A stretch of 64,000 nucleotides of DNA. Source: a virus. The stretch spans positions 62,001-126,000 of IMG/VR virus record IMGVR_UViG_3300048008_000449. One strand, given 5' to 3'. This document shows positions 1-64,000 of this stretch, one piece after another. How positions within the stretch are numbered: position 1 is the stretch's first letter; each line of letters opens with the position of its first letter. Below the pieces are notes generated by a model, which saw only the letters and a program-made list of their open reading frames with translations, was not told the DNA's origin and ran no database searches. Both the position numbers and the translations under genes were made by a program.

Positions 1-154
1 CTGGGTTAATATGTCCACGTTCATAATGGTCTTTTTGAATTTGTGCCATTAATTTTTGTTCTTCGGGTGTACCGAATTCGTTTGCTAATGCAATACCGTT
101 TTCTGTGTGGTAATTGTTATCTTCATTATCTAAGTATTGCTCTTTGCTAAACAT
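1..154 (-). CDS. Hypothetical protein, C-terminus cut by window edge
   Basis: An open frame starts at an ATG (complement of 152-154) and runs off the left edge, giving about 51 residues that begin MFSKEQYLDN. It is acidic and polar, with no recognisable motif. It begins one base after the stop of the gene before it, so it is the next gene of the same late operon. No function can be assigned. Confidence 0.7.
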   Translation of the reverse strand, partial: MFSKEQYLDNEDNNYHTENGIALANEFGTPEEQKLMAQIQKDHYERGHINP

Positions 155-155
155 A

Positions 156-1283
156 TTATTTCACCTTCTTCTTTGCTTTGCTCAATGCATTTTTGAAAAG
201 ATCTTTTGCTACAACTTGTAACTCATCTGTTCTCTTTTCATCAAATTCCATACCTTCGGTAATATCTGAATCTGCATGAGATTTATATTTGTATCTTGGA
301 TCGCCTGCTTTATATCTTTGCCAAGCTGGAGTATTTAACTCTTTATCAGCCGGAGTAACTACTAACGCATCATGTTCTTCTTTTCTTTTGCTTGATGCTT
401 TAGCAACACTTGAATCTTCTTCAACTCCATTTACGTTATCCCAAAAATCAGCTGCCGCTTCGCCGCCGCCTAATTGGTCTGCGTATTCTCTAACAAAATC
501 TTCTTTATCCATATCTTCTGCATTATCGTGTAACATATTCTTCATTTGTCCTTCATTAACATCTTTGTCTAATGCTCTGAAGTCATCATATGTTAAAAAC
601 ATATCACGGTCTGAATCGTAATAGCTACCTTCTTTTGGATCATAATAAACTACTTTTCCTGATTTTGTAGGAAATGGTCCTTCTAATCCATCACGCTCTT
701 GATATTTGTCTGTATCCATTGGAGGTAAGATTGAATACCCTTCTTCCATATGTGGAGGAACTTCTGCATGTGAATGCATATGTGGTTGTATTCCTTCTGG
801 TTCAACTTCAGCTTTCATGGCATTGTATTCAGTGTAACGACTCACTGCATCAATATCTTTACTTGCTTGTGCTATTTTACTTTGTACCCATGGTTCTAAA
901 TCGTCTCTATCGTCAATTATTCCATGTAACTTAATAGCATCACGTGCTAAGAAATATAGTTGTGAACGAGCCATAAACCCGTCATCGTCATCTGCGTCAA
1001 GCACGCCTTCTGCTACCATACCTACTGGTGTTTTTGGTGTAATTTTTTTCTTCTTACTTAATGATTCTTCTACATCTAAATGTGCAACTGCACCGTAGAT
1101 TCCTTCTTCTAATGATTCGTATACATTACTTAGATTGGCTCTAATATCATCAAGCCAAGCTATGTCTCCACCTATTTCTGCAATAGCTTGTTCTAGTCTG
1201 CTGTCTTTTTTAAAAACTTTTTCTAGTTTATTAATCTGATCCATCGCAAGACTGAAAGTATTTTCAATTTTTTGATTATTCAT
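156..1283 (-). CDS. Conserved marine T4-like phage protein, possible virion protein
   Basis: A 375-residue acidic, soluble protein with no membrane segment. Residues about 100-155 hold a block (FMARSQLYFLARDAIKLHG.., WVQSKI, Y..YNAM) that I recognise as a recurrent helical module in T4-like marine phage proteins of unknown function. The middle is rich in Asp, Glu, Tyr and Pro; the end is Lys-rich. The start ATG has AAGGTAA upstream and follows the stop of the neighbour by five bases. Genes upstream are driven by a late promoter, so a virion or morphogenesis role is plausible. That role is inference only. Confidence 0.75.
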   Translation of the reverse strand: MNNQKIENTFSLAMDQINKLEKVFKKDSRLEQAIAEIGGDIAWLDDIRANLSNVYESLEEGIYGAVAHLDVEESLSKKKKITPKTPVGMVAEGVLDADDDDGFMARSQLYFLARDAIKLHGIIDDRDDLEPWVQSKIAQASKDIDAVSRYTEYNAMKAEVEPEGIQPHMHSHAEVPPHMEEGYSILPPMDTDKYQERDGLEGPFPTKSGKVVYYDPKEGSYYDSDRDMFLTYDDFRALDKDVNEGQMKNMLHDNAEDMDKEDFVREYADQLGGGEAAADFWDNVNGVEEDSSVAKASSKRKEEHDALVVTPADKELNTPAWQRYKAGDPRYKYKSHADSDITEGMEFDEKRTDELQVVAKDLFKNALSKAKKKVK

Positions 1284-1288
1284 AGTCG

Positions 1289-1591
1289 TTACCTTTTTTC
1301 AATGCCACGACTGTTCTTACCGCCGCGTTTTCTGATTGTTTCTAATTCTTTATATGTATTAGTGATTGCTGTAATAAATCCTTGTACTAAACCTTTATTA
1401 AGATTATATTCTACATTATCCCAATTTCCCATTTTAGCCATCTCTGCCATTTCAGTGAACATACGTTCTACTTTTTGCTCTAAAGACTTTAAATTCATTC
1501 TACCATATCCTTGTACCAATACTTCTGGGTTATTTGGATCTTCTGGATTTTTAGAATAAATCTCTTCTTTTGCTAGCTGAGATTCTCTCAT
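1289..1591 (-). CDS. Small hypothetical protein
   Basis: A 100-residue charged protein, probably helical (LKSLEQKVERMFTEMAEMAKMG). It ends in a basic tail (KRGGKNSRGIEKR). Its ATG overlaps the stop of the upstream gene as ATGA, so the two are translationally coupled within the late operon starting near 1794. No family was recognised. Confidence 0.7.
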   Translation of the reverse strand: MRESQLAKEEIYSKNPEDPNNPEVLVQGYGRMNLKSLEQKVERMFTEMAEMAKMGNWDNVEYNLNKGLVQGFITAITNTYKELETIRKRGGKNSRGIEKR

Positions 1592-1794
1592 CTTTTTATT
1601 ACCTTCACTGTTTCAGTGTAACCGACACTTTGCTTTTTATGTTTACCGTCACCTAAGTATCCTTTTGGATCAACTGCTTTTCTAGCATCTTTTTTCTTAG
1701 TTCCGGGTGTCATAGGAAACGATATGCTGGCAAAATTACCAGACATTGTATCGCCGCCATCGGCATCTTCGGTTATTATATCATATATTTTCAT
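1588..1794 (-). CDS. Small late protein with capsid-targeting-like N-terminus
   Basis: A 68-residue basic protein beginning MKIYDIITED. This closely resembles the ten-residue capsid targeting sequence of T4 internal proteins (MKTYQEFIAE), including an I-T-E that fits the gp21 protease rule (L/I-x-E). The start lies exactly five bases after a late promoter ATAAATA, so the mRNA is predicted to be leaderless. The rest (PKGYLGDGKHKKQSVGYTE) is unassigned. Likely a head-packaged small protein, by inference. Confidence 0.72.
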   Translation of the reverse strand: MKIYDIITEDADGGDTMSGNFASISFPMTPGTKKKDARKAVDPKGYLGDGKHKKQSVGYTETVKVIKR

Positions 1795-1799
1795 ACAAG

Positions 1800-1806
1800 T
1801 ATTTAT
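1800..1806 (-). promoter_or_regulatory. T4-type late promoter (GATAAATACTTGT), leaderless
   Basis: ATAAATA on the minus strand matches the T4 late consensus TATAAATA. Five bases separate it from the ATG at 1794, the distance from the late -10 to the +1 in T4. Confidence 0.7.
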
Positions 1807-1825
1807 CTAATTAATATCAAAAGTC

Positions 1826-2584
1826 TTAGTAATTGAGTGTCGCACTCATTAACTTAACAACATTCTCCCATGTTTTAGGAATATTCATCACTAAATGCAT
1901 GCTGTTGTCCTTCCAACTATGTGTTCTGTGTGTTTTACGTGTGTCTATGTAGTATACACCACCAGCTTTAATAGGCCATATATGCCCATCTGTATGCCAT
2001 TCATATGCATCGTGTGTTACATTATTTGATATAAATGCACATACTCTAAATGTATCTCTTGTTAACATAGGCTGATCTTTATGTGGTGGAAACCAACCTC
2101 CTGCTCCACTATTAACAATCATTGTACGTCCTAGGGGTTTCCAGTAATCTAGTAATGGATGCAAACTAGATAAGTCTTTATACAATTGTGTTGGAACATT
2201 AAAGTCTAATTCACTTAGTTTACGTCCTGTACGTCTACGTGCTTCTGGCATACTTAAACTATCCCAAGGTTCATCACCTTCAAGTCCTACTACACATAGT
2301 CCTTCTCTGTTGTTTACTACACCTTCACGTCTAAGATAAGGTACCCATTTATCGTCGTATTCTTTAATTTGTTTTTTAAACCAACCTAAATCAATTTCCC
2401 ACTTTAACGGTTCAACTGTACTTAACGCTTGTAGTTGAAGTTCACATTTAATATCTTCTGCTGTTGGTTCCCATCTACTTGGATCTTCTAACCACTTATC
2501 ATAGTAGCCGCCTTGCGTTGCTTGATTTGCTTTAGGAACTGTATTAAGTTCTTTGCCGTTTTTGTCTACTTTTGAATAATCCAT
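1826..2584 (-). CDS. Fe(II)/2-oxoglutarate-type dioxygenase, aspartyl beta-hydroxylase-like
   Basis: A 252-residue soluble protein. Residues 162-171 (GGWFPPHKDQ) give an H168-x-D170 iron ligand pair. Residues 205-224 (KAGGVYYIDTRKTHRTHSW) supply the distal His (219 or 222) in a double-stranded beta-helix, and R180 lies in the strand between. This pattern fits the aspartyl/asparaginyl beta-hydroxylase branch of 2-oxoglutarate oxygenases. Such genes are common in marine T4-like phages, and the substrates are unknown. It ends just before the 1800 late promoter. Family confidence is good; substrate unknown. Confidence 0.8.
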   Translation of the reverse strand: MDYSKVDKNGKELNTVPKANQATQGGYYDKWLEDPSRWEPTAEDIKCELQLQALSTVEPLKWEIDLGWFKKQIKEYDDKWVPYLRREGVVNNREGLCVVGLEGDEPWDSLSMPEARRRTGRKLSELDFNVPTQLYKDLSSLHPLLDYWKPLGRTMIVNSGAGGWFPPHKDQPMLTRDTFRVCAFISNNVTHDAYEWHTDGHIWPIKAGGVYYIDTRKTHRTHSWKDNSMHLVMNIPKTWENVVKLMSATLNY

Positions 2585-2585
2585 T

Positions 2586-2819
2586 TTAATCCTCTATATT
2601 TCTAATTATGTTCTTACTTATATTACGGTCCGCTTTTTTACTACTTCGTACTGCTTTATTCTTTTTTGCAATTACTTCACGTCTTTTATGCGGCTCTAGT
2701 TTACTTAAATGATTTACATCTGGAGCATTTGCCCATACTAGTGCGTCTTTCTTAGATACACTATTCATTGGACCGTGTGTATCTTTGATATCATCTTTGT
2801 TAAATTTTTTATTAGACAT
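2586..2819 (-). CDS. Small basic hypothetical protein
   Basis: A 77-residue, strongly basic, Lys/Asn-rich protein (EPHKRREVIAKKNKAVRSSKKAD). Its stop is one base from the start of the dioxygenase, so the two are co-expressed. The composition would suit nucleic-acid binding, but no domain is visible. Confidence 0.65.
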   Translation of the reverse strand: MSNKKFNKDDIKDTHGPMNSVSKKDALVWANAPDVNHLSKLEPHKRREVIAKKNKAVRSSKKADRNISKNIIRNIED

Positions 2820-2827
2820 AATATTCT

Positions 2828-3208
2828 TTAGCTAAAGAAACTTACTCTTAAGTTTGCTTTGTTAGCTACCTTTAAACTTGCTTTGTTATTAGGGTTAATA
2901 ACACAATGTAATTGCTGATCACCAAAACGTTCTTTGCATTGAATCACAGCATTTGTAGCAATACCTAAATTTCTGTACTTCTTGCTAACAAAATATGCTG
3001 TTTCCATATCTTTTTTTATTTCTATGGCGCCAGCAAGTATTCCATTGTTAATCCATATACCCCATGTATTATAATGTGAAATGAAAGAAAATGCAACCTC
3101 TTTTGTAAAGGGCCATTCCAAATAACACTTTATTGCAGTATCTTCGTCAATAATACTTCTTAAATGAAATATATCTTTATTACTTAGTCTACGAAGACTT
3201 ACTTTCAT
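2828..3208 (-). CDS. GNAT-family N-acetyltransferase
   Basis: A 126-residue single-domain protein. The acetyl-CoA motif A region is VSKKYRNLGIATNAV, followed by the typical C-terminal INPNNKASLKVANKANL segment. The length is a little short of the usual 140-160 residues because the final strands are trimmed. It follows the MKIKDV gene by two bases. The substrate cannot be inferred; GNATs in phages may modify host proteins or small molecules. Confidence 0.75.
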   Translation of the reverse strand: MKVSLRRLSNKDIFHLRSIIDEDTAIKCYLEWPFTKEVAFSFISHYNTWGIWINNGILAGAIEIKKDMETAYFVSKKYRNLGIATNAVIQCKERFGDQQLHCVINPNNKASLKVANKANLRVSFFS

Positions 3209-3209
3209 T

Positions 3210-3401
3210 TTACTTATCCATTAGTTTAACTATCCTAGGTTTGAATAGTTTTTGATCGCCTTTGGTTGTTTTAAGAACAGGCTGATTGTTATCATCTGTT
3301 GAAAATCCTGTTACTGTTGCTCTACGATTTTTAAATTTACCAACCATTATTTCATCGCCGATCTCAATGTTTGGAAGTTGTAATACATCTTTTATTTTCA
3401 T
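3210..3401 (-). CDS. Small beta-rich conserved phage protein (MKIKDVLQLP..)
   Basis: I chose the ATG at 3401 because AAAGGAAATGTT precedes it and it overlaps the previous stop as ATGA; an upstream in-frame extension lacks such a signal. The 63-residue product reads like a small SH3-type barrel (IGDEIMVGKFKNRRATVTGF). It resembles small proteins conserved in T4-like cyanophages. The N-terminus starts MKIKDV, loosely like the capsid-targeting-like group but without the L/I-x-E. Confidence 0.72.
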   Translation of the reverse strand: MKIKDVLQLPNIEIGDEIMVGKFKNRRATVTGFSTDDNNQPVLKTTKGDQKLFKPRIVKLMDK

Positions 3402-4027
3402 AACATTTCCTTTATATTGCCATCGTGTCCTTCTGTTGGAAGCCACTTTGACGATGGCATTAATGGATCATTTTCATCCCATCTAGAACTTAGTCTTAAA
3501 ACAAGATTAATTCCATTATCATCAGCTAACTTTTTAGCATCATCAATTTGATGTTCATTAAAGCTAAAAGGTATCCATTGCCAATAAATATCTTTTCCTT
3601 GTTTTACTCCTAAACACATAGCATCGAATGATTGTTGCCAGTTTATACCAACTCTATAATTATGAGCAGTATCAGCTAGTCCATCAACACCGAACCATAT
3701 CTTATTGTATTTAGTTTCGTAGCAATCATATAATTCTTGCCACCAACTTTGTTTCTTGCCTGATCCATTTGTATGTAGATCCCAACTATAGTTTTCTTCT
3801 TCTAGCCATGTTATAAATTCTATTAATCTAGGGTGATATATTGGATCACCTAAGTTACCACACATATTAACTATACGTGGCTTAGTTTTAATTACTAATT
3901 CCTTTGCATGATCTATATTAAGATCATCAATTGTATATCTGCCTTTGTATATTGTTCTGGGACATTTTGGGCATTCAAGTAAACAACGCTTAGTCATTTC
4001 TAAATGTAATAGCATGCCACTATTCAT
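3398..4027 (-). CDS. Radical SAM protein (core domain only)
   Basis: A 209-residue protein with the radical-SAM cluster motif C15-x3-C19-x2-C22 near its start and a GNLGDP glycine-rich motif following. No C-terminal SPASM or twitch domain is present. The neighbouring upstream gene encodes a separate Cys-rich SPASM-like protein that overlaps it by eight bases, so the two may act as split halves. It uses S-adenosylmethionine and a 4Fe-4S cluster; the substrate is unknown. One of six radical-SAM genes in the window. Confidence 0.85.
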   Translation of the reverse strand: MNSGMLLHLEMTKRCLLECPKCPRTIYKGRYTIDDLNIDHAKELVIKTKPRIVNMCGNLGDPIYHPRLIEFITWLEEENYSWDLHTNGSGKKQSWWQELYDCYETKYNKIWFGVDGLADTAHNYRVGINWQQSFDAMCLGVKQGKDIYWQWIPFSFNEHQIDDAKKLADDNGINLVLRLSSRWDENDPLMPSSKWLPTEGHDGNIKEML

Positions 4028-4328
4028 TTACATATACCCAGTTTTCTGTTGGTTTGTTTGTGGAAGTGAAAGGCTTACTACATTGTTTCCAACATGCATT
4101 CTGTGCCCATGTTTTAGGATCTTTTTTTAAGTTTTCTACGTATTTCTTTAATTCGTTATTAAGAATGTTTTCAATTGAATTATTATTTAGGTTCCAGTTT
4201 GGATTTTTGTTTATTGGACCTGCTTCGCCTAGCCAACAACATGGCCTTACTTGACTGCCTGATGTAACATACAGTCGTTGTGCATTTTCGCATTTTGGAT
4301 ACAGTTTGTCCATGTTTTCATTATTCAA
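4020..4328 (-). CDS. Cys-rich SPASM-like protein, partner of the downstream radical SAM protein
   Basis: About 100 residues with a C-x(17)-C-C pattern (CENAQRLYVTSGSQVRPCCW) and a later CWKQC. This resembles the auxiliary-cluster region of SPASM or twitch radical-SAM enzymes. The radical-SAM core itself is in the next gene. The first possible start is a TTG at 4328 overlapping the previous stop; an ATG at 4313 (MDKLYPKCE) is the alternative. A split radical-SAM/SPASM pair is my reading. Confidence 0.68.
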   Translation of the reverse strand: MNNENMDKLYPKCENAQRLYVTSGSQVRPCCWLGEAGPINKNPNWNLNNNSIENILNNELKKYVENLKKDPKTWAQNACWKQCSKPFTSTNKPTENWVYVNE

Positions 4329-4489
4329 AAACGGCTCATATCAAAACCAGCATCAGTATCTAATGATTCTCTGGAAGTTCCAAAATATCTAGCCCAATAC
4401 TTTAAACGTTCATTTGTACTTAAACGTTTAGCTTCGTGTTCTTTAATCTTTTCTATATAATGAGCAAACTGCTCAGGAGTCATTAACAT
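4325..4489 (-). CDS. 54-residue hypothetical protein
   Basis: The ATG at 4489 overlaps the previous stop as TAATG. The 54-residue product is charged and helical (FAHYIEKIKEHEAKRLSTNE) and ends SLDTDAGFDMSRF. It lies directly before the SPASM-like and radical-SAM genes. I consider it a small conserved phage protein; a role as a modified peptide substrate is possible but unsupported. Confidence 0.65.
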   Translation of the reverse strand: MLMTPEQFAHYIEKIKEHEAKRLSTNERLKYWARYFGTSRESLDTDAGFDMSRF

Positions 4490-5013
4490 TACTTAATCCT
4501 CTGTAGTAGTTCCTTAAATCCATTCACTGTGTGAATATATTCTTCAATGTCTTTTTGTTTATCTTCATCTGAATCTAGATATAGCATTATTACTTTTTTT
4601 GCTTCTAGTGGTGATACGTTTATTACTATATCATTATAAAACTTAACTGGAAAGGAAGCATTATCCTTTCTTGCTGATATATTGTATAATACTTTCATAA
4701 CTGATGATTGTTTAATTGCTGCTTCCATTAATTTGGATTGTGATTCAGTTAAACCTAAATTATACAGATTATGTGGTGTGCTATTCTTACGTGCTTTTTT
4801 GTGAAGTTCTGCTGGTTTACCTTTGCCAAAAAACTTAGCTGCTTCTATCTCAGTTTGACCCGGTTTAACATCTACAGTAGTATTAACACCTGGAACTATT
4901 ACACCGTCTTCCTTAACGCAATTGTTTACACGCTTGCCTTTGTTTTTTCCTGTGCCGGGCTTAGTTCCTTTTTTCTTATAACCATCCCAACAATCAATTT
5001 CATTTATTTTCAT
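4489..5013 (-). CDS. Capsid-targeting-like late protein with CWDGYKKKGTK domain
   Basis: A 174-residue basic protein. Residues 1-33 read MKINEIDCWDGYKKKGTKPG.. and NCVKED, a small two-Cys module I know as repeatedly appended to unrelated marine T4-like phage proteins. The MKINEI start belongs to the capsid-targeting-like set. The C-terminal half (about 90-174) is helical and unassigned. AAGGAAC precedes the ATG and a late promoter lies at 5032-5038. Candidate head-internal protein by inference. Confidence 0.72.
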   Translation of the reverse strand: MKINEIDCWDGYKKKGTKPGTGKNKGKRVNNCVKEDGVIVPGVNTTVDVKPGQTEIEAAKFFGKGKPAELHKKARKNSTPHNLYNLGLTESQSKLMEAAIKQSSVMKVLYNISARKDNASFPVKFYNDIVINVSPLEAKKVIMLYLDSDEDKQKDIEEYIHTVNGFKELLQRIK

Positions 5014-5026
5014 AATAATGTTCCTT

Positions 5027-6238
5027 TTAACTATTTATCGATTTAAACAGTTCAGTAAACGTTTTTTGCCAATTGGTTTTTCTTAAAACGTCTAATCTTT
5101 CTAAAAAATCTGCACATTCATATATATTACCTTCATATTCCATGGTCATTTTAAGGTAATTTATTAAGTGTTGTATTTTACTTCTATGCTCTGAATTTTC
5201 ATATATATTTATTAAATCTAGCTTTGATTGCTTAGATAATTGCTTGCAGTCAAGCATATGTGGTGTTGATAATATTCTTATATTAATATGGTACTTTTTA
5301 AAATGATCTAACAATTTTAAAAATGTAAATGCATTAAGTACTTGCCATGTAATGCTTATTTCTATTTGTGTATTAGGTAATAGTGTTTCAATACGTTTTA
5401 TGTTTTCATCTAATTTATACCATTTACTAGGAAACCGTATATAATCATTTTGTTCACCAAAATCATCTATACTTACTCTAAGCATTAATTTTTTAAAATG
5501 TTTCCATTGTTCAATTGCACGTTGATGTACATTTGTAATGTTTGTATCGTATTCTAGTGTAACATGTTTACTTACACCCTTGTCTATTAGCTTTTGTAAG
5601 AACACATAATGATTCTCAATAAGCATAGGTTCGCCGCCAACTAGATATACATGTTGTAATTGATCTATATTATTTTCTAATTGTTCCCAAAAATGTTCGC
5701 TTTTCCACCAATCATAATTAGTATCATTCTTATCATTGATTTCTACTTTTGTATTACTATCATAAAAATGATCAGTATTATATACACTTGCCCAATCTTT
5801 GTACCACATGCTACTACTTTGTGGCCCACACATTACACATTTTAAATTACATAGATTACCAAAACGCAAATCCCAATATATAGGCATTTGTGTTGTACTA
5901 CCATCTGCATCTGTTAGTTTAACTGCTTTATCATAATCAATTATATCCTTGTACATACTGTTTGTAAATGTACGTCTACTTTTACCTCCGTTAGCTTCTT
6001 TTGTCCAACAAGTAGAACATTCAGCAGGCTTTTCACCTGCTAAGAATTGTTTACGAATATTACGAGTAAATTCGCTATTGTGTATTTCTTCTATTGAGTG
6101 AGTTTTAAAATTATGTCCAGTTTGTCCGCCGTTGCCAGAATCATGGTTACTCATTAAACAACATACTCTGCTTGCTCCGTTTGTTTTACTGGCTGAGTGT
6201 ATCCAAGGAATGGAACAAAAACTATTCTTCTGCATCAC
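5027..6238 (-). CDS. Radical SAM protein with flanking twitch/SPASM-like cysteines
   Basis: A 403-residue protein. The core motif is C130-x3-C134-x2-C137 (CNLKCVMC), with VYLVGGEPML as the SAM-binding GGE motif near 200. The N-terminal 80 residues carry C8, C26, C27, C74 and C77, the layout of the twitch-type phage radical-SAM family, in which the auxiliary-cluster region precedes the core. It overlaps the upstream radical-SAM gene by 17 bases. Possible starts are M1 or M2. The substrate is unknown. Confidence 0.88.
   Translation of the reverse strand: MMQKNSFCSIPWIHSASKTNGASRVCCLMSNHDSGNGGQTGHNFKTHSIEEIHNSEFTRNIRKQFLAGEKPAECSTCWTKEANGGKSRRTFTNSMYKDIIDYDKAVKLTDADGSTTQMPIYWDLRFGNLCNLKCVMCGPQSSSMWYKDWASVYNTDHFYDSNTKVEINDKNDTNYDWWKSEHFWEQLENNIDQLQHVYLVGGEPMLIENHYVFLQKLIDKGVSKHVTLEYDTNITNVHQRAIEQWKHFKKLMLRVSIDDFGEQNDYIRFPSKWYKLDENIKRIETLLPNTQIEISITWQVLNAFTFLKLLDHFKKYHINIRILSTPHMLDCKQLSKQSKLDLINIYENSEHRSKIQHLINYLKMTMEYEGNIYECADFLERLDVLRKTNWQKTFTELFKSINS
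5032..5038 (-). promoter_or_regulatory. T4-type late promoter (GATAAATAGTT)
   Basis: ATAAATA 18 bases before the ATG at 5013, with a Shine-Dalgarno AAGGAAC between. It lies inside the 3' end of the upstream radical-SAM gene. Confidence 0.6.
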
Positions 6239-7400
6239 CGTAGATCCAATCAGCTAGTTCCGGATCAAAACTTTCCATTGTTACTTTACCGTAGCTATCG
6301 TAATATTCAACAAATTGTTTTACTGTTGCTTTACGTTTTGGATCATTGTTAAAAGGTCTTCGCATTTCATTTATAACATGATCAACGCCTTCTAGTTTTA
6401 TTTTGTTGTCTTCGAAGAATTTTAATGATTCAGCTTTGAATCTATCTGGAATGTTTTCCATAAGAACTTCAGTCTTATTAATAACTGGTCTTATTTGTAC
6501 TTTAGCATCTGGGTAATGTTCCCATAAGTACTTTATTAGTTTTGGAATATGTCTTACACTTAAACTGTTAGCTGTAATATCCCATATACGCAATTTAAAT
6601 TCTTTGTAATATTGGTCCATGACTGCAATCTTTTCTTCCCAAACATCTTCTTGTCTTGTCCAGTCATTTGCTTTACCCCAACCATCAATACTAAATCTTA
6701 AATTTACATTTTCAACAGTTTTAAATTTTTCTAAATCTTTTTGTCTTAGTAGCCTAGTACCATTTGTGTTAATAACAAAACGTGCATCAGGAGCAAGTGA
6801 TCCTAAACGTTGTACTGTTGTTGGAAAATTTTTAAGATAAAAAGGTTCACCACCAGCTAAGTATACATGTTTTAAATCTTTATCAACACTACTAATAATA
6901 TTATCCCATGCTTGTGGATCGTCACTCCAATCATAATTGCTTTTGTGATATTTTTTTGCTTCTTTTTCTAAACGTCCTTCTTTCCAATTAAAATGTTTAG
7001 CCATTGTTTTATGGTTTTGTAATATCTTGTTACTGTTACCAGCAAAACACATAACACATGCTAAGTTACATACGTTACCTAATCTCAAATCAAGTGCATG
7101 TATTTTTTCATCTTGGAAAGGTACACCTTTATTAATCATACCTAGTGCTTTTTGTCTAAAACTACGTACACCTTCACGTTCTGGATCATAACATTTAAAA
7201 CAACCCATAGGTTCACCACCGTCTGCAATTTCTGCTCTAACGCTATGCATCTCTGGACTATTCCAAATCTCACTTAGTTTATAATCTTTAATGTGATATT
7301 GATCTAGTTTGTTTTTTAAGTTTTTACAACATAATGCTACATAACCGTCATTATCAACGAACGTAAAATTATTTGTATATATACAATATTTGTCTGTCAT
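6222..7400 (-). CDS. Twitch-type radical SAM protein
   Basis: A 392-residue paralogue of the gene downstream. C111-x3-C115-x2-C118 (CNLACVMC) is the cluster motif and VYLAGGEPFY the GGE motif. C6, C24, C25, C67 and C70 form the N-terminal auxiliary set. A near-consensus sigma70 promoter lies 22 bases upstream, so this gene and the next are probably expressed by host polymerase, not from late promoters. Peptide or carbohydrate modification is typical of the family; the target here is unknown. Confidence 0.88.
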   Translation of the reverse strand: MTDKYCIYTNNFTFVDNDGYVALCCKNLKNKLDQYHIKDYKLSEIWNSPEMHSVRAEIADGGEPMGCFKCYDPEREGVRSFRQKALGMINKGVPFQDEKIHALDLRLGNVCNLACVMCFAGNSNKILQNHKTMAKHFNWKEGRLEKEAKKYHKSNYDWSDDPQAWDNIISSVDKDLKHVYLAGGEPFYLKNFPTTVQRLGSLAPDARFVINTNGTRLLRQKDLEKFKTVENVNLRFSIDGWGKANDWTRQEDVWEEKIAVMDQYYKEFKLRIWDITANSLSVRHIPKLIKYLWEHYPDAKVQIRPVINKTEVLMENIPDRFKAESLKFFEDNKIKLEGVDHVINEMRRPFNNDPKRKATVKQFVEYYDSYGKVTMESFDPELADWIYGDAEE

Positions 7401-7421
7401 GAATTCTCTTTATTTGATACT

Positions 7422-7450
7422 ATTATACAAGATTTACTTGCATATGTCAA
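7422..7450 (-). promoter_or_regulatory. Consensus sigma70 promoter
   Basis: TTGACA (7445-7450) and TATAAT (7422-7427) are separated by exactly 17 bases on the minus strand, 22 bases before the ATG of the radical-SAM gene at 7400. Confidence 0.85.
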
Positions 7451-7456
7451 ATGTAT

Positions 7457-7720
7457 TTAGTCTGTGATTACAGCGTCAAAATGATCTAAGTAAAATTGCT
7501 TTAGTACATGATGATCAATATCTTTGTGAGCATTTCCAATATTCATTGTATACCATCCTAGTGCATGTCTAAACACACCGCCATTTTCTTTTTCTTTACG
7601 CAATAATATTTTATGTAATTTTTCTGCTACACGTCTGTATTTGTCTCTGCTAACAACTGGTTTAATTCTACGAACCATATTAGTCCATGGACTAGCTTCT
7701 GTTACTTCGTTAATTAACAT
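7457..7720 (-). CDS. Small late protein with capsid-targeting-like N-terminus
   Basis: An 87-residue basic protein starting MLINEVTEAS; V-T-E at 6-8 fits a gp21-like processing site only loosely. GAGGAATTAGACG precedes the ATG, which overlaps the end of the 1085-residue gene by 11 bases, so the two are coupled. The body (KYRRVAEKLHKILLRKEKENGG) is helical and basic. No family was recognised. Confidence 0.68.
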   Translation of the reverse strand: MLINEVTEASPWTNMVRRIKPVVSRDKYRRVAEKLHKILLRKEKENGGVFRHALGWYTMNIGNAHKDIDHHVLKQFYLDHFDAVITD

Positions 7721-10700
7721 CGTCTAATTCCTCCGGTACACCAATATCTTTAACTACATTATTATCTTTAACTGCCTGTTTAACATATTGTGCTGCTTCT
7801 TTAGTCCAGTTCTTATTCATTGCTGTAAGTAGAGATTCAAAACTATTTAAATCTTTTCCACTATCTAGTTTTAATACTTTTGCAATTTCATCAGCTTGTT
7901 TCCAAGGACCGTCAATTGTTTCGTTTTTATTTTTCTTAGTATATCCTGTACCTGCTTTATTTGGAACAGGTGTACGCTTAACACGTAACAATCCTTCAGT
8001 TGGACTCCACATATAACGTAATTCTTCCATAGCACGACCGTCTTCTAGTTTAGCATCACTTTGTTGTCTATCAAGTACTGCTGCCATTGAAGCTATCATT
8101 ATATTACGGAATACACCTTTGTATTTTGATTCTTCTTCACTTGGGCTATGGTAATAAGTTTTCATCCAACCTGGATCGCCTGGCATGAAATCTACTTGTA
8201 CAAATCCTGTACGTGGTCTTCCATCTGTGTGTTCTTTATTAAAGTTTTGTATTTCAACTTTTGTCATTATAACACTTGATTTTGCAATATCTTTAATTAG
8301 TGGATTCTTTTTAAGTTTCTCAACAAATGCTGGTAATTCTTCTGGGGGTAAGTTTAATGCAACATCTATGTCGCCACTAAATTGTCTTTTTCCTACACTA
8401 CCTAATGTAAAGTTATTTAAATCTATACCTAATGATTTTTCTAACATTTCTAACGTAGGCTTTATTTCATCAATGTGTATAGCACCAACACCTGGCATTG
8501 CTCCGCCTTCGTTAAGTGTAAAGTACTTGTTAATTAAGTTTGTGTTTTCAAATGTACCATATTTTTGTGTCCATTTGTATAAGTTTGTTTTATATTTGTC
8601 ACTTACTCCAAAATCCCAAGCACGTCTTGGTCTAGTTGGTGTTTGTCCTGGTCTAGTTCTAATATTTGGTTTTGGTGCAGGAACTGGTCCTGGAGCAGGA
8701 GCAGGAGCTGGTTCTGGTGCCGGGAATGGTTCAGGAATTGGTTCTGGCGAAGGAACTGGATCTGGTGAAGGAACTGGTTCTGGTACTACGCTAGGCACTT
8801 CACTTGGAAGTGGATCTGGATCAGTTGGCTGTTCTGGTTTAGCTGGAGCCTCAGGATCTATATCTGGATCAGTAGTTGGTTCTGGTGCAACTGGGCTATC
8901 AGGCTCAGGTGTTAAATCTGGTTGTGTTGGAGATACAGGATCTATTTCCGGTGCATTGCCTGGAGCAGGATCTGTCTGTGGTTCACTTGGAAGTGGATCT
9001 GGATCAGTTGGCTGTTCTGGTTTAGCTGGAGCCTCAGGATCTATTTCTGGATCTGTAGTTGGCTCAGGTGCTTCTGGACTATCAGGATCACTTGGAGCAT
9101 CTGGTTGCTCAGGAGCATCTGGTTTTACATCAGGAGCTTCACCCGGTGCTGGATCTGTCTGTGGTTCACTTGGAAGTGGATCTGGATCAGTTGGCTGTTC
9201 TGGTTTTGCTGGAGCATCTGGATCTACTTCTGGATCAGTAGTTGGTTCCGGTGCTTCTGGATTTTCTGGTTCTTTACCTGGCTGTGGTTGTTCAGGTGAA
9301 AACGGTGTTACTTTTGGTTTCTTCTCAGGTTCTACTGGCTCTTCTTCTGGCCCTTTAGGTAATGGTTCTTGATCAGGTGCTTCTGGCTTTGCAGGTGCAT
9401 CTGGATCTATATCTGGATCTGTTGTAGGATCAGGAACTTCTGGATTCTCTGGTTCTTTACCTGGCTGTGGTTGTTCTGGAGCATCAGGTTCTATATCTGG
9501 GCCTGGCTCTAATGGTTCACTTGGAAGTGGTTCCTGTTCAGGTGCTCCTGGTCTAGCAGGCGGAAAAGGAATAACTTTAGGTCTAGTAATAGGAATTTCT
9601 ACAGGAGGTTTCTCTGGATCTATTTCTGGAGTCTTTGGTTGTTTTGGTGTATCTGGAACAATTACAGGCTTTGGAGGTAACGGATCATTAGCTGGTAATG
9701 GGTCACCATCTGGCTGTGGTACTCTCTGTGGTAATGCATCATATACTGGTGGAGCATCATTTGCTGGTAATGGAAACATTCCTATATCTTCTGGTGCTTC
9801 AGGAGATAACAATTGTTCTGGTGATGTTGTCATTACTTCTGGTGCTATTTCGTTTGCCGCACGTTGTAATGCTGGATCAACCTTACCAATTAAATCATCT
9901 AATGCTTTTTGAGTTTTTGCTTTACGCATTTTTTCAGCTAAATCATCAGCTGCTTTTTTAAGACCAGGATCAATCACTCCTTCGAGTGATTTAACAATCT
10001 CATCGTTTCTGTATCCTTGAGCAGTTTGATAATCAAAATCGTCCTTGTATCCATCTGGATCAGTTTTATATTTCTTTGTTGTTTTATACCAATCTATAAT
10101 ATCTTGCATAGCTTGGGTTGGATCTGATTTAATATAATCTTGTTGTATCTTCCATTGCAATAATTGCTCATCTTTTAGAGTACCATCACCTAATGTACTA
10201 GGAGTGATTATATTTAAAACTACACCGCCAAATATTCTAGGAAGTGCTTTCAATCCTAACTTAGATAAATTTTTCCAATCTAATTTTGGAGGCTTAACAT
10301 TGTCGTTTGCTGCAATTAACTGTTTCATCATTGCTGGATTTTTTATAAAATAGTTACTAACACTTATTCTAATTCGAGGATTATTTTTAAATTTGTCTGG
10401 AAATAGTTGTGTAACTTTACCAACTGATTGATTGGCTGATGATTTTGATACTCCATATTTTTGTTGAAAGTCTGCAGGATTCATGTTATTAAATAAGTCA
10501 ACTGCTGGCATCCCTTCCATAAGAGCCTCAATTGATTCCATGATCATTTTACTTTGTTTATTATCGCTATAAAAATTAAATGAGTTTACTTGAAATTCTT
10601 TATTTGGAGTTTTAAAGTTATTCTTACGCATAACTGTTTTTGCAATAAGATCTAATTCATTGTTGTTATTATCCCAACGTAAAACAAAAGGAATATTAAC

Positions 10701-10967
10701 ATCTGTTGCTAAATCTTTAAGAACCGCTTCAGAATCTGGACCAAGGCGAGCAATTTGCTTGCCCCAATATTTGTATTCTTGTTTAAATAAACGAGTCAGC
10801 TCACTTGCCGTAATCTGTTTTACATTACGTTCATCGTTTAATCTATCTAAAAAATGTCTTGTAAATTCAACATCAATACCAATTTTCGCAAATAATCTAT
10901 CTGCGAATACCTCAATTTGGTCCAGTTCCTGTTGCGATAATTTTCTGTCTACTTCAAATATTCTCAT
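7710..10967 (-). CDS. Mosaic late protein: capsid-targeting-like start, proline-repeat linker, C-terminal nucleotidyltransferase
   Basis: 1085 residues in three parts. Residues 1-150 (MRIFEVDRKL; FTRHFLDRLNDERN; FVLRW..DLIAKTVMRK) match a module I know from T4-like marine phage proteins. Residues about 390-770 are Pro/Glu/Asp repeats, including a 61-residue unit present about three times. Residues about 830-1085 hold a polymerase-beta-type nucleotidyltransferase core: G-S-x-GKR..SGDIDVAL near 855, then VQVDFMPGD as the third Asp. It starts five bases after a late promoter, so the mRNA is leaderless. Likely carried in the head and injected; that is inference. Confidence 0.8.
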   Translation of the reverse strand: MRIFEVDRKLSQQELDQIEVFADRLFAKIGIDVEFTRHFLDRLNDERNVKQITASELTRLFKQEYKYWGKQIARLGPDSEAVLKDLATDVNIPFVLRWDNNNNELDLIAKTVMRKNNFKTPNKEFQVNSFNFYSDNKQSKMIMESIEALMEGMPAVDLFNNMNPADFQQKYGVSKSSANQSVGKVTQLFPDKFKNNPRIRISVSNYFIKNPAMMKQLIAANDNVKPPKLDWKNLSKLGLKALPRIFGGVVLNIITPSTLGDGTLKDEQLLQWKIQQDYIKSDPTQAMQDIIDWYKTTKKYKTDPDGYKDDFDYQTAQGYRNDEIVKSLEGVIDPGLKKAADDLAEKMRKAKTQKALDDLIGKVDPALQRAANEIAPEVMTTSPEQLLSPEAPEDIGMFPLPANDAPPVYDALPQRVPQPDGDPLPANDPLPPKPVIVPDTPKQPKTPEIDPEKPPVEIPITRPKVIPFPPARPGAPEQEPLPSEPLEPGPDIEPDAPEQPQPGKEPENPEVPDPTTDPDIDPDAPAKPEAPDQEPLPKGPEEEPVEPEKKPKVTPFSPEQPQPGKEPENPEAPEPTTDPEVDPDAPAKPEQPTDPDPLPSEPQTDPAPGEAPDVKPDAPEQPDAPSDPDSPEAPEPTTDPEIDPEAPAKPEQPTDPDPLPSEPQTDPAPGNAPEIDPVSPTQPDLTPEPDSPVAPEPTTDPDIDPEAPAKPEQPTDPDPLPSEVPSVVPEPVPSPDPVPSPEPIPEPFPAPEPAPAPAPGPVPAPKPNIRTRPGQTPTRPRRAWDFGVSDKYKTNLYKWTQKYGTFENTNLINKYFTLNEGGAMPGVGAIHIDEIKPTLEMLEKSLGIDLNNFTLGSVGKRQFSGDIDVALNLPPEELPAFVEKLKKNPLIKDIAKSSVIMTKVEIQNFNKEHTDGRPRTGFVQVDFMPGDPGWMKTYYHSPSEEESKYKGVFRNIMIASMAAVLDRQQSDAKLEDGRAMEELRYMWSPTEGLLRVKRTPVPNKAGTGYTKKNKNETIDGPWKQADEIAKVLKLDSGKDLNSFESLLTAMNKNWTKEAAQYVKQAVKDNNVVKDIGVPEELDDVN
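8801..9270 (-). repeat. 183-bp tandem repeats encoding a 61-residue Pro-Asp-Glu unit
   Basis: The string cacttggaagtgg starts at 8801, 8984 and 9167, an exact 183-base period that keeps the reading frame. Each unit encodes PEQPTDPDPLPSEP.. to ..DPEIDPEAPAK with small variations; related but degenerate units continue to about 9560. Recombination between copies could change the linker length. Confidence 0.85.
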
Positions 10968-10972
10968 ACAAC

Positions 10973-10979
10973 TATTTAT
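10973..10979 (-). promoter_or_regulatory. T4-type late promoter, leaderless (CATAAATAGTTGT)
   Basis: ATAAATA with five bases (GTTGT) to the ATG at 10967. Nearly the same 16-base arrangement is found before the gene at 46108. Confidence 0.72.
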
Positions 10980-10993
10980 GCAAAACGCATACC

Positions 10994-11353
10994 TTACATT
11001 AAAAACACTATTAGAGCATATGTAGCATAGTGGAATATCTGATCAAATGTTTGTAATCTCCAAAATCCTGGCCCTTCTCGTGATATATTAAATTTCTTTA
11101 GTATATTTGACTTAGTAAAATCAATATGCCAGTGACATATATAGTCTAAAATAGCAAATAATACTGCTGATAATGGATTAATAAAAAACAATAATGTTAT
11201 AAAAGTTAGTACACTATGATCTAACGAGTGTAAATGTAATCCTTTATTAAAATACAAATGTTTTTTTGACGGCACTCTGAATGATTGTACCGCTAGATCT
11301 GCTACTGCATGTTTACACATCAATGCAAACAATATTATTGTTTCTAATTCCAT
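10994..11353 (-). CDS. DUF3307-like small membrane protein
   Basis: I chose the ATG at 11353 because CAGGAAAAT precedes it and it follows the previous stop directly. The 119-residue product has three to four hydrophobic segments (about 1-15, 44-70, 100-119) and His/Asp residues in a pattern (LHSLDH, DYICHWHIDF) that recalls the DUF3307 family. The function is unknown; it is an inner-membrane protein of the late operon. Confidence 0.65.
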   Translation of the reverse strand: MELETIILFALMCKHAVADLAVQSFRVPSKKHLYFNKGLHLHSLDHSVLTFITLLFFINPLSAVLFAILDYICHWHIDFTKSNILKKFNISREGPGFWRLQTFDQIFHYATYALIVFLM

Positions 11354-11355
11354 TA

Positions 11356-11574
11356 TTATTTTCCTGTTGGTTTTTCGCCTGTTAAGTGAGGTTTTGAAAA
11401 CCACAACTTAAACCAATCGTCTGTTCCAGGCTTTATATTCTTTTCACGTTGTATACGTCCTTTTTCAGAACCTGTAACACTAATGTTACTTTCGTCTTTT
11501 CCTTTTATAGTATTACCTTCCTTGTCAATAATACCTGCAAGTCTTTTTAATTCATAAATCTCATCTATTTTCAT
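11356..11574 (-). CDS. Small hypothetical protein with MKIDEI start
   Basis: A 72-residue basic protein starting MKIDEIYELKRLAG, one of the recurrent MKI-x-EI N-termini. The rest is Lys/Gly-rich (ESNISVTGSEKGRIQREK). It begins one base after the stop of the metallopeptidase-like gene. An internal-head role is suggested only by the N-terminus. Confidence 0.62.
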   Translation of the reverse strand: MKIDEIYELKRLAGIIDKEGNTIKGKDESNISVTGSEKGRIQREKNIKPGTDDWFKLWFSKPHLTGEKPTGK

Positions 11575-11575
11575 T

Positions 11576-12754
11576 TTATTTATTTCCTAAGTTTGCTGGA
11601 CGTGGTTTTGGTTTTACTGTTGTTGTTTTTTCTAAATCTGCTGGACGTGGTTTTGGTTTTACTGTTGTCGTAGTTTGATCTTTTCCTAAGTTTGCCGGGC
11701 GTGGTTTTGGTATATTAGTTTGTGCTGGTACTGTAGGTTTAACTACAGGTGGCTTTGGATGTGGATGTTGGTGTCCTTGGCTCATATCCGCACTTGGACT
11801 ATGTTGACCTTTTTTCATAATTATTGGAACATTGCCTCGAATAGGTTTATTAATATCTTTTTGCATTGGATCAGATTTGTACGTATCAATTGGGTGCATG
11901 TCATAGTGATCATTTGGAACTGTTTTTAATGGATTCCATGTTGATTGTCCACCAGTTTTTGTTCCTGGTCCATCAGTCTTATGTTTAATTTCATTATCAA
12001 ATTTTGGTCCTGTTTTTCTATCTTGTATAGTCATCATAGGTGTATCAGTATTTGTAGGAGGGTTCATTTTCAATTGCCATTCGTCATAATCTATTCTCTT
12101 TTCAGCTACCCTAGCCATCATTTCTTTATGGTAAGCTGCATATGCTTTATAATGAGTATTTAGACTAGGAACATCTGCTTGAATTTTATCTGTGATACCT
12201 CTGAATTTATTATCTTCAGGTTTTTCTACGTTTTGTATTGCATGCTGTAATTCATGAACGGCAGTAAATCTATTAAGACTATCTGGACTCATGGTTATTG
12301 TTTTTGTACCAGCATCCCATTGTCCTAATGTTTTGCCACCATCTTCTGAATCTTCTAAATCATCTACTATAATATTGTAATCTTTTAAAAATGGATATGC
12401 TTTGTAAAGTTCAGGATGATCAATTAGATCACTAAATTTATACTTTTTGCCTATCTTTGCTCCATGATCTTTTATTTTAAGATCTTTATCAGATACTTCT
12501 TGTCGCCAATCACCATTTGGAGTTCTAAACGTTCCTGTTTCCCACCAAATATCAACTCTACTCCAACCTTCCTTTTCCATTTTCCTTGCAAGTTTTTCTC
12601 TGCTTTTATCATATATTTTAGCTTTTGGTCCAATAAATGTAGCTAACTTATCGTCACCTGGTAACTCGCCTTTCTTACGCTTAGACGAATTCATTTCTTT
12701 ATCAGATGTTGGCAGTCTTTCAAATAACTTATTTGTAATTTCGGTTATCTTCAT
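11576..12754 (-). CDS. Polyvalent protein: LPD23-like domain with HELQH zinc metallopeptidase motif
   Basis: 392 residues. The MKITEITNKLFE start fits the capsid-targeting-like set (L-F-E at 10-12). Residues about 44-90 (KAKIYDKSREKL..EGWSR.DIWWETGTFRTPNGDWR) and 105-125 resemble large polyvalent protein-associated domain LPD23. H167-E-L-Q-H171 followed by AIQN is a zincin motif. The C-terminal third is His/Pro-rich with three KPKPRPA(N/D)L repeats. Polyvalent proteins of phages are thought to be delivered into the cell with the DNA, which suits the N-terminus. Confidence in domain names is moderate. Confidence 0.75.
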   Translation of the reverse strand: MKITEITNKLFERLPTSDKEMNSSKRKKGELPGDDKLATFIGPKAKIYDKSREKLARKMEKEGWSRVDIWWETGTFRTPNGDWRQEVSDKDLKIKDHGAKIGKKYKFSDLIDHPELYKAYPFLKDYNIIVDDLEDSEDGGKTLGQWDAGTKTITMSPDSLNRFTAVHELQHAIQNVEKPEDNKFRGITDKIQADVPSLNTHYKAYAAYHKEMMARVAEKRIDYDEWQLKMNPPTNTDTPMMTIQDRKTGPKFDNEIKHKTDGPGTKTGGQSTWNPLKTVPNDHYDMHPIDTYKSDPMQKDINKPIRGNVPIIMKKGQHSPSADMSQGHQHPHPKPPVVKPTVPAQTNIPKPRPANLGKDQTTTTVKPKPRPADLEKTTTVKPKPRPANLGNK

Positions 12755-14598
12755 TTCTTTTTTCCTGCCTTCATGTTAGCACACCAGTGATACATTTTAG
12801 CTTTCTCACCGCTGGCTTTTTTTGCTTTGGCTCTTAGTTCTGTTACGCTACCGTTACAACTAGCACCACTACGTTTTACACGCCCTGGTCTGCTTTTGCC
12901 TTTTACTTTACCGTCTGCAAAGTTTTCTTCTACTGGTTCTTTATTGTCTACTGTTTGTGCCAATTTAGAAATTGTATCTCCAACTTCTATATTCTTATGT
13001 TGTATTCCAACACCCCCTGCATTTTGCCACTTGTTAATATTTTCTCCAAAATCATCAATTAATACATTTGAAGTTCCATCAGATTGTTTAGCGTATGCGG
13101 CTTTGTTGTGGTCAATAATAATTTTTGCTGGTGGGAACATACCTAAATGCTTTTTAATCCATTCACGCTTCTGTGGCTCTGAATTTGGATCTCCTGGAAG
13201 AGGTGCACTTAATATATTATATTTTCCTTTAAACTGCTTAATTGCGTTTAATAGATTTTTTGCATTACTTGTCATTGGTAAATTAATCCAAAAGTCATCT
13301 GTATCTTTGATTTTTTGTAATGCTTTGTTAACATCTGGAATATTTTTCCAATGTTTAACTCCCATCATTTTATTCCATACTCCAAAGAAGTCTGCTAATA
13401 CTCCATCCATGTCTACGTATATTTCTGATTTAGGTCCTACATCTTCAAGTATACTTTGAATATCTTCACCTAATAAATCTTGTTTAGTTGCTTTGAAATT
13501 GCTTTGCTTCCATTGTTGCTTTAGTGTATTTAATGTTTTACCAATTTCTGGTCCTTGAGGTACACCTTTAGCAATTAAGTCAGCACCGTTTACAGGAAAT
13601 TCTGGTACTGATGTAACCATAGCATGATCAGCCATTTTCTTTTGATCTTGTAATTCTGCTAGTGCTGATATTTTTTCTTTAGCTATACCATCAGCAATCA
13701 TATCTTCCACTTTCTTTTTATCAAGTTTATTATCTTTATTTTGAGATAAAAAGTTTAATAAATCAGCTTCTGTGTTTTTCATCTTCCAACGTTTTGCAAT
13801 GTCTACACTATTATTTAATTGTGCTAATACTATAATTGGATTACTATTATCTTTTACTGTGTTTAAATTATCTACATTAAGTCCTATTACTTGTGCTGCA
13901 CCTGTGTCTTTTATTGTTGCTAATATATTTGCAACGTTTTGTCCTGAAAGTATTTTGCCCATTTCTGACCAAATTCTTTCTGCACTTATTTGTGATAGTC
14001 CTTTTACATTAGAACTAATAGCTTCTAGTGTTTCTTTGTCCCAAGTAGGAGTTGATAATCTTCCTTGGAAACGGAAGTAACGTAATATACGTAAATAATC
14101 TTCTTGAATTCTATCTGCTGGATTTCCTACAAACTTACTTACTTTATCTTGTAAGTCGTCCATACCACCAAAGTAATCATGTATTTCGCCATCTAAATCC
14201 ATACTCATAGCGTTGTATGTTAAGTCTCTGCGTTTAGCATCTTCTTCCCAACTACGTACAAATTCTACCTTAGCATGTCTACCATCAGTTTCTTCATCTG
14301 ATCTTAATGTTGTAATTTCGTAAGGTTCGTTATTAATAACGGCTGTTATAGTTCCATGTTCTATACCGGTTGGTATATGTTTGATCATTGCTCTGTCAAA
14401 CATTTTTTGCATTTCTTGTGGAGTAGCATCAGTAGCTAAGTCAATATCTTTTGGTGATTTACCAAGTGCAACATCTCTAACTGCTCCGCCAACAATTCTT
14501 ATTTCAAAATTATGTCTTGCGAAGATACTGCCTAATTCTTTAACATCAGGTGATATTATACTTGTATCCTTGACTTCAGTTACTTCAAATATTTTCAT
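12751..14598 (-). CDS. CCA/poly(A)-type nucleotidyltransferase fused to a HAD nucleotidase-like domain
   Basis: 615 residues. Residues 1-10 (MKIFEVTEVK) are capsid-targeting-like. Residues about 30-330 are a class II tRNA nucleotidyltransferase/poly(A) polymerase: IVGGAVRD at 35-42, D51-I-D53, and the RDLTYNAM and RRFRFQGR-type helices after it. Residues about 390-530 are a HAD hydrolase (YVDMDGVLADFF). Residues about 565-615 match a small module (GASCNGSVTELRAKAKK.. HWCANMKAGKK, DUF5872-like) seen on many marine phage proteins. It could repair or tail RNAs on entry; that role is inference. Confidence 0.85.
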   Translation of the reverse strand: MKIFEVTEVKDTSIISPDVKELGSIFARHNFEIRIVGGAVRDVALGKSPKDIDLATDATPQEMQKMFDRAMIKHIPTGIEHGTITAVINNEPYEITTLRSDEETDGRHAKVEFVRSWEEDAKRRDLTYNAMSMDLDGEIHDYFGGMDDLQDKVSKFVGNPADRIQEDYLRILRYFRFQGRLSTPTWDKETLEAISSNVKGLSQISAERIWSEMGKILSGQNVANILATIKDTGAAQVIGLNVDNLNTVKDNSNPIIVLAQLNNSVDIAKRWKMKNTEADLLNFLSQNKDNKLDKKKVEDMIADGIAKEKISALAELQDQKKMADHAMVTSVPEFPVNGADLIAKGVPQGPEIGKTLNTLKQQWKQSNFKATKQDLLGEDIQSILEDVGPKSEIYVDMDGVLADFFGVWNKMMGVKHWKNIPDVNKALQKIKDTDDFWINLPMTSNAKNLLNAIKQFKGKYNILSAPLPGDPNSEPQKREWIKKHLGMFPPAKIIIDHNKAAYAKQSDGTSNVLIDDFGENINKWQNAGGVGIQHKNIEVGDTISKLAQTVDNKEPVEENFADGKVKGKSRPGRVKRSGASCNGSVTELRAKAKKASGEKAKMYHWCANMKAGKKK

Positions 14599-14606
14599 TG
14601 GTCATA

Positions 14607-15980
14607 CTACCAAGCTCTGCACGACCAATAACGTGCTTTTGTCTTAGGTCCTGGATTATCACAATTATGTCTTGCTCTAAAGCTCTTACGTCTTGCTGGA
14701 TTAGACTTTTTAATTTTCATAGTCTTCTCGCCTTTTGATTTAGCACTTGAACCGCCGTGTCCGAAGTTTACTTTCTTAACGTTTCCAGTCTTAGGGTCCT
14801 TGACATATACTTTAAACTTTTTAACGTCACCTCTTGTTGGTTTGTTTAGTTTAACTGTTCGTCCTTGATATTCCGCTTCAGTAAGTTCTTCTAATCCGCC
14901 TGGTACATAACTTTGAAATAGTGATTTAAAGTTTGTTTGAAATCTTGCACCATCTGAGCCAGCTCCGCCAAGTCTTGCAAGTCTGCCAGCTGTTTTGCCT
15001 TTACCTTTTTTAGGTTTTGCTGCTGGTGGCTTGTTTGGTGCTTTTGGTTTTGCCACTGGTGGTGCTTTTGGTTTTGCCACTGGTGGTGCTTTAACTGGAG
15101 TTTTGATAACTGGTTGTTTTGCCACTGGTGGTGATTTAACTGGAGTTTTTACAACCGGTTTAGCAATCTTGCCTGCTGGTGGTTGTTTAACAGCTGGTGG
15201 TGATTTTTTAACAGGTGGTTTATCTAAAATTTTAGGAGCCTTTGGTACTTTAGGCATTGCAGGCATTTTAGGTGGACCATCTATTTTACCAATAACCGGA
15301 GCCTTTGTTGCTGACGGATCTTTTGGTTTCACTACTTTACCTTTGTCTACTGCTAATTTAGGTTTAGATTTAAATGGAGTCTTTGGCGCTTTTGGTGCCA
15401 AATCAGCTATCTGTGGATTTTTTATTTTTGGAGTATCTACAACTTTTAATTCTGGTTTAACTTTTACAGGAGCATCTGCTTTAACTTTTGGAGTTAGATC
15501 TACTTTAGGTTCTTCGGCTTTTTTAGCTAATGACTTAGCGGCATCTGTTCCTGCGTCAACTACATCATCTGCGGCTGCGGCGCCTGCGGAAAATATCTTC
15601 TTGCCACCTTTCCATATAAACTTAGCACCTTTAACTGCGGATTTAGCAACTGCTCCACCTACGATAGTTAATGCTACGTCAGTTCCTACTCTAGCGGCTA
15701 ATTGTTCTTTACTAATTTTGCCATCTTTGTATTCTTTACCTGACTTCCATGTATCATAAGCAGTCCATGCCGCACCTGCGGCCCATATTCCTGCTGGTAT
15801 TAATGGTAATAGTTCTGTTAAATATTGTTGGCCTTTTTCGTCCATTTCAACAACAATACCGTCATCTAAATGTTCTACTACTCTTGACTCAACTAAGATA
15901 TCACCAAATTCAAAACCAACGATATCGCCGGCTTCTGGTTGATCTGATTGTGTTTCTGTAAATAAGTTGTGTACTCTCAT
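14607..15980 (-). CDS. Lys/Pro/Ala-rich late protein with capsid-targeting-like start and a hydrophobic segment
   Basis: 457 residues. The start is MRVHNLFTETQ (F-T-E at 7-9). Residues 15-55 form a module (GDIVGFEFGDILVESRVVEHL) seen in other marine phage proteins. Residues 58-76 are hydrophobic, as is a second stretch near 104-115. Residues about 150-345 are low-complexity KAPPVAKPKAP-type repeats. The C-terminus (about 385-457) is a Cys-containing module ending RHNCDNPG..RYWSCRAW, also widespread in T4-like marine phages. Lipid interaction plus high positive charge suggests a DNA-associated, ejected protein; this is inference. Confidence 0.72.
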   Translation of the reverse strand: MRVHNLFTETQSDQPEAGDIVGFEFGDILVESRVVEHLDDGIVVEMDEKGQQYLTELLPLIPAGIWAAGAAWTAYDTWKSGKEYKDGKISKEQLAARVGTDVALTIVGGAVAKSAVKGAKFIWKGGKKIFSAGAAAADDVVDAGTDAAKSLAKKAEEPKVDLTPKVKADAPVKVKPELKVVDTPKIKNPQIADLAPKAPKTPFKSKPKLAVDKGKVVKPKDPSATKAPVIGKIDGPPKMPAMPKVPKAPKILDKPPVKKSPPAVKQPPAGKIAKPVVKTPVKSPPVAKQPVIKTPVKAPPVAKPKAPPVAKPKAPNKPPAAKPKKGKGKTAGRLARLGGAGSDGARFQTNFKSLFQSYVPGGLEELTEAEYQGRTVKLNKPTRGDVKKFKVYVKDPKTGNVKKVNFGHGGSSAKSKGEKTMKIKKSNPARRKSFRARHNCDNPGPKTKARYWSCRAW

Positions 15981-16002
15981 TTTGTAAATCTCCTGTTACT
16001 TA

Positions 16003-16009
16003 TATTTAT
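16003..16009 (-). promoter_or_regulatory. T4-type late promoter (GATAAATATAA)
   Basis: ATAAATA followed by a short leader with AGGAGA before the ATG at 15980. It is the probable promoter for the run of capsid-targeting-like genes from 15980 down to about 12.7 kb. Confidence 0.7.
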
Positions 16010-16027
16010 CAAATAACAGAAGTTAAA

Positions 16028-16300
16028 TTACAATATAAACAATTGTATAAAAGCCCAACCATTCATTAGTGTAAACCAACAACATAGTACTATAGCACTA
16101 CTACCACGTCTATATGTGCTAAAGACTGCTAACATACTACCAATTAAGTATAAAGGTATAAAAATTGTTGTAGCTGGGTCTAAAATAGTAAAACTAAGTA
16201 TAGCACTTGCTATAATAAGAACTGTAGTTTCAACTATTTCTGCATAAAATGCTGTTCTATCTGTTTTATAACTTTTTTTAAAAAACTCAATTATTTTCAT
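16028..16300 (-). CDS. Small membrane protein
   Basis: 90 residues from the ATG at 16300 (MKIIEFFKKS), which has GAGGCAACAC upstream; the reading frame continues a little further upstream only through a TTG. Two or three hydrophobic segments follow (VETTVLIIASAILSFTIL, IFIPLYLIGSMLAVF, WAFIQLFIL). It overlaps the end of uvdE by 14 bases. No family was recognised. Confidence 0.65.
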   Translation of the reverse strand: MKIIEFFKKSYKTDRTAFYAEIVETTVLIIASAILSFTILDPATTIFIPLYLIGSMLAVFSTYRRGSSAIVLCCWFTLMNGWAFIQLFIL

Positions 16301-17315
16301 GTGTTGCCTCTTCAAATGGAATACTTGCTAGATTCTTACTCTTAGCTTCTACCATAATGTCAAAATCGTTACGGAAAGTGCCTGCCCATTTGTTAACGGC
16401 TGTATTCCACATAGTATCACTATGTGCTCTCAGTTTTGCTTTTTTGTAACCTTGTTCAATAAGTTTTTCATAGTCGGGCTTAACATCTGTTGCATGCCCT
16501 TGTAATAGATCTTTACGACTAACACTATAATGCATAGCAGGACGCACACCACGCCAACTATCAATGACACGTTTAATACGGTCATCGCTTGGAGTAATAT
16601 ATTCTCCGGCGCTATGTACCCAGTGATGGTGTATGTCGACAACTAGTGCTACTTCTTTCTCAAGTTCAAGTGAGGCATCGAGACCCCATGCGTTTTCGTC
16701 GTTTTCAATAGTAATACAGTTTCTTGCCTCTGGAGACAATCGTTGAAGTGCGACTTTAATACCGGCTGGACCTTGTCTACCGGAGATGTGGACGTTACAC
16801 TTGAAGTCTTGCCACTTCTTACCGTAGCCCATCCACCTGATGATATCCGCATGATATTCAAACTCCTCTATACTTCGTTCTACAATTTCTGGTGTATCAC
16901 TTGCTAGTACAACGAACTGACCTGGATGCATACTAAGACGCACACCTAGTTGTCGTGCAAGTTCACCTGCTCTACCATAATATTTAGCCGCATACTGTCT
17001 TATCTCTGGACGTTTCCAAAAGTAACGCCAGTCTGGATGTGTTGCGGCAGGAAGTTGGTTGCTACCTAATCTAACCATACGTTGATGTTCTGGTAAATTA
17101 CCTACATATTCAACAAGGTTGTAAACTGCTTGTGTGTTATGAACCATAATATCATATAGACGCTGTTCAGCCACATCACGTGTTTGATTGTTAAGCCAAC
17201 GAATAGTTGTAGATTTCTCTGTTAATGGACGCTGAATTTCTTCTAGCAATTTCTTTTTTTGTGTCTGATCAGGATGCAAATACTTGCATGCAAAACCTAC
17301 CTTACCTAATGTCAT
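16287..17315 (-). CDS. uvsE: UV damage endonuclease UvdE (UvsE)
   Basis: 342 residues, close to the family length. It has a TIM-barrel pattern of conserved metal ligands: HPGQF (about 164-168), NVHISG, ENDE, DIHHHW. It nicks DNA 5' to UV photoproducts and other lesions, starting an alternative excision repair. It has its own consensus sigma70 promoter, so it is probably expressed early in infection, as expected for repair of sunlight damage in a surface-ocean phage. Confidence 0.93.
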   Translation of the reverse strand: MTLGKVGFACKYLHPDQTQKKKLLEEIQRPLTEKSTTIRWLNNQTRDVAEQRLYDIMVHNTQAVYNLVEYVGNLPEHQRMVRLGSNQLPAATHPDWRYFWKRPEIRQYAAKYYGRAGELARQLGVRLSMHPGQFVVLASDTPEIVERSIEEFEYHADIIRWMGYGKKWQDFKCNVHISGRQGPAGIKVALQRLSPEARNCITIENDENAWGLDASLELEKEVALVVDIHHHWVHSAGEYITPSDDRIKRVIDSWRGVRPAMHYSVSRKDLLQGHATDVKPDYEKLIEQGYKKAKLRAHSDTMWNTAVNKWAGTFRNDFDIMVEAKSKNLASIPFEEATHENN

Positions 17316-17348
17316 ACGTGCCTCTGGTTGTATTAATAATATGCTTAT

Positions 17349-17377
17349 ATTGTAGCAAGATATCTTATATTTGTCAA
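17349..17377 (-). promoter_or_regulatory. Sigma70 promoter with AAGATATCTT dyad in the spacer
   Basis: TTGACA (17372-17377), 17-base spacer, TACAAT (17349-17354). The spacer contains the perfect palindrome AAGATATCTT (17357-17366), shared in form with five other promoters in the window. Confidence 0.85.
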
Positions 17378-17386
17378 CCGAAATTA

Positions 17387-18301
17387 TTAAGTTTGGAATA
17401 TTCTATTTTTACTATTACCAGTTCTACGTTGTATTAAACGTTTATTTGTAACAAGACTCACATGTGGGAATGTGCTAAGAGTGTGTAAAAAGTGTGCAAA
17501 TCTTTCTTCATCAAATGTATTAAAATACTTAAATATAAGTTCGCCTTTGTTTAGTTCAGCTATTTGAACAAATTTTTCCATGTGCTTTTCGTTTATTAAT
17601 TCATGGTGTAAACTTATATTAACTTTAGCATAATCAAGTATATCATTATATTTACTTACTGATGCTGTACCATTTGACAACATTTCTACAGTTCCTTTAC
17701 TATGACACATTTTTAATATATCCATTATGTTAGGATGTATTGTAGGCTCACCACCATTTAAATTAAAATGTATTAATTTATTATCAGGTACAATTATATC
17801 ATTAAATTCTTGTTGCAATTGTTTCATTGATGGAAATTCACTATCGTAATCATGTATATCAGGTGCACAATATGTACAACTGAAGTTACATCTTCTTAGT
17901 AAGTTCCAATCTACAACAAACTTTTTATTTTTCAATAAAGAATATAATCCTAATGCTTTTATACTTCCATCTTTTTCTGGATCATAACTGCCTGCTTCTA
18001 AATGTGGATCTGAATTTACTATATCTCTAAGTGTTTGTAGTGCTTCTTTTGATTGTGCTTTTGGTAAGTCAATATCTGTAGGACATGTACAGTTTGATAT
18101 TTCGCATGTACGTGATTTATTTTTACATGCAGTAAATCCTGTTGTTTTATTTTGTGAATTTATATTTTTTGTATGATCAAATACTTCACAATACCATGTC
18201 TTAAATCCTATTAGATTTAATTTAATTAATTGATCTGTGTCTGAATGTTTTACAACATTATCGTGAGTTAACACGATAAAACTTTTATTATTAAGTATCA
18301 T
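17387..18301 (-). CDS. Radical SAM protein
   Basis: 304 residues. The cluster motif is C138-x3-C142-x2-C145 (CNFSCTYC) and the GGE motif is FNLNGGEPTIHP. The N-terminal 75 residues hold five further cysteines (C38, C59, C66, C71, C73), possibly a second metal site. It is less related to the twitch pairs elsewhere. Its start overlaps the stop of the RyR-domain gene as TAATG. The substrate is unknown. Confidence 0.85.
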   Translation of the reverse strand: MILNNKSFIVLTHDNVVKHSDTDQLIKLNLIGFKTWYCEVFDHTKNINSQNKTTGFTACKNKSRTCEISNCTCPTDIDLPKAQSKEALQTLRDIVNSDPHLEAGSYDPEKDGSIKALGLYSLLKNKKFVVDWNLLRRCNFSCTYCAPDIHDYDSEFPSMKQLQQEFNDIIVPDNKLIHFNLNGGEPTIHPNIMDILKMCHSKGTVEMLSNGTASVSKYNDILDYAKVNISLHHELINEKHMEKFVQIAELNKGELIFKYFNTFDEERFAHFLHTLSTFPHVSLVTNKRLIQRRTGNSKNRIFQT

Positions 18302-18852
18302 TATTTGACGCCGTTTTTACGTAGCCATTCCAATATTTCTGTTTTATTAAATATGGGACTTCTTCTATGTGTTTCTGGCAAACTATCCCAATCTCTTAAT
18401 GCTGGATGTGATTTAGTTTTTTCACTAAAGTATAATCCATAATGCCAACCTTCTTTCATCATTTCATCACGCCATCTATTGTGATGCCATTTATTCATAT
18501 CTACTGTAGCAGTTTCTGTTATTTCGTCATCTATTTCTAATTCATAATCTACCATAGTATCATATTGATTAGAAATTTCAATATTAAAATCTGGAATAAA
18601 CTTATAGTCCCAAGCGGCAACAACTATAGATGCCTCATCGGGTGTTAGATCTCTTGTTAGTGGTACTGTGTAAGCATGTGGCATTTCTTGCTCCATGCTC
18701 ACACCATATTCCATTGCTACCTCATGATCACCATGTTGATATGAAAACACAACTCCACTAGGAGCAAAACGTTTGCAAATTCCTAACCAGTCTTTTGCTG
18801 TTTCGCTATCTAATACTTCTTGTGTTTTTAATATAATATGATGTTGATACAT
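18301..18852 (-). CDS. RyR-domain protein
   Basis: 183 residues. The C-terminal half (about 118-165: NKWHHNRWRDEMMKEGW.YG; KSHPALRDWDSLPETHR) fits the RyR domain, named from ryanodine receptors and found in phage proteins with unknown ligands. The N-terminal half is unassigned. It is translationally coupled to the downstream radical-SAM gene, so the two may act together. Confidence 0.72.
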   Translation of the reverse strand: MYQHHIILKTQEVLDSETAKDWLGICKRFAPSGVVFSYQHGDHEVAMEYGVSMEQEMPHAYTVPLTRDLTPDEASIVVAAWDYKFIPDFNIEISNQYDTMVDYELEIDDEITETATVDMNKWHHNRWRDEMMKEGWHYGLYFSEKTKSHPALRDWDSLPETHRRSPIFNKTEILEWLRKNGVK

Positions 18853-18856
18853 TTAA

Positions 18857-19216
18857 TTAATACCTATTCTTTGGTGGCTCGTTATAATCTGCTTGATTAC
18901 TTGCTGAACCGCTGTAGCTTCCACGTGTTCCAGTAGCTGAAGTATCTGTTTGTACTACAATTTTACCACTGTTTTCGCTAGTACTATTTACATAAAGTCC
19001 AAACCATGCTGCACCTGCTCCAACTACAACACTAACTAAACCTGCTTGTGCCATATTAGGGTCCGGTAATAACATAAACCAGTTTGTTACTTCATATAAA
19101 ATGTATATGTACATTGTAATAAATGCACGAGGGAATAAACGTAATCTATCAAACCAATATGGAAATGCTTCCAATTTTGATATTTTACCGTCATTGTTTA
19201 AATCTGTATTTGGCAT
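18857..19216 (-). CDS. Small membrane protein with EF-hand-like N-terminus
   Basis: 119 residues. An acidic loop DLNNDGKISKLE (5-16) looks like half an EF-hand. Two hydrophobic segments follow (about 31-50 and 56-75: AGLVSVVVGAGAAWFGLYV), then a Ser/Gly/Asn tail. The layout is familiar from T4-like cyanophages, where its role is not proven; a holin-like role is possible. It has a late promoter and an AAGGAG site. Confidence 0.72.
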   Translation of the reverse strand: MPNTDLNNDGKISKLEAFPYWFDRLRLFPRAFITMYIYILYEVTNWFMLLPDPNMAQAGLVSVVVGAGAAWFGLYVNSTSENSGKIVVQTDTSATGTRGSYSGSASNQADYNEPPKNRY

Positions 19217-19245
19217 TAAATTAGTCTCCTTGTGTAAACTAATAG

Positions 19246-19252
19246 TATTTAT
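19246..19252 (-). promoter_or_regulatory. T4-type late promoter (GATAAATACTATT)
   Basis: Matches the extended T4 late consensus ATAAATACTATT, 30 bases before the ATG at 19216 with AAGGAG between. Confidence 0.75.
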
Positions 19253-19261
19253 CCAAAACAG

Positions 19262-20314
19262 TTATTGCTGGTTTATAAGTTCTTCTTTATATTCAGCTTC
19301 TAATTTAAGTGAAGAAGAAGTAAATTCAACTAGTGTTTTAAGTGCATCTTCAGTAATAAAAGTCATTAATGTATCTCTATGAGCATCGCCATCTTTACCA
19401 ATTAACCATTCATAGTTTCCAACTTTTGCTTGTATATTAGCAACTGATTCTGGATCATTAGCCATTTTAGTCATAGCAGTTATAATTTTATCTCTGTTTG
19501 GATTATCTTTACGAATCCAAATTGCTTTTTGTAAACCATCTCTAAAACTTTTTGCTAATTTATAAGCATCATAAAAGTTTCCACTAGGTTCTATACCCCA
19601 TATTTCTTTATAAAGTATTTCAAATTGTAAACCTGGATAATTTGGATCATCTGCATGTGTTCCATCTGCTTGTAGTATACCATGTGTAAACCATACTTCT
19701 GCTTGTCCATTATCAACATAAGGCTGAATGTGTTTAATAAAAGCGGCTGGATTTTCACGTGTTACATTTAATTCACCACGTTTAAAAGCAAGTCTGCCTT
19801 CGCCTTGACTAAATCCTGGAATCCATTGAATATTGTTATTAAAGCATTCAACTGGGTTTGCTTCCGGTCCACACACTAACATAGCCATTGCCATAACTTC
19901 TGGTTGACGTCCGCCGTAGCTGTGAAACTTTATTGCATTCATATCTGCATTAATTAATCGACCTGTAATAATATTTAAATTCATAAGGCCAATACTATCA
20001 TATTCTGAATAGTTATAATCAACTGGCTCAGTTAAAAAACTAACTGCGTTAGATCCATTTGATACCATTAGTACGTCATCGTCATTTTGTAGTTCGTTGT
20101 GGAATTTATTAAATCCTGGTAATCCTTTTGCACCTGGAATATGTCTAACTGTAACACGATCGTTTGGCAAGAACTTTTCCAGCTCAATTGCTACAATCTG
20201 TGCCCATACACTAGTACCAGCTCCAACTTTTTGAGGCACTACTAAAGTTACATCAGCATATGTCGCTGATGATACTATTGTTAATATTAATGCCATCATA
20301 TATTTCTTAATCAT
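19262..20314 (-). CDS. TctC-like periplasmic solute-binding protein
   Basis: 350 residues. It has a clear signal peptide with cleavage after ATYA (about residue 20), then DVTLVVPQKVGAGTSVWAQIVA, the start of the Bug/TctC fold used by tripartite tricarboxylate transporters. HIPGAKG is the family ligand-loop motif. The protein would be exported to the host periplasm, where it might feed a host TctAB permease or act as a decoy. AAGGGAAAAG precedes the ATG. No TctA or TctB gene is nearby. Confidence 0.82.
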   Translation of the reverse strand: MIKKYMMALILTIVSSATYADVTLVVPQKVGAGTSVWAQIVAIELEKFLPNDRVTVRHIPGAKGLPGFNKFHNELQNDDDVLMVSNGSNAVSFLTEPVDYNYSEYDSIGLMNLNIITGRLINADMNAIKFHSYGGRQPEVMAMAMLVCGPEANPVECFNNNIQWIPGFSQGEGRLAFKRGELNVTRENPAAFIKHIQPYVDNGQAEVWFTHGILQADGTHADDPNYPGLQFEILYKEIWGIEPSGNFYDAYKLAKSFRDGLQKAIWIRKDNPNRDKIITAMTKMANDPESVANIQAKVGNYEWLIGKDGDAHRDTLMTFITEDALKTLVEFTSSSLKLEAEYKEELINQQ

Positions 20315-20447
20315 TTTCTTTTCCCTTATTTTTATTTTTTAAAGATTTTTCTCTAGCATCATCCCATAAAGCTCCGTATTCGCAAGTCTCTTCGCAAAAT
20401 TTAACATACCAATTCCAAAATTGTTTAATTTGTTTTTTAATTTGCAT
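20307..20447 (-). CDS. 46-residue hypothetical protein
   Basis: The open frame starts within the end of the amidotransferase gene and ends inside the start of the TctC-like gene, filling an otherwise empty gap. The product is aromatic at the start (FWNWYVKFCEE) and basic at the end (LKNKNKGKEND). Overlaps on both sides suggest translational coupling. No family was recognised. Confidence 0.55.
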   Translation of the reverse strand: MQIKKQIKQFWNWYVKFCEETCEYGALWDDAREKSLKNKNKGKEND

Positions 20448-20994
20448 TTAAAAGTCTTTCTAATTCGTTTGGTAAAATAGCTTTTTGCATACGTTCTGGA
20501 TGCCACACAATACCCCATATTGGTTTTGTTTTGTGTTTAAATGCTTCTACATCTCCGTCTACTGTTGTAGCAATTACATCAAAGTCTTTACCAACTTTTG
20601 TTATTTTGTTAGTATGGAAACTATTTACCTTGCATGTTTTATCGTACATTATAATATCATGTTCAGTATTATGATGTCCTTCACATTCAATATTAGTTCC
20701 TTCTTCTAATTCGTTAATAAAAAAAGCTCCGTGGCAAACTCCTAGTATAGGTTTATTTTGTTTGTAACATTCTGTTAACAAGCGTATTTCAGTAACAAGT
20801 CTTTTTGGACTTGCATCACCTCCTGTAAAAATAACAATGTCTAGATTTTTAACCAATTCTGTTAAATCTTGGTCAGGATTATTTGCTATAGGTAAAAGCG
20901 TATGACCGCCTAGTAGTTGTTGCCAACCGTGTTCTAGACAGTCATACTCAAATTTGTTATGAACGAATATGCGTTGTGTTAACCCAATATTCAT
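20437..20994 (-). CDS. Class I glutamine amidotransferase-like protein (peptidase C26 type)
   Basis: 185 residues. The nucleophile is C87 in GVCHGAF, with H165-x-E167 in WHPERM completing the triad. IFTGGDA is the typical glycine strand. Related proteins hydrolyse gamma-glutamyl bonds or supply ammonia for sugar modification. A clear paralogue lies at 48707-49276 next to a cytidylyltransferase, so surface-sugar synthesis is possible. Confidence 0.82.
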   Translation of the reverse strand: MNIGLTQRIFVHNKFEYDCLEHGWQQLLGGHTLLPIANNPDQDLTELVKNLDIVIFTGGDASPKRLVTEIRLLTECYKQNKPILGVCHGAFFINELEEGTNIECEGHHNTEHDIIMYDKTCKVNSFHTNKITKVGKDFDVIATTVDGDVEAFKHKTKPIWGIVWHPERMQKAILPNELERLLNAN

Positions 20995-21006
20995 AACTGA
21001 TTGGAC

Positions 21007-21708
21007 TTACCAACCGTAAGCTGCGTTAACTAGATCACGTGATCCAGCTGCTTCAACTGTGTTTGCACAAGATACGTCAAACAAATCTTTACGCATTCCG
21101 TCAACGATGTTAAGCACGTGTGCTTGAACTTCTGGAGTTGTAGCGATTGCTTCTAGTTTCATTGCACCGATTGTGCTGTGGAAACCTTCGTCTTTTGCAA
21201 TTTTAGCATATGATTTAGAGATGAAAGAATCTTCGATTGTTTCAGCCATTTGTGACCATACTGCTGCCGCACGACCTTCAGCTACGATTTGGTATACTGC
21301 AAGTGCTGCTGCGTCATCTGATGCTTCATAAGCTTCTAGTAAGTCTGCACCTTTTGCTGTTGGCTTAGCTGCTTCAGCTGCCATAGCTTCAGCTACATTT
21401 AGTTCTTCACCAGTGATTTTTTCGATGCATTCTTTTACCATACGGAAGTGGATTGCTTCGTCCATCGCTTGCTTAGATAGGTTTTGTAATTCAACAGGAT
21501 CTGCATCAGCAGGCATGTTAGCTACTTGACGTGAGATTTCAACCATGTTCATTCTCTCGTTAACCATTCTACCTGTGAAGTGCTCTACTAGAGCTTCCAT
21601 TGAATTGTCTTTGCTTTCGAAATACGCTTTCACGTTCATTTTAGAAGCTTCGAAAAGTGCTTCGTTGTCTTTTTGTAGTTGCTCTACAAATTGTGTTGAT
21701 GTAGTCAT
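21007..21708 (-). CDS. Ferritin-like helical protein
   Basis: 233 residues from the ATG at 21708, chosen for GGAG nine bases upstream; an ATG five codons earlier lacks a good site. It is all-helical, with two E-x-x-H motifs (DEAIHF at about 80, DEGFHS at about 180) and other helix acidic residues that could form a dimetal site. The G+C content and Ala/Glu richness exceed the neighbours, as in a highly expressed gene. A long structured leader and late promoter precede it. Function unknown; a virion or iron-linked role is possible. Confidence 0.65.
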   Translation of the reverse strand: MTTSTQFVEQLQKDNEALFEASKMNVKAYFESKDNSMEALVEHFTGRMVNERMNMVEISRQVANMPADADPVELQNLSKQAMDEAIHFRMVKECIEKITGEELNVAEAMAAEAAKPTAKGADLLEAYEASDDAAALAVYQIVAEGRAAAVWSQMAETIEDSFISKSYAKIAKDEGFHSTIGAMKLEAIATTPEVQAHVLNIVDGMRKDLFDVSCANTVEAAGSRDLVNAAYGW

Positions 21709-21882
21709 TGTAATATTCTCCATTAATTACTTGAATAGGATTCACTTTGTGAATCACGAATAAAACATTTTTCTCTTTTGTAAAGGGAATAATGAGTTGC
21801 ACGTGTTAAATATAACTGCTCAGTTATAATGTGCAATCATCTTCGATGAAGTAACAAAACTCTTTGTTACACATATATTTAT
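21709..21882 (-). promoter_or_regulatory. Late promoter and structured 5' leader of the ferritin-like gene
   Basis: ATAAATA at 21876-21882 (GATAAATATATG). The roughly 165-base leader can form at least three hairpins: GTAACAAA/TTTTGTTAC, ATAACTG/CAGTTAT and GATTCAC/GTGAATC. The last lies about 30 bases before GGAG. This may stabilise the mRNA or control its translation. Confidence 0.65.
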
Positions 21883-21939
21883 CATCTTAAATAAAATTAT
21901 TAACAATAGCGTTTTAAATATTAACTTTTAGTTGGTCGT

Positions 21940-21980
21940 AAAAAAACCCAGTTCTATTTCTAAAACTGGGTTTCTTTTAA
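21940..21980 (-). terminator. Intrinsic terminator
   Basis: The inverted repeat AACCCAGTT / AACTGGGTT (21945-21953, 21964-21972) is followed on the minus strand by a run of T. It lies just after the stop of the 22000-22302 gene. Confidence 0.85.
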
Positions 21981-21999
21981 ATTATTGTAACTGGGTAAC

Positions 22000-22302
22000 T
22001 TACGCTACTGTCATTGCGCCGGCTGTGCCTAGTGCTAATGCTTGTAGTGCTGCTTCTAGATCTGCTTGTGTCCAAGAGCTGTTTTCAACTGCTACTGTGA
22101 ATACTGTTCCGCCTGTTGCGTGATCTGAAAGACCGATTACTGTACCTTTTTGAGATACACACTCTAAAATTGCTTCCATGTCTTCACCTGGAGCTGTTTC
22201 GCCTGAAACATCTGCTGCTGCTGTGATAGTCCAAGAAGTAATTGGAGCACCGTAGTTAAACTTACCGAATTCGATAACGTTTGCTGGATTTCTTGTTGCC
22301 AT
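22000..22302 (-). CDS. Small probable virion protein
   Basis: 100 residues, beta-rich, with higher G+C than its neighbours (ITSWTITAAADVSGE; GGTVFTVAVENSSW). It ends with a helical LEAALQALALG. It has its own late promoter, AGGAGAAAT site and terminator, making a strong single-gene unit typical of an abundant structural protein such as a decoration protein. The identification is inference. Confidence 0.68.
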   Translation of the reverse strand: MATRNPANVIEFGKFNYGAPITSWTITAAADVSGETAPGEDMEAILECVSQKGTVIGLSDHATGGTVFTVAVENSSWTQADLEAALQALALGTAGAMTVA

Positions 22303-22357
22303 TTTAATTTCTCCTAAAAATGTATTTTTAATTGTCTGTAGCTTTTGCTACTATACT

Positions 22358-22364
22358 TATTTAT
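22358..22364 (-). promoter_or_regulatory. T4-type late promoter (GATAAATAAGT)
   Basis: ATAAATA 56 bases before the ATG at 22302. The leader has a small GTAGC-AAAA-GCTAC hairpin and AGGAG. Confidence 0.68.
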
Positions 22365-22371
22365 CAAAAAG

Positions 22372-24612
22372 TTATCTTTTGACTGAGTTTTGTTCAACAA
22401 ATATAGTCCATTGTACAGTTTTTGCAGTATCTCCAGTAACAATTATCTTTAAACTGCTATTTGTAATGTCTGCTTCTACTGATCCTGTCCATATTTGCGT
22501 TGTATCTTCTAACGTTTCTTTGCTTGGACTACCTACTAATGCTAATGTACCACTAGTTTTATTAATAATTCCTTGCAATTTAAATCCGCAATGATCTGTT
22601 CCATCACTGCCTACAATATGTACTTTGTACATCACAGTACTATTATCATCAATAACAATTCTGCTTCCTGTAGTTAAAAGAGCTTCTGTTGGTGTAGCAT
22701 CTGTTGTAATAATTGACATAACATAATTTTCTGCTGTTGCCGCTACTACATTTGATACTTTTGCTACTTGAGTAACATTATGTGTAAAGAACCTATCACC
22801 AGTAATTTCTGGCTCTGCCCATTTATCATTTACATAAGTTTCTGTAGCTAAACCTGCTATACTTGGTATATAAGGTTTGTTAGCTAAGTCAGGATAACTA
22901 CCTGAGAATAAATTTGGTCTATTAACTAGGTCGTTATAATCACCGCTAAACAAGTTAGGTAAATTTTGTAAGTCTGCGTAATCTATGTTTGACGCAATTG
23001 CATCACCTAACGAAGATAAACTTACTGTGCTAATAACCGTATCTGGGTCTGGTTCAACATTTAAAAGCTGTAAGTCTTGTCCTATAAGTTGTAAACTTAA
23101 ATCTGCATTTGATGCAGGTTTATTAATTAAGTCTGTATAATCACCTGAGAATAATATTGGTGTATTTACTAAATCGTTATAATTACCACTGAAGTGATCT
23201 CCACGTTCTACTAGTTTTTGTGTAACCCATGACTCTGAAGCATATCCTGCTAAGTCTACAGTACCGTTTGATACTGCTTGTACTAGTTCATCTGTTACAT
23301 ATTGTTTTGTTGCAAATGTTTCATCTAAGTCAACATTCTCCCATAAACTATTAACTGCGTTATACATTAATACGTGGTTAGTTGTTTCTGTTCCATCTAT
23401 AGCAACATCTGTTAATGCGCCTATTGTAGTTACACCGCCGCCTAATGTAGCATTACTAATTGCTGTAGCAAGTTCTGTATCTGTAACGTAGTTACTTAAA
23501 TCAATTGTTCCACCTGATATTGCACTTGCAATTTTACTATCAATTGCTGTTTCGCTTATAAACGTTGATGTATCAGGTATAGTTGGTTTGTTTGTTAAGT
23601 CAGCATAGTCACCACTAAACGCTGTTGGTATAGTTGGCTTGTTTGTTAAATCGTTATAGTCTCCACTAAACGCTGTTGGAATTAATCCATCTACTTGTGT
23701 TTTAGTATAATAATTTGATAAGTCTATTGATGGTTGATAATTTGCTAATTCAGTTTGTAATTCTGTTTCAGTTACATAACTACTTAGGTCAACACTTCCA
23801 CCACTTGAAACGTTAGCAATTTGTTGATCAACATATGATGTTGATGCTTTATCATTAATCTGTGTTTGTAAAGATGCTTCTGCTGTTAATGCACGAGTTT
23901 CTTCAACAGCAATGGCTGCATTTAATTGTGCAGTACTAATACCACCACCTGATCCACTATTTAATAAATTAGTAGTATCTGTTAAGTCACTTACATCAGT
24001 TGGTATACTTAAATTTGATAATGCTGTGTTTAATGCTGTAGTAGTTACATAATTTGATAAGTCAACATTTCCACTATTATCTATTGCATTAATTTGTTGC
24101 TGTACCCATAACTGAGTTGCATAACCTGTTAACGTTGGAATAGTAGGTGTATTATGTAAGTTATTATAATCACCATCAAAGAACGTAGCGTTAGCAATAG
24201 CTGTATTAATTTCGCCTGTAGTTTGTGTACTAGTGTTATAATTAAGCAATGCACTACTTAATGCACCGGTGGTTACATAGTTGCTTAAATCTACATTACC
24301 GTTGCTTATACCCGCTATTTGAGCGTCTACGTAGGTCTTATCTGCTTTAAGTGCTATGGCTGCATCAAGAGCTGCTTTAGCTGTATTAAAATTTTCAATA
24401 GTGTGATATGCACTTAAATCAACACTTCCACCACCATTAATATTAGCAATTAATTGGTTAACTTCTGCTAATGTTGCAAAGCTACCGTTACTGTTAATAA
24501 ATGATTTAGTGGCTGTATTATAAATTAATATATCGCCATCAACAATATTATTTAGGTTAAAATCTGGTAATGGTTGAGTTGATACCGCTCCACTAAATGC
24601 TTTAATCGCCAA
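22372..24612 (-). CDS. Tail-fibre-like repeat protein
   Basis: 746 residues built from two repeat types: SVDLSNYVTTxALxxALxN-like helical units and FSGDYNDLTNKPTIP units (at least seven copies), the classic architecture of trimeric phage fibres. A C-terminal domain of about 110 residues (after TGDRFFTHNVTQV) is beta-rich and may bind receptor or carry the tip. The apparent start is a TTG (24612) with GGGGAAATT eight bases upstream; no nearby ATG fits. It is probably co-transcribed from the late promoter at 25022. Confidence 0.85.
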   Translation of the reverse strand: MAIKAFSGAVSTQPLPDFNLNNIVDGDILIYNTATKSFINSNGSFATLAEVNQLIANINGGGSVDLSAYHTIENFNTAKAALDAAIALKADKTYVDAQIAGISNGNVDLSNYVTTGALSSALLNYNTSTQTTGEINTAIANATFFDGDYNNLHNTPTIPTLTGYATQLWVQQQINAIDNSGNVDLSNYVTTTALNTALSNLSIPTDVSDLTDTTNLLNSGSGGGISTAQLNAAIAVEETRALTAEASLQTQINDKASTSYVDQQIANVSSGGSVDLSSYVTETELQTELANYQPSIDLSNYYTKTQVDGLIPTAFSGDYNDLTNKPTIPTAFSGDYADLTNKPTIPDTSTFISETAIDSKIASAISGGTIDLSNYVTDTELATAISNATLGGGVTTIGALTDVAIDGTETTNHVLMYNAVNSLWENVDLDETFATKQYVTDELVQAVSNGTVDLAGYASESWVTQKLVERGDHFSGNYNDLVNTPILFSGDYTDLINKPASNADLSLQLIGQDLQLLNVEPDPDTVISTVSLSSLGDAIASNIDYADLQNLPNLFSGDYNDLVNRPNLFSGSYPDLANKPYIPSIAGLATETYVNDKWAEPEITGDRFFTHNVTQVAKVSNVVAATAENYVMSIITTDATPTEALLTTGSRIVIDDNSTVMYKVHIVGSDGTDHCGFKLQGIINKTSGTLALVGSPSKETLEDTTQIWTGSVEADITNSSLKIIVTGDTAKTVQWTIFVEQNSVKR

Positions 24613-24624
24613 GTTAATTTCCCC

Positions 24625-24996
24625 TTAAATTAGAATTACTATCTTATCAACTACACCATGTAATGCAGGGTCATATGCGTTTGCCCCTAAGTATGATCTA
24701 TCAACTTTTGCACGTAGATAGACAAAGTTACCTTCAAAGCTAGTGCCTCTAGTAGCTGTTTGTGCTGTAAACTGTAAGTATGGAGTAATTGTATCTAGTT
24801 CAATTGGAAACCAATCGTTAGCACCTGGGTTTTCAACAATTGTTGCCTCTAGGTGTATTCTTCCAGTAAAGTTTACCACATGAAAACTCATAGTATGCAA
24901 GCCATCGGCAAAACCGTAGTAGCCGTCACCTTTAACCATTTCACTTGTATAATCAAGTTCGTTTTTGTTTGTTAGAACTATAATAGATCCAGACAT
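24625..24996 (-). CDS. Conserved virion-associated protein of T4-like marine phages
   Basis: 123 residues (MSGSIIVLTNKNELDYTSEM), beta-rich, ending YDPALHGVVDKIVILI. I recognise the pattern from T4-like cyanophage structural gene clusters, where it neighbours fibre genes. A late promoter and an AAAGGAG site lie upstream and the fibre gene follows by 12 bases. The exact role is unknown. Confidence 0.75.
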   Translation of the reverse strand: MSGSIIVLTNKNELDYTSEMVKGDGYYGFADGLHTMSFHVVNFTGRIHLEATIVENPGANDWFPIELDTITPYLQFTAQTATRGTSFEGNFVYLRAKVDRSYLGANAYDPALHGVVDKIVILI

Positions 24997-25021
24997 AGAT
25001 AATCTCCTTTAATCTTACAAG

Positions 25022-25028
25022 TATTTAT
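25022..25028 (-). promoter_or_regulatory. T4-type late promoter (GATAAATACTTGT)
   Basis: The same 13 bases as at 1794-1807, but here 26 bases before the ATG and with a Shine-Dalgarno, so this mRNA has a leader. Confidence 0.7.
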
Positions 25029-25633
25029 CAATTTCGCAATTCTTTATACTGGATAACTGTTTCAATTCTAATATTAAGATCATCGCTATGTGATAGTTTA
25101 AACAACATCATTGTTTCTTCACTGTTGCAAAACACAATTGGAACACTTTCTCTATTTCTATGCATAAAGTATCTAATGTGTACTATACGTCTATCATGGA
25201 AATCAAAGTTATCATATATCCATTTTATAGTAGCATTGTCTTTTTCTAGTGTACCAACACCATACTTTGGCCAACTTATTAGTTTATGTTTGTAGTTGTT
25301 ATACCATAACTTATCACGTATAACAACACTTCTATCTTTTTCGTATAATAGTTTTTTATGTGTATCACTTATTGGTTCGTGTATTTTATCTATTTTTCTA
25401 TATAAGAAATCATCAGATTTTATCTGATCAACCATATCAACGTCAGATGTATAAACTGCTAAATTATATGTTGTTTCTGATTTTTTTGTTTTAACACCAC
25501 GCCATATTGTTTGACCATCTAATCCTATTTTAGGATAATTGAAAACGTAGTTAAACGGCAGGTCTAGAAATTTAATACATGTATCAAAGTATCTGTAATA
25601 TAATGACTGCGATGGAAATACATTATTTTCCAT
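25028..25633 (-). CDS. Hypothetical protein downstream of clpA
   Basis: 201 residues from the ATG at 25633, which overlaps the clpA stop; the frame extends upstream into clpA without a better start. The protein is rich in Tyr, Lys and Asp (FPSQSLYYRYFDTCIKFLD; HIRYFMHRNRES). There is no membrane segment or known motif. It is probably co-translated with clpA. Confidence 0.65.
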   Translation of the reverse strand: MENNVFPSQSLYYRYFDTCIKFLDLPFNYVFNYPKIGLDGQTIWRGVKTKKSETTYNLAVYTSDVDMVDQIKSDDFLYRKIDKIHEPISDTHKKLLYEKDRSVVIRDKLWYNNYKHKLISWPKYGVGTLEKDNATIKWIYDNFDFHDRRIVHIRYFMHRNRESVPIVFCNSEETMMLFKLSHSDDLNIRIETVIQYKELRN

Positions 25634-27887
25634 TAATAAGTAACTTGTCTTTTTGCCAATCAAGCTCCAATGTAAACTCGCCTTCATTATTAAGTAGATA
25701 TTTTGCTAATGGTAATTTTACTGATTCGTTGATTACTCGTTGTAGTGGTCTTGCACCCATTGTAGGATCGTACCCTTTATCTTCTAGCATGGCTAATAAT
25801 CCTGGTCCCCACTGTAATACAATATTTCTACCTTCAACATATGATTCTAATTCTCCTAAGAACTTAATAACAATACGTTTCATATCATTTTGCTCTAGTG
25901 CGTTAAATTTAACAATTCCATCTAATCTATTTCTAAACTCTGGAGCAAAGTAATTGTTTACTGCATCATCAACTGCTTTTGCATTAAATGTTTCTTCGTT
26001 GAATCCAATTGTAGCAATTGCCGCATCTTTTGCACCTAGGTTACTAGTCATAATAATAATTGCATTTTTAGCACTTACTACTTTACCTGTACTGCTCGTA
26101 AGTGTACCTTCATCAAGTAAACTTAACAATACACTCATTAAGTCAGGGTGTGCTTTTTCTACTTCATCTAATAACAATAAGCAATTTGGATTATCTTCTA
26201 GATGACTTATTAGTAAGCCATCTCCTGCTTTACCATCACCATGTCCTACATAGCCTGGAGGTGATCCAATTAGTTTTGATACTGTATGACGTTCTTGATA
26301 TTCTGCCATATCATAACGTACAAGTTTCATACTCATTGCTTGTGCTAGACGTTTAGCAAGTTCTGTTTTACCAACACCTGTTGGACCCGTAAACAAATAA
26401 CTAGCAACAGGTTTAGTAGGATCTTTTAATCCAGCCATGCTAACTGTAATACTATCTACTACACGATCAACTGCTGGTTGTTGTCCAAATACTGTACTTT
26501 CTAAAAATGTTTTAACTTCTGTATGTTTTGTTACAGTCTGTTTATCTTCTACGTTACCTAAATGTTCTTTTGGTATTCCTGTAAGTCTTGCTACCTCTGC
26601 TCTAATTTCTTCTTCGCCTATAATAGTTAAGCGATCTGCTTCTGGTAAAATTCTATTAAATGCACATGCTCTATCAAGTATATCAAATGCTTTGTCTGGT
26701 AATTTCTTGTTAAAGATATATTGGTCACTTAGTTCAACTGCTAATTCTGCGGCATCTTCAGTAATACTAACATTGTGATAATGTTCATAAGATATCATTG
26801 TACCTCTAACTACTTCTTTTGCCTCAATTATATTAGGCTCATCACATACAACTTTTGTAAACCTACGTGCCAATGCACTTTCTTTTTCAAATACTTTTCT
26901 ATATTCTTCGTCTGTTGTAGCACCAATAACTTTTAGTTTTCCACTACTCAATGCAGGCTTTAACATATTACCAGCATCCATAGTACCATTTGTACTACCT
27001 GCTCCAATAATTTGATGTATCTCATCAATGAATAAAATAATGTTAGGCTCTTTAATTAATGCTTCGCCTAATTGTTTCATACGTTCTTCAAAGTCACCTC
27101 TATATTTGGTACCAGCAACTAACTTAGTCATATCTAATTCCCATACAACCTTGTCTTTAATAATGTCTGGAACGTTACCTTCTACAATAAGTTTTGCTAA
27201 TCCTTGTACAACTGCTGTTTTACCAACACCACTTCCACCTGTTAAAATAGCATTAGATTTTTTCTTACGTGCTACTGTTTGTACTAGGTCTTTTAATTCT
27301 TTTCTACGGCCAATTAAATCATCATAATCTTGGCTTTCTTCATTTAAATTATTACAAAATTGTTTTAATACTTCACGTGGAGTTACTGCTCTCTGACCGC
27401 CTGGTCCTGGCATACCTGCAGCCATACCATCTACTGGTCCAAAGATTTGTTCATCTTTCATTGCGGCTGTATCTTGCATCCAACTCATTACTTTGTTTTT
27501 GTTTAGGCCCAATTGTTCTGCATATTTAGATGACACACTATGTTCTTCACCTAGTATACTCAATACTAAGTCAAGTTGGTTAATTACTTTTTTGCCTTGA
27601 AACAATGCTTGTGTTAACGCACGATTAAATACACGTTCTAACATTTGTGTCTTAGCAGGATTTGGTTCTTCTTTAGTATTTTTTACTAATTCTTTACATT
27701 CTTTTTCTAAGTATTCAATTAATGCAATTTGCAAACTTTCTGCATCTGCATTAATTTCGTAACACATTGCTATTACATGTGGGTCGTCTAGAATCACTGC
27801 GGCTAAGTGTTCTATTGTAACATATTCGTGTTTGAACTTCTTAGCTAAGTTAATTGCTGTTATTACTATTTTTTCAATGTCTGTCAT
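25623..27887 (-). CDS. clpA: ClpA, AAA+ unfoldase of the ClpAP protease
   Basis: 754 residues, the normal ClpA length. It has an N domain (1-145), Walker A of D1 at 217-224 (GGSGVGKT), Walker B FIDEIH near 287 and Walker A of D2 at 501-508 (GPTGVGKT). There is no ClpB middle domain, so this is ClpA, not a disaggregase. The ClpP-docking loop IGF is at 627-629, so it can in principle work with phage or host ClpP. ClpA degrades SsrA-tagged and, through ClpS, N-degron proteins. It overlaps the J-protein gene by 14 bases. Confidence 0.93.
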   Translation of the reverse strand: MTDIEKIVITAINLAKKFKHEYVTIEHLAAVILDDPHVIAMCYEINADAESLQIALIEYLEKECKELVKNTKEEPNPAKTQMLERVFNRALTQALFQGKKVINQLDLVLSILGEEHSVSSKYAEQLGLNKNKVMSWMQDTAAMKDEQIFGPVDGMAAGMPGPGGQRAVTPREVLKQFCNNLNEESQDYDDLIGRRKELKDLVQTVARKKKSNAILTGGSGVGKTAVVQGLAKLIVEGNVPDIIKDKVVWELDMTKLVAGTKYRGDFEERMKQLGEALIKEPNIILFIDEIHQIIGAGSTNGTMDAGNMLKPALSSGKLKVIGATTDEEYRKVFEKESALARRFTKVVCDEPNIIEAKEVVRGTMISYEHYHNVSITEDAAELAVELSDQYIFNKKLPDKAFDILDRACAFNRILPEADRLTIIGEEEIRAEVARLTGIPKEHLGNVEDKQTVTKHTEVKTFLESTVFGQQPAVDRVVDSITVSMAGLKDPTKPVASYLFTGPTGVGKTELAKRLAQAMSMKLVRYDMAEYQERHTVSKLIGSPPGYVGHGDGKAGDGLLISHLEDNPNCLLLLDEVEKAHPDLMSVLLSLLDEGTLTSSTGKVVSAKNAIIIMTSNLGAKDAAIATIGFNEETFNAKAVDDAVNNYFAPEFRNRLDGIVKFNALEQNDMKRIVIKFLGELESYVEGRNIVLQWGPGLLAMLEDKGYDPTMGARPLQRVINESVKLPLAKYLLNNEGEFTLELDWQKDKLLINGK

Positions 27888-28557
27888 CTTTTAGCCTTTT
27901 TATAAAATCGTTAATATTAGATTCAGTTATGTGAGGTATCTTTACACTAATGTTTACTCTTAAACTTCCTCTCTTCTTTGTCTTTCTGTTATACAATCCC
28001 TGACCCTTAACACTAATAATAGTTCCTGTTTCTGTTTCAGGGGGAATATTTAATTCGCAGTAATCACCTAATGGTGTTAATATAACAAATGAATTCCTTT
28101 TCATTACATCTATTATATCTAATGTTTTATACATTATAATATTATTTCCTTGTCTTGTAAAGACTTTATCTGCCAATTCTTTAACATTTATTATGTATTT
28201 TTTGCCTTTATTAACAACATTAAACTTATCGCCTGCTACTGCTCCTGGGGGAATATTTACTTTTATGAATAATTCTTCTTCGTCTTCTACTTCTATATAA
28301 TTATTTATACCTAAAATTTGTTGTTCAATTGATAATCCAATATTAAACATCTTAGTATCAGACACTTTTACAATAGGTACATGTTTCTGCTCAGAAATAG
28401 TATCATATGCTTGACTAATTTCTAACCATTCAGCGATTGTACCGCCTTTGTCTGGATGATTTTTTAATGCTAATTTCTTATAGGCTTGCTTTACTTCTCT
28501 TAGTGAGGCGTTGGGTTCTACTCCTAAAATAAACCAAGGGTTATTGTAAGTCTTCAT
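27874..28557 (-). CDS. J-domain co-chaperone (CbpA-like)
   Basis: 227 residues. A J domain (6-52) has HPD at 34-36. It is followed directly by beta-rich client-binding domains (VNIPPGAVAGDKF; LNIPPETETGTIISVKGQGLYN) without the zinc-finger region. This is the layout of CbpA-type DnaJ proteins. It would recruit host DnaK to clients. Overlap with clpA suggests a chaperone-protease operon. Confidence 0.88.
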   Translation of the reverse strand: MKTYNNPWFILGVEPNASLREVKQAYKKLALKNHPDKGGTIAEWLEISQAYDTISEQKHVPIVKVSDTKMFNIGLSIEQQILGINNYIEVEDEEELFIKVNIPPGAVAGDKFNVVNKGKKYIINVKELADKVFTRQGNNIIMYKTLDIIDVMKRNSFVILTPLGDYCELNIPPETETGTIISVKGQGLYNRKTKKRGSLRVNISVKIPHITESNINDFIKRLKDDRH

Positions 28558-28894
28558 TGTTGTACTTTTTATATGCCGCGATAATAGATTGTTGTTGTTT
28601 TAACAATTTAAGAATATCTGCCATGTTTAATGTTAGGTTCTGATAACCATCATCAACAACTGCATAAAGTACAAGATCAGTTTTATTATCTTTAAGTTTG
28701 TTGAATACTTCATCAACATTCTCTGGAGTAATAACTATCCATTCAATCGGTCTTGCTACATACTTGTCAACTTTAGGTACTATTAATTCTGGCTTCTTTA
28801 CAGGAGCAGTGTCAATTTTAAGTACTTGCGGTATACTACTGCATGCTGTCAGCATCATTGTTGCCATTAATGCAATCAATAAACTCTTTGTCAT
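28541..28894 (-). CDS. Rz1-like outer-membrane spanin lipoprotein
   Basis: 117 residues from the ATG at 28894 (AAGGAG upstream). A lipoprotein signal MTKSLLIALMATMMLTAC ends in the lipobox LTAC. A Pro-rich segment follows. The gene starts inside the end of the Rz-like gene in another frame (59-base overlap), the classic overlapped Rz/Rz1 arrangement. It should join the inner-membrane partner to disrupt the outer membrane at lysis. It is longer than typical Rz1. Confidence 0.75.
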   Translation of the reverse strand: MTKSLLIALMATMMLTACSSIPQVLKIDTAPVKKPELIVPKVDKYVARPIEWIVITPENVDEVFNKLKDNKTDLVLYAVVDDGYQNLTLNMADILKLLKQQQSIIAAYKKYNNEDLQ

Positions 28895-29312
28895 CTGCTT
28901 CTCCTTCTTTGGCCTCTTGTCCACTTAATAATTCAACACATCTAAACACTTCATTTGATCCTTTGTTAATTTGACCTTCAATATACTCTGGTGCTTCTAT
29001 TGTAAGTTCTCCAAAGTCACGTTTGTTTCCTTGTTTATCTTGATTGAACATTGTTTCTAATTCTTTTGTTTTTTGTCTACTCTCTGCAAAATCTTCATTT
29101 AATTGTGTAAGTGTTTCGCTCATAACTTTTAAACTGTTTTGTAAACTTTCTGTTGCTGACTTTTGTATAGTTAGGCTGGTTTCAAGTTTGGCTTGATTTT
29201 CAGCATATTGTTTTATAGCTTTTTGTGTATCTTGATAATACCAATAAGCTAGTCCTGCAAACATTGCGAAAGCTGCAAACATTATAATATAGACTTTTAG
29301 TTTTGTAAACAT
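28836..29312 (-). CDS. Rz-like inner-membrane spanin
   Basis: 158 residues. One N-terminal transmembrane helix (about 7-25, VYIIMFAAFAMFAGLAYWYY) is followed by a long coiled coil (about 30-90) and C-terminal cysteines. This fits an i-spanin, with the lipoprotein gene embedded in its 3' end. Lysis function is inferred from architecture and overlap. Confidence 0.75.
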   Translation of the reverse strand: MFTKLKVYIIMFAAFAMFAGLAYWYYQDTQKAIKQYAENQAKLETSLTIQKSATESLQNSLKVMSETLTQLNEDFAESRQKTKELETMFNQDKQGNKRDFGELTIEAPEYIEGQINKGSNEVFRCVELLSGQEAKEGEADDKEFIDCINGNNDADSMQ

Positions 29313-29335
29313 AATATTACTTATACCTTTGACAA

Positions 29336-29803
29336 TTAGTACTTGTTGAGAAACTTCATTCTTTCAGCAATCTTATGTGCTTCAGGATTAGTTGCTACTG
29401 TATAATCATAGCTACTAGAATAAACTGATTTCTCAAAATTTTCTTTATTCCAATCCATTGGTGTGTCTTGCTTGTATGCAAGAAATCTAAAACTACTGGC
29501 AGTATTGTCTACTCTAGAAATATCTTTTAAAATTTTATCAACTGCGTCAAACAGTTTACTATTTCTTTCTAGTTCAACATACACTTTATAGTTACCATCT
29601 TTGTCCGGTCCTACAGAAGCATCAACATCAATTGTATCATGTCCTGTTTCAATGAACTGGCTTAAATCTTTTGCTGGGTCTGCATCTTTAACATCAAATG
29701 CGACAACTACAACGTTTTCATCTTTTCCAACTTTGCTTTTAAATTGGTCTATGCTAAATGTAGTTATTAATAAATCTTCAAGATCGTTGTGTTGTATACT
29801 CAT
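29336..29803 (-). CDS. Conserved phage protein, function unknown
   Basis: 155 residues, acidic, alpha/beta (VVVVAFDVKDAD; GNYKVYVELERNSKLFDAV). It is coupled to the upstream gene (TAATG). Proteins of this look occur in T4-like marine phages. A late promoter serves the pair, so a virion-assembly role is plausible but unproven. Confidence 0.68.
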   Translation of the reverse strand: MSIQHNDLEDLLITTFSIDQFKSKVGKDENVVVVAFDVKDADPAKDLSQFIETGHDTIDVDASVGPDKDGNYKVYVELERNSKLFDAVDKILKDISRVDNTASSFRFLAYKQDTPMDWNKENFEKSVYSSSYDYTVATNPEAHKIAERMKFLNKY

Positions 29804-30327
29804 TACATTTCCTCCGGTTGGATGTCATCATTTTCATCAACAGCGGCTTGTTCTACTTTGTCACTATTAATGTTTTGATCATCAACACGTAATTTATTTG
29901 CTTCAATATCTTCCATATGTTTTCTAGGAACAACAATTGTTACTAACCAAATTGGTGTAATAACTTTTTTAGCACGTGTTTGTCCTGGTCTTTTACCATC
30001 TGCGCCATCTGTTTGTTCAATATCATCCGGTGATTTAATCTTTGCCGCTGAAACCAATTCTTCTTCTGCATAATATACTTTGCATCCGTTTTTAATTAGT
30101 CGTTCAGCACCTACTGGATCTGGCATTAGTTTACGTGGATACATAAGTGTCATTGTTGCCCAATATCTATCAATATGTGGACCTTCTACAATCTCACCTT
30201 CAATCCAATTTGCATAAGCATAGATATTTGACGTATCTATAACACGTTCCATATCCATTAGAGTTTCTAATGCAGAATCTCTACTTGTATTTGCTTTTAG
30301 TGTATCTAATATATAATTTTGATCCAT
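29803..30327 (-). CDS. Conserved phage protein, function unknown
   Basis: 174 residues. The N-terminal half is compact (WIEGEIVEGPHIDRYWATMTLMYPRKLMPDP), the middle is polar, and the tail is acidic. It is the first gene after the late promoter at 30354, so it is probably virion-related. No family name can be given with confidence. Confidence 0.68.
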   Translation of the reverse strand: MDQNYILDTLKANTSRDSALETLMDMERVIDTSNIYAYANWIEGEIVEGPHIDRYWATMTLMYPRKLMPDPVGAERLIKNGCKVYYAEEELVSAAKIKSPDDIEQTDGADGKRPGQTRAKKVITPIWLVTIVVPRKHMEDIEANKLRVDDQNINSDKVEQAAVDENDDIQPEEM

Positions 30328-30353
30328 AATAAATTATTCCTTTGTCTTATACT

Positions 30354-30360
30354 TATTTAT
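30354..30360 (-). promoter_or_regulatory. T4-type late promoter (CATAAATAAGT)
   Basis: ATAAATA 26 bases before the ATG at 30327, with AAAGGAATAA between. It probably drives 30327 down to the spanin genes. Confidence 0.68.
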
Positions 30361-30472
30361 GACAGTTATATCTTAAAGGTCAACCTTGTTATCTACTTAC
30401 ATAATAGCCACACACAATTGTTAAATACATATGAGCAGGCAACATGGGCCTCTTACCCAAATAGGAGTTATA

Positions 30473-31216
30473 ATGGCTAAACGAGCTCGAAAAACAAAAA
30501 AACAACAACATCAACAACATTACAACGATCACAGTAATGTAATTTCAGTAAACGAACATAGACAACGCAAAAAGCACGTAACAATTGTACCACGCAATAT
30601 AGCACAAGAAGATTACTGCGAAATGTTAGATAATAACAAAAAAAATATTGTGTTTGCAATGGGACCAGCAGGTACCGGTAAAACATTACTAGGTGTACTT
30701 GCGGCTATTGATGCTTACAACACAGGCTTATGCGAAAAAATCGTTATTACAAGACCAGCTGTATCAGTTGATGAACAACATGGTTTCCTACCAGGTACAT
30801 TGGTAGAGAAAATGGCACCATGGACAAGACCTATATTCGATGTAATGGAAGAATATTGGTCACCAAAAACCATTGAAAGTATGATTGCAGACAATGTAAT
30901 CGAAATTGCACCACTAGCATACATGCGTGGTAGAACTTTTAAGAATTCTTGGATTATAGCAGACGAAATGCAAAATGCGACACCATCTCAAATGAAGATG
31001 TTATTAACACGTATTGGCGAGAATTCTAAAATTATTGTAACAGGAGACTTAGCACAACACGACCGTGGTTTTGAAGACAACGGTCTTAAAAATTTCGTAA
31101 AACTATTAGAACAAAAAGGTAGTAATATTATCGGCGTAGTTAGTTTTTCTAGACAAGACGTTGAACGACATATTGCTGTTACTGAGGTTCTATCAATTTA
31201 CGGTGACGAAGACTAA
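30473..31216 (+). CDS. phoH: PhoH-like P-loop ATPase
   Basis: 247 residues from the ATG at 30473, chosen for AGGAG seven bases upstream. After a basic, Gln/His-rich N-terminus, Walker A is at 64-71 (GPAGTGKT); IIADEMQNA supplies Walker B and TGDLAQHD a sensor motif. PhoH is one of the commonest genes in marine phages; its biochemical role is unsettled (ATPase, possible RNA helicase or link to phosphate stress). It is among the few plus-strand genes. TTAAATA at about 30421-30427 may be a variant late promoter. Confidence 0.92.
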   Translation: MAKRARKTKKQQHQQHYNDHSNVISVNEHRQRKKHVTIVPRNIAQEDYCEMLDNNKKNIVFAMGPAGTGKTLLGVLAAIDAYNTGLCEKIVITRPAVSVDEQHGFLPGTLVEKMAPWTRPIFDVMEEYWSPKTIESMIADNVIEIAPLAYMRGRTFKNSWIIADEMQNATPSQMKMLLTRIGENSKIIVTGDLAQHDRGFEDNGLKNFVKLLEQKGSNIIGVVSFSRQDVERHIAVTEVLSIYGDED

Positions 31217-31798
31217 TTAAACGTTGACAACAATGTCAACTATCTGTGCCCAGTTGCCTACTCGCACAACACCGTCTACCGTATCTTGCTTCTCATTATG
31301 AGTATGATTAATGAGCAAACTTTTTAGACCTAACTTAGCTCCTAAGTTAGCATTTGCTGTTTTGTCCTCAATCCAATACAATCCACTATCTTTGTAAGGT
31401 TCTAGTGCATCATCTTTATCTGCACCTGTATCTAAACAAATAACTTCTTCAAATACATTTTTACCAAAAATAGCTTCTAAATTTGTTTTTCTTAGTTTAC
31501 CAGCTTTTTCATCTAAGCTAAGAGAAGTAATACAATGAAATTTGTATCCTGCTTCTACCAAATGTGCAACACCGCTTCTAGCATCTCTAAAAGCTGGCAA
31601 GTACTTTACCCATGCACAATTATTAAATTCTTTTACAAGTTTTTTACATTTAAACTTACTTAATCCGTATGCTACTTCCATTTCGTATACGTCATTTACT
31701 TTTTTAGTATAACCTTTTTTAGCCATCCACTTATTAAAGTCGACTTCCCAATCAAGCAATACTCCGTCTGCGTCAGTCAAAACTATCTTATTATTCAT
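31217..31798 (-). CDS. HAD-superfamily phosphatase
   Basis: 193 residues. DADGVLLDW at 8-16 is HAD motif I; SLSLDEK follows as motif II region and EDKTANANLG is motif IV. Related phage and bacterial proteins are 5'-nucleotidase-like. It ends base-to-base against phoH on the other strand. A strong sigma70 promoter at 31831-31859 drives it. Confidence 0.82.
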   Translation of the reverse strand: MNNKIVLTDADGVLLDWEVDFNKWMAKKGYTKKVNDVYEMEVAYGLSKFKCKKLVKEFNNCAWVKYLPAFRDARSGVAHLVEAGYKFHCITSLSLDEKAGKLRKTNLEAIFGKNVFEEVICLDTGADKDDALEPYKDSGLYWIEDKTANANLGAKLGLKSLLINHTHNEKQDTVDGVVRVGNWAQIVDIVVNV

Positions 31799-31830
31799 AA
31801 CTTCTCTACTTTGTTTCTGATTATGTTTAT

Positions 31831-31859
31831 ATTATAAGACATCTTGGCTGAGAAGTCAA
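31831..31859 (-). promoter_or_regulatory. Sigma70 promoter with AAGACATCTT dyad
   Basis: TTGACT (31854-31859), 17-base spacer, TATAAT (31831-31836). The dyad AAGACATCTT lies at 31836-31845, touching the -10. Confidence 0.85.
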
Positions 31860-31894
31860 CCACTAATTGTATTTTTATGTGAATTATTTTATAG

Positions 31895-32203
31895 CTACAT
31901 TGCCATTAGATCGTCAAAATTCCATACCATTTTTGCGGCTCCGCCATACTGTCCAGGACCAACGCCTTTTTGATATGGTGGCTGAGGAAGTGGACCTGTC
32001 CATATCCAATTATCATGCTCTTGTGGATAATACTGCATACGTTCTTCTTTGTGTAAAAACTCAGGTTTTAGTCCATGCTTTTCTGTCATATTGAACATTT
32101 CAATATCAGGCATAAACTTCATCTTTACTTGCATTGCTTCAAAGTCAGTTAACACAACACAATCATTTTTACCATTGATTGTTACACTCCATACTTGATC
32201 CAT
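31895..32203 (-). CDS. Hypothetical protein
   Basis: 102 residues. The N-terminal half is a small alpha/beta unit (WSVTINGKNDCVVLTDFEAMQVKMKF); the C-terminal half is rich in Trp, Tyr, Pro and Gly. It abuts the preceding gene (shared base at 32203). No family was recognised. Confidence 0.65.
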   Translation of the reverse strand: MDQVWSVTINGKNDCVVLTDFEAMQVKMKFMPDIEMFNMTEKHGLKPEFLHKEERMQYYPQEHDNWIWTGPLPQPPYQKGVGPGQYGGAAKMVWNFDDLMAM

Positions 32204-32646
32204 TAACGTCTCATTCTAGCAATTTCAATTGCTTCTTCTTTGTTATCTTCAAATATGGGAACCATGTTACTTTTGTGCATAGTTGCAATACCAACAAGTT
32301 TACGTTCGCCTGTGTATTTCATAGATTCTTTACGTGCAGTTGAACCACCGATGTTATTACTAAGACTAGGATAGTCTGGTGTTTCTCTATTAAGTTTTGG
32401 AGGAACATACGGTTCTGCTTTTACATTTTTACGTGTTGGTGCTTTGTATGTACCATTACAATATGCAACGTAATCATCAAACTTCTCAAACTGTGCATAT
32501 AGAATATTACGTTTGCGACAATCTTTATTGTGCTTACGCCATTGTACTATCAATTTTTGTTCTTGATTTGCAGACATTTTTTTCTGCTTCTTTTTACGAT
32601 TATAATTTGTTGTGGTCATATAAGGACCAACTAGATGCATACTCAT
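32203..32646 (-). CDS. Conserved T4-like marine phage protein, function unknown
   Basis: 147 residues from the ATG at 32646, which has GGAG eight bases upstream. MSMHLVGPYMTTTNYNRKKKQKK and the end (TGERKLVGIATMHKSNMVPIF) follow a pattern I recognise from T4-like cyanophages. It is basic at the N-terminus, without a catalytic motif. It sits behind a consensus sigma70 promoter, so it is probably early. Confidence 0.75.
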   Translation of the reverse strand: MSMHLVGPYMTTTNYNRKKKQKKMSANQEQKLIVQWRKHNKDCRKRNILYAQFEKFDDYVAYCNGTYKAPTRKNVKAEPYVPPKLNRETPDYPSLSNNIGGSTARKESMKYTGERKLVGIATMHKSNMVPIFEDNKEEAIEIARMRR

Positions 32647-32678
32647 TTTACGCTCCAAAGTAAATTTATTGTTCTTAC

Positions 32679-32707
32679 AGTATAGCGTAAATTTGTCTAT
32701 TTGTCAA
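32679..32707 (-). promoter_or_regulatory. Consensus sigma70 promoter
   Basis: TTGACA (32702-32707), 17-base spacer, TATACT (32679-32684). The -35 overlaps the stop codon of the upstream gene. Confidence 0.85.
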
Positions 32708-33441
32708 TCGGGAATTTTAATGCCATCAAACAGTATATCAGAATAGGTTGTTACTAGTTCTCTCCAGTTTGGCAATGGCGGGGAATTTATAATATCGCAT
32801 AATCTATAATATTCCATAGGTTTGTGCCTAAAGATTTCTCCAATATCAATTTTGTGTATTGCAATACCTTTGGCTTCAAATTCCATTTTATAATGGATAT
32901 ATTCTTCGTAATGATCTTTAAACTTTAATGGCTGTGCAAGATGAAATGTATCTGGAGCAATTGTTCTTTCATATGGTAAATTATGATCAGTTCCTACACA
33001 TATGGCAAACATATCTGCTAGTTCTTCTTGATCACAATCAAGTACAATATGTGTTGTTACATTAGTATCTTTATTATGTATAATATCAAATCTAGACAAT
33101 GCATAATTTAAGTAATGATATGGATTAAGTCTAAACACAAGTTTTGTAAAATCACCTACTCCTTGTCTTAGTGCCGCTTCAATTTGGTCATCAAATGGAT
33201 GTACTTCATTTATCCACTTATCACCAAATTTATTTTCACAATGAAATGTTTCAGGTCTCCAACTTCTACCTTGATGTCCTATCATATCTGTACCAGTAGG
33301 ATTTTCTTTTCTCATATCCATGTCAGGTACTTGTGCAAATCCTTCATGTCTTTGAATTAACCAAGAGATAAATTCACCTGGTAATCCTGAAGGATGTATT
33401 ATTGAAAATGCTTCTGGTTTTGGTCTTTCTAAAATAGGCAT
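32704..33441 (-). CDS. Protein of unknown function, possibly sulfotransferase-like
   Basis: 245 residues, soluble. The start contains FSIIHPSGLPGEFISWLIQRH, reminiscent of the phosphosulfate-binding loop of sulfotransferases, but the rest does not give a clear match. It overlaps the upstream radical-SAM gene by 13 bases, so it likely belongs to the same pathway as the two radical-SAM paralogues. The function is not established. Confidence 0.6.
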   Translation of the reverse strand: MPILERPKPEAFSIIHPSGLPGEFISWLIQRHEGFAQVPDMDMRKENPTGTDMIGHQGRSWRPETFHCENKFGDKWINEVHPFDDQIEAALRQGVGDFTKLVFRLNPYHYLNYALSRFDIIHNKDTNVTTHIVLDCDQEELADMFAICVGTDHNLPYERTIAPDTFHLAQPLKFKDHYEEYIHYKMEFEAKGIAIHKIDIGEIFRHKPMEYYRLCDIINSPPLPNWRELVTTYSDILFDGIKIPD

Positions 33442-34721
33442 GGTTGTTTTGGTCCGTAAATTATTTCTGCTAAATCTGGATTATAATCATACAAGTATAC
33501 ATCTCTAAATTTATCCTGTTCACGTACAAGTTCTTGGAATACAGATAAATGATGTTCTTTTGTATCTAATGCTTTTCTCATATCATTAAGTGTTCTAATA
33601 TTATGTGTGTCTTTATTATGATATCTTAGTTCTGCTTTGTTAATTATATTGTGTGCATGTTTTTTATAAGAATCTGGTAAGTTTCCAGATCTTAAATGTG
33701 CTGGAAATACTACTAGTCTTAAATTACTATCAGCTTTATGATCATATACAAAATCTAAAAAGTCTAGTGTATTATCATAATTAAATATTTGGTAACTAGC
33801 ATTAATTTGAACACCAAACCATTTGTTTTCTTGTGCAAACTTAGATAGCTTACCACATTGTTCTTCCATTTGGCTCCAAGTAAATACACCGTTACTACGC
33901 ATGTATTCAAACATTGGACCAGCGGCATCAATACTAATATCTAATGTAAGTTTTTTTAGTTTATGAAATAGTCCTAATTTTTCTACATTTACTTTTGATC
34001 CATTTGTAGTAATAACCATTTTAATTTTTTCTGGGTATCCGTGTTCTTCAATAAGTTCCATTAACCTATATGGACTATCATCCATAAATGGTTCTCCACC
34101 TGTCATCCAAATACTTCTGATACCTTTTAGTACTGTAGGATTCTTTTCTAAATATGGAATAATACTGTTAAAGTTTTTTGGGTTAGACCATTGAAACTTT
34201 TTATATTCTCTAGGAAACTTACTGTTCATGTGTTTAGCTTCAGGTATTAAACTGTTGCTGTAATTTGGACTACACATTCTACATTTAAAGTTACACACAT
34301 TACTAAAGTTTACAAATAAATGGCTTATGTCATTTCCTACTAACTTTGGAGTACGATATGGTTCAGGGTTGCCTAACTGATCCATCATCTTCTTTCCAAG
34401 CCAATTCATACGTTGACTTTTTTGTCCGTTCTTTTCTCTATTCAAACAGTTGGTACATCCATAAGTATCCCATTTACCGTCAAGCATGTTTTGACGTAAT
34501 GTTTGCATTTCTTTACTGTCGTGGCTCTCGCCCATGTCGTCATCACTCATCATGCAACGACTTACAACGCCTGAAGGATGCCAACTAATAGTATTAAATG
34601 GAACTGGACACCAACTTTTACTGTGTAGGTTTTTCCAGTTATCATCTTCAACTACTTTTGTTACAATATCCTTGGCAGGTATAATAAATTTATCTTTGTT
34701 TATGTCTGTTGGATTATTCAT
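33429..34721 (-). CDS. Twitch-type radical SAM protein
   Basis: 430 residues. The core motif is C143-x3-C147-x2-C150 (CNFKCRMC) and WMTGGEPFM the GGE motif. The N-terminal auxiliary cysteines are C38, C56, C89 and C92. It is clearly a duplicate of the next gene upstream, sharing HSKSWCPVPFNTISWHPSG-like and SIDAAGPMFEYMRS-like blocks. It overlaps that gene by eight bases. A two-enzyme heteromeric pair or sequential modifications are possible. Confidence 0.9.
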   Translation of the reverse strand: MNNPTDINKDKFIIPAKDIVTKVVEDDNWKNLHSKSWCPVPFNTISWHPSGVVSRCMMSDDDMGESHDSKEMQTLRQNMLDGKWDTYGCTNCLNREKNGQKSQRMNWLGKKMMDQLGNPEPYRTPKLVGNDISHLFVNFSNVCNFKCRMCSPNYSNSLIPEAKHMNSKFPREYKKFQWSNPKNFNSIIPYLEKNPTVLKGIRSIWMTGGEPFMDDSPYRLMELIEEHGYPEKIKMVITTNGSKVNVEKLGLFHKLKKLTLDISIDAAGPMFEYMRSNGVFTWSQMEEQCGKLSKFAQENKWFGVQINASYQIFNYDNTLDFLDFVYDHKADSNLRLVVFPAHLRSGNLPDSYKKHAHNIINKAELRYHNKDTHNIRTLNDMRKALDTKEHHLSVFQELVREQDKFRDVYLYDYNPDLAEIIYGPKQPCLF

Positions 34722-35949
34722 TGTATATAAAGTTACCTAAAATGCTATGATAATCATGCATTGTTTTATTCCTATATTTATCTTGTGCTTTTGTGAAGGC
34801 TTTAAACTTGTCTATCATATCTTGATTTGCTTGTGGTGCTTGTAAGTTTTTAAGTACGTCATCAAAAGTTCTTTGAAATCTTGGATCATTAACTATCTTA
34901 TAGTCTTTAATTTTTTCATATTCCTTCATACGTATATCTGTTGGTAATACATTTAGTCTAAGGTGTTCAGGAAAAATTAACATCCTAGTATTATTTAGTG
35001 CACCTGCATCTACACACAATTCATTAAATTCTGTTACTGTATCAAAGTTGTATGCTTGTATGCTTGCATTGAAACACATGTTAAACCAACCATCATTTTG
35101 CTTCTTAAAATGTTTAAGGTCATCTATTAATGAACGCATTTGTTGCCATGTATATAATCCATCGCTACGCATATATTCAAACATGTTACTAGCCGCATCA
35201 ATACTTAAATCTAATTCAAACCATTTTAAGTTTTCAAACTTTTGTAACTTATCTAAATCTACTTTAGATCCATTTGTAGTAATAACAACATCCATATCCC
35301 AAGATTTATCATATTCGTTTAATATATCCATTAAATCAAAACAGTTGTCGTCCATAAATGGTTCGCCGCCTGTTATCCATATACTTGATAGACTATCTAA
35401 TTTCTCTGGATGTTCTCTTAGGTATGTATTAATAAAATTTCTATTTTTAATAATCTCTGGTTTTACTTTTCTTGCTAAACCAAGTGTATTTAAATGTTTA
35501 TGTTCAGGTATGAGACTATTACTATAACCTGGGCTACACATTCTACATTTAAAATTACAAATATTACTGTAATTTATAAACATATGATTAACAGGGTTTC
35601 CTGTTACTTTTGGATTCATATATCCATCTGTGTTTCTAAAATCGTCTGGATTACGTTGTAACCATTTTTGTCTTTGACTAATGTTGCCTTGTTCTTCTTT
35701 TTTAAGGCAGTTAATACAACCTTCTTTATCCCATACACCATTAAGCATATCAGTTCGAAGTTTTTGCATTTCTTTACTGTCGTAGTCTTCCCCCATCGGT
35801 ACATCGCTCATCATACAACGAGTTAATACACCGGTGGGGTGAAAACTTATAGCGTTGAAAGGTATTGGACACCACGCATTACCGTGGTCGACTTTAGTAT
35901 ACTCTTTGTATATACCTTGTCTTCTTTGTAAATCATTATCATTACTCAC
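34714..35949 (-). CDS. Twitch-type radical SAM protein, paralogue of the next gene
   Basis: 411 residues. The core motif is C131-x3-C135-x2-C138 (CNFKCRMC), with WITGGEPFM following. Auxiliary cysteines are C27, C45, C78 and C81. It is the first gene of a three-gene unit (two radical-SAM genes and the 32704 gene) joined by overlaps. It follows the endolysin by 24 bases. The substrate is unknown. Confidence 0.9.
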   Translation of the reverse strand: MSNDNDLQRRQGIYKEYTKVDHGNAWCPIPFNAISFHPTGVLTRCMMSDVPMGEDYDSKEMQKLRTDMLNGVWDKEGCINCLKKEEQGNISQRQKWLQRNPDDFRNTDGYMNPKVTGNPVNHMFINYSNICNFKCRMCSPGYSNSLIPEHKHLNTLGLARKVKPEIIKNRNFINTYLREHPEKLDSLSSIWITGGEPFMDDNCFDLMDILNEYDKSWDMDVVITTNGSKVDLDKLQKFENLKWFELDLSIDAASNMFEYMRSDGLYTWQQMRSLIDDLKHFKKQNDGWFNMCFNASIQAYNFDTVTEFNELCVDAGALNNTRMLIFPEHLRLNVLPTDIRMKEYEKIKDYKIVNDPRFQRTFDDVLKNLQAPQANQDMIDKFKAFTKAQDKYRNKTMHDYHSILGNFIYNE

Positions 35950-35973
35950 TTTCCAATAAACCTTTAGTTGATA

Positions 35974-36801
35974 TTATGAGCCAAGAAGTTTTGCTAAAGT
36001 ATTTGGACCAGCAATACCATCTGCTACCAGACCGTTTGCTCGTTGCCAATCTTTTAGTTTTACTTCTGTTCCAGACCCAAATATTCCGTCTGCTCCAGTG
36101 CCAAGGGCTTCCTGTAATTTTTTAACAGTATTTCCTCTGCTACCTTTGCGAACGGTTTCATATGTTTCTCTTGGTTCATAATGTCCACCAAGAACTTCTA
36201 ATGCATGTGCATAATGTTTCTTGCGATCTTCTAATCCTATAGTACCACCATTAATACGTTTAGTCATTCCAAGAATATCTTGGTTATCACAATAACGATT
36301 AATGTTGTTTGAATCCCAAAACCAACAAGCACTTGCTAACGCTCCAATTGGAGTACGAACAAATTCTGTTGCTTCATATGGATTCATACCTTCTACTTCA
36401 GCAAATTGTGTATAATTAAATCTACCAGTAAGTTGTAATATGCCGCCACCTCTAAAGGTCCAGCCATCACCGCTTTCTGTATCTCCATTATCCATACGAT
36501 TTGCATAAATTACATTGGCAATCTTTTCAGGTTGCCTATGATAGTCTTGTGCATTTCTTCCTGCACGTTTAAAGTACTTTGGGAAAATCTTATCAAGTGC
36601 ATCTGCACTATAATTTAGATTCTCTGTTAGAACGGAATACCCAGCCGACTCATGTGATGTCTGTGCTATAAACCCAGCCACCCGATCAACTGTATTAATA
36701 TCCCACTTGGGCAAAACTCTACTCATTGCATCAAACCATGTTTGAGCACTTATACGTGGTAGTAGTTCTGCAACTTGCTCTACTTTAAAATCAAATTGCA
36801 T
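35974..36801 (-). CDS. Endolysin: GH19 chitinase/lysozyme-like domain with C-terminal peptidoglycan-binding domain
   Basis: 275 residues. The N-terminal domain (about 1-205) has HESAGY (E51) and a second Glu at 60, then FRGGGILQLTGRFNY, the GH19 pattern seen in phage lysins. Residues about 215-275 are a PG_binding_1 domain (GNTVKKLQEALG..DGIFGSGTE..LKDWQ). It has no signal peptide, so it needs a holin. A holin-like gene lies eight bases upstream. Confidence 0.9.
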   Translation of the reverse strand: MQFDFKVEQVAELLPRISAQTWFDAMSRVLPKWDINTVDRVAGFIAQTSHESAGYSVLTENLNYSADALDKIFPKYFKRAGRNAQDYHRQPEKIANVIYANRMDNGDTESGDGWTFRGGGILQLTGRFNYTQFAEVEGMNPYEATEFVRTPIGALASACWFWDSNNINRYCDNQDILGMTKRINGGTIGLEDRKKHYAHALEVLGGHYEPRETYETVRKGSRGNTVKKLQEALGTGADGIFGSGTEVKLKDWQRANGLVADGIAGPNTLAKLLGS

Positions 36802-36808
36802 AGTTTAC

Positions 36809-36964
36809 TTACTCACCTTTTAGTAGTGTGAAAGCACCGTACACGATTGCCGCGTATGCTACTAAATCAACTGGTGCTAGAAGCATTACTACGCCTACTG
36901 CGATTAGAGCGCCACCATCCCATGATGTACGTTCTGCTAGTCTATTTTTAATCCATTCAATCAT
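36809..36964 (-). CDS. Small holin-like membrane protein
   Basis: 51 residues (MIEWIKNRLAERTSWDGG..). An amphipathic, positively charged start is followed by a long hydrophobic stretch (ALIAVGVVMLLAPVDLVAYAAIVYGAFTLL). AAGGAG precedes the ATG. Similar small proteins lie beside lysis or structural genes in T4-like cyanophages. Direct adjacency to the endolysin favours a holin; this is inferred. Confidence 0.72.
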   Translation of the reverse strand: MIEWIKNRLAERTSWDGGALIAVGVVMLLAPVDLVAYAAIVYGAFTLLKGE

Positions 36965-36988
36965 AATGATCTCCTTTTTTTGTTTTAG

Positions 36989-37174
36989 CTAACTGTTATT
37001 TTCTGAATCGTTAGCTATCTCCCTTGCCAATGCTCTAATATCATCTACTAGGTACGTCATTGTTGCTGTATCGGTTACAGGCAATGATTCAGCATTCTCA
37101 AGAAGTTCTAGTTTGTCAAGAATAACCTTGACTTTATTTTTTATGTCTTTTGCTGAGTGTCTAAATGACATCAT
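36989..37174 (-). CDS. Small hypothetical helical protein
   Basis: 61 residues (or 60 from the second ATG), GGAGAAAT upstream. Helical and charged (SAKDIKNKVKVILDKLELLENAES). It is the first gene after the combined late-type and sigma70-type promoter at 37199-37235. No family was recognised. Confidence 0.65.
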   Translation of the reverse strand: MMSFRHSAKDIKNKVKVILDKLELLENAESLPVTDTATMTYLVDDIRALAREIANDSENNS

Positions 37175-37198
37175 ATTTCTCCATAAAATTTTAACTAA

Positions 37199-37235
37199 TA
37201 GTATTTAGTTTAATATAAAAAAGTGCAAAAGTCAA
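37199..37235 (-). promoter_or_regulatory. Overlapping sigma70-type and late-type promoters
   Basis: TTGACT (37230-37235), 17-base spacer, TAAACT (37207-37212). CTAAATACTATT, a late variant, overlaps at 37199-37206. It serves the small gene, holin-like gene and endolysin downstream. Confidence 0.6.
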
Positions 37236-37312
37236 CCGATTATAGGTTAAAAGTATAGTTAATTGCTAAAAAAACGCATTAAATACAGAGAGTTAGTTAA
37301 GGAGACAACACA

Positions 37313-37792
37313 ATTATAGATCCGATTACCGCATTTTCTGCCGCTACTATGGCATTTAAGGCTGTTAAGTCGGCAGTCAGCGTCGGTCAAGACTTAGAAA
37401 AAGTAGTTGGAAGTATGTCTAAATGGTATGGAGCAGTAAGCGACATACGTAAATGTCAACAAAATAATAAAAAGCCCCCTATATTTAAAAAATTATTTGC
37501 CGCAGGTAGCATCGAAGAAGAAGCATTACAATTGTTAATGCACGATAAAGCTATTAGAGAGCAAGAGAAAGAACTTGAAACTCTATTAAATTGGAGATAC
37601 GGGTTCGGAACTTGGAAGGAACTCATCGAGCTTAGAAGAAAGATAAAAGCCGAAAGAGAAGCTACGCTTTATAAACAAGAAGAAAGAAGAAGAGTAATAT
37701 TGGATGGGGTTGCAATTTTTACATTACTCACAGTGATATCATTAGTTACCGTAGGAATAGTCTACGGACTACATGCATCTGGTAAAATATAG
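37313..37792 (+). CDS. Conserved T4-like marine phage membrane-anchored protein, apparent ATT start
   Basis: The frame opens upstream of the first ATG (37349). GGAG at 37301-37304 is eight bases before ATT (37313), which would give (M)IDPITAFSAATMAFKAV; I recall homologues that start MIDP. The roughly 159-residue product has a helical, Lys/Glu-rich body and one C-terminal transmembrane segment (ILDGVAIFTLLTVISLVTVGIVYGL). If only the ATG is used the protein loses 12 residues and the Shine-Dalgarno is 44 bases away. TTAAATA at 37279-37285 may be a variant late promoter. Confidence 0.7.
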   Translation: MIDPITAFSAATMAFKAVKSAVSVGQDLEKVVGSMSKWYGAVSDIRKCQQNNKKPPIFKKLFAAGSIEEEALQLLMHDKAIREQEKELETLLNWRYGFGTWKELIELRRKIKAEREATLYKQEERRRVILDGVAIFTLLTVISLVTVGIVYGLHASGKI

Positions 37793-37811
37793 TTGCTGAT
37801 CAGCAACATAT
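37793..37811. terminator. Inverted repeat between convergent genes
   Basis: GTTGCTGATCAGCAAC is a perfect 16-base palindrome between the end of the plus-strand gene and the end of the minus-strand gene at 37815. The T-run after it is weak, so terminator activity is uncertain. Confidence 0.5.
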
Positions 37812-37814
37812 CTT

Positions 37815-38027
37815 TTATTTACTAGCAATAGCAATAGAAGTATGTTTAATAGAAGCAAAAGGTATAGGTTGATTGTTTTCGTCCATTACTAGTTCGCCGT
37901 TTACTGACCCACATAGCATTTTACCTTTGGCACTATAGAACATTGATGGTTTAATTTCGTATTCACCTATGTAACGTTTCCAGTTATTAGACTTTGGCGT
38001 TGTAGTTTGAGCTTTATATCCAGCCAT
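37815..38027 (-). CDS. Small hypothetical protein
   Basis: 70 residues, basic (KAQTTTPKSNNWKRYIGEYEIKPSMF) with a beta-like C-terminus (GSVNGELVMDENNQPIPFASIKHTSIAI). It is coupled to the upstream 47-residue gene by overlap. Reminiscent of small T4-like phage proteins; function unknown. Confidence 0.65.
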   Translation of the reverse strand: MAGYKAQTTTPKSNNWKRYIGEYEIKPSMFYSAKGKMLCGSVNGELVMDENNQPIPFASIKHTSIAIASK

Positions 38028-38170
38028 TACTTACCTTGTCCTTTATACTTCTTATATGAACGTTTTTTGCTTTTATTCATAGAACTGAATTTTGTTCTTG
38101 AGTGATTATTTCCTATGCTTGTCTTTTTTGGTTGTGTTTCGTGGCCTATAAAATTCTTGTATAATTTCAT
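38027..38170 (-). CDS. 47-residue basic protein
   Basis: The ATG at 38170 is preceded by GGAGGGTT. The product is rich in Lys, Ser and Tyr, ending KKRSYKKYKGQGK. Its stop overlaps the next start (TAATG). I recognise similar tiny proteins in T4-like cyanophages. The basic tail suggests nucleic-acid or ribosome contact; no function is known. Confidence 0.65.
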   Translation of the reverse strand: MKLYKNFIGHETQPKKTSIGNNHSRTKFSSMNKSKKRSYKKYKGQGK

Positions 38171-38212
38171 AACCCTCCATAGTTATAGATGCTTCATGCA
38201 ACTTTTAGCATT

Positions 38213-38219
38213 TATTTAT
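38213..38219 (-). promoter_or_regulatory. T4-type late promoter (CATAAATAAAT)
   Basis: ATAAATA 43 bases before the ATG at 38170. It overlaps the end of the gene upstream. Confidence 0.6.
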
Positions 38220-38398
38220 GACTGATTCATGTTTATACAGACGGCTTGCTGTCCTGCTTTGAAATAACCATCACCTTTGCCTACTTCATCAGCTAGTGCT
38301 TCTCTAGCAAAGAAACAGTCTGTCATACTATTATGAGTTGTTACTGCTTCAACATAAGGCACTGCATCATAAAAATATATAAAAACTAGTACCCACAT
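38216..38398 (-). CDS. Small hypothetical protein with hydrophobic start
   Basis: 60 residues. A hydrophobic N-terminus (MWVLVFIYFYDAVPYV) may be a signal anchor; two Cys follow (DCFFAREAL, AVCINM). It is one of a row of tiny membrane-associated genes between 38.2 and 39.0 kb. Confidence 0.62.
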   Translation of the reverse strand: MWVLVFIYFYDAVPYVEAVTTHNSMTDCFFAREALADEVGKGDGYFKAGQQAVCINMNQS

Positions 38399-38399
38399 A

Positions 38400-38540
38400 T
38401 TACAATCCTAGAATACCAAATAGATTAAACCAACCCATTGTGGTTCCAATAATGATTGGTGTGCCAATCATCATAAATGCAATAATAAAAAATGCTAAGA
38501 TAGCACCTTTATTATTGCCTGCTTCGTTTGGGTTACTCAT
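38400..38540 (-). CDS. 46-residue membrane protein
   Basis: MSNPNEAGNNKG followed by a single hydrophobic helix (AILAFFIIAFMMIGTPIIIG) and a short aromatic end. GGTGGAGAGC precedes the ATG, which overlaps the end of the upstream gene. Small tail-anchored look; function unknown. Confidence 0.65.
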   Translation of the reverse strand: MSNPNEAGNNKGAILAFFIIAFMMIGTPIIIGTTMGWFNLFGILGL

Positions 38541-38961
38541 GCTCTCCACCTTTTCCACGGCCAAAGCCTCCAAAGTATTGTGGCTTATGTTTTGCTGTTT
38601 CGAATGTTGCTACTGTTATTGCAACTGCGGCTAATAGTAGTGCGTGTAGAATCATACTAAACACTCCTGCCCACATGCTACCTACGATAATGGCAAACAC
38701 AATACACCACATCCATGCTAATACCTGCATAATCATATGTCGTGTACTGAAATCTGGAATGTTGCTAAGTGGATTCTTCTTATGATCCATTACTACATTC
38801 CAACTGTTGTAAATAAATTCTCTCATTGATATTACCTTTCTAAATATTACTTTTGTTGGATAATGTGCGTCCACATCATCTCTATATTCAATAGCATCAA
38901 GTACGTTATGAAACTCTTTAGATATTTTTTTATCTTTAAACCATGCTGTTACTTTATACAT
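38533..38961 (-). CDS. Membrane protein conserved in T4-like marine phages; apparent in-frame fusion
   Basis: 142 residues. The first 45 (MYKVTAWFKDKKISKEF..) and the remainder from MREFIYNSWNVVMDHKKNPL are, in my memory of cyanophages, separate neighbouring proteins. Here they share one frame. An AAAGGTAATATCA site lies before the internal ATG (codon 46), so both a fusion and a separate 97-residue protein could be made. The second part has two transmembrane helices (about 77-120). Confidence 0.7.
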   Translation of the reverse strand: MYKVTAWFKDKKISKEFHNVLDAIEYRDDVDAHYPTKVIFRKVISMREFIYNSWNVVMDHKKNPLSNIPDFSTRHMIMQVLAWMWCIVFAIIVGSMWAGVFSMILHALLLAAVAITVATFETAKHKPQYFGGFGRGKGGEHE

Positions 38962-38977
38962 TGACTATCCTTTGTTT

Positions 38978-39054
38978 TGGTACTCCCGGTAGGATTCGAA
39001 CCTACGATCGACCCGTTATGAGCGGGTGGCATTAGACCGCTATGCTACAAGAGT
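38978..39054 (-). tRNA. tRNA with CAT anticodon (Met or Ile2)
   Basis: Full cloverleaf: acceptor ACTCTTG/CGGGAGT, D stem GCAT/ATGC, anticodon stem ACCCG/CGGGT with loop CTCATAA, T arm GTAGG-TTCGAAT-CCTAC. CCA is encoded (38978-38980). The anticodon stem lacks the three G:C pairs of initiator tRNA in the usual order, so it is elongator Met or a lysidine-modified Ile2. Confidence 0.93.
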
Positions 39055-39058
39055 ATTC

Positions 39059-39144
39059 TGGTGCCTCCTCCCGGACTCGAACCGGGACGCCATTATGGCC
39101 ACAGATTTTAAGTCTGTTATGTCTACCTATTCCATCAAGGAGGC
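39059..39144 (-). tRNA. tRNA-Leu(TAA)
   Basis: Acceptor GCCTCCT/AGGAGGC, anticodon stem ACAGA/TCTGT with loop CTTAAAA, long variable arm (GGCCATAATGGC) as in type II tRNAs, T loop TTCGAGT, encoded CCA. TTA is a common codon in this AT-rich genome. Confidence 0.94.
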
Positions 39145-39149
39145 TAAAT

Positions 39150-39226
39150 TGGCCTGCTCTACAGGATTCGAACCTGTGACCTACTGCTTAGAAGGCAGTT
39201 GCTCTATCCAGCTGAGCTAAGAGCAG
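39150..39226 (-). tRNA. tRNA-Arg(TCT)
   Basis: Acceptor CTGCTCT/AGAGCAG, D stem GCTC/GAGC, anticodon stem ACTGC/GCAGT with loop CTTCTAA, T arm ACAGG-TTCGAAT-CCTGT, encoded CCA. It reads AGA, the Arg codon favoured in many AT-rich phages. Confidence 0.94.
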
Positions 39227-39234
39227 ATAAGTGT

Positions 39235-39522
39235 TTATAGTTGTGTGGGTTCTCTCTTTGTAAGGTCTGTCATGGACTTGATAATGCTATCCACGTTTTC
39301 TTCGGTGAGGTATCCTTTGACAGTATCGCCTTGTTCGGTAATACTTGGTAGTGCTATCATTTTGTTATCTAAAAAGACACCAATTTCATATAGTCCACTT
39401 TTACCGCCATAGGATATGTCGCTTCGAACAATGCTTAGTTCGTAATGAGGGCCAAACTTTACAAGTGCTTGCACACCATTCGGAAATTTGGTTTCCTCCA
39501 TTTTGAGGTCTTTAAGTTTCAT
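39235..39522 (-). CDS. Conserved T4-like marine phage protein
   Basis: 95 residues, beta-rich (YELSIVRSDISYGGKSGLYEIGVF) then helical (LTEENVDSIIKSM). The blocks YELSIVR..SYGG and GDTVKGYLTEENVD are familiar from T4-like cyanophages. No function is known. It is followed directly by the tRNA cluster, which may share its transcript. Confidence 0.75.
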   Translation of the reverse strand: MKLKDLKMEETKFPNGVQALVKFGPHYELSIVRSDISYGGKSGLYEIGVFLDNKMIALPSITEQGDTVKGYLTEENVDSIIKSMTDLTKREPTQL

Positions 39523-39525
39523 GTT

Positions 39526-39705
39526 CTACTCTGTTGTTTCGAGGATTTTTAATTGCGAGTTTAGTTCTTCTATGTATTCTTCTAATGTACTTATTGTTGT
39601 GTATAAGTGTCCGGTGTCGTGTTCTTGTATACGACTCCGGATCACTTTCACTGTTTCCGTAAGTACTTCAATTTTGTTTAGAACCTCGCTATAGTCTACT
39701 ATCAT
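39526..39705 (-). CDS. 59-residue coiled-coil protein
   Basis: The ATG at 39705 overlaps the end of the upstream gene. Helical throughout (EVLNKIEVLTETVKVIRSRI; TTISTLEEYIEELNSQLKIL). EHDTGHLYTTI is a block I recall in small cyanophage proteins. It belongs to the operon behind the sigma70 promoters at 39949-40075. Confidence 0.68.
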   Translation of the reverse strand: MIVDYSEVLNKIEVLTETVKVIRSRIQEHDTGHLYTTISTLEEYIEELNSQLKILETTE

Positions 39706-39923
39706 TTAAAAAACTTTTCAAATTCTTCTGCAGCCTTTTGCTTTGTTTTACTTTTTGATTCAGTTTCATCGTATACGGGCTGTTTGTACATGTTAACGTA
39801 TTCAATTTCTTCTAGAATCTCAATTCTGTCCTTAACCTTCTGTAGTGCTGTACGGATAGACTCGTTGTCTACTTTGTTGATTTCATCATTTAAAATCTCT
39901 ACTATTTGTCTACTATTAATCAT
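39702..39923 (-). CDS. Small helical protein
   Basis: 73 residues, charged and helical (QIVEILNDEINKVDNESIRTALQKVKDRIEILEEIE). A GGAG-type site lies upstream (GGAGAGCGGAT) and a consensus sigma70 promoter at 39949. Early gene; function unknown. Confidence 0.68.
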   Translation of the reverse strand: MINSRQIVEILNDEINKVDNESIRTALQKVKDRIEILEEIEYVNMYKQPVYDETESKSKTKQKAAEEFEKFFK

Positions 39924-39948
39924 ATCCGCTCTCCTTAATTATGTTACT

Positions 39949-39977
39949 AATATAACATCTAATGTTCATAATGTCAA
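39949..39977 (-). promoter_or_regulatory. Consensus sigma70 promoter
   Basis: TTGACA (39972-39977), 17-base spacer, TATATT (39949-39954). The spacer carries AACAT-CTA-ATGTT, a dyad different from the AAGA..TCTT family. Confidence 0.82.
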
Positions 39978-40046
39978 CTTCTTTTTTATCTTATTTACTA
40001 GTTTATTACAGATGGTAAATAGTAATATACTTTGTTAATGATATTT

Positions 40047-40075
40047 ATTATAAAACAAAATACCCACAAAGTCAA
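40047..40075 (-). promoter_or_regulatory. Second, upstream sigma70 promoter
   Basis: TTGACT (40070-40075), 17-base spacer, TATAAT (40047-40052) on the minus strand. An overlapping ATAAATA (40042-40048) could also work late. It is tandem to the promoter at 39949. Confidence 0.72.
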
Positions 40076-40093
40076 CACCATAAAAGGAAAACA

Positions 40094-41452
40094 ATGAAAA
40101 ATTTTATATTACCACACGGGCCCGATAAACTTCCACAGGACTGTGGAATAGGGTGGTTACTCAACGACAAAATAAGTGATAAAATTGTAGAAGCAACTAC
40201 TGCTAATTTATTAGATTTTTATTCTATCAAATATAGAAAAATAAAACAAGTATCATCATATGACTTTGTAGACTTATGTCAGCAAGGGTTGGATAATGGA
40301 TTCACAAATATTATGATTATGAAACAAGGAATTATTTTACAAGACTTTATAGAAGCAACAAAACCTTATTGGGGTAAAGAATTTAAAGACTGTGTTATTG
40401 TAGGACATATATTAGATAGAGAAGAAGCATGGTGGCAACTACATCCACAATGTATGTGGATAGATCTTGAATGGTGGGCTGAATCAGGGAAACCTTTCTT
40501 TGGTGAGAGATTAGATGATATTGAATGGACAGCTACTAAGGTAGAACGTTCTAAAGAAACGTTAAGTGATCATCAAACATATAATCCAGTATCAATTAGT
40601 GCTACAGATGAAACAGTTGATGTAGTAGGACAACGTACAGGTTGGAACTTATTAAACACTGCATTATCGCAAGGCAAAAAAGTAGCTATGTGGGATAAAC
40701 ATCTACGCAATCAGAAAGAATACGTATATGGTGAAATGGATGATCATTATGAAAAGTTTCATATGGTTGGTGCAGAGTGTTGGGTAACAAGATGGTATTC
40801 TGCAAATACAGAAGACTTAGATACTGTTAGAAAAGATCAAGTGTGTTCAGCTGTGTTTAGTACATGTGGCGGACTAAGTCCTATTATAAATGCATACATA
40901 CAAGGTTTAAAACCAAATGGTAAATTAGTTTGTTACGATCAAGATGTTTTAGCATTACATATGCAAAGTCATATATTTAAAAATTGGGATGGAACTAATT
41001 GGGAACAATTTGTTACACAATATACATTAGATCATTTCATACAATCAATGTTTTTTACAAGACCTGAGAATTTAAAAATAGTAGATGAATATTTAAAAGA
41101 CCTTGGACAAGACTTTGTTGATTGGTGGAGAAAAGAAGCACAATCATTTAACGTTGATTTTAAAAGGTTAGATGTTATGAACATTAATAGATTACAAATG
41201 TTCTTAGATCAAGAAGTTAACAAATTAAAAGAAAACGAAAAAGTTTTTATTGACAGTAGTAATGCATACAATTACGAAGTTAATTCAGTATTGTATTCTC
41301 AGAACATAAGACTTAAATGTGAAAGAGATATGATAAAATACCTTAAAGGGTGTAATGGAAGAGTTATATGGAAAGGGTTTGATACTTTATTAATTAAAGA
41401 TCAACTGGCATATGAATATTTAAGAAAACTATTTCCTTGGCAAGAATTCTAA
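40094..41452 (+). CDS. Unknown protein, paralogue of 60997-62097
   Basis: 452 residues, soluble, Trp-rich. Residues about 255-310 (STCGGLSPIINAYIQGLKPNGKLVCYDQD..LHMQSHIFKNWDGTNWEQF) align with the protein at 60997 (SSGGLNPILYPYAL..VELRDIS..WITEWDGTDCSSF). Both start with a GIGWLL/SIGWLV block and end in FPWQ. The central block recalls the end of a Rossmann-type methyltransferase fold but a SAM site is not clear. AAAGGAAAAC precedes the ATG. The family is unrecognised. Confidence 0.72.
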   Translation: MKNFILPHGPDKLPQDCGIGWLLNDKISDKIVEATTANLLDFYSIKYRKIKQVSSYDFVDLCQQGLDNGFTNIMIMKQGIILQDFIEATKPYWGKEFKDCVIVGHILDREEAWWQLHPQCMWIDLEWWAESGKPFFGERLDDIEWTATKVERSKETLSDHQTYNPVSISATDETVDVVGQRTGWNLLNTALSQGKKVAMWDKHLRNQKEYVYGEMDDHYEKFHMVGAECWVTRWYSANTEDLDTVRKDQVCSAVFSTCGGLSPIINAYIQGLKPNGKLVCYDQDVLALHMQSHIFKNWDGTNWEQFVTQYTLDHFIQSMFFTRPENLKIVDEYLKDLGQDFVDWWRKEAQSFNVDFKRLDVMNINRLQMFLDQEVNKLKENEKVFIDSSNAYNYEVNSVLYSQNIRLKCERDMIKYLKGCNGRVIWKGFDTLLIKDQLAYEYLRKLFPWQEF

Positions 41453-41806
41453 ACCAAATTCCCTATCAATATATTTGTGATCTATTTTTATTGGGTTGTA
41501 TTGTTCAAGCCATTTAAATACTATTTCAGGATCAAATGGTCCACAAGTATAAACGTCTAATTGCATTAATGCAGGATCACATTCGTCCCATGTGTGCAAT
41601 ACTATATGTGAAGTTTCTATAATTGTTGCAACTGTAAGTCCTCTGTTGCCAACCATATCTACATATTTTGCAAATGGCCCCATAAGTATTTTCATACCTA
41701 TATCTTCGATCAGAGTTTTTACTTGGTTGCTAGTATGAGTTTCATCACTTGGCGGATTAAGCACTTCCGCTCTAATTATAATGTGCTTATGAACGATATG
41801 GGTCAC
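41429..41806 (-). CDS. speD: S-adenosylmethionine decarboxylase (SpeD/SpeH)
   Basis: 125 residues, the short bacterial proenzyme type. The self-cleavage site is T65-S66-H67 in IIETSHIVLHTWDE; S66 becomes the pyruvoyl cofactor. C-terminal TCGPFDPE is also typical. It makes decarboxylated SAM for spermidine synthesis and is known in marine cyanophages. The start is GTG at 41806, exactly five bases after a late promoter, so the mRNA is predicted leaderless. It converges with the 40094 gene, overlapping by 24 bases. Confidence 0.9.
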   Translation of the reverse strand: MTHIVHKHIIIRAEVLNPPSDETHTSNQVKTLIEDIGMKILMGPFAKYVDMVGNRGLTVATIIETSHIVLHTWDECDPALMQLDVYTCGPFDPEIVFKWLEQYNPIKIDHKYIDREFGLEFLPRK

Positions 41807-41811
41807 AAGTA

Positions 41812-41818
41812 TATTTAT
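41812..41818 (-). promoter_or_regulatory. T4-type late promoter, leaderless GTG start
   Basis: CATAAATATACTT followed immediately by GTG (41806). The five-base gap equals that of the other leaderless late genes. It lies between speD and the tRNA-Arg gene. Confidence 0.65.
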
Positions 41819-41823
41819 GAATT

Positions 41824-41900
41824 TGGCGGACCCGAGAGGATTCGAACCTCTGACCTCCTGTTTCGTAGACAGGCATTCTATCCAGCTGAACTACGGGTCC
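41824..41900 (-). tRNA. tRNA-Arg(ACG)
   Basis: Acceptor GGACCCG/CGGGTCC, anticodon stem CCTGT/ACAGG with loop CTACGAA, T arm AGAGG-TTCGAAT-CCTCT, encoded CCA. The A34 would be edited to inosine to read CGU, CGC and CGA. It stands alone behind a sigma70-like promoter. Confidence 0.94.
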
Positions 41901-41904
41901 ATTA

Positions 41905-41935
41905 ATTATAATAACATAATGAGACTAGAAGTCAA
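41905..41935 (-). promoter_or_regulatory. Sigma70-like promoter for tRNA-Arg
   Basis: TTGACT (41930-41935) and TATAAT (41905-41910), but with a 19-base spacer, longer than the other promoters. A strong host-type start just upstream of the tRNA is likely. Confidence 0.6.
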
Positions 41936-41997
41936 CCTTAAAAATGTATTGGAAATATGCGGGCTTTTGTTCGAAGGTGCCCGCAAACCTTATAAAT

Positions 41998-42594
41998 TTA
42001 GAACGATACAGTTAGTTTAACACCAACTTCACGATCAGTTTTGTCCCAATCGTTATTCATTGATTGCTTGATACCTGCTTTTAATGAAGTAGCATCAGTT
42101 AATCTCAAAGATGTACCAATTTCTGCAAATGGTGTATCTCTGTTGATGTCTGTATAATCACCTTCGATTGATTTTAGACCGTAGCCTAATTCACCGTATG
42201 GTGTAAAGTTAGCGATACTTGTTTTAACTCCAACTTTTGGTGTTAAATGTAATTCGCTTTTAGTAAAACTATCGCCCCAATTGTACTCAGCTTCACCTGT
42301 TACATATGCTGTTGCAAGTGTAGATTCTGCTGAACCCAACGGCATGGAAATAGTTTTACCAACAGATACATTATAGTCTCTGTTTGTACCGTTATCTGAT
42401 AACTGTACGCCTAGATCTAAAGAACCGTTAGTGTTATACACACTTACTGATCTTGTAGTATCGTTTGTTGATAATTCAACACCATAAACAGAGCCTTCAG
42501 CAGCCATTGTTAATGATGTATTATCATAATCGTCTGCGATAGCCGTAGACGAGATAAAGGCAGCCATGGCTGCTGTAATGATTAAATTTCTCAT
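41998..42594 (-). CDS. Outer-membrane beta-barrel protein
   Basis: 198 residues. Signal peptide MRNLIITAAMAAFISSTAIA, then alternating-residue strands (about eight) and a C-terminal ..EVGVKLTVSF with the terminal Phe typical of BAM-inserted barrels. Mature protein would sit in the host outer membrane. It might block superinfection by other phages, alter permeability or serve as a decoy receptor; this is inference. It lies directly downstream of the tmRNA. Confidence 0.8.
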   Translation of the reverse strand: MRNLIITAAMAAFISSTAIADDYDNTSLTMAAEGSVYGVELSTNDTTRSVSVYNTNGSLDLGVQLSDNGTNRDYNVSVGKTISMPLGSAESTLATAYVTGEAEYNWGDSFTKSELHLTPKVGVKTSIANFTPYGELGYGLKSIEGDYTDINRDTPFAEIGTSLRLTDATSLKAGIKQSMNNDWDKTDREVGVKLTVSF

Positions 42595-42616
42595 AAATGT
42601 TCCTTAATTTATAAAA

Positions 42617-42930
42617 TGGTCCCATCTTCGTTAATGGAGGCACTTCTGTTGCCAGGTAGTACCCACCCCTACGTGCTTAGTTAAACTAAGCCGCTAATGC
42701 CATTTCTGGCGAATAATTGTCATTTGCAATTATAGTTTTTGTTCGCGGTAACGGCGCTTACATCCCGGTAACTCCACTCATCTATCCTAACAGTCGATCC
42801 TAGTTCAGCCCCATCAAAAACACACTTACAAGCAGTGATTCAATATCTCATCTATAAATGTGTTTATGGTGGAGCTGCTCGGTACTGCCCCGAGGTCCTG
42901 TCTAGTCGTCAAATCGCTTCAACGTTACAA
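42617..42930 (-). ncRNA. ssrA: Two-piece, circularly permuted tmRNA (alphaproteobacterial type)
   Basis: The acceptor piece comes first (about 42930-42867): T arm CTCGG-GGCAGTA-CCGAG, then CAGCTCC-A-CCA ending at 42867. After a roughly 54-base intervening segment the coding piece starts at 42812 with GGGGCTG, which pairs with CAGCTCC (one G-U) to form the acceptor stem. GGGGCTGAACTAGGATCGAC is the usual tmRNA 5' sequence. The coding piece contains a tag frame, ANDNYSPEMALAA-stop (42727-42686), followed by hairpins. This gene order is that of alphaproteobacterial two-piece tmRNA. The 3' limit near 42617 is approximate. It rescues stalled ribosomes and tags nascent peptides for Clp proteolysis, and needs SmpB, which is not in this window. 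Confidence 0.93.
42686..42727 (-). other. tmRNA tag reading frame, ANDNYSPEMALAA
   Basis: Thirteen codons from GCA (resume codon, 42727) to TAG (42686). The tag begins AND like many proteobacterial tags and ends ALAA, the part recognised by ClpX (LAA) and ClpA. A CTTAG/CTAAG hairpin spans the stop, as in many tmRNAs. Confidence 0.93.
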
Positions 42931-42934
42931 GTTA

Positions 42935-42965
42935 TATTTATACACTCTTGTTTATGTTTTGTCAA
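42935..42965 (-). promoter_or_regulatory. Dual sigma70 and T4-late promoter of the tmRNA
   Basis: TTGACA (42960-42965), 17-base spacer, TATAAA (42937-42942). The -10 reads TATAAATA, which is also the perfect T4 late consensus. The tmRNA could therefore be made throughout infection. Confidence 0.78.
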
Positions 42966-43458
42966 CCTTTTTAAAGACATATTCAAAATTTTGTGTATTT
43001 GGATTATGTTGTACTAATTTTGCACCATTGCTAATATGAAAATGTGTAGCCATTGGTGTAAGTGGAGAAAGTGTAACCAAACGTTCAATATCATTTTTAT
43101 CTTTATAATAATCTTTTAGTTTAGCTACAATTTCTCTGCCAGCTCCTTTTTTACGTGACCATACTGTGTATGCAACTGCTATACTAGCATCATCAAGTAA
43201 ATTAGCATTCTGGCTTATAATGTTTAGTTCTCTTTCACTTTGTGGAATATCGTTACAATATGCAATGCATATAATACCTTGTATCTCATCATTGGCTTTT
43301 AGACCAAATATTTTTCTACCAAATGATGTTCTAAATTCCATATCTAAATTAGGCCTTACTGGATCTTCAGAACAATCTATGTCAGTTAGTTCAACTAGCT
43401 CACTAGATGATACCCACTTAAAGAAGTTATCAATTGAATCTTTAATTACTTTCAACAA
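42952..43458 (-). CDS. GNAT-family N-acetyltransferase
   Basis: 168 residues. SIAVAYTVWSRKKGAGREIVAKLKDYYKDK is the acetyl-CoA motif A region, and THFHISNGAKLV the C-terminal part. Its last residues overlap the -35 of the tmRNA promoter. It follows the peroxiredoxin gene by six bases. The substrate is unknown. Confidence 0.75.
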   Translation of the reverse strand: MLKVIKDSIDNFFKWVSSSELVELTDIDCSEDPVRPNLDMEFRTSFGRKIFGLKANDEIQGIICIAYCNDIPQSERELNIISQNANLLDDASIAVAYTVWSRKKGAGREIVAKLKDYYKDKNDIERLVTLSPLTPMATHFHISNGAKLVQHNPNTQNFEYVFKKVDKT

Positions 43459-43464
43459 TTACTC

Positions 43465-43998
43465 CTATAGAGACGCAAACACATTATCAGGGGATGTTTC
43501 TCCATATGGATCTGGATCTGAATCGTTTACGTATCCTGGTTCAATAAACATTTTTGTAATTGTTCCGTTATCAACAATCATTGCATAACGCCAACTACGC
43601 ATACCAAAGCCACGATTGTTAAATGTAACATCCATTCCCATACCTTTAGTAAAGTCGCCGTTTCCATCTGGAATAACTTTGACATTTTTTAAGTTTTGTG
43701 AATCACGCCATGCATTCATAACAAAAGCGTCATTAACACTAATGCAATAAATATCATCTACACCTTTGTCATAAAACTTCTGTGCATCCAATTCAAAGCC
43801 TGGAAGTTGAAATGTAGAGCAAGTAGGTGTAAATGCTCCAGGTAAACTAAACACAATAACTTTCTTGTTATTAAAAATTTCATCAGTAGATAAATCTGCC
43901 CACGTTGATGGCACAATTTCACAATTGTTAGATTCAGCATTTGGATCTGCTACTCTAACTCTAAATGACACTGATGGTACGGTCGTATTTTCTGTCAT
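43465..43998 (-). CDS. Peroxiredoxin, Prx5/AhpE-like
   Basis: 177 residues from the ATG at 43998, chosen for AGGAGAACATCA. The peroxidatic Cys is C60 in PGAFTPTCS, the Prx5-type signature. MRSWRYAMIVDNG and EPGYVNDSDPDPYGETSPDNV follow the family C-terminus. It reduces peroxides using host thiol donors. It has its own consensus sigma70 promoter, so expression is probably early. An uncommon function for a phage. Confidence 0.9.
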   Translation of the reverse strand: MTENTTVPSVSFRVRVADPNAESNNCEIVPSTWADLSTDEIFNNKKVIVFSLPGAFTPTCSTFQLPGFELDAQKFYDKGVDDIYCISVNDAFVMNAWRDSQNLKNVKVIPDGNGDFTKGMGMDVTFNNRGFGMRSWRYAMIVDNGTITKMFIEPGYVNDSDPDPYGETSPDNVFASL

Positions 43999-44030
43999 TG
44001 ATGTTCTCCTATAGTTAATCAATTGTCATA

Positions 44031-44059
44031 ATTATAAGGTGTTTTTTACATAAAGTCAA
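44031..44059 (-). promoter_or_regulatory. Consensus sigma70 promoter
   Basis: TTGACT (44054-44059), 17-base spacer, TATAAT (44031-44036), 33 bases before the peroxiredoxin ATG. Confidence 0.85.
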
Positions 44060-44078
44060 GCATTTTTATAGTTTTTTA

Positions 44079-44085
44079 ATAAATA
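44079..44085 (+). promoter_or_regulatory. T4-type late promoter, plus strand (AATAAATAGTT)
   Basis: ATAAATA eight bases before the ATG at 44094, giving a leader of about three bases. It is divergent from the peroxiredoxin promoter. Confidence 0.65.
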
Positions 44086-44093
44086 GTTATAAT

Positions 44094-44405
44094 ATGTTAG
44101 AATCAGAAGTATTACATTTTCAACAATTTATATCACCAATTCTAGGATTAGTGTTTACTGGAATAGTAGCACTATGGATTAAAGATCTGGTAGGCGATTT
44201 AGTAGCAAGCATACGTTGGAAAATGAAGCCAGGATTTGAACCAGGTGATGTTGTATATTTAGATGGTGAAAGAGCTACTATTATTAGTATAGGATATAGA
44301 GAAACTATATTTGAAGTTGATAATGGAAGAGGCAAAGTATGGAGATATATTTACAATACTCGTATTCCTACACACAGATTGGAGAAGTTGATTCATGAAA
44401 AATAA
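44094..44405 (+). CDS. Small MscS-like membrane protein
   Basis: 103 residues. One hydrophobic segment (about 10-30, FISPILGLVFTGIVALWI) is followed by a small beta-barrel (FEPGDVVYLDGERATIISIGYRETIFEV), resembling a minimal mechanosensitive-channel (MscS) core. Similar small proteins occur in T4-like cyanophages. It overlaps the lipase gene by 11 bases, so membrane remodelling is a shared theme. Confidence 0.68.
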   Translation: MLESEVLHFQQFISPILGLVFTGIVALWIKDLVGDLVASIRWKMKPGFEPGDVVYLDGERATIISIGYRETIFEVDNGRGKVWRYIYNTRIPTHRLEKLIHEK

Positions 44406-45150
44406 AACTATAAATTGGAGCCTTGCAGAATTATGTGCATGGATATGTGAATATGCATATGAAGATAAGCAAGCAATGAAAACATACCTATCTGCTAACA
44501 AAATAAAACATACAAATTTAAAATTCTTTGAACAAGATAACGCACAAGCATATGGAATTACAATGCATGATTATATTGTTATTGCATTTAGAGGAACAGA
44601 GCCACATCAATTTAAAGATATCTTAGCTGATATCAAAGCATGGCCTGCTGATGCAGAAACAAAAGGACATGTACATTCAGGATTCAAAGGCGAATTAGAT
44701 AAACTATATCCTAATATTATAAAGTGGTTAGGTAAAAAAGTAACTACTAAAAAAATTGTAATTACTGGACATAGTTTAGGAGCTGCAATGGCAACTATAT
44801 GTGCAAGTAGATTTCATCAGTTAGGTGCTGATCAAGTATTATATACTTACGGATGTCCTAGAACAGGAAATAAAGAATGGGGTAAACAATTTGATGACAT
44901 AGAAGCATATCGTTTTGTTAATAACAATGATATTGTATGCCAAGTTCCACCATTTGGATATTATTCACACATAGGTGAATTATACTATATGTCTTATACT
45001 AATCGTATTAGTAACAAAATGAATTGGTGGCAACGTTTTGGAGATAAAGTAAGAGGAAGATGCAAAGCATGGAGTAAGTTTGAATTCTTCGATAGTTTAT
45101 ATGATCACCTAGGTGCTCATTACATTAAAAAAATTACTTCTCGTAAATAA
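44395..45150 (+). CDS. Class 3 lipase (alpha/beta hydrolase)
   Basis: 251 residues. The nucleophile is S127 in GHSLGAA; D179 (NNNDIV) and H192 (YYSHIG) complete the triad. AFRGTEP is the oxyanion-strand motif of class 3 lipases. There is no signal peptide, so it acts in the cytoplasm or after lysis. Coupled to the MscS-like gene, it may attack host membrane lipids or release fatty acids; this is inference. Confidence 0.9.
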   Translation: MKNKTINWSLAELCAWICEYAYEDKQAMKTYLSANKIKHTNLKFFEQDNAQAYGITMHDYIVIAFRGTEPHQFKDILADIKAWPADAETKGHVHSGFKGELDKLYPNIIKWLGKKVTTKKIVITGHSLGAAMATICASRFHQLGADQVLYTYGCPRTGNKEWGKQFDDIEAYRFVNNNDIVCQVPPFGYYSHIGELYYMSYTNRISNKMNWWQRFGDKVRGRCKAWSKFEFFDSLYDHLGAHYIKKITSRK

Positions 45151-46108
45151 GTTGTGTTTCATCAATACCGTGTTTCCACGTACCTTCTAAACTTTTAACA
45201 ACACAAGATCCCATTTTATTAATTGTAAGTTCTAATTGTTCTTGACTACCTACGAGTTCTGCTTTTAATACAGAATAACATGGTTGTGGATTCTTTTCTA
45301 TGGCAAGTATACACATATGTTCTAATCCATTATAACGCCAATTGTAACCAATACGTGTATCTTTGCCTTCAATAAATCCATCGTAACGTATTACATCCCA
45401 TAATATAAACTTAACTTTATCTGGCTCTGCTTCTAATACTTTTTCATTGCTAGTTTCTGCAATTTTAGGACCATCTGCAACAACTGCATGTCCGTCATAA
45501 ACAGTACTTTGTCCTTGTGCTAGATTTTTAAATTGTTCGTCATACATATCCCAACCAAGTATTGCATTACCATCTTTATCATTATAGGTAACTGTATCAT
45601 TGTGTATAATAATATTAATACGCAAACCTCTAGAACATTGCTGTACTGAAGCTGGAAATAATTCAAATGATTTGTAATCTTGTGTGGAAGGTGTGCTTAT
45701 AGGATAGCCCATTATTAATCCGGGCCATACTTTGTTAATTGTATCTATTTCTAAACCTAAGTCTAAATCTTGTCTGATTACAGATACAAATATTGGAGCA
45801 TCATATTGATTCATATGTTGCATAGCCATATTACATGAAAAGTACTTTTCTTTTTCAGTGTACTTCTCTTGAATAATATCATCTATTATGTGAGTGAATT
45901 TTGCAATACCCATACCAAACTTTTTACCCATTCGCTTTGGAGTAAAATCTGGCATGTTGAGATTGATCCACGGATTATAAGAAATACTTATAATCCGCTT
46001 CAATATAACTTCTTTGCTGTATTGCTCTAAGATATCTAGTTTATCTTCTTGCGAAGGAGCTACAGTTAAATTTTGTATAATTTCTGATAATAGATGTATT
46101 TTGCTCAT
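45134..46108 (-). CDS. Inactive T4-type DNA ligase homologue (pseudo-enzyme)
   Basis: 324 residues. The N-terminal half follows T4 gp30: ILEQYSKEVILKRI, then RQDLDLGLEIDTINKVWPGLI. Where gp30 has the adenylated K159 (KADGAR), this protein has C158 in QCSRGLR, losing both Lys and Asp. Motif III is YDGHAVV (Glu to His) and motif IV is degraded (MGSCVVKS). The OB domain is absent. It therefore cannot form an adenylate. The reading frame is intact with a leaderless late promoter. The start MSKIHLLSE could be capsid-targeting-like (L-S-E). A packaged DNA-binding role is possible. Confidence 0.8.
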   Translation of the reverse strand: MSKIHLLSEIIQNLTVAPSQEDKLDILEQYSKEVILKRIISISYNPWINLNMPDFTPKRMGKKFGMGIAKFTHIIDDIIQEKYTEKEKYFSCNMAMQHMNQYDAPIFVSVIRQDLDLGLEIDTINKVWPGLIMGYPISTPSTQDYKSFELFPASVQQCSRGLRINIIIHNDTVTYNDKDGNAILGWDMYDEQFKNLAQGQSTVYDGHAVVADGPKIAETSNEKVLEAEPDKVKFILWDVIRYDGFIEGKDTRIGYNWRYNGLEHMCILAIEKNPQPCYSVLKAELVGSQEQLELTINKMGSCVVKSLEGTWKHGIDETQLIYEK

Positions 46109-46113
46109 ACAAC

Positions 46114-46120
46114 TATTTAT
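46114..46120 (-). promoter_or_regulatory. T4-type late promoter, leaderless (CATAAATAGTTGT)
   Basis: Five bases between ATAAATA and the ATG at 46108; the core is identical to the promoter at 10973. Confidence 0.72.
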
Positions 46121-46137
46121 GCGATTAAAACTATACT

Positions 46138-46188
46138 TTATTTTGGTTTATTAATAAACTCAAGTTCGTCATCAGTGTAAGGCCACAT
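46138..46188 (-). CDS. 16-residue peptide, translationally coupled
   Basis: ATG at 46188 overlaps the stop of the DUF1127 gene (TAATG). The product is MWPYTDDELEFINKPK. Small size makes this uncertain, but the overlap and the acidic helical look argue for translation. Confidence 0.4.
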   Translation of the reverse strand: MWPYTDDELEFINKPK

Positions 46189-46442
46189 TATGATGATTCC
46201 TTGTTTTTATCTGTTGTATAACCAAATCTTCCTCTGTAAACTTTACCACCATTTGCGATATACGTGATATCACCTCTACAAATACCAATGTCATTTAATT
46301 CGTATTCAGTTAATTGTGAAAGAGCTTTATAAGTTGCATTACGACTTGAACGTCTTGCTCTTGCTTCTAGAAATGCATCAAATGCATTTCTAACTTTGTC
46401 GCAAATTGCACAATAAGTTTTTGTTAGTGTTAGTGTTGTCAT
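46188..46442 (-). CDS. DUF1127 protein
   Basis: 84 residues. The C-terminal half (LSQLTEYELNDIGICRGDITYIA) is the DUF1127 (YjiS-like) signature; an Arg-rich helix (ARARRSSRNATYKA) precedes it. Small DUF1127 proteins in alphaproteobacteria are reported to bind RNA and affect RNA turnover and phosphate or carbon metabolism. It overlaps the next upstream gene (ATGA) and lies in a unit led by a GC-rich structured RNA. Confidence 0.82.
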   Translation of the reverse strand: MTTLTLTKTYCAICDKVRNAFDAFLEARARRSSRNATYKALSQLTEYELNDIGICRGDITYIANGGKVYRGRFGYTTDKNKESS

Positions 46443-46660
46443 TTTGCTTTTCTCGCTTCAATTTCTTCACGTACTTCTGCAAGTTCTAACATTAACGCTT
46501 TTGCTTCTGCATAGTACCCTTGTCTTGCAAGTTCACTAGCGGCTTTTGATCTGCCTGCTTGTTCACCCATCTCAATTAATCGTGCAAATACTGCACTAAT
46601 TTTTTCGCCAATTACTTCACATAATCTGCATGTTGTTCTGTATACTGTTGCTGTAGTCAT
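46439..46660 (-). CDS. Small protein related to DUF1127-neighbour family
   Basis: About 73 residues from the ATG at 46660 (GGATCTAACA upstream); an ATG four codons earlier is also possible. It has two Cys near the start (TTCRLCEVIGEKI), then GRSKAASELARQGYYAEAKALMLELAEVREE, like alphaproteobacterial small proteins that accompany DUF1127. Helical. Function unknown. Confidence 0.68.
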   Translation of the reverse strand: MTTATVYRTTCRLCEVIGEKISAVFARLIEMGEQAGRSKAASELARQGYYAEAKALMLELAEVREEIEARKAK

Positions 46661-46662
46661 TG

Positions 46663-46866
46663 TTAGATCCATCCTGTAAGGTTTTTATTAATTAAGTCAG
46701 CTCTATATTTAGGTCCCTGACCTCCGTTTGCTCGCATGTATTCATATGCATACGACCAGTCTTTACCGTATTCTGTTTTTGCGTAAGTCATTAGATTCTG
46801 GTCGATAGCCACACGAGTCTTACCGCCAAATATCAATGACCAAGCACTAAAAAAGTGTTTTATCAT
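46663..46866 (-). CDS. Small hypothetical protein
   Basis: 67 residues, basic N-terminus (MIKHFFSAWSLIFGGKTRV) then KTEYGKDWSYAYEYMRANGGQGPKYR. GGAG precedes the ATG by eight bases (ACGGAGAATACAAATG). First gene after the structured leader. No family was recognised. Confidence 0.65.
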   Translation of the reverse strand: MIKHFFSAWSLIFGGKTRVAIDQNLMTYAKTEYGKDWSYAYEYMRANGGQGPKYRADLINKNLTGWI

Positions 46867-46869
46867 TTG

Positions 46870-47101
46870 TATTCTCCGTTATGTATGTGGATGTTTTTGG
46901 GAAAGCATCCAATTGTTTTGCCAGTCTCTCCTGGCCGCTACCACTGCGCCTATGTTGCCACTGCGCCACTTGTAAGGCATGGGTTATGCCCTGGTCTTTC
47001 CCGAGTGCCACTCATTTTTTCTAAGCTGAGGTCGCTTTGTGCTACTTTGCACATGTAAATTACTGTACAACGTTGTACGGTTTTATTACACATCTATTTA
47101 T
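46870..47101 (-). ncRNA. GC-rich structured leader or small RNA behind a late promoter
   Basis: The interval is far richer in G+C than its surroundings. It starts at a late promoter (ATAAATA, 47095-47101). Visible hairpins include GTACAACGTTGTAC, GGCAT/ATGCC, GCCAG/CTGGC and GGATG/CATCC just before the 46866 gene. GGCGCAGTGG occurs twice (tRNA D-arm-like). A 34-codon frame (MCKVAQSDLSLEK..) exists but has no ribosome site. It does not match tmRNA, 6S, SRP or RNase P features that I know. Confidence 0.5.
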
Positions 47102-47179
47102 CATTTAGACCGATAAAAAGTAAGTAAGTATTGTTGCACTATACGCATTTACGAATTGCGTGTAGAGCATGACTCAATA

Positions 47180-48304
47180 TCATTTAGTTGTTGTACTCTC
47201 ATAGGTACGATTAAACTGATTATGTACTGTTACAAATGTTGTACATTTACTGAGTTGTTTTAATTTTAATGCACCTGCATATGTGCAAGTACTGCGTAAT
47301 CCGCCTAGTAGATCTTGAATAGTACTTTCAACATGTCCACGATATGGAACAAGTACTTCTCTACCTTCACTACTACGATAATCTTTTAGGCCACCAAAGT
47401 GTTTTGTGTTTGCGGCATCACTGCTCATACCGTAAAACTGTACGAACTTCTTTTCTTGTACTTTATGTTTACGATTATTTAGATGCTCGCCAATTTCATA
47501 TTCTAATTCATTTGTTTCATAGAACTTTGTAATTACTTCGCCGCCGCCTTGATCATGCCCAGCAAGCATACCACCAAGCATAACAAAATCTGCTCCACCT
47601 GCAAAGGCCTTAGCGACATCGCCAGGGCAAGTACACCCACCGTCAGCAATAATGTGACCCCCAAGTCCATGGGCGGCATCTGCACACTCGATAACCGCAG
47701 ATAACTGCGGGTATCCAACACCAGTTTGTATCCTAGTAGTGCAAACAGAGCCGGGACCAATACCCACTTTAACAATATCAGCTCCACTTAAAATTAACTC
47801 CTCTGTCATTTCTCCGGTAACTACGTTACCTGCTATAATTACTAAGTCTGGAAATTGATCACGTACTTTACGAACACGTGCCGCAAAATGATCACTATAA
47901 CCATTAGCAATATCCATACATATATATTTTAATTGATTAGTATCTGCTTGTACACTAACTAACTTTAAAAAGTCAGCATCACTTGTACCAATACTCATAG
48001 CGACATTTTGTGCTCGTCTACTATCTGGGTAATCGTTATTAAAAAATTCTACAAGTTGTTCTGCTGAATAAGTCTTAACTAGGCAAGTAAAGATACCTTG
48101 TTGTGCAAGAGTGTCTGCCATTTCAAACGTACCAACACCATCCATGTTAGCGGCCATAATAGGAACACCTTCATATTCTGCTTTACTGTTTCTAAATTTA
48201 AACTTGCGTTCTAGCCTTACTTGTTTACGTGATACAAGTGTTGAACGTTTGGGACGAATCAATACATCACTATAATCTAGTTTTACTTCGTTTTCAATTC
48301 TCAT
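47180..48304 (-). CDS. guaC: GMP reductase
   Basis: 374 residues, IMPDH/GMPR barrel without CBS domains. The catalytic Cys is C188 in [27 protein letters not shown] and [24 protein letters not shown] favour GMP reductase over IMPDH. It converts GMP to IMP with NADPH, balancing purines for DNA synthesis. Overlaps the cytidylyltransferase gene by 11 bases. Confidence 0.88.
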
Positions 48305-48710
48305 TATTACATACCCTTTTTCTTAAATCTGTTGTGCTAAATCTGTGATCTCTTTTATTAAAGTGTAACTCAATGCCACGCTTACGACATACATCTTTTC
48401 CAGTAAATTCTTTTTCTTTATATTCGTCGCCTAAGAATCTAACATCTAACTGAAACAGCTCTAATATATCAATTAAATCTTGTTCAGTTTGATATGGTAC
48501 AATCTCATCTACAAACTTTAATGCATTTAGTTGTGCATAACGTTCTACCATTGTTTGTATAGGCTTATTTTTTGTATCTGGACGATCAATAGTTGGATCA
48601 CTTTGCAATCCTACAATTAAAATATCACAGTTTGCTTTTGCTTCTCTGAGCATGCCTATATGACCTGCGTGTAACAAATCAAATGTACTACATGTAAATC
48701 CTATTCTCAT
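48294..48710 (-). CDS. Cytidylyltransferase-family nucleotidyltransferase (TagD-like)
   Basis: 138 residues from the ATG at 48710, which overlaps the previous stop (ATGA). H-x-G-H is at 14-17 ([11 protein letters not shown]) and [14 protein letters not shown] and STTDLRKR complete the glycerol-3-phosphate cytidylyltransferase pattern. It would activate a phosphorylated polyol or sugar with CTP. Paired with an amidotransferase; a surface-polymer or modified-base role is possible. Confidence 0.85.
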
Positions 48711-49276
48711 AATCCTAATACTCCATATGCTTCGTATGGCAACCAATGTGTATTCATTCTTTCAGGGTGCCAAAGTACTGTTATAATGTTATCTAGTTTC
48801 CAGCTCTCACAATTTCCATCTTCGTCTGTTGCTAATGTTGTTGCTCCATACGGTATACTACTTAATATTTCTTCGTGACGACTGTGAACTTTAATCTCAC
48901 TACCATTGTAGTATACATTATGATCTTGCTTGTGTCTACCATTTAGTGCGATTTTACCACCAAAACTCACGTTGAGGAATTGGCATCCTCTGCTGATTCC
49001 TAGTATAGGTTTATTATAGAGCTTTGCTAAATCTAACGTGTGCTTTTCTACTCTTAAACGGTTTTCATCATATTGCCAATTACCGGGTACCATACTGTTA
49101 CCACCTGTAAACACTACTAGATCGCTTTTAACCACAATGTCTGTTTGGTAGTGTTCTAAGTTATTTGGAATTGGTCTTAATGTGTGTCCAGAGAACATGT
49201 CATAGAATCCGTGATCTAAGCTGTCGTATGGACCGTTTCGAAAGTCAATCACACGTTGCGTGATTGCTATTTTCAT
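48707..49276 (-). CDS. Class I glutamine amidotransferase-like protein
   Basis: 189 residues. C98 in GISRGCQFLN and H170-x-E172 in WHPERM form the triad. The sequence parallels the protein at 20437 (shared ITQR start, GHTLRPIPNN, VFTGGN, WHPERM). Coupled by ATGA to the cytidylyltransferase gene. Similar pairs occur in capsule or lipopolysaccharide loci of bacteria. Confidence 0.83.
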   Translation of the reverse strand: MKIAITQRVIDFRNGPYDSLDHGFYDMFSGHTLRPIPNNLEHYQTDIVVKSDLVVFTGGNSMVPGNWQYDENRLRVEKHTLDLAKLYNKPILGISRGCQFLNVSFGGKIALNGRHKQDHNVYYNGSEIKVHSRHEEILSSIPYGATTLATDEDGNCESWKLDNIITVLWHPERMNTHWLPYEAYGVLGL

Positions 49277-49281
49277 TTATT

Positions 49282-49584
49282 TTATTCTGTTTTTTCTAAT
49301 GTGACTTCTAATGGAAAACCATTTCGTCTAGATTCTGTAATAGCTTCAACACATTTCTGTTCAGCTACTTCATAACTATATGTGCCTGCAATACCTCGGC
49401 CTTTTTCGTGGACCTCAAGCATCACTGACTTTGCTTCGTCTAATGTTTTATTAAAAGTTTGTTGTAAAACAATAACTACAAAGTCTTGCGGAGTGCTTTC
49501 GTCATTAAGTATGATCACATTAAACTTAGGTGGACTACTTAATTTAGTGATTTCTGCTACTTCGTCTTGTGATGCTTGTGCCAT
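49282..49584 (-). CDS. clpS: ClpS, N-degron adaptor for ClpAP
   Basis: 100 residues. VIILNDESTPQDFV (N27, D28 for N-terminal residue binding), VMLEVHEKGRGIAGTY (H59) and the C-terminal AITESRRNGFPLEVTLEKTE are diagnostic. ClpS delivers proteins with N-terminal aromatic or Leu residues to ClpA. A ClpA with a ClpP-docking loop is encoded at 25623, so the pair is complete within this phage. Confidence 0.95.
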   Translation of the reverse strand: MAQASQDEVAEITKLSSPPKFNVIILNDESTPQDFVVIVLQQTFNKTLDEAKSVMLEVHEKGRGIAGTYSYEVAEQKCVEAITESRRNGFPLEVTLEKTE

Positions 49585-49594
49585 GTTTTACCTT

Positions 49595-50020
49595 TTAATC
49601 TATGTTAATTGTTCTTGGTTTCTTTTCGTCTGGAATATTCTGTTCCAATGTAACTACTAAGATTCCGTTATCTAGTTTAGAAGATGTTACTTCTACATAA
49701 TCAGCTAAACTAAATTCTCTATTAAAGTTTCTAGTTCCAATGCCTTTGTGTAAGTATTCAACTTCATTATCGCTTTCTTTTTTTTCTGCTGAAATTGACA
49801 ATGTGTTTCCATCTTGTTTAATTGTTAGTTCGTCTTTATCAAACCCTGCAACTGCTAAACTAATCGTATAGCTATTATCGCTTTCCTTTACAATATTGTA
49901 TGGGGGATAACCACCTGTTACGTTAGCTGAAAATGCATGTTGCATATCATCAAACATCTTATCAAAGCCTATAGTAGCTTTATAAAAGTCTGGTAGGTTT
50001 AATGTTGTTAATCTAGTCAT
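49595..50020 (-). CDS. Small heat-shock protein Hsp20 (IbpA-like)
   Basis: 141 residues. An alpha-crystallin domain (about 38-130) with YTISLAVAGFDKDELTI and the C-terminal LDNGILVVTLEQNIPDEKKPRTINI, the IbpA-type pattern. It holds unfolded proteins for refolding or degradation. The leader resembles a ROSE thermometer, and a late promoter precedes it. Confidence 0.93.
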   Translation of the reverse strand: MTRLTTLNLPDFYKATIGFDKMFDDMQHAFSANVTGGYPPYNIVKESDNSYTISLAVAGFDKDELTIKQDGNTLSISAEKKESDNEVEYLHKGIGTRNFNREFSLADYVEVTSSKLDNGILVVTLEQNIPDEKKPRTINID

Positions 50021-50110
50021 AATTGTTCTCCTTTGTTAAGCAAGATTATTTAGAACCCTTTCGGCGTTCTATGTATATAGAAATCAGTTCTATTATACAT
50101 TGTTATTTAT
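50021..50110 (-). promoter_or_regulatory. Late promoter and ROSE-like RNA thermometer leader of hsp20
   Basis: ATAAATA at 50104-50110. The leader forms AGAAC-GCC-GAAA-GG-GTTCT (50052-50070), then TTGCT (50039-50043), a six-base loop TAACAA, and AGGAG 50028-50032. ROSE elements use U-U/C-G-C-U pairing with A-G-G-A with one bulged G to mask the ribosome site; this arrangement fits. A -10-like TATAAT also lies here, without a clear -35. Confidence 0.65.
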
Positions 50111-50131
50111 GCACATCTGTGCAAAAATTCT

Positions 50132-50380
50132 TTAATTATTTGTATACTTGTCTTTAGCAATACGTCTACGATGTCTAGCACGTCCTGCCGCTTCTGCTTT
50201 AAGTCTTTTTTCCGTATTACTTATAAAGTGTTTACGGTCACGAACTTCTTGCATAATACCATCTTTAGCAATCATCTTTTTTAATCTTCTCATTGCTTGT
50301 TCAACGTTATTATTTCTAACTTCAACTGTTAATCCGTTTCCGCCTTTTCTGTCTCTGTCTCTGTGATTATTATTTGCCAT
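50132..50380 (-). CDS. rpsU: Ribosomal protein bS21
   Basis: 82 residues. LTVEVRNNNVEQAMRRLKKMIAKDG and KHFISNTEKRLKAEAAGRARHRRR match bS21. It binds the small subunit near the anti-Shine-Dalgarno and helps select mRNAs. bS21 is known from several phages including pelagiphage. It lies four bases after infC, so both act on initiation. Confidence 0.95.
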   Translation of the reverse strand: MANNNHRDRDRKGGNGLTVEVRNNNVEQAMRRLKKMIAKDGIMQEVRDRKHFISNTEKRLKAEAAGRARHRRRIAKDKYTNN

Positions 50381-50383
50381 AAT

Positions 50384-50905
50384 TTATATTTTCCCGGTTA
50401 CCCTGTTATTTTGTGATGATATCTGCTCGTACTCTACTTCTAATAAGTATGCAAACGTATTTAGCAACTCTTTTGCCATGTCTTGTTTACCACGTTCTCT
50501 ACCTCTTAATAAAACAGTAACCATTAGTTTATTATTTTTTTCCAAAAACTTACGAGCCATTCTGGCCTTTGTTTCTAAATCATGTGTATCAATATTTAGA
50601 CCCATGCGTATTTCTTTGGTCTCAACAACGCTCTCTCGTTGCTTTTTCTTTGCCAGTTTTTCTTTTTGTTTTAACGAGTACAAGTGCTTATTAAGATCAG
50701 TTATTTTGCATACAGGTGGTGTTGCTTTATCTGCAACTAGTATCAAATCTAACCCTAATGACCTGGCCTCTTTTAAAGCATCTGTTGTTGACATGATCTG
50801 GCTTTCCATATCATCACCTGATACCCTAATTTGTTTATGTCTTATCTTCTCGTTGGAAATAACAAAAGGTTTTTCCTCACGTCTTTTATAATTTCTATTC
50901 TGCAT
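50384..50905 (-). CDS. infC: Translation initiation factor IF-3
   Basis: 173 residues from the ATG at 50905, chosen for AAAGGTGACA; this is the normal bacterial length. N domain: VISNEKIRHKQIRVSG and DALKEARSLGLDLILVADKATPPVCKI; linker KQKEKLAKKKQ; C domain: KEIRMGLNIDTHDLETKARMARKFLEKNNKLMVTVLLRGRE. IF-3 checks start codons and fMet-tRNA and splits ribosomes. A complete IF-3 is rare in phages. Overlaps clpX by 11 bases. Confidence 0.95.
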   Translation of the reverse strand: MQNRNYKRREEKPFVISNEKIRHKQIRVSGDDMESQIMSTTDALKEARSLGLDLILVADKATPPVCKITDLNKHLYSLKQKEKLAKKKQRESVVETKEIRMGLNIDTHDLETKARMARKFLEKNNKLMVTVLLRGRERGKQDMAKELLNTFAYLLEVEYEQISSQNNRVTGKI

Positions 50906-52106
50906 TGTCACCTTTAATATATTGTGGCTGTGCGTTTCTAGAAATAACTTGTTCATTTATAATAATTTTTCGTATTCCTTGCTCGTATAATTCAGGTAAG
51001 TTATATTGTGTTTCTAATAATGAAGCATCTAATATCTTACGTAAACCTCTAGCTCCTATTTCTTCTTTAATTGCAATGTCTGCAACTTCTTCTAATGCTT
51101 TTATTGTAAACTCTATTTGTATTTTGTCAAGTAGAAAAAGCTCTTTTATTTGATCTACAATACTATCTGTGGGTTCAGTTAGTATTTTTACAAGATCGTT
51201 CTTATTTAAGGGGCTAAGGACGTTTACAGACGGTAATCTACCCACAAATTCGGGTATAAGTCCATATTTCACTAAATCACGTGTTTGTAAGTGCTTTTCC
51301 CACTGTTCTATATCGGTGTCTAAATCGTCGTTAAATCCTATCTTCGACTTACCTAGGCGATTAACCACAACATCTTGTAGACCTACAAAGGCTCCACCTA
51401 CTACAAATAGTATCTCACTGGTGTCAATATCTACTTTCTCCGGGTTATGTTGCGGTTTGTTCGGAACCGTTACTACTATACCTTCCATGAGCTTTAAAAG
51501 GCTCTGTTGGACACCTTCTCCAGATACGTCTCTACTCAAACTAACATAGTCATTACGTTTAGCTTTCTTATCAATTTCGTCAACATATATAATTCCATGT
51601 TGTGCTGATTCTATATCATAGTTAGCGGCTTGAAACAATTTGTGTATTAGTACTTCTGAGTCATCACCTGCATAACCGCTTTCAGTTATTGTTGTTGCAT
51701 CAGTTACTACCATTGGAACATTAAGCAATTTAGCAAGTGTTTGTGCCATTAGTGTTTTACCAGTTCCTGTAGGACCAGCAATTAATACATTACTTTTTTG
51801 TAGCTTGGTTTTTGTTTTAGAAGTTATTCTTTTATAGTGATTATATACTGCTACACTTAAAGTCTTTTTTGCATGATCTTGACTGATAACATTCTCATCT
51901 AAAAATTTATGAATTGCTCTTGGCGTTGGAAGAACTGTTTTCTTTTGCAATGCGTCAGATACTTTAACTTTGTCATTCTTAACTATACTATAACAAAATT
52001 CAACACACCCACTACAAATATGGATATTGTTTTCTCCTGCTAATAGTTTAGTTATTTGTGTAGTGTCTTTACCACAAAAATTACAATGAGGTAAATTACT
52101 TTTCAT
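50895..52106 (-). CDS. clpX: ClpX, AAA+ unfoldase of ClpXP
   Basis: 403 residues from the ATG at 52106. Zinc-binding domain CNFC..CSGC (C9, C12, C32, C35 counting one extra first residue), Walker A GPTGTGKT (112-119), Walker B IIYVDEID (173-180), pore loop SGYAGDD, and the ClpP-docking IGF (257-259). All elements of a working ClpX are present. It recognises the LAA end of ssrA tags. Coupled to infC downstream. Confidence 0.95.
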   Translation of the reverse strand: MKSNLPHCNFCGKDTTQITKLLAGENNIHICSGCVEFCYSIVKNDKVKVSDALQKKTVLPTPRAIHKFLDENVISQDHAKKTLSVAVYNHYKRITSKTKTKLQKSNVLIAGPTGTGKTLMAQTLAKLLNVPMVVTDATTITESGYAGDDSEVLIHKLFQAANYDIESAQHGIIYVDEIDKKAKRNDYVSLSRDVSGEGVQQSLLKLMEGIVVTVPNKPQHNPEKVDIDTSEILFVVGGAFVGLQDVVVNRLGKSKIGFNDDLDTDIEQWEKHLQTRDLVKYGLIPEFVGRLPSVNVLSPLNKNDLVKILTEPTDSIVDQIKELFLLDKIQIEFTIKALEEVADIAIKEEIGARGLRKILDASLLETQYNLPELYEQGIRKIIINEQVISRNAQPQYIKGDNAE

Positions 52107-52545
52107 CAAAATACTCTGGATTCATTTGCAACCTTACAAAATTATTAATATCATCTATAGAACGTACAACTAGGTTAGTTCCTGTAGCATTTATTAATTT
52201 TACAGTTTCCCTTCTCTTGTACTTATCACTATAAAATAGCACCGTATTCTCAGTTTTTTGTGATTTTAAAAGTGCCGCCATAATGTCTTCCCATGCACAA
52301 GTATCTACATCAACTATCATAAAGTCACATGTATTAGATACATTCCATACCCACGGTAATGTAGCTGACGTTGTTTTTTTATTTTGTACAAAAAATACTA
52401 CACTTGTAGCAATGTATTTTTCAAACAATTCTTTTATATCTGTTATTAATATTTCATTAGTGCTAGAAATACATATTCCTATTCCATGTTCCGTTAACAT
52501 CAAATCTGGAGCTGTTACAGTGTAACTATCATTATCAATTGTCAT
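52096..52545 (-). CDS. Conserved T4-like marine phage protein
   Basis: 149 residues, alpha/beta (TVTAPDLMLTEHGIGICISSTN; DFMIVDVDTCAWEDIMAAL). I recall similar proteins in T4-like cyanophages next to the long membrane coiled-coil protein. It overlaps clpX and the next upstream gene by 11 bases each. Function unknown. Confidence 0.7.
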   Translation of the reverse strand: MTIDNDSYTVTAPDLMLTEHGIGICISSTNEILITDIKELFEKYIATSVVFFVQNKKTTSATLPWVWNVSNTCDFMIVDVDTCAWEDIMAALLKSQKTENTVLFYSDKYKRRETVKLINATGTNLVVRSIDDINNFVRLQMNPEYFDEK

Positions 52546-54232
52546 TATTAGTATCTTTGATCATTTCTTTGTATACTTGTGTAAGAACTGTCTGGTCAGC
52601 TCTTGATATTAATTCTTTTAATTCTAGTGATGCATCGTCAGCAAAAATATCTTCAATTTTCTTTTTAATAACACCTTCAGTTTGTAAATGTCCACTTCCT
52701 GGCCAACTTCCTGTGCTACGCATTTCTGCTACTATCTTAGTCACTAGTTCTTGTTTGTCTTTTTTTAATGTCTTTTTTGACTTATTATTTAGATCGTATT
52801 GTTGTGCATCTAGTAGATATTCTCTGCGACCTTTTTCGTTAATAGTATATTCCTTACCTTCTTTGTCTATGAAAACTTCTACTTCTTTTGCAGGAACTTC
52901 ATCTTGTACAACAGGCTCGGGGCTAATCGTTTCGTCTTCTTTATCACTAGTATCATCTTCTTCAATGCTGGGTCGATCTTCGTTGTCTCCCATTTCATCT
53001 TCTTGTGTTTCTTCATATATTGTATTTATTTCGGTCTTGCTAGGCCTGGGAAACCTTTCTACTAACGTTATACCTGATATAACAAGTACAATAGCTAGTG
53101 GGTCAAAAACCAAAACAAGTAATAATATGACAAATCTAACTGCATCTTCTAACATGCTTCTAGTAGGATCTGATCCATATATTAGTTCAGCAATATATTT
53201 AACAGGACCAACTTCTGCTTCTAATGCTCTGCTTTGTCCTTCTAGTTCAAATTTTTGTTCATATAAACCATCTAGTGTTGCAGTGGCATCAGTAATAATA
53301 CTACGTTGTGTTAGTATCTGGTCTGTGCTATCGTCTTGCTGTCCTTGTCCAAGTTGGGCTCTAAGTCTAGTAATTAATTCATTCGAATCAGCAATTTGTT
53401 GTTCTGCTAATGCTCGTAATCTTTTAATTTCTGTTCTAGCATCTTTGATAACTTGATCATCATTGTTGTCTCTAATTTTATTTAACTGAAAAATAGCTAC
53501 CTGTCTATCTTTAGTTTTAGTTTCTCTAAAATCTTTAACTGCTTTTGCAGTTTTAGAACCATATCTTCCGTCTTGAGATGCTCCTATTAATCCTTGTAGC
53601 TTTTTAATTTCTTCATTAGCAATATACTGCTCAATAAGTTTTAATTGATTATCAATACTTTCAATTTGATTTTTAAAAGGTAATTCTGCTACTTTTGATT
53701 CTTCTTTTAATTCTTTAATAATTTCATTTTGTTCATCAATAGATGGTTGCACACCTTTATATGCATTTTCAATTCTAGTTGTTTCTTCACGTATTTTTTG
53801 CTGTAGTTCATCATCAATAGATGTATCTAACGTTTCAAGTTTAATAATTTTATCATCAGCTTTTTGTATTACTGTTTTCTCTCTAGCAATACTTGTATCA
53901 ATACGTTCTATAAGAGCGACATTCTCAGTGGCAAGGCTTGTTTGTTCTATGTGTGCTTTTGAAAGAAACCCAAATATACCCATGCTTGTAATAAACATAA
54001 GTAACACCACTGCCACTGAGAGATATGTCTTAATAAGTATGGGTGCCTGTCGCCAATGTAAATGTAACCACACTGCAGACGTTAGTTTACCAATTTCTAG
54101 TACGGTACCCATAATAATAATTGGTACTATGGCACTGGCAAAAATTGCAACAAGACCAACAATGCTGTAGTAGGCCGCCACTGCACTGATTGATAATGCT
54201 ACTAGAATTGTCCAATAACCAAAATACCTCAT
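52535..54232 (-). CDS. Large membrane coiled-coil protein
   Basis: 565 residues. Three N-terminal hydrophobic helices (about 5-90), a long coiled coil (about 95-340) that includes a peptidoglycan-binding-like stretch (KKLQGLIGASQDGRYGSKTAKAVKDF at about 215), another membrane helix (about 367-390, ILLLVLVFDPLAIVLVISGI), then an acidic C-terminal tail. T4-like cyanophages carry similar proteins of unknown role. Host-envelope reorganisation during infection is conceivable. Confidence 0.78.
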   Translation of the reverse strand: MRYFGYWTILVALSISAVAAYYSIVGLVAIFASAIVPIIIMGTVLEIGKLTSAVWLHLHWRQAPILIKTYLSVAVVLLMFITSMGIFGFLSKAHIEQTSLATENVALIERIDTSIAREKTVIQKADDKIIKLETLDTSIDDELQQKIREETTRIENAYKGVQPSIDEQNEIIKELKEESKVAELPFKNQIESIDNQLKLIEQYIANEEIKKLQGLIGASQDGRYGSKTAKAVKDFRETKTKDRQVAIFQLNKIRDNNDDQVIKDARTEIKRLRALAEQQIADSNELITRLRAQLGQGQQDDSTDQILTQRSIITDATATLDGLYEQKFELEGQSRALEAEVGPVKYIAELIYGSDPTRSMLEDAVRFVILLLVLVFDPLAIVLVISGITLVERFPRPSKTEINTIYEETQEDEMGDNEDRPSIEEDDTSDKEDETISPEPVVQDEVPAKEVEVFIDKEGKEYTINEKGRREYLLDAQQYDLNNKSKKTLKKDKQELVTKIVAEMRSTGSWPGSGHLQTEGVIKKKIEDIFADDASLELKELISRADQTVLTQVYKEMIKDTNNDN

Positions 54233-54234
54233 TA

Positions 54235-54588
54235 TTATTTTCCTATGTTGTAACGAATAGCATGGCCTTCTGTGACCAATAATTCGTTAATGTTAATTTC
54301 ATTATTTTTTTCATCTCGGATTTTGATTGTTCCAAGGATACGACCATACTTTCCTCTTTTGTTAAGGATAGTGGTAACTTCAAACTGTTTAGGTAAAAGA
54401 TCCATAAGTCGTTGTTTAGCATCTAAGCCTTTTTGTTTTACAACAATGTCACTTGATCTGCTATCTGGAGTATCCACTCCGTAAAGTTTTAAACGTTGTT
54501 TAATACATAAATCAAAACCTAGATCAATTTCTAAGTCTAATGTATCACCGTTAATAACTCTAATTAATTTTGCGTTGTATGTATACAT
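54235..54588 (-). CDS. Thermonuclease (SNase) domain nuclease
   Basis: 117 residues. RVINGDTLDLEIDLGFDL (Ca-binding Asp), RLKLYGVDTPD (catalytic Arg32) and KYGRILGTI (Arg83) are the SNase signature. It has no signal peptide, unlike secreted bacterial nucleases, so it probably acts on host nucleic acid inside the cell. The late promoter is at 54634. Confidence 0.88.
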   Translation of the reverse strand: MYTYNAKLIRVINGDTLDLEIDLGFDLCIKQRLKLYGVDTPDSRSSDIVVKQKGLDAKQRLMDLLPKQFEVTTILNKRGKYGRILGTIKIRDEKNNEININELLVTEGHAIRYNIGK

Positions 54589-54633
54589 AAAAATCTTTCA
54601 CATTCTTTAAACAGCTATACTTAAACTGTATAG

Positions 54634-54640
54634 TATTTAT
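54634..54640 (-). promoter_or_regulatory. T4-type late promoter (AATAAATACTAT)
   Basis: ATAAATACTAT, 45 bases before the ATG at 54588. It is followed by TATAC-AGTTTAA-GTATA, similar to the dyad at the start site of the early promoter family. Confidence 0.65.
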
Positions 54641-54663
54641 TGTTATATTGTTTAGTTAATATA

Positions 54664-55353
54664 CTATGTTTTGCTATAATTAGCAAGCCATAATTTTGCC
54701 GCTCTACCGGTTGGTGGTTTTGATAGAAATTTACGGATTTCTCTGTATACTTGATCAAAATTTTCTTTTCGATCTGGATCTTCCAAACCTCCACTATTGT
54801 CTACTACGTGGAAATTAGCCGCTCCAAAAACCTGTTGAAACTTCATGATATTTTCTTGTACTTTTTGCCACATCATTGAAACAATGTCATTGCTTAATCT
54901 ACGTTGTCTTGATTGATTACGTTCTTGTGCAACGGATTCACTTGTGTTAACAAATAGCATCATAGTTGTATATCCTAATTTTTGTAACTGTTTAGTAGTC
55001 TCAGAAACCTTTTGTACATTCTTTCCTGTACCGTCAATAATTAATCCAAGACGTCCATCTAAATACAATCCTTCTTTTGTCTTTGTAATCTCTTTAGCAC
55101 GATTGCGAAGTTCTTGTCCTTGATCACTACTAATTGCATCAGGATCAGACAAATCAAAGTTATGTTTGTTTGCCAAGTATTCGTATGCATCATCACTGTT
55201 AATAGATTTTAATCCTGTTCCTGACAATAACTTGCCTGCCACATAGCTTTTGCCCGAGCCAGGACCACCTGCTAGGAACACCGCTTTAAATATGTGAGGA
55301 TCATTTGGACCTTCTAGTACTTGCTCACGTTCTAATATATCATGTATTTTCAT
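54664..55353 (-). CDS. Zeta-toxin-like P-loop kinase with capsid-targeting-like N-terminus
   Basis: 229 residues. Walker A is GGPGSGKS (29-36), followed by NSDDAYEYL and a Lid-like RNQSRQRRLS; this is the zeta-toxin/AAA_33 kinase family. The N-terminus MKIHDILEREQ has I-L-E at 6-8, fitting a gp21-type cleavage. The ATG is five bases after a late promoter (leaderless). It may be injected with DNA; its substrate is unknown. Confidence 0.85.
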   Translation of the reverse strand: MKIHDILEREQVLEGPNDPHIFKAVFLAGGPGSGKSYVAGKLLSGTGLKSINSDDAYEYLANKHNFDLSDPDAISSDQGQELRNRAKEITKTKEGLYLDGRLGLIIDGTGKNVQKVSETTKQLQKLGYTTMMLFVNTSESVAQERNQSRQRRLSNDIVSMMWQKVQENIMKFQQVFGAANFHVVDNSGGLEDPDRKENFDQVYREIRKFLSKPPTGRAAKLWLANYSKT

Positions 55354-55358
55354 ACTTG

Positions 55359-55365
55359 TATTTAT
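55359..55365 (-). promoter_or_regulatory. T4-type late promoter, leaderless (AATAAATACAAGT)
   Basis: Five bases (CAAGT) between ATAAATA and the ATG at 55353. Confidence 0.7.
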
Positions 55366-55401
55366 TAAAATAATACAATATATATTATATAGTGATAAAG
55401 A

Positions 55402-55989
55402 TTATACTTTTCTTGTAACAACTTTGTCAGCCAAACCAAAATCTACTGCTTCTTGAGCAGACATAAAATTATCACGTTCCATTGCATCTTCTAGTTGAGC
55501 AAATGTTTTGCCAGCTGAATTATGATGCACATAAGCCTGTGTTAGTTGTTGCTTCATCTTAAGAATTTCTTTAACTTGAATTTCCATATCAGTTGCCTGT
55601 CCACCTGCACCACCGCTTGGTTGGTGAATCATTGTACGACTGTTAGGCAACACAAAACGTTTACCCGGTTCTCCTGCCATTGCAAGGAAACTGCCCATGC
55701 TACATGCTTGACCCATAACAATTGTACTTACTGGAGATTTAATAAATTGCATTGTATCATAGATTCCTAAGCCTGCTGTAACTACTCCGCCTGGGCTGTT
55801 AATATAAAAATTAATAGTTTCGCTACTATTTTGTGATTCTAAAAATAGCATTTGTGCAACAATTAAGTTTGCACTGTGATCATTAACATCACTTGTAAGC
55901 ATTACGATACGATCTTTTAGCAAACGACTATAAATGTCATATGCACGTTCGCCTCTGCCTGTACTTTCGATTACTGTTGGTATTATCAT
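55402..55989 (-). CDS. clpP: ClpP, serine peptidase of ClpXP/ClpAP
   Basis: 195 residues. Catalytic S97 (GQACSMGS), H122 ([10 protein letters not shown]) and D173 ([12 protein letters not shown]) are all present. The N-terminal [15 protein letters not shown] matches the gate region. It is a full-length, probably active ClpP; it should form a 14-mer, alone or mixed with host ClpP, and dock ClpX or ClpA through their IGF loops. AGGAGATATC precedes the ATG. Confidence 0.96.
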
Positions 55990-55997
55990 GATATCTC

Positions 55998-56813
55998 CTA
56001 TTTGTTGTATCTTGCTTGTAAATCAAAAATTATACTATATCTTTCTTCTAAATCTTGTTGTGGGTTATGTATCATTCCATGTGTAGTAGGAATCCATCCA
56101 CTTAGTTGTGAGTGTTCTCCGAACATCCACATCTGTTTATTTTTAGTAAGTTCTTTTATAATTTCCCATTTGTTTGTCTTTGTATTTAACGCTCTAAATT
56201 CTGAGTAGTTTTCACCCAAGTGTAATCCACCTAAAGTTTCATCAAAATGTTCATCACCAAATCGTTCTGTGTTCCATTTACGATGTTCAACTATATTTTC
56301 CTTTGTAGCATTATTAGTATTATACTGTATAATCATTAATTTGTAAAGATTTTCTTTCCACAAATCTTGTTGATCTGAATAGCACTCATTTAAGTAATGA
56401 TCTAATACAGGTTTAAAATCATTGTGCATATCTACGAAATAATCAAAATCTTCATCGTCTAATTTTGTTGACCAATCGTATACATACAGTTTTTGTCTTT
56501 GTACGAATTCTGTAGGATTTTCTAGTTCCCAATGTTCTGGGCTTGCCATGAAATCACTATCATAACTAAAAACATTTCCAGAATGTATTTTAGAAAAACT
56601 CTTGTTTGGTATATTTGGATCTTCCCAACTACTTATATCTTGTTGGGTATTATGTCTAGTAAAATAACTTTTATCAAGTTTATCAAATAAACGTTTTGCT
56701 ACTTCAAATCTATTATTATACTTACCAGACAATAGTGAATTATCAGCAATAGGCCAAATACCTTGTTGCTGATAATCATCTAATATTTCATATGAATGAT
56801 CACTAAAGTTCAT
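55998..56813 (-). CDS. Unknown protein, possibly 2-oxoglutarate oxygenase-like
   Basis: 271 residues from the ATG at 56813, which overlaps the previous stop. The C-terminal part ([52 protein letters not shown]) has His residues and a final R-Y-S-I-x-F pattern like iron/2-oxoglutarate oxygenases, but the H-x-D pair is not clear. No confident family. Confidence 0.6.
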
Positions 56814-57009
56814 TTTTGATTTCTGGCACTTTTCTAATTTCTGTTTCGCCAGTTGCATCTTCAACCACTTTAATATAACCGGTTGCTTCAAGCATTTTTA
56901 ATGTTTCTTCCATACCCTTGAATACACCTTCTTTGTACCCACTTTTATAATTAAAATAAGCACATGCGATTACAAAGGCGCACATTATTAATGTTAATTC
57001 GATGTCCAT
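56803..57009 (-). CDS. Small membrane protein
   Basis: 68 residues from the ATG at 57009, five bases after a late ATAAATA; an ATG two codons earlier overlaps the promoter itself. One N-terminal helix (IELTLIMCAFVIACAYFNY) is followed by a charged tail (MEETLKMLEATGYIKVVEDATGETEIRKV). Function unknown. Confidence 0.66.
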   Translation of the reverse strand: MDIELTLIMCAFVIACAYFNYKSGYKEGVFKGMEETLKMLEATGYIKVVEDATGETEIRKVPEIKNEL

Positions 57010-57014
57010 AAACA

Positions 57015-57021
57015 TATTTAT
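57015..57021 (-). promoter_or_regulatory. T4-type late promoter, leaderless (GATAAATATGTTT)
   Basis: Five bases between ATAAATA and the ATG at 57009. It overlaps the stop codon of the HD-domain gene. Confidence 0.6.
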
Positions 57022-57530
57022 CCTTCCATTGTTATTGCACCTAATGCAATTGCATAAAGTGAATGTGAGTGAATCTTAGTCATTATATCCAAAAGATTTG
57101 CTTTTTCTTGTAAGAAAACTTTAGCGAACTTTGGATCGTTTGCTACGATATCTGCACTGTTGTCAATTAAGTCAGCTAGCTTGATAATTTGTGCTTGCTC
57201 ACTTGCTAATCCAAGACGTTTAGCATCTATGCCTTTACGTACTGCCCTGTTACCATCTTCGGGTTTACTAGTATCAGTTAATTCAAGAACCAACTTAAAT
57301 ACAACCCAACCAAATTCTTCAGCAATCATTGCAGGCGATACATGTGTGTCTTCGATGACATCATGTAGCAATGCCGCGGCGATCATCTCATCAGTTCCGC
57401 CATGCTCTTTTACAAGTCTAGCAACCCTGATTGGATGTACGATATAATCGTCTCCGCTATATTTTCGTTTCTGACCAACTGCGGCATGAGCCACAGTTGC
57501 GAAAAGTTTTGCTTTTTGAATGATGTCCAT
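57018..57530 (-). CDS. HD-domain (p)ppGpp hydrolase-like protein (SpoT HD / MESH1 type)
   Basis: 170 residues, HD domain only. The SpoT-type motifs are present: RKYSGDDYIVHPIRVA (H32), ALLHDVIEDT (H56-D57, E60-D61) and IIKLADLIDN (117-124). No synthetase, TGS or ACT domain is present. It probably removes the stringent-response alarmone ppGpp, keeping host ribosome and nucleotide synthesis active; this is strong family inference, not proof. Confidence 0.85.
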   Translation of the reverse strand: MDIIQKAKLFATVAHAAVGQKRKYSGDDYIVHPIRVARLVKEHGGTDEMIAAALLHDVIEDTHVSPAMIAEEFGWVVFKLVLELTDTSKPEDGNRAVRKGIDAKRLGLASEQAQIIKLADLIDNSADIVANDPKFAKVFLQEKANLLDIMTKIHSHSLYAIALGAITMEG

Positions 57531-57539
57531 TTTTATTTC

Positions 57540-57875
57540 CTATTTTAAGTAATGAGGACCAGTCCATGCTACACTGTATTCTTCAAATACGTTACCACGT
57601 GCGGCATTCCTAGCTGGTGCATTCCAACCTGCGGCTTTAAGGATATCACCTTTTTTGAATAGTTTATCATCATCTGTATTAACAATAAAACCCCAAACGC
57701 CATTATCACGTATAATCTTAATATACTTTTTACCAGTCTTAACAGTAATACTATCATCAAAATTATCAACAGTTTCTTTAAAGTAACCTGACAATTCTTT
57801 TGTACCACCAGCAGTAGTCCAATTGATGTAGTCTGCTTTGATCTTACCTTTTAGTGTTTCAATTTGTGTTTGCAT
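57540..57875 (-). CDS. Conserved T4-like marine phage early protein
   Basis: 111 residues. KYIKIIRDNGVWGFIVNTDDDKLFKKGDIL and GWNAPARNAARGNVFE..WTGPHYL are blocks I recall from T4-like cyanophages. It lies behind the first of four near-identical early promoters. Function unknown. Confidence 0.75.
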   Translation of the reverse strand: MQTQIETLKGKIKADYINWTTAGGTKELSGYFKETVDNFDDSITVKTGKKYIKIIRDNGVWGFIVNTDDDKLFKKGDILKAAGWNAPARNAARGNVFEEYSVAWTGPHYLK

Positions 57876-57906
57876 TTTGTAACTCCTTTTGTTTAACTAT
57901 ACTTAC

Positions 57907-57935
57907 AGTATATGATAAGATGTCTTGGTTGTCAA
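57907..57935 (-). promoter_or_regulatory. Early sigma70 promoter with two dyads (family copy 1)
   Basis: TTGACA (57930-57935), 17-base spacer, TATACT (57907-57912). AAGATGTCTT (57917-57926) lies in the spacer, and TATACT-GTA-AGTATA spans the start site. Confidence 0.85.
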
Positions 57936-57947
57936 CCATAATCGTAA

Positions 57948-57976
57948 AGAAAAAACCCTTATAAAACAAGGGTTTC
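57948..57976 (-). terminator. Intrinsic terminator of the DNA ligase operon
   Basis: AAACCCTT / AAGGGTTT hairpin followed by T-run on the minus strand. It is nearly identical to the terminator at 60945-60978. Confidence 0.85.
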
Positions 57977-58057
57977 TAAATTAATTTAAAAAAAGATTAA
58001 TAAAACCTACTGTATAATTGGCTATAATCACGCCTATAAACACGTCAAATACCGTCA

Positions 58058-59170
58058 CTAGTCGCTTCTTTCGCCATATCCGTAGTCTACTATAACCGGA
58101 AAACGTGGAACACCATCTGGCGTTAATTCGAAGTATCTACACGTAGCCCAATTTGGTGCATTTTTGGATTCCCACAATTTTGATAACTGTGCTTGTTGTC
58201 CTCTAATTCCACTACCAAATTCTTTACCATCTTTATCCCTAAGAATAAAACGTTTAGCATGTCCAGCCCAATTACCTTGACCTTCAAGCATTTGAATAAC
58301 AGTAAATTCTTCTGTGATAAACTCTTTACGTTTTAGCAAGTTTTTACTTCGCTTGCTTTCGTATGGAGTATCATTACGTACCATTTGACCTTCATATCCG
58401 GCTTGCATATACCCACTATACATTTCATCCAATTGTGCTTGATTCTCACAATATTCTGTAGGTACAATTTTAACATATTCATTGTTAGCCCAATATGCTT
58501 GTTTAATACGATTTGTAAATTTCATATTAGGTACTATACTATCATACATATCATACACATGATATTGTACAAGGCTCTTTGCTTCTTCAATATCTTCAGA
58601 TGTACTTTTTAGTTTTCTAACTAGACTTGTAATTTTATTGAAGTCTGCTTTTAGTTCATGATTATAAAGTTCACCATCTAAAATAAAATGAGGATTCTGT
58701 TCCATGTAACCTTTAAGTGATTCCCAAATGTGTGGGCAACTTGTAATAGGTTTACCAGCACGTGTCCACATGCCATTTTTATCAACTACACAACGAATAC
58801 CATCTAGCTTAGGTTGACTCCAACCTGATTCTTGTGGACGCTTTGTATAATCGTGTGCAAGCATTGGCTTAAATTTTTCGTAAGAGTCAATGCTGTCTAC
58901 ATTTTCAAAGTACTCTTTATCCGAACGTTTTACCCATAATGCTTGGGCTTCTGCCATTGCTTGACTTAAACTTGTTGTTTCATTTACTTTACCAACGTTC
59001 TTTGGAGAACTCATATTCCATTCGCTAGTAACTTTTTGTCCGTCAACTAATCCACTAATAGTACGTGTACCAGCTAAGTTATCTGATTCACCGTATTCAA
59101 CTTGCCACATACGGACTTTGCCTGTTGTATCTCTTTTATAAAGAGTTTTTAATGTTACAATATTTTTCAT
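58058..59170 (-). CDS. ATP-dependent DNA ligase (active type)
   Basis: 370 residues. The nucleotidyl-transfer Lys is K121 in QPKLDGIR (motif I); FILDGELY is motif III, GYEGQMVRN motif IV and KNLLKRKEF motif V. An OB-type end follows. The first 90 residues (MWQVEYGESDNLAG..) resemble a WGR-like domain. It seals nicks in phage DNA. It is unrelated in detail to the inactive ligase homologue at 45134. Coupled by ATGA to the small gene upstream. Confidence 0.92.
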   Translation of the reverse strand: MKNIVTLKTLYKRDTTGKVRMWQVEYGESDNLAGTRTISGLVDGQKVTSEWNMSSPKNVGKVNETTSLSQAMAEAQALWVKRSDKEYFENVDSIDSYEKFKPMLAHDYTKRPQESGWSQPKLDGIRCVVDKNGMWTRAGKPITSCPHIWESLKGYMEQNPHFILDGELYNHELKADFNKITSLVRKLKSTSEDIEEAKSLVQYHVYDMYDSIVPNMKFTNRIKQAYWANNEYVKIVPTEYCENQAQLDEMYSGYMQAGYEGQMVRNDTPYESKRSKNLLKRKEFITEEFTVIQMLEGQGNWAGHAKRFILRDKDGKEFGSGIRGQQAQLSKLWESKNAPNWATCRYFELTPDGVPRFPVIVDYGYGERSD

Positions 59171-59325
59171 AAAGAATTCCTGCGTAGTTTTTTAAGAATT
59201 GTGTTTGCAGTTTGCATCCAAAATTTTTCTGCCCAACTGCCTTTTTCAGCTTGTTTAGCAGTACGAACGCAAGCATCTATTCTGCGTTCGTACAACTTAA
59301 TTGTAGCTTCGTCCATTTTTTCCAT
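59167..59325 (-). CDS. 52-residue basic helical protein
   Basis: The ATG at 59325 overlaps the previous stop (TAATG), and its own stop overlaps the ligase start. MEKMDEATIKLYERRIDACVR..KGSWAEKFWMQTAN is helical and charged. It is tightly coupled to the ligase, so it may assist DNA repair or replication; no family was recognised. Confidence 0.66.
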   Translation of the reverse strand: MEKMDEATIKLYERRIDACVRTAKQAEKGSWAEKFWMQTANTILKKLRRNSL

Positions 59326-59669
59326 TAGTCTAACCTTGAATTAGCATAGGCTTTAAATCCAAAAGATTCAAATACATCTGCCGCCGCTTCTGCACCTGCT
59401 TCTTTGATATCAACGTTTTGAACAAACATTTCACCTGGATTCCAAATTTTATAAGCACCACTATAGTCTTTTTCAATACCAGCGGCTTTCATAGCCCTAC
59501 CTAATTTAGTATTACCTTTAATACCATAAATGTTAACCCAAGCAAATCCACATGGATAATTATCTTCACTATTCATCTTTTCAGTAAAGTATTCTTGAGA
59601 AGCATTTGCCGCCGCAGTTTTAGCTTTAGCAAGTATTGATTTAATTTCATTTACATCATATTCTAGCAT
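59325..59669 (-). CDS. Conserved T4-like marine phage early protein
   Basis: 114 residues. CGFAWVNIYGIKGNTKLGRAMKAAGIEKDYSGAYKIWNP and ADVFESFGFKAYANSRLD are strongly conserved in my memory of T4-like cyanophages. Function unknown. The first gene of an early operon (promoter 59704) leading to the DNA ligase. Confidence 0.78.
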   Translation of the reverse strand: MLEYDVNEIKSILAKAKTAAANASQEYFTEKMNSEDNYPCGFAWVNIYGIKGNTKLGRAMKAAGIEKDYSGAYKIWNPGEMFVQNVDIKEAGAEAAADVFESFGFKAYANSRLD

Positions 59670-59703
59670 TTATTTCTCCTTGTTTTTTATTAACTATACT
59701 TAC

Positions 59704-59732
59704 AGTATACAGTAAGACATCTTACTTGTCAA
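59704..59732 (-). promoter_or_regulatory. Early sigma70 promoter with two dyads (family copy 2)
   Basis: TTGACA (59727-59732), 17-base spacer, TATACT (59704-59709). GTAAGACATCTTAC fills the spacer (AAGACATCTT at 59714-59723). Confidence 0.87.
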
Positions 59733-59737
59733 CCTTT

Positions 59738-59917
59738 TTAATCGAAAAAATTACCCAACACCCAAACAAATTTTGTGTCACTTACTTGTTTCCACATTCC
59801 GTCTTTCCAATTAGACCACAATATAGCTTTGTTGGCATCTTCCATAACATCAAGTCCATTTTCTGCTTTTGCAGTAAATGTTTCACCCAAATGATTTTCA
59901 AATGTAAATGTTTTCAT
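59738..59917 (-). CDS. 59-residue hypothetical protein
   Basis: ATG at 59917 with an AAAGGAC site upstream. MKTFTFENHLGETFTAKAENGLD is beta-like; the rest is Trp-rich (ILWSNWKDGMWKQVSDTKFVWVLG). A single-gene early unit between two copies of the promoter family. Function unknown. Confidence 0.7.
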   Translation of the reverse strand: MKTFTFENHLGETFTAKAENGLDVMEDANKAILWSNWKDGMWKQVSDTKFVWVLGNFFD

Positions 59918-59950
59918 AAATTATGTCCTTTTTTTATTAACTATACTTAC

Positions 59951-59979
59951 AGTATACAGTAAGACGTCTTACTTGTCAA
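59951..59979 (-). promoter_or_regulatory. Early sigma70 promoter with two dyads (family copy 3)
   Basis: TTGACA (59974-59979), 17-base spacer, TATACT (59951-59956). The spacer is a perfect 14-base palindrome GTAAGACGTCTTAC. Confidence 0.88.
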
Positions 59980-59983
59980 CCTT

Positions 59984-60097
59984 TTAATCTGGTAAAATTT
60001 GTGATCTTTTATATTCATATGCATCATAAGAATTTTTACGATCTATAACAAAAAGACCTACTGTTAACATCAATAATATAATCATAAACTTATTCAT
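59984..60097 (-). CDS. 37-residue single-helix membrane peptide
   Basis: ATG at 60097 overlaps the previous stop (TAATG). MNKFMIILLMLTVGLFVI is a transmembrane helix followed by a charged tail (DRKNSYDAYEYKRSQILPD). Small early membrane peptide; function unknown. Confidence 0.6.
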   Translation of the reverse strand: MNKFMIILLMLTVGLFVIDRKNSYDAYEYKRSQILPD

Positions 60098-60444
60098 TAT
60101 TTTTTCCATCTATATTCATCTGAAGTCCAATCTGGATCTTCGTAATTTAACATTTCTTCACCAGTGTCAATATCTGTATCTTCATATGGTACACATTCTT
60201 CTACTTTTACTATATCACCATGTTCTACAAAATTGTGGTCACATGCATAAACTTCTGCATCACCTAAGCAACCATCATGCCAATCTATTTTCTCAATTCC
60301 ACCATGTTCAATTATTTTATCCATGGCTTCGTCTTTAGAATCAGCAATAACATCATATTCAACCCACGCCGTATAACAGGTTTTAACTCTAAACTTTTGT
60401 TTACCTATTTCCTTGTGTGGGTTGTCTTTTTTATATTCTATCAT
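60097..60444 (-). CDS. Hypothetical early protein
   Basis: 115 residues, acidic at the C-terminus (EDTDIDTGEEMLNYEDPDW). FRVKTCYTAWVEYDVIADSKDEAMDKI is a small alpha/beta unit. GAAAGGAAACA precedes the ATG. Part of the early operon from 60896. Confidence 0.68.
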   Translation of the reverse strand: MIEYKKDNPHKEIGKQKFRVKTCYTAWVEYDVIADSKDEAMDKIIEHGGIEKIDWHDGCLGDAEVYACDHNFVEHGDIVKVEECVPYEDTDIDTGEEMLNYEDPDWTSDEYRWKK

Positions 60445-60455
60445 TGTTTCCTTTC

Positions 60456-60860
60456 CTAAGAAGTTTTTACGTAAGGTTTATTCCACTCACCAACATTAAT
60501 ATGTACATAGTAAGCCCTGTCAAAATAATCACTTGAAGTGTCATCATTACAGTAATATTTTTTACCGCCATCCATACCTGGTGCAGTATGTGCAATTTCT
60601 GAGATCCTATCAAAGAATCCTTGGAACTCACCATAAAAATGTGTATGATAATGATTTACTTGGAAGTGACCATTACAAGCGATTTTATCGCCTCTGGCAT
60701 TTTCTGTTTCCCAAGTATCAAGAGGTGCAATACCACTTTTAACTGTAATATCAACACTTGAACCGTGCTGTCTACGAACGCCGAATTTAAAGTTTTTACC
60801 AAACTCTGCTTTAAGAGCTTGTCTAATTGATTTAACTTCTTGTGCTGTAATATAAGCCAT
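60456..60860 (-). CDS. LPD29-like early protein
   Basis: 134 residues from the ATG at 60860 (CAGGAGTTG upstream). ITAQEVKSIRQALKAEFGKNFKFGVRRQHGSSVDITVKSG resembles large polyvalent protein-associated domain LPD29. The C-terminal part has several His and Tyr residues (NHYHTHFYGEF). Domain name is moderate confidence; function unknown. Confidence 0.68.
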   Translation of the reverse strand: MAYITAQEVKSIRQALKAEFGKNFKFGVRRQHGSSVDITVKSGIAPLDTWETENARGDKIACNGHFQVNHYHTHFYGEFQGFFDRISEIAHTAPGMDGGKKYYCNDDTSSDYFDRAYYVHINVGEWNKPYVKTS

Positions 60861-60895
60861 GTTTTTCAACTCCTGTTTTAATTAACTATACTTAC

Positions 60896-60924
60896 AGTAT
60901 ATAGTAAGACATCTTACTTGTCAA
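60896..60924 (-). promoter_or_regulatory. Early sigma70 promoter with two dyads (family copy 4)
   Basis: TTGACA (60919-60924), 17-base spacer, TATACT (60896-60901), AAGACATCTT (60906-60915), GTAAGTATAGTTAA downstream as in the other copies. Confidence 0.87.
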
Positions 60925-60944
60925 CCAGATAAGTTAAAAAAAGC

Positions 60945-60978
60945 CATAAAAAAACCCTTATAAAACAAGGGTTTTTAA
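60945..60978 (-). terminator. Intrinsic terminator
   Basis: AAACCCTTATAAAACAAGGGTTT hairpin class, stem AAACCCTT / AAGGGTTT, followed by a T-run on the minus strand. It ends the 63-61 kb unit just before the early promoter at 60896. Confidence 0.85.
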
Positions 60979-60996
60979 ATTAATTTAATTTTTTTG

Positions 60997-62097
60997 TTAT
61001 TTTTGCCAAGGAAATACACGATATTTTTGTTGTAGTTCTGCTGTAGGTATGTTTTTTACCCATCTTGGTTGTGGCACTAATAGCATCTGTGGGTCCATAA
61101 AAGTCATCATTACTCTATCACCTAGTCCTGAATTATTGATACGTGTAATTAAGTCATTCAAGCATGCTATTCTATCTTCTAAATTATAGTAAAATGCAGT
61201 AGCTTGATAATGAAATATATTACTTAAATGTATGTAAATATTTCCTTCTGTATTTTCTAAGTCACCTACTAAATCTCTGGTTTCTAATCCATTAAAGAAA
61301 TCGTGATGTATGTATTTGTAATTTATTGTTGGAAATACATTTTTAAACCATTCACTAAAACCTTCTTGTTGGTCTAATAAATCTTGCATAGTTTGTTTAT
61401 GTTTTCCTCCACGTACTATCCATGTTGTACCATCTACACTAGTACTGTCTATAAGTTTTTTAACAAATGAAGAACAGTCTGTTCCATCCCATTCAGTAAT
61501 CCAACGTTTTGCATTTAACAATCCAATATTGCTAATATCTCTTAATTCAACTGTAGCGCCTTCGCTCATATTGAGTGCATATGGATATAGTATTGGATTT
61601 AATCCGCCCGATGAAGTTATTATTTTACTAAATGTTTTATGAATTTTTGGCATATACTGTTTTGCTATTTCAGCATTATCAGTATTTGCTACAAATGAAA
61701 CTTCAGTGTTAAGAATTTTAATTAATTCTGACATGTTTGCAGTATTTGTTTTATTAAAGTCTAAAACATACTCTCTATAATTTTCTGCAAGAACTATATC
61801 ATAATCTTCAAAATCTTGTTCATTAATAAATTCCATAAAGTTATCAATGTTTGGAAATACTATTCCTTGTCTAATAATTAATACAGTTTCAAATCCTTCA
61901 CCATCACTTTGTATTTGTAAGTCTTCTTCAGAGACTCCAACAAATTGTTGAAACTTTGAATTTTGTAATAGAACATAATAATACTCAAATAAGTTTCTGG
62001 AAAACCCATTTACGAAAGGATTATTATTATCGTGTACTAACCATCCTATTGAAATTTTTTTGTTTTCTTTTAATAATTGATCTAACTGTTTACGCAT
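60997..62097 (-). CDS. Unknown protein, paralogue of 40094-41452
   Basis: 366 residues. It shares with the 40094 protein the SIGWLVHDNNN start, GFETVLIIRQGIVF, the SSGGLNPI..WDGTDCSSF block and the FPWQ end, but lacks about 85 internal residues. The phage thus has two divergent members of an unrecognised family, one on each strand. It is followed by a strong terminator. No catalytic motif is certain. Confidence 0.72.
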   Translation of the reverse strand: MRKQLDQLLKENKKISIGWLVHDNNNPFVNGFSRNLFEYYYVLLQNSKFQQFVGVSEEDLQIQSDGEGFETVLIIRQGIVFPNIDNFMEFINEQDFEDYDIVLAENYREYVLDFNKTNTANMSELIKILNTEVSFVANTDNAEIAKQYMPKIHKTFSKIITSSGGLNPILYPYALNMSEGATVELRDISNIGLLNAKRWITEWDGTDCSSFVKKLIDSTSVDGTTWIVRGGKHKQTMQDLLDQQEGFSEWFKNVFPTINYKYIHHDFFNGLETRDLVGDLENTEGNIYIHLSNIFHYQATAFYYNLEDRIACLNDLITRINNSGLGDRVMMTFMDPQMLLVPQPRWVKNIPTAELQQKYRVFPWQK

Positions 62098-62100
62098 AAA

Positions 62101-62481
62101 TTAATCCCAATGCATCACGTTATGCTTTTGATGCTCGTATGTTTCTTTTAATTGTGTCATTACAGGAATAGAAAATCTAAAACTAAATCTATTAAAATTT
62201 ACGGCTGCAAAGCTAGCAGGCTCACATTCAGGTCTTGGTCCTGATTTACTGTGATACCACCAAATCTTTCCATCGCCCTTCATTTCTAAACCTTGTATTC
62301 CTTCACCTTTATCCCAATTTTCTAAAATATATTCAAAATCTTTTTGAAGTATTTCTCTCGCAATAACAACATAGTCTGTTACTTTAAAAGAGATCTTAAC
62401 TCTACCTAAATCTTTAAATAAGTAAATTTTAATTGGATCTGAAAATAAAACTACTTCGTCTCTATCCTTTATTGTAGGCAT
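62101..62481 (-). CDS. Hypothetical protein
   Basis: 126 residues, alpha/beta (PIKIYLFKDLGRVKISFKVTDYVVIA; RFSFRFSIPVMTQLKETYEHQ). Overlaps the upstream gene by 20 bases and is followed by the 60997 gene. No family was recognised; it likely works with its neighbours. Confidence 0.65.
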   Translation of the reverse strand: MPTIKDRDEVVLFSDPIKIYLFKDLGRVKISFKVTDYVVIAREILQKDFEYILENWDKGEGIQGLEMKGDGKIWWYHSKSGPRPECEPASFAAVNFNRFSFRFSIPVMTQLKETYEHQKHNVMHWD

Positions 62482-63211
62482 CAGTTATCTCCTTTGCTAG
62501 TTCTTTATTTATTTCTTGATGATTTTGAAAATCTTCATAGTATTGATGTATCCAATTTTGATCTGGACTATCAATTCCCACTGTATCCCATAATGTATTA
62601 AGTCCATCTAATGTAGACCATTGACTTTGATTTAATGTAATATCACCTTCATCATCGTTAATTTCATTATTAAATTGTTTTTTAGCATTAAAATTAGAAA
62701 CAATAGTTTCTGTTGATTGCCAAGCATGATCGTCTTTGCTGTAGTTTGCATTACGTTCATCTTCCATTAAGTAATTATACTCACGTGCTGCCCAACTAAC
62801 AATGTTACCATCCCATTCGTCAATTCTTGTTCTAATCATTATTACTGGTATTCCTCTACTCCATTTCCAAATATCTTTATAATTTTGTGCATGTAGTAAT
62901 ACGGCAATACTTTTTGTTTCAATTAAGTTTAATAATCCGTCTAATTGATCATTTGAAATATTCATAGTATTTCTAACGTTATAATTATACCATTGATTAT
63001 CAACATCTGATATATTCCAATAGTCATCATGTACACGTATTTTACCTAGCTCGCCTGGTTCATGGTCAATTTCTTTTCCATCTAGTTCGTAACTTGCCCA
63101 GTGTTCTCCTGCTTGGCTTTCTCCGTGTAACATAGGACTATTATTAAGCAAATATGGAACTTCCATTTGACTTATGCAACTATGACTGCATACTAAGTAT
63201 AGTGTATTCAT
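62462..63211 (-). CDS. Unknown protein, possibly sulfotransferase-like fold
   Basis: 249 residues, Trp/Asn-rich. The start (NTLYLVCSHSCISQMEVPYLL) is strand-loop-helix, and IPVIMIRTRIDEWDGNIVSWAAREYN resembles the 3'-phosphate-binding strand of sulfotransferases. No Walker-type loop is evident. Context with the 60997 and 62101 genes is the only other clue. Confidence 0.6.
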   Translation of the reverse strand: MNTLYLVCSHSCISQMEVPYLLNNSPMLHGESQAGEHWASYELDGKEIDHEPGELGKIRVHDDYWNISDVDNQWYNYNVRNTMNISNDQLDGLLNLIETKSIAVLLHAQNYKDIWKWSRGIPVIMIRTRIDEWDGNIVSWAAREYNYLMEDERNANYSKDDHAWQSTETIVSNFNAKKQFNNEINDDEGDITLNQSQWSTLDGLNTLWDTVGIDSPDQNWIHQYYEDFQNHQEINKELAKEITDAYNKG

Positions 63212-63466
63212 TTAATCCTCTAAGTTTTTTCTTTTTTCTCGAATTGCTTCTTGCAAATCAAGTATTTGTTCATTTTCTATTAATCTAATAATTGTTTCAT
63301 TAACGCCTATTTCATGTTGTATCATTCCTAATTTAACCATTAACTTATCAATTTCCTTTGTGTAATAATCAAGTTCTTTTTGTTTACGAGCTCTTCTGTC
63401 GTAAATGTCTGATATATCAATTATTAACTTTGGTTTCTTATTACTGTTATGTCCTATTAAGCTCAT
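63212..63466 (-). CDS. Small coiled-coil protein
   Basis: 84 residues. MSLIGHNSNKKPKL is followed by a long charged helix (RRARKQKELDYYTKEIDKLMVKLG..ENEQILDLQEAIREKRKNLE). GAGGTGACAG precedes the ATG. Abuts the next gene at 63211. Function unknown. Confidence 0.66.
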   Translation of the reverse strand: MSLIGHNSNKKPKLIIDISDIYDRRARKQKELDYYTKEIDKLMVKLGMIQHEIGVNETIIRLIENEQILDLQEAIREKRKNLED

Positions 63467-63476
63467 CTGTCACCTC

Positions 63477-63576
63477 TTCTAATAAAACACAGGGTTAGCT
63501 GTCCGCTGGCACTGTCCTACGGTGTTGACATGCAAGCAATGAATCTCTGCCGGGCCATGTTTGCTACCTGCTAGTA
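63477..63576 (-). other. GC-rich intergenic segment, possible small RNA or leader
   Basis: About 100 bases between two genes are much richer in G+C than the flanks (GGCCCGGCAGAG; AGTGCCAGCGGACAGC). TAAATA before it could be a weak late promoter. A 13-codon frame (MARQRFIACMSTP) has no clear ribosome site. No known RNA was recognised. Confidence 0.4.
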
Positions 63577-64000
63577 CTATTTACCAGTAAAAATACTGTA
63601 CCCAATTTTGTATTCAATACCTTGAGCATTAAAGTTTACTGCACTATGTAATTTACCCATATCAAATGTAATTGCATCGCCAGGTTGCCAACGTACAATT
63701 GATTCTACTGTAAGTCCGTGTAGAGCTTCGTATGGTACATGTGTTAGATATTCATCGTATATTTGTTTATTAAATGGAATATCTGTGAATCCTTCTATCT
63801 TAGAATAATCAGTTAAACTTTTATTATAAAAACTTTCAGGTACTTTTGGATATCCTCTAAAACACTTAATAGGGCCATCTAAATAATATTGATCAAATAC
63901 AACAAAATTAGTTGGCTTTGATATTTCTAAAGGAATAACTACTGTCTTAAAGATATCATATATCTTTTCGTGATAATCATCGTTATGAACTATGTGAGGT
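63577..64000 (-). CDS. 2-oxoglutarate/Fe(II) oxygenase-like or cupin-like protein, N-terminus cut by window edge
   Basis: The last 141 or so residues are visible, ending IGYSIFTGK. VESIVRWQPGDAITFDMGKLHSAVNF is the typical C-terminal strand-His-strand of iron/2-oxoglutarate oxygenases (distal His in KLHSAV). The H-x-D half may be at the right edge or beyond. Family confidence is moderate. Confidence 0.68.
   Translation of the reverse strand, partial: PHIVHNDDYHEKIYDIFKTVVIPLEISKPTNFVVFDQYYLDGPIKCFRGYPKVPESFYNKSLTDYSKIEGFTDIPFNKQIYDEYLTHVPYEALHGLTVESIVRWQPGDAITFDMGKLHSAVNFNAQGIEYKIGYSIFTGK

Follow-up and report, generated by a model that had tools for sequence, protein, structure and literature searches.

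A phage-encoded two-piece tmRNA in a large marine phage lineage that carries Clp proteases and a ClpX with altered loops

Ribosome rescue is usually regarded as host housekeeping. The locus described here raises the question of whether a phage can bring a rescue RNA of its own into the infected cell and, if so, where the proteins tagged by that RNA would be sent. It lies in a stretch of 64,000 nucleotides (the window), which corresponds to positions 62001-126000 of a 204,772-base IMG/VR virus record. The record encodes a terminase large subunit, tail sheath, tail fibres, a head maturation protease, a T4-type DNA polymerase, UvsX and a phage SSB, together with a ribonucleotide reductase, and its terminase is 55.6% identical to that of the PA5oct-group jumbo phages. 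This gene content shows the record to be genuinely phage, a 205-kb fragment of a myophage. It may be part of a larger genome, because the same tmRNA neighbourhood occurs on a contig of 335 kb assigned to a Marinimicrobia MAG (L135, PBPT01000016.1), and in that MAG a terminase with 55% identity lies on a contig that is 292 kb or longer. Metabolic genes and tRNAs in the record could suggest a bacterial chromosome with a cellular tmRNA; the terminase with its PA5oct-group identity, the tail sheath and fibres, the head maturation protease, T4-type polymerase, UvsX and SSB in the same record make that reading extremely improbable, and the terminase, tail sheath, DNA polymerase and UvsX bear out the first-pass annotation, which had called the RNA phage-encoded. 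No rRNA was found by Rfam in the window, and no SmpB is encoded in the phage record; SmpB was also absent from all related records searched except Prevotella phage Lak-B2.

Other genes of the window include a tRNA nucleotidyltransferase-like domain fused to a 5' nucleotidase domain (12751-14598, minus strand) and several radical SAM proteins arranged in pairs (5027-7400 and 33429-35949), two of them with SPASM domains. A tryptophan halogenase-like protein of the phage was observed at 15184-16389 of locus L128.

The tmRNA gene was detected by two independent approaches. The Rfam alpha_tmRNA model (RF01849) matched 42979-42633 on the minus strand with 123.4 bits (E 3.6e-33, curated cut-off 50 bits), which is the covariance search that the first-pass annotation had proposed as a check, and the tmRNA_permuted model (RF04321) matched 42928-42686 on the same strand with 111 bits (E 8.5e-21, curated cut-off 47 bits). 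Independently of Rfam, ARAGORN reported a permuted tmRNA (tmRNA*) with gene coordinates 42959-42595 and the tag ANDNYSPEMALAA. Together these matches confirm positions 42633-42928 of the minus strand, a strand assignment missing from the first-pass annotation, as a phage-encoded permuted two-piece tmRNA of the alphaproteobacterial type. A nucleotide search of phage records with the window tmRNA gave no matches.

Direct reading of the minus strand agrees with the features first seen by eye. The acceptor (tRNA-like) piece, also recognised by ARAGORN and Rfam, spans 42928-42867 and lies upstream of the coding piece; it contains the T arm CTCGG-GGCAGTA-CCGAG and the acceptor 3' strand CAGCTCC (42877-42871), and closes on an encoded CCA within the ACCA end at 42870-42867. 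An intervening segment of 54 nt (42866-42813), which contains no ORF, separates it from the coding piece (42812-42633, by direct reading and Rfam), which begins with the acceptor 5' strand GGGGCTG (42812-42806) and continues through a D-loop-like region to the tag frame. The boundaries at 42812 and 42867 given in the first-pass annotation are correct as far as the sequence can be read, and the acceptor stem GGGGCTG/CAGCTCC forms all seven of its seven pairs, among them the G3-U70 alanine determinant. The 13-codon tag frame was likewise recovered, at 42727-42686 (coding part 233-274 of the ARAGORN gene): a short frame with a resume alanine codon and an Ala-Ala end, reading ANDNYSPEMALAA followed by a stop. 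For the 3' end of the coding piece the position is approximate: 42633 by Rfam and 42595 by ARAGORN, whose call runs up to the start codon of the next gene. The two pieces were cofolded for relatives only, and the acceptor stem appeared in just some of these; the result was given no weight as evidence.

Immediately upstream of the acceptor piece, the minus strand carries the -10 element TATAAATA (42935-42942) and, 17 nt before it, the -35 element TTGACA (42960-42965). The arrangement TTGACA-N17/18-TATAAAT is kept among the 20 phage relatives compared, with TTGACA exact in 19/20, TATAAAT in 15/20 and CATAAAT in the remaining 5/20, although these promoter counts, like those for the neighbourhood, come from mutually related sequences and are not independent. 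The element reads as a conserved sigma-70-like promoter belonging to the tmRNA itself. It was missing from the list of the built-in promoter scan because that scan demands a T at the last -10 position. A T4-type late promoter, prompted by the upstream TATAAATA box, was considered and rejected: the motif is depleted, with 11 copies in the genome where permuted motifs average 45, and these copies show no concentration upstream of ORFs. On the upstream side the tmRNA is followed by a 168-aa ORF with no family match (42952-43458, minus strand), whose position is kept in many relatives, and on the downstream side by a beta-barrel outer-membrane-like protein (Phage_OMP, 41998-42594, minus strand), which is conserved beside the tmRNA.

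Relatives were gathered by a search with the ClpX of the window, and 42 related IMG/VR records were sampled. An alpha-type tmRNA was present in 24 of these 42 and also in the isolated Sinorhizobium phage Phosso. Linkage was counted in the 27 clade records that extend at least 12 kb beyond clpX: the tmRNA lies 7.6-14.5 kb downstream of clpX in 20/27 and upstream in 1/27. None was detected in the other 6/27 despite enough flank, so the tmRNA is not essential to the group; most tmRNA-free clade records simply stop too close to clpX. The recurring gene order is clpP, a 565-aa ORF, clpX, IMP dehydrogenase, a lipase, a redoxin, the 168-aa ORF, the tmRNA and the outer-membrane barrel, which AdoMet decarboxylase joins in the nearest relatives. 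The acceptor stem occurs as GGGGCTG/CAGCTCC, GGGGTCG/CGACTCC, GGGGTTG/CAACTCC and GGGGGTG/CACCTCC, all compensated, seven-paired and with G3-U70, one of the searches having itself demanded seven pairs. U70 was present in all 233 of the 233 loci compared, a count that is partly by construction, one search having demanded an acceptor strand ending in TCC.

The tags of relatives vary at their start (ANNNYAPAMALAA, ANDNYQPEMALAA, AEDNFAIAA and others) and end in A-L/I/M-A-A. The cellular tmRNAs of one marine order, reached via the MAG of locus L136, carry the tag ANDNEMALAA, with an intervening segment that measures 3-16 nt; the tag of the window phage equals this cellular tag with YSP inserted, and is in that respect distinct, as the first-pass annotation had suggested. 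Across 84,980 GTDB species genomes the motif ANDNYxPEMA was found on two contigs only, both phage-looking. One is L136 (PALK01000009.1, from a Rickettsiales MAG), which has ten ORFs over 8 kb in common with the window phage, and the other is L135, whose neighbourhood is also common with it. From this shared gene content both appear to be misbinned phages of the same kind, which would yield false tmRNA assignments for Marinimicrobia and Rickettsiales. Judged by these comparisons the tag is of a phage type, yet it ends like an ordinary degron. The suggestion that such an RNA might escape host control finds nothing in its favour, the tag ending in an ordinary ALAA with nothing that points to evasion of host proteolysis. 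Its use as a pointer to the host class was overstated: an alpha-type tmRNA is weak evidence of the host, because the methylophage Melnitz carries one and infects the gammaproteobacterial OM43 (PMC9004378).

What would happen to the tagged proteins depends on the Clp proteins, three of which are encoded in the window, all on the minus strand. The ClpP peptidase (55402-55989) has its catalytic Ser, His and Asp, a triad that aligns with that of E. coli ClpP, and scores 263.8 bits to PF00574 and 248.9 bits to the E. coli protein. A ClpA-like unfoldase (25623-27887) has the canonical pore loops KYRG and GYVG and an IGF-type ClpP-docking loop. The ClpX (50895-52109) scores 379 bits to a solved bacterial ClpX and contains the C4 zinc finger, Walker A and B motifs, the ClpB_D2-small domain and the IGF loop; its pore-1 loop reads GYAG and it is without the RKH loop. 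Next to it lies the translation initiation factor IF-3 (50384-50956, minus strand), a gene pair found also in Atu_ph07 and Phosso; the IF-3 ORF as listed overlaps clpX, and its true start is probably further in. A second ClpP-like protein (31433-32071 of the genome) was rejected as a member of the Clp set, being the head maturation protease. ClpX and ClpA matches in the Acinetobacter 'phage' MD-2021a were discarded, as they lie on bacterial contigs with the order trigger factor-clpP-clpX; the two records concerned (CAKLQF020000005.1 and CAKLQH020000005.1) hold a bacterial tig-clpP-clpX region and are probably bacterial though filed as phage.

The ClpX changes extend to the whole clade. Sequence comparison of 50 clade proteins (34 distinct; loci L137-L188) showed GYVG replaced by GYAG, T199S and loss of RKH in 50/50, the former RKH loop being three residues shorter in nearly all, with the Walker motifs and the ClpP-docking IGF loop kept in 50/50. 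All 33 of the 33 non-clade ClpX proteins compared, from other phages and E. coli, have GYVG and either RKH or RKN. Six residues of E. coli ClpX, Val154, Thr199, Arg228 and His230 among them, are critical for binding ssrA; specificity towards ssrA substrates falls in the R228A variant, and ssrA-tagged proteins are not degraded by human ClpX, whose sequence is different at these loops (PMC7652416). The argument rests on the loops jointly, because T199S alone has a mild effect, about fourfold on KM (PMC7652416). The phage protein is a ClpX by domain make-up that does not carry the standard degron-reading surface. By analogy with E. coli ClpX alone, in which these residues were mapped, it likely docks ClpP and does not read the ordinary ssrA tag; if so, tagged proteins would therefore probably be routed to host ClpXP or to phage ClpA-ClpP.

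We consider it probable that the locus is a working two-piece tmRNA of the phage, which acts in ribosome rescue and tagging and whose tagged fragments pass to one of these two proteases. The sequence and structure of the gene, the conservation of its promoter, its linkage to clpX and the ClpX loop changes point to such a role. The sigma-70-like promoter that closely precedes the acceptor piece would yield one precursor, and host tRNA-processing enzymes would cut it at 42867, behind the CCA, and at 42812, ahead of the coding piece. The two resulting RNAs would stay together through the acceptor stem and connecting helices. Charging, through G3-U70, would be the work of the host alanyl-tRNA synthetase, and delivery would be by SmpB, which is taken to come from the host because the phage record encodes none. 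During infection the charged RNA would free ribosomes that have stalled on broken mRNA and would add ANDNYSPEMALAA to the fragments, and ribosomes would thereby be kept available for a long, translation-heavy infection. The fragments with their Ala-Ala ends would most likely be degraded by host ClpXP or phage ClpA-ClpP, and the phage ClpX, with its changed loops, would probably handle other substrates. A wider proposal, which we regard as tentative and rather doubtful, is that in this clade the phage runs rescue and proteolysis as one set, with the tmRNA as one of its arms, and that tag reading no longer falls to ClpX. Blind to ssrA tags yet still docking ClpP, the phage ClpX would be freed for other substrates, and tagged fragments would be left to phage ClpA-ClpP or host ClpXP. 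If true, the phage would re-divide Clp proteolysis in the infected cell.

The same gene set can be read in other ways. With ClpP, ClpA and ClpX encoded alongside, and a host sigma-70-type promoter that would permit early expression, the tmRNA might mainly mark host proteins for destruction, or help to recycle amino acids, via partly phage-controlled proteases, rather than maintain the supply of ribosomes; selective tagging of host proteins was proposed by the authors of the Melnitz study (PMC9004378). We regard this as unlikely, since a tmRNA tags anything on a stalled ribosome and no selectivity device is visible, and since a phage ClpX without tag-reading loops is the opposite of a dedicated phage route from tag to ClpXP. 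Still less probable is that the RNA acts as a competitor or decoy, titrating host SmpB or displacing the host tmRNA so as to reprogramme or inhibit rescue. Such a role has been suggested for the tag-less tmRNA-like RNA of mycobacteriophage DS6A (PMC4131195, PMC11915505), and the phage tag does differ from the cellular tags found; a pure decoy, however, needs no tag, and relatives retain the tag frame in full, with its conserved Ala-Ala end.

The gene might also be a functionless passenger, a host tmRNA acquired by imprecise excision or as an attachment-site copy, given that tmRNA genes are common integration sites (PMC9004378). This we hold to be very improbable, as the promoter and neighbours are kept across relatives whose ClpX proteins are only 57-80% identical and the acceptor-stem changes are compensated. 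The reading as a working rescue RNA remains the one that we prefer.

The window tmRNA is not new in kind. A survey of 18,146 phage genomes found 53 two-piece tmRNAs among its tmRNA structures, 50 of them marine or aquatic, and phage two-piece tmRNAs such as that of Melnitz are already published (PMC9004378). The earlier idea that the phage supplies its own ribosome-rescue RNA holds insofar as the permuted tmRNA is phage-encoded, has a conserved promoter and bears a differing tag, but not as a novelty of kind. Melnitz and the pelagiphage Mosig (PMC9004378) resemble the window phage in being marine, in carrying an alpha-type permuted tmRNA with no need of lysogeny and with an early-type promoter just upstream, and in the proposed role of maintaining host translation. 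The Melnitz tmRNA gene has a glutamine riboswitch, whereas none was reported by Rfam in the window, and the window phage is a member of another lineage, a larger one that has ClpA, ClpP, ClpX and IF-3. The Sinorhizobium jumbo phages AP-J-162 (PMC11242549) and Phosso (PV764938.1) also combine a tmRNA with Clp genes including a clpX that adjoins IF-3, and the AP-J-162 paper ties ClpX to DNA replication, not to trans-translation (PMC11242549). In Phosso, unlike the window phage, a long distance separates the tmRNA (349.6-350.2 kb) from clpX (381-382 kb), the intervening segment has 410 nt and ClpX keeps GYVG and RKN. The permuted tmRNA of Phosso (349553-350242, L223) is unannotated, the deposited record being empty there.

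Bacillus phage G (JN638751.1) likewise has a tmRNA (PMC4131195) and adjacent clpP-clpX, but it gives no match to the alpha-type model and its ClpX keeps GYVG and RKH. The PA5oct-group jumbo phages (Wroclawvirus), which have the closest terminase, possess ClpA and ClpP; no alpha-type tmRNA was found in PA5oct. Alphaproteobacterial ssrA (RF01849) shares the permuted order, G3-U70 and an ANDN...ALAA tag with the phage gene, which differs from that of the one marine order in its longer intervening segment and in the inserted YSP. ClpX and ClpA of jumbo phages have been interpreted as translocases or assembly factors (PMC7824862). In the open-licence literature we found no report of tmRNA and Clp as a single phage pathway and no description of the ClpX loop changes.

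Intervening segments were surveyed at 214 permuted tmRNA loci, non-redundant and not part of the cellular set; at 84 of these the segment has at least 90 nt. Nested ORFs, defined as ATG ORFs with a Shine-Dalgarno-like sequence filling at least 60% of the segment, were present in 22 of the 84 long segments, where dinucleotide shuffles gave 0.63 on average and 3 at most. These ORFs, which lie in viral contigs related to the window phage, make up 14 families, and the loci include L028, L070, L382, L325, L023, L136, L239, L342 and L449. Several stop one base before the coding piece and several resemble small membrane proteins. In two pairs silent change greatly exceeds replacement change (0.64 against 0.13 and 0.66 against 0.22), and by this measure two families are under purifying selection. 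Among the contents of intervening segments, a tmRNA catalogue of 2025 names a tRNA and a repeat but no ORF (PMC11915505); with nested protein genes, the excised segment would have a use that apparently has not been reported before.

The lineage described here is one of large marine phages that keep their own rescue RNA with its promoter, together with IF-3 and Clp proteases, and in which exactly the tag-reading residues of ClpX have changed. It offers a directly testable case of a virus altering the destination of tagged proteins, and the ClpX proteins of the clade provide a natural set of pore-loop variants for studying degron choice.
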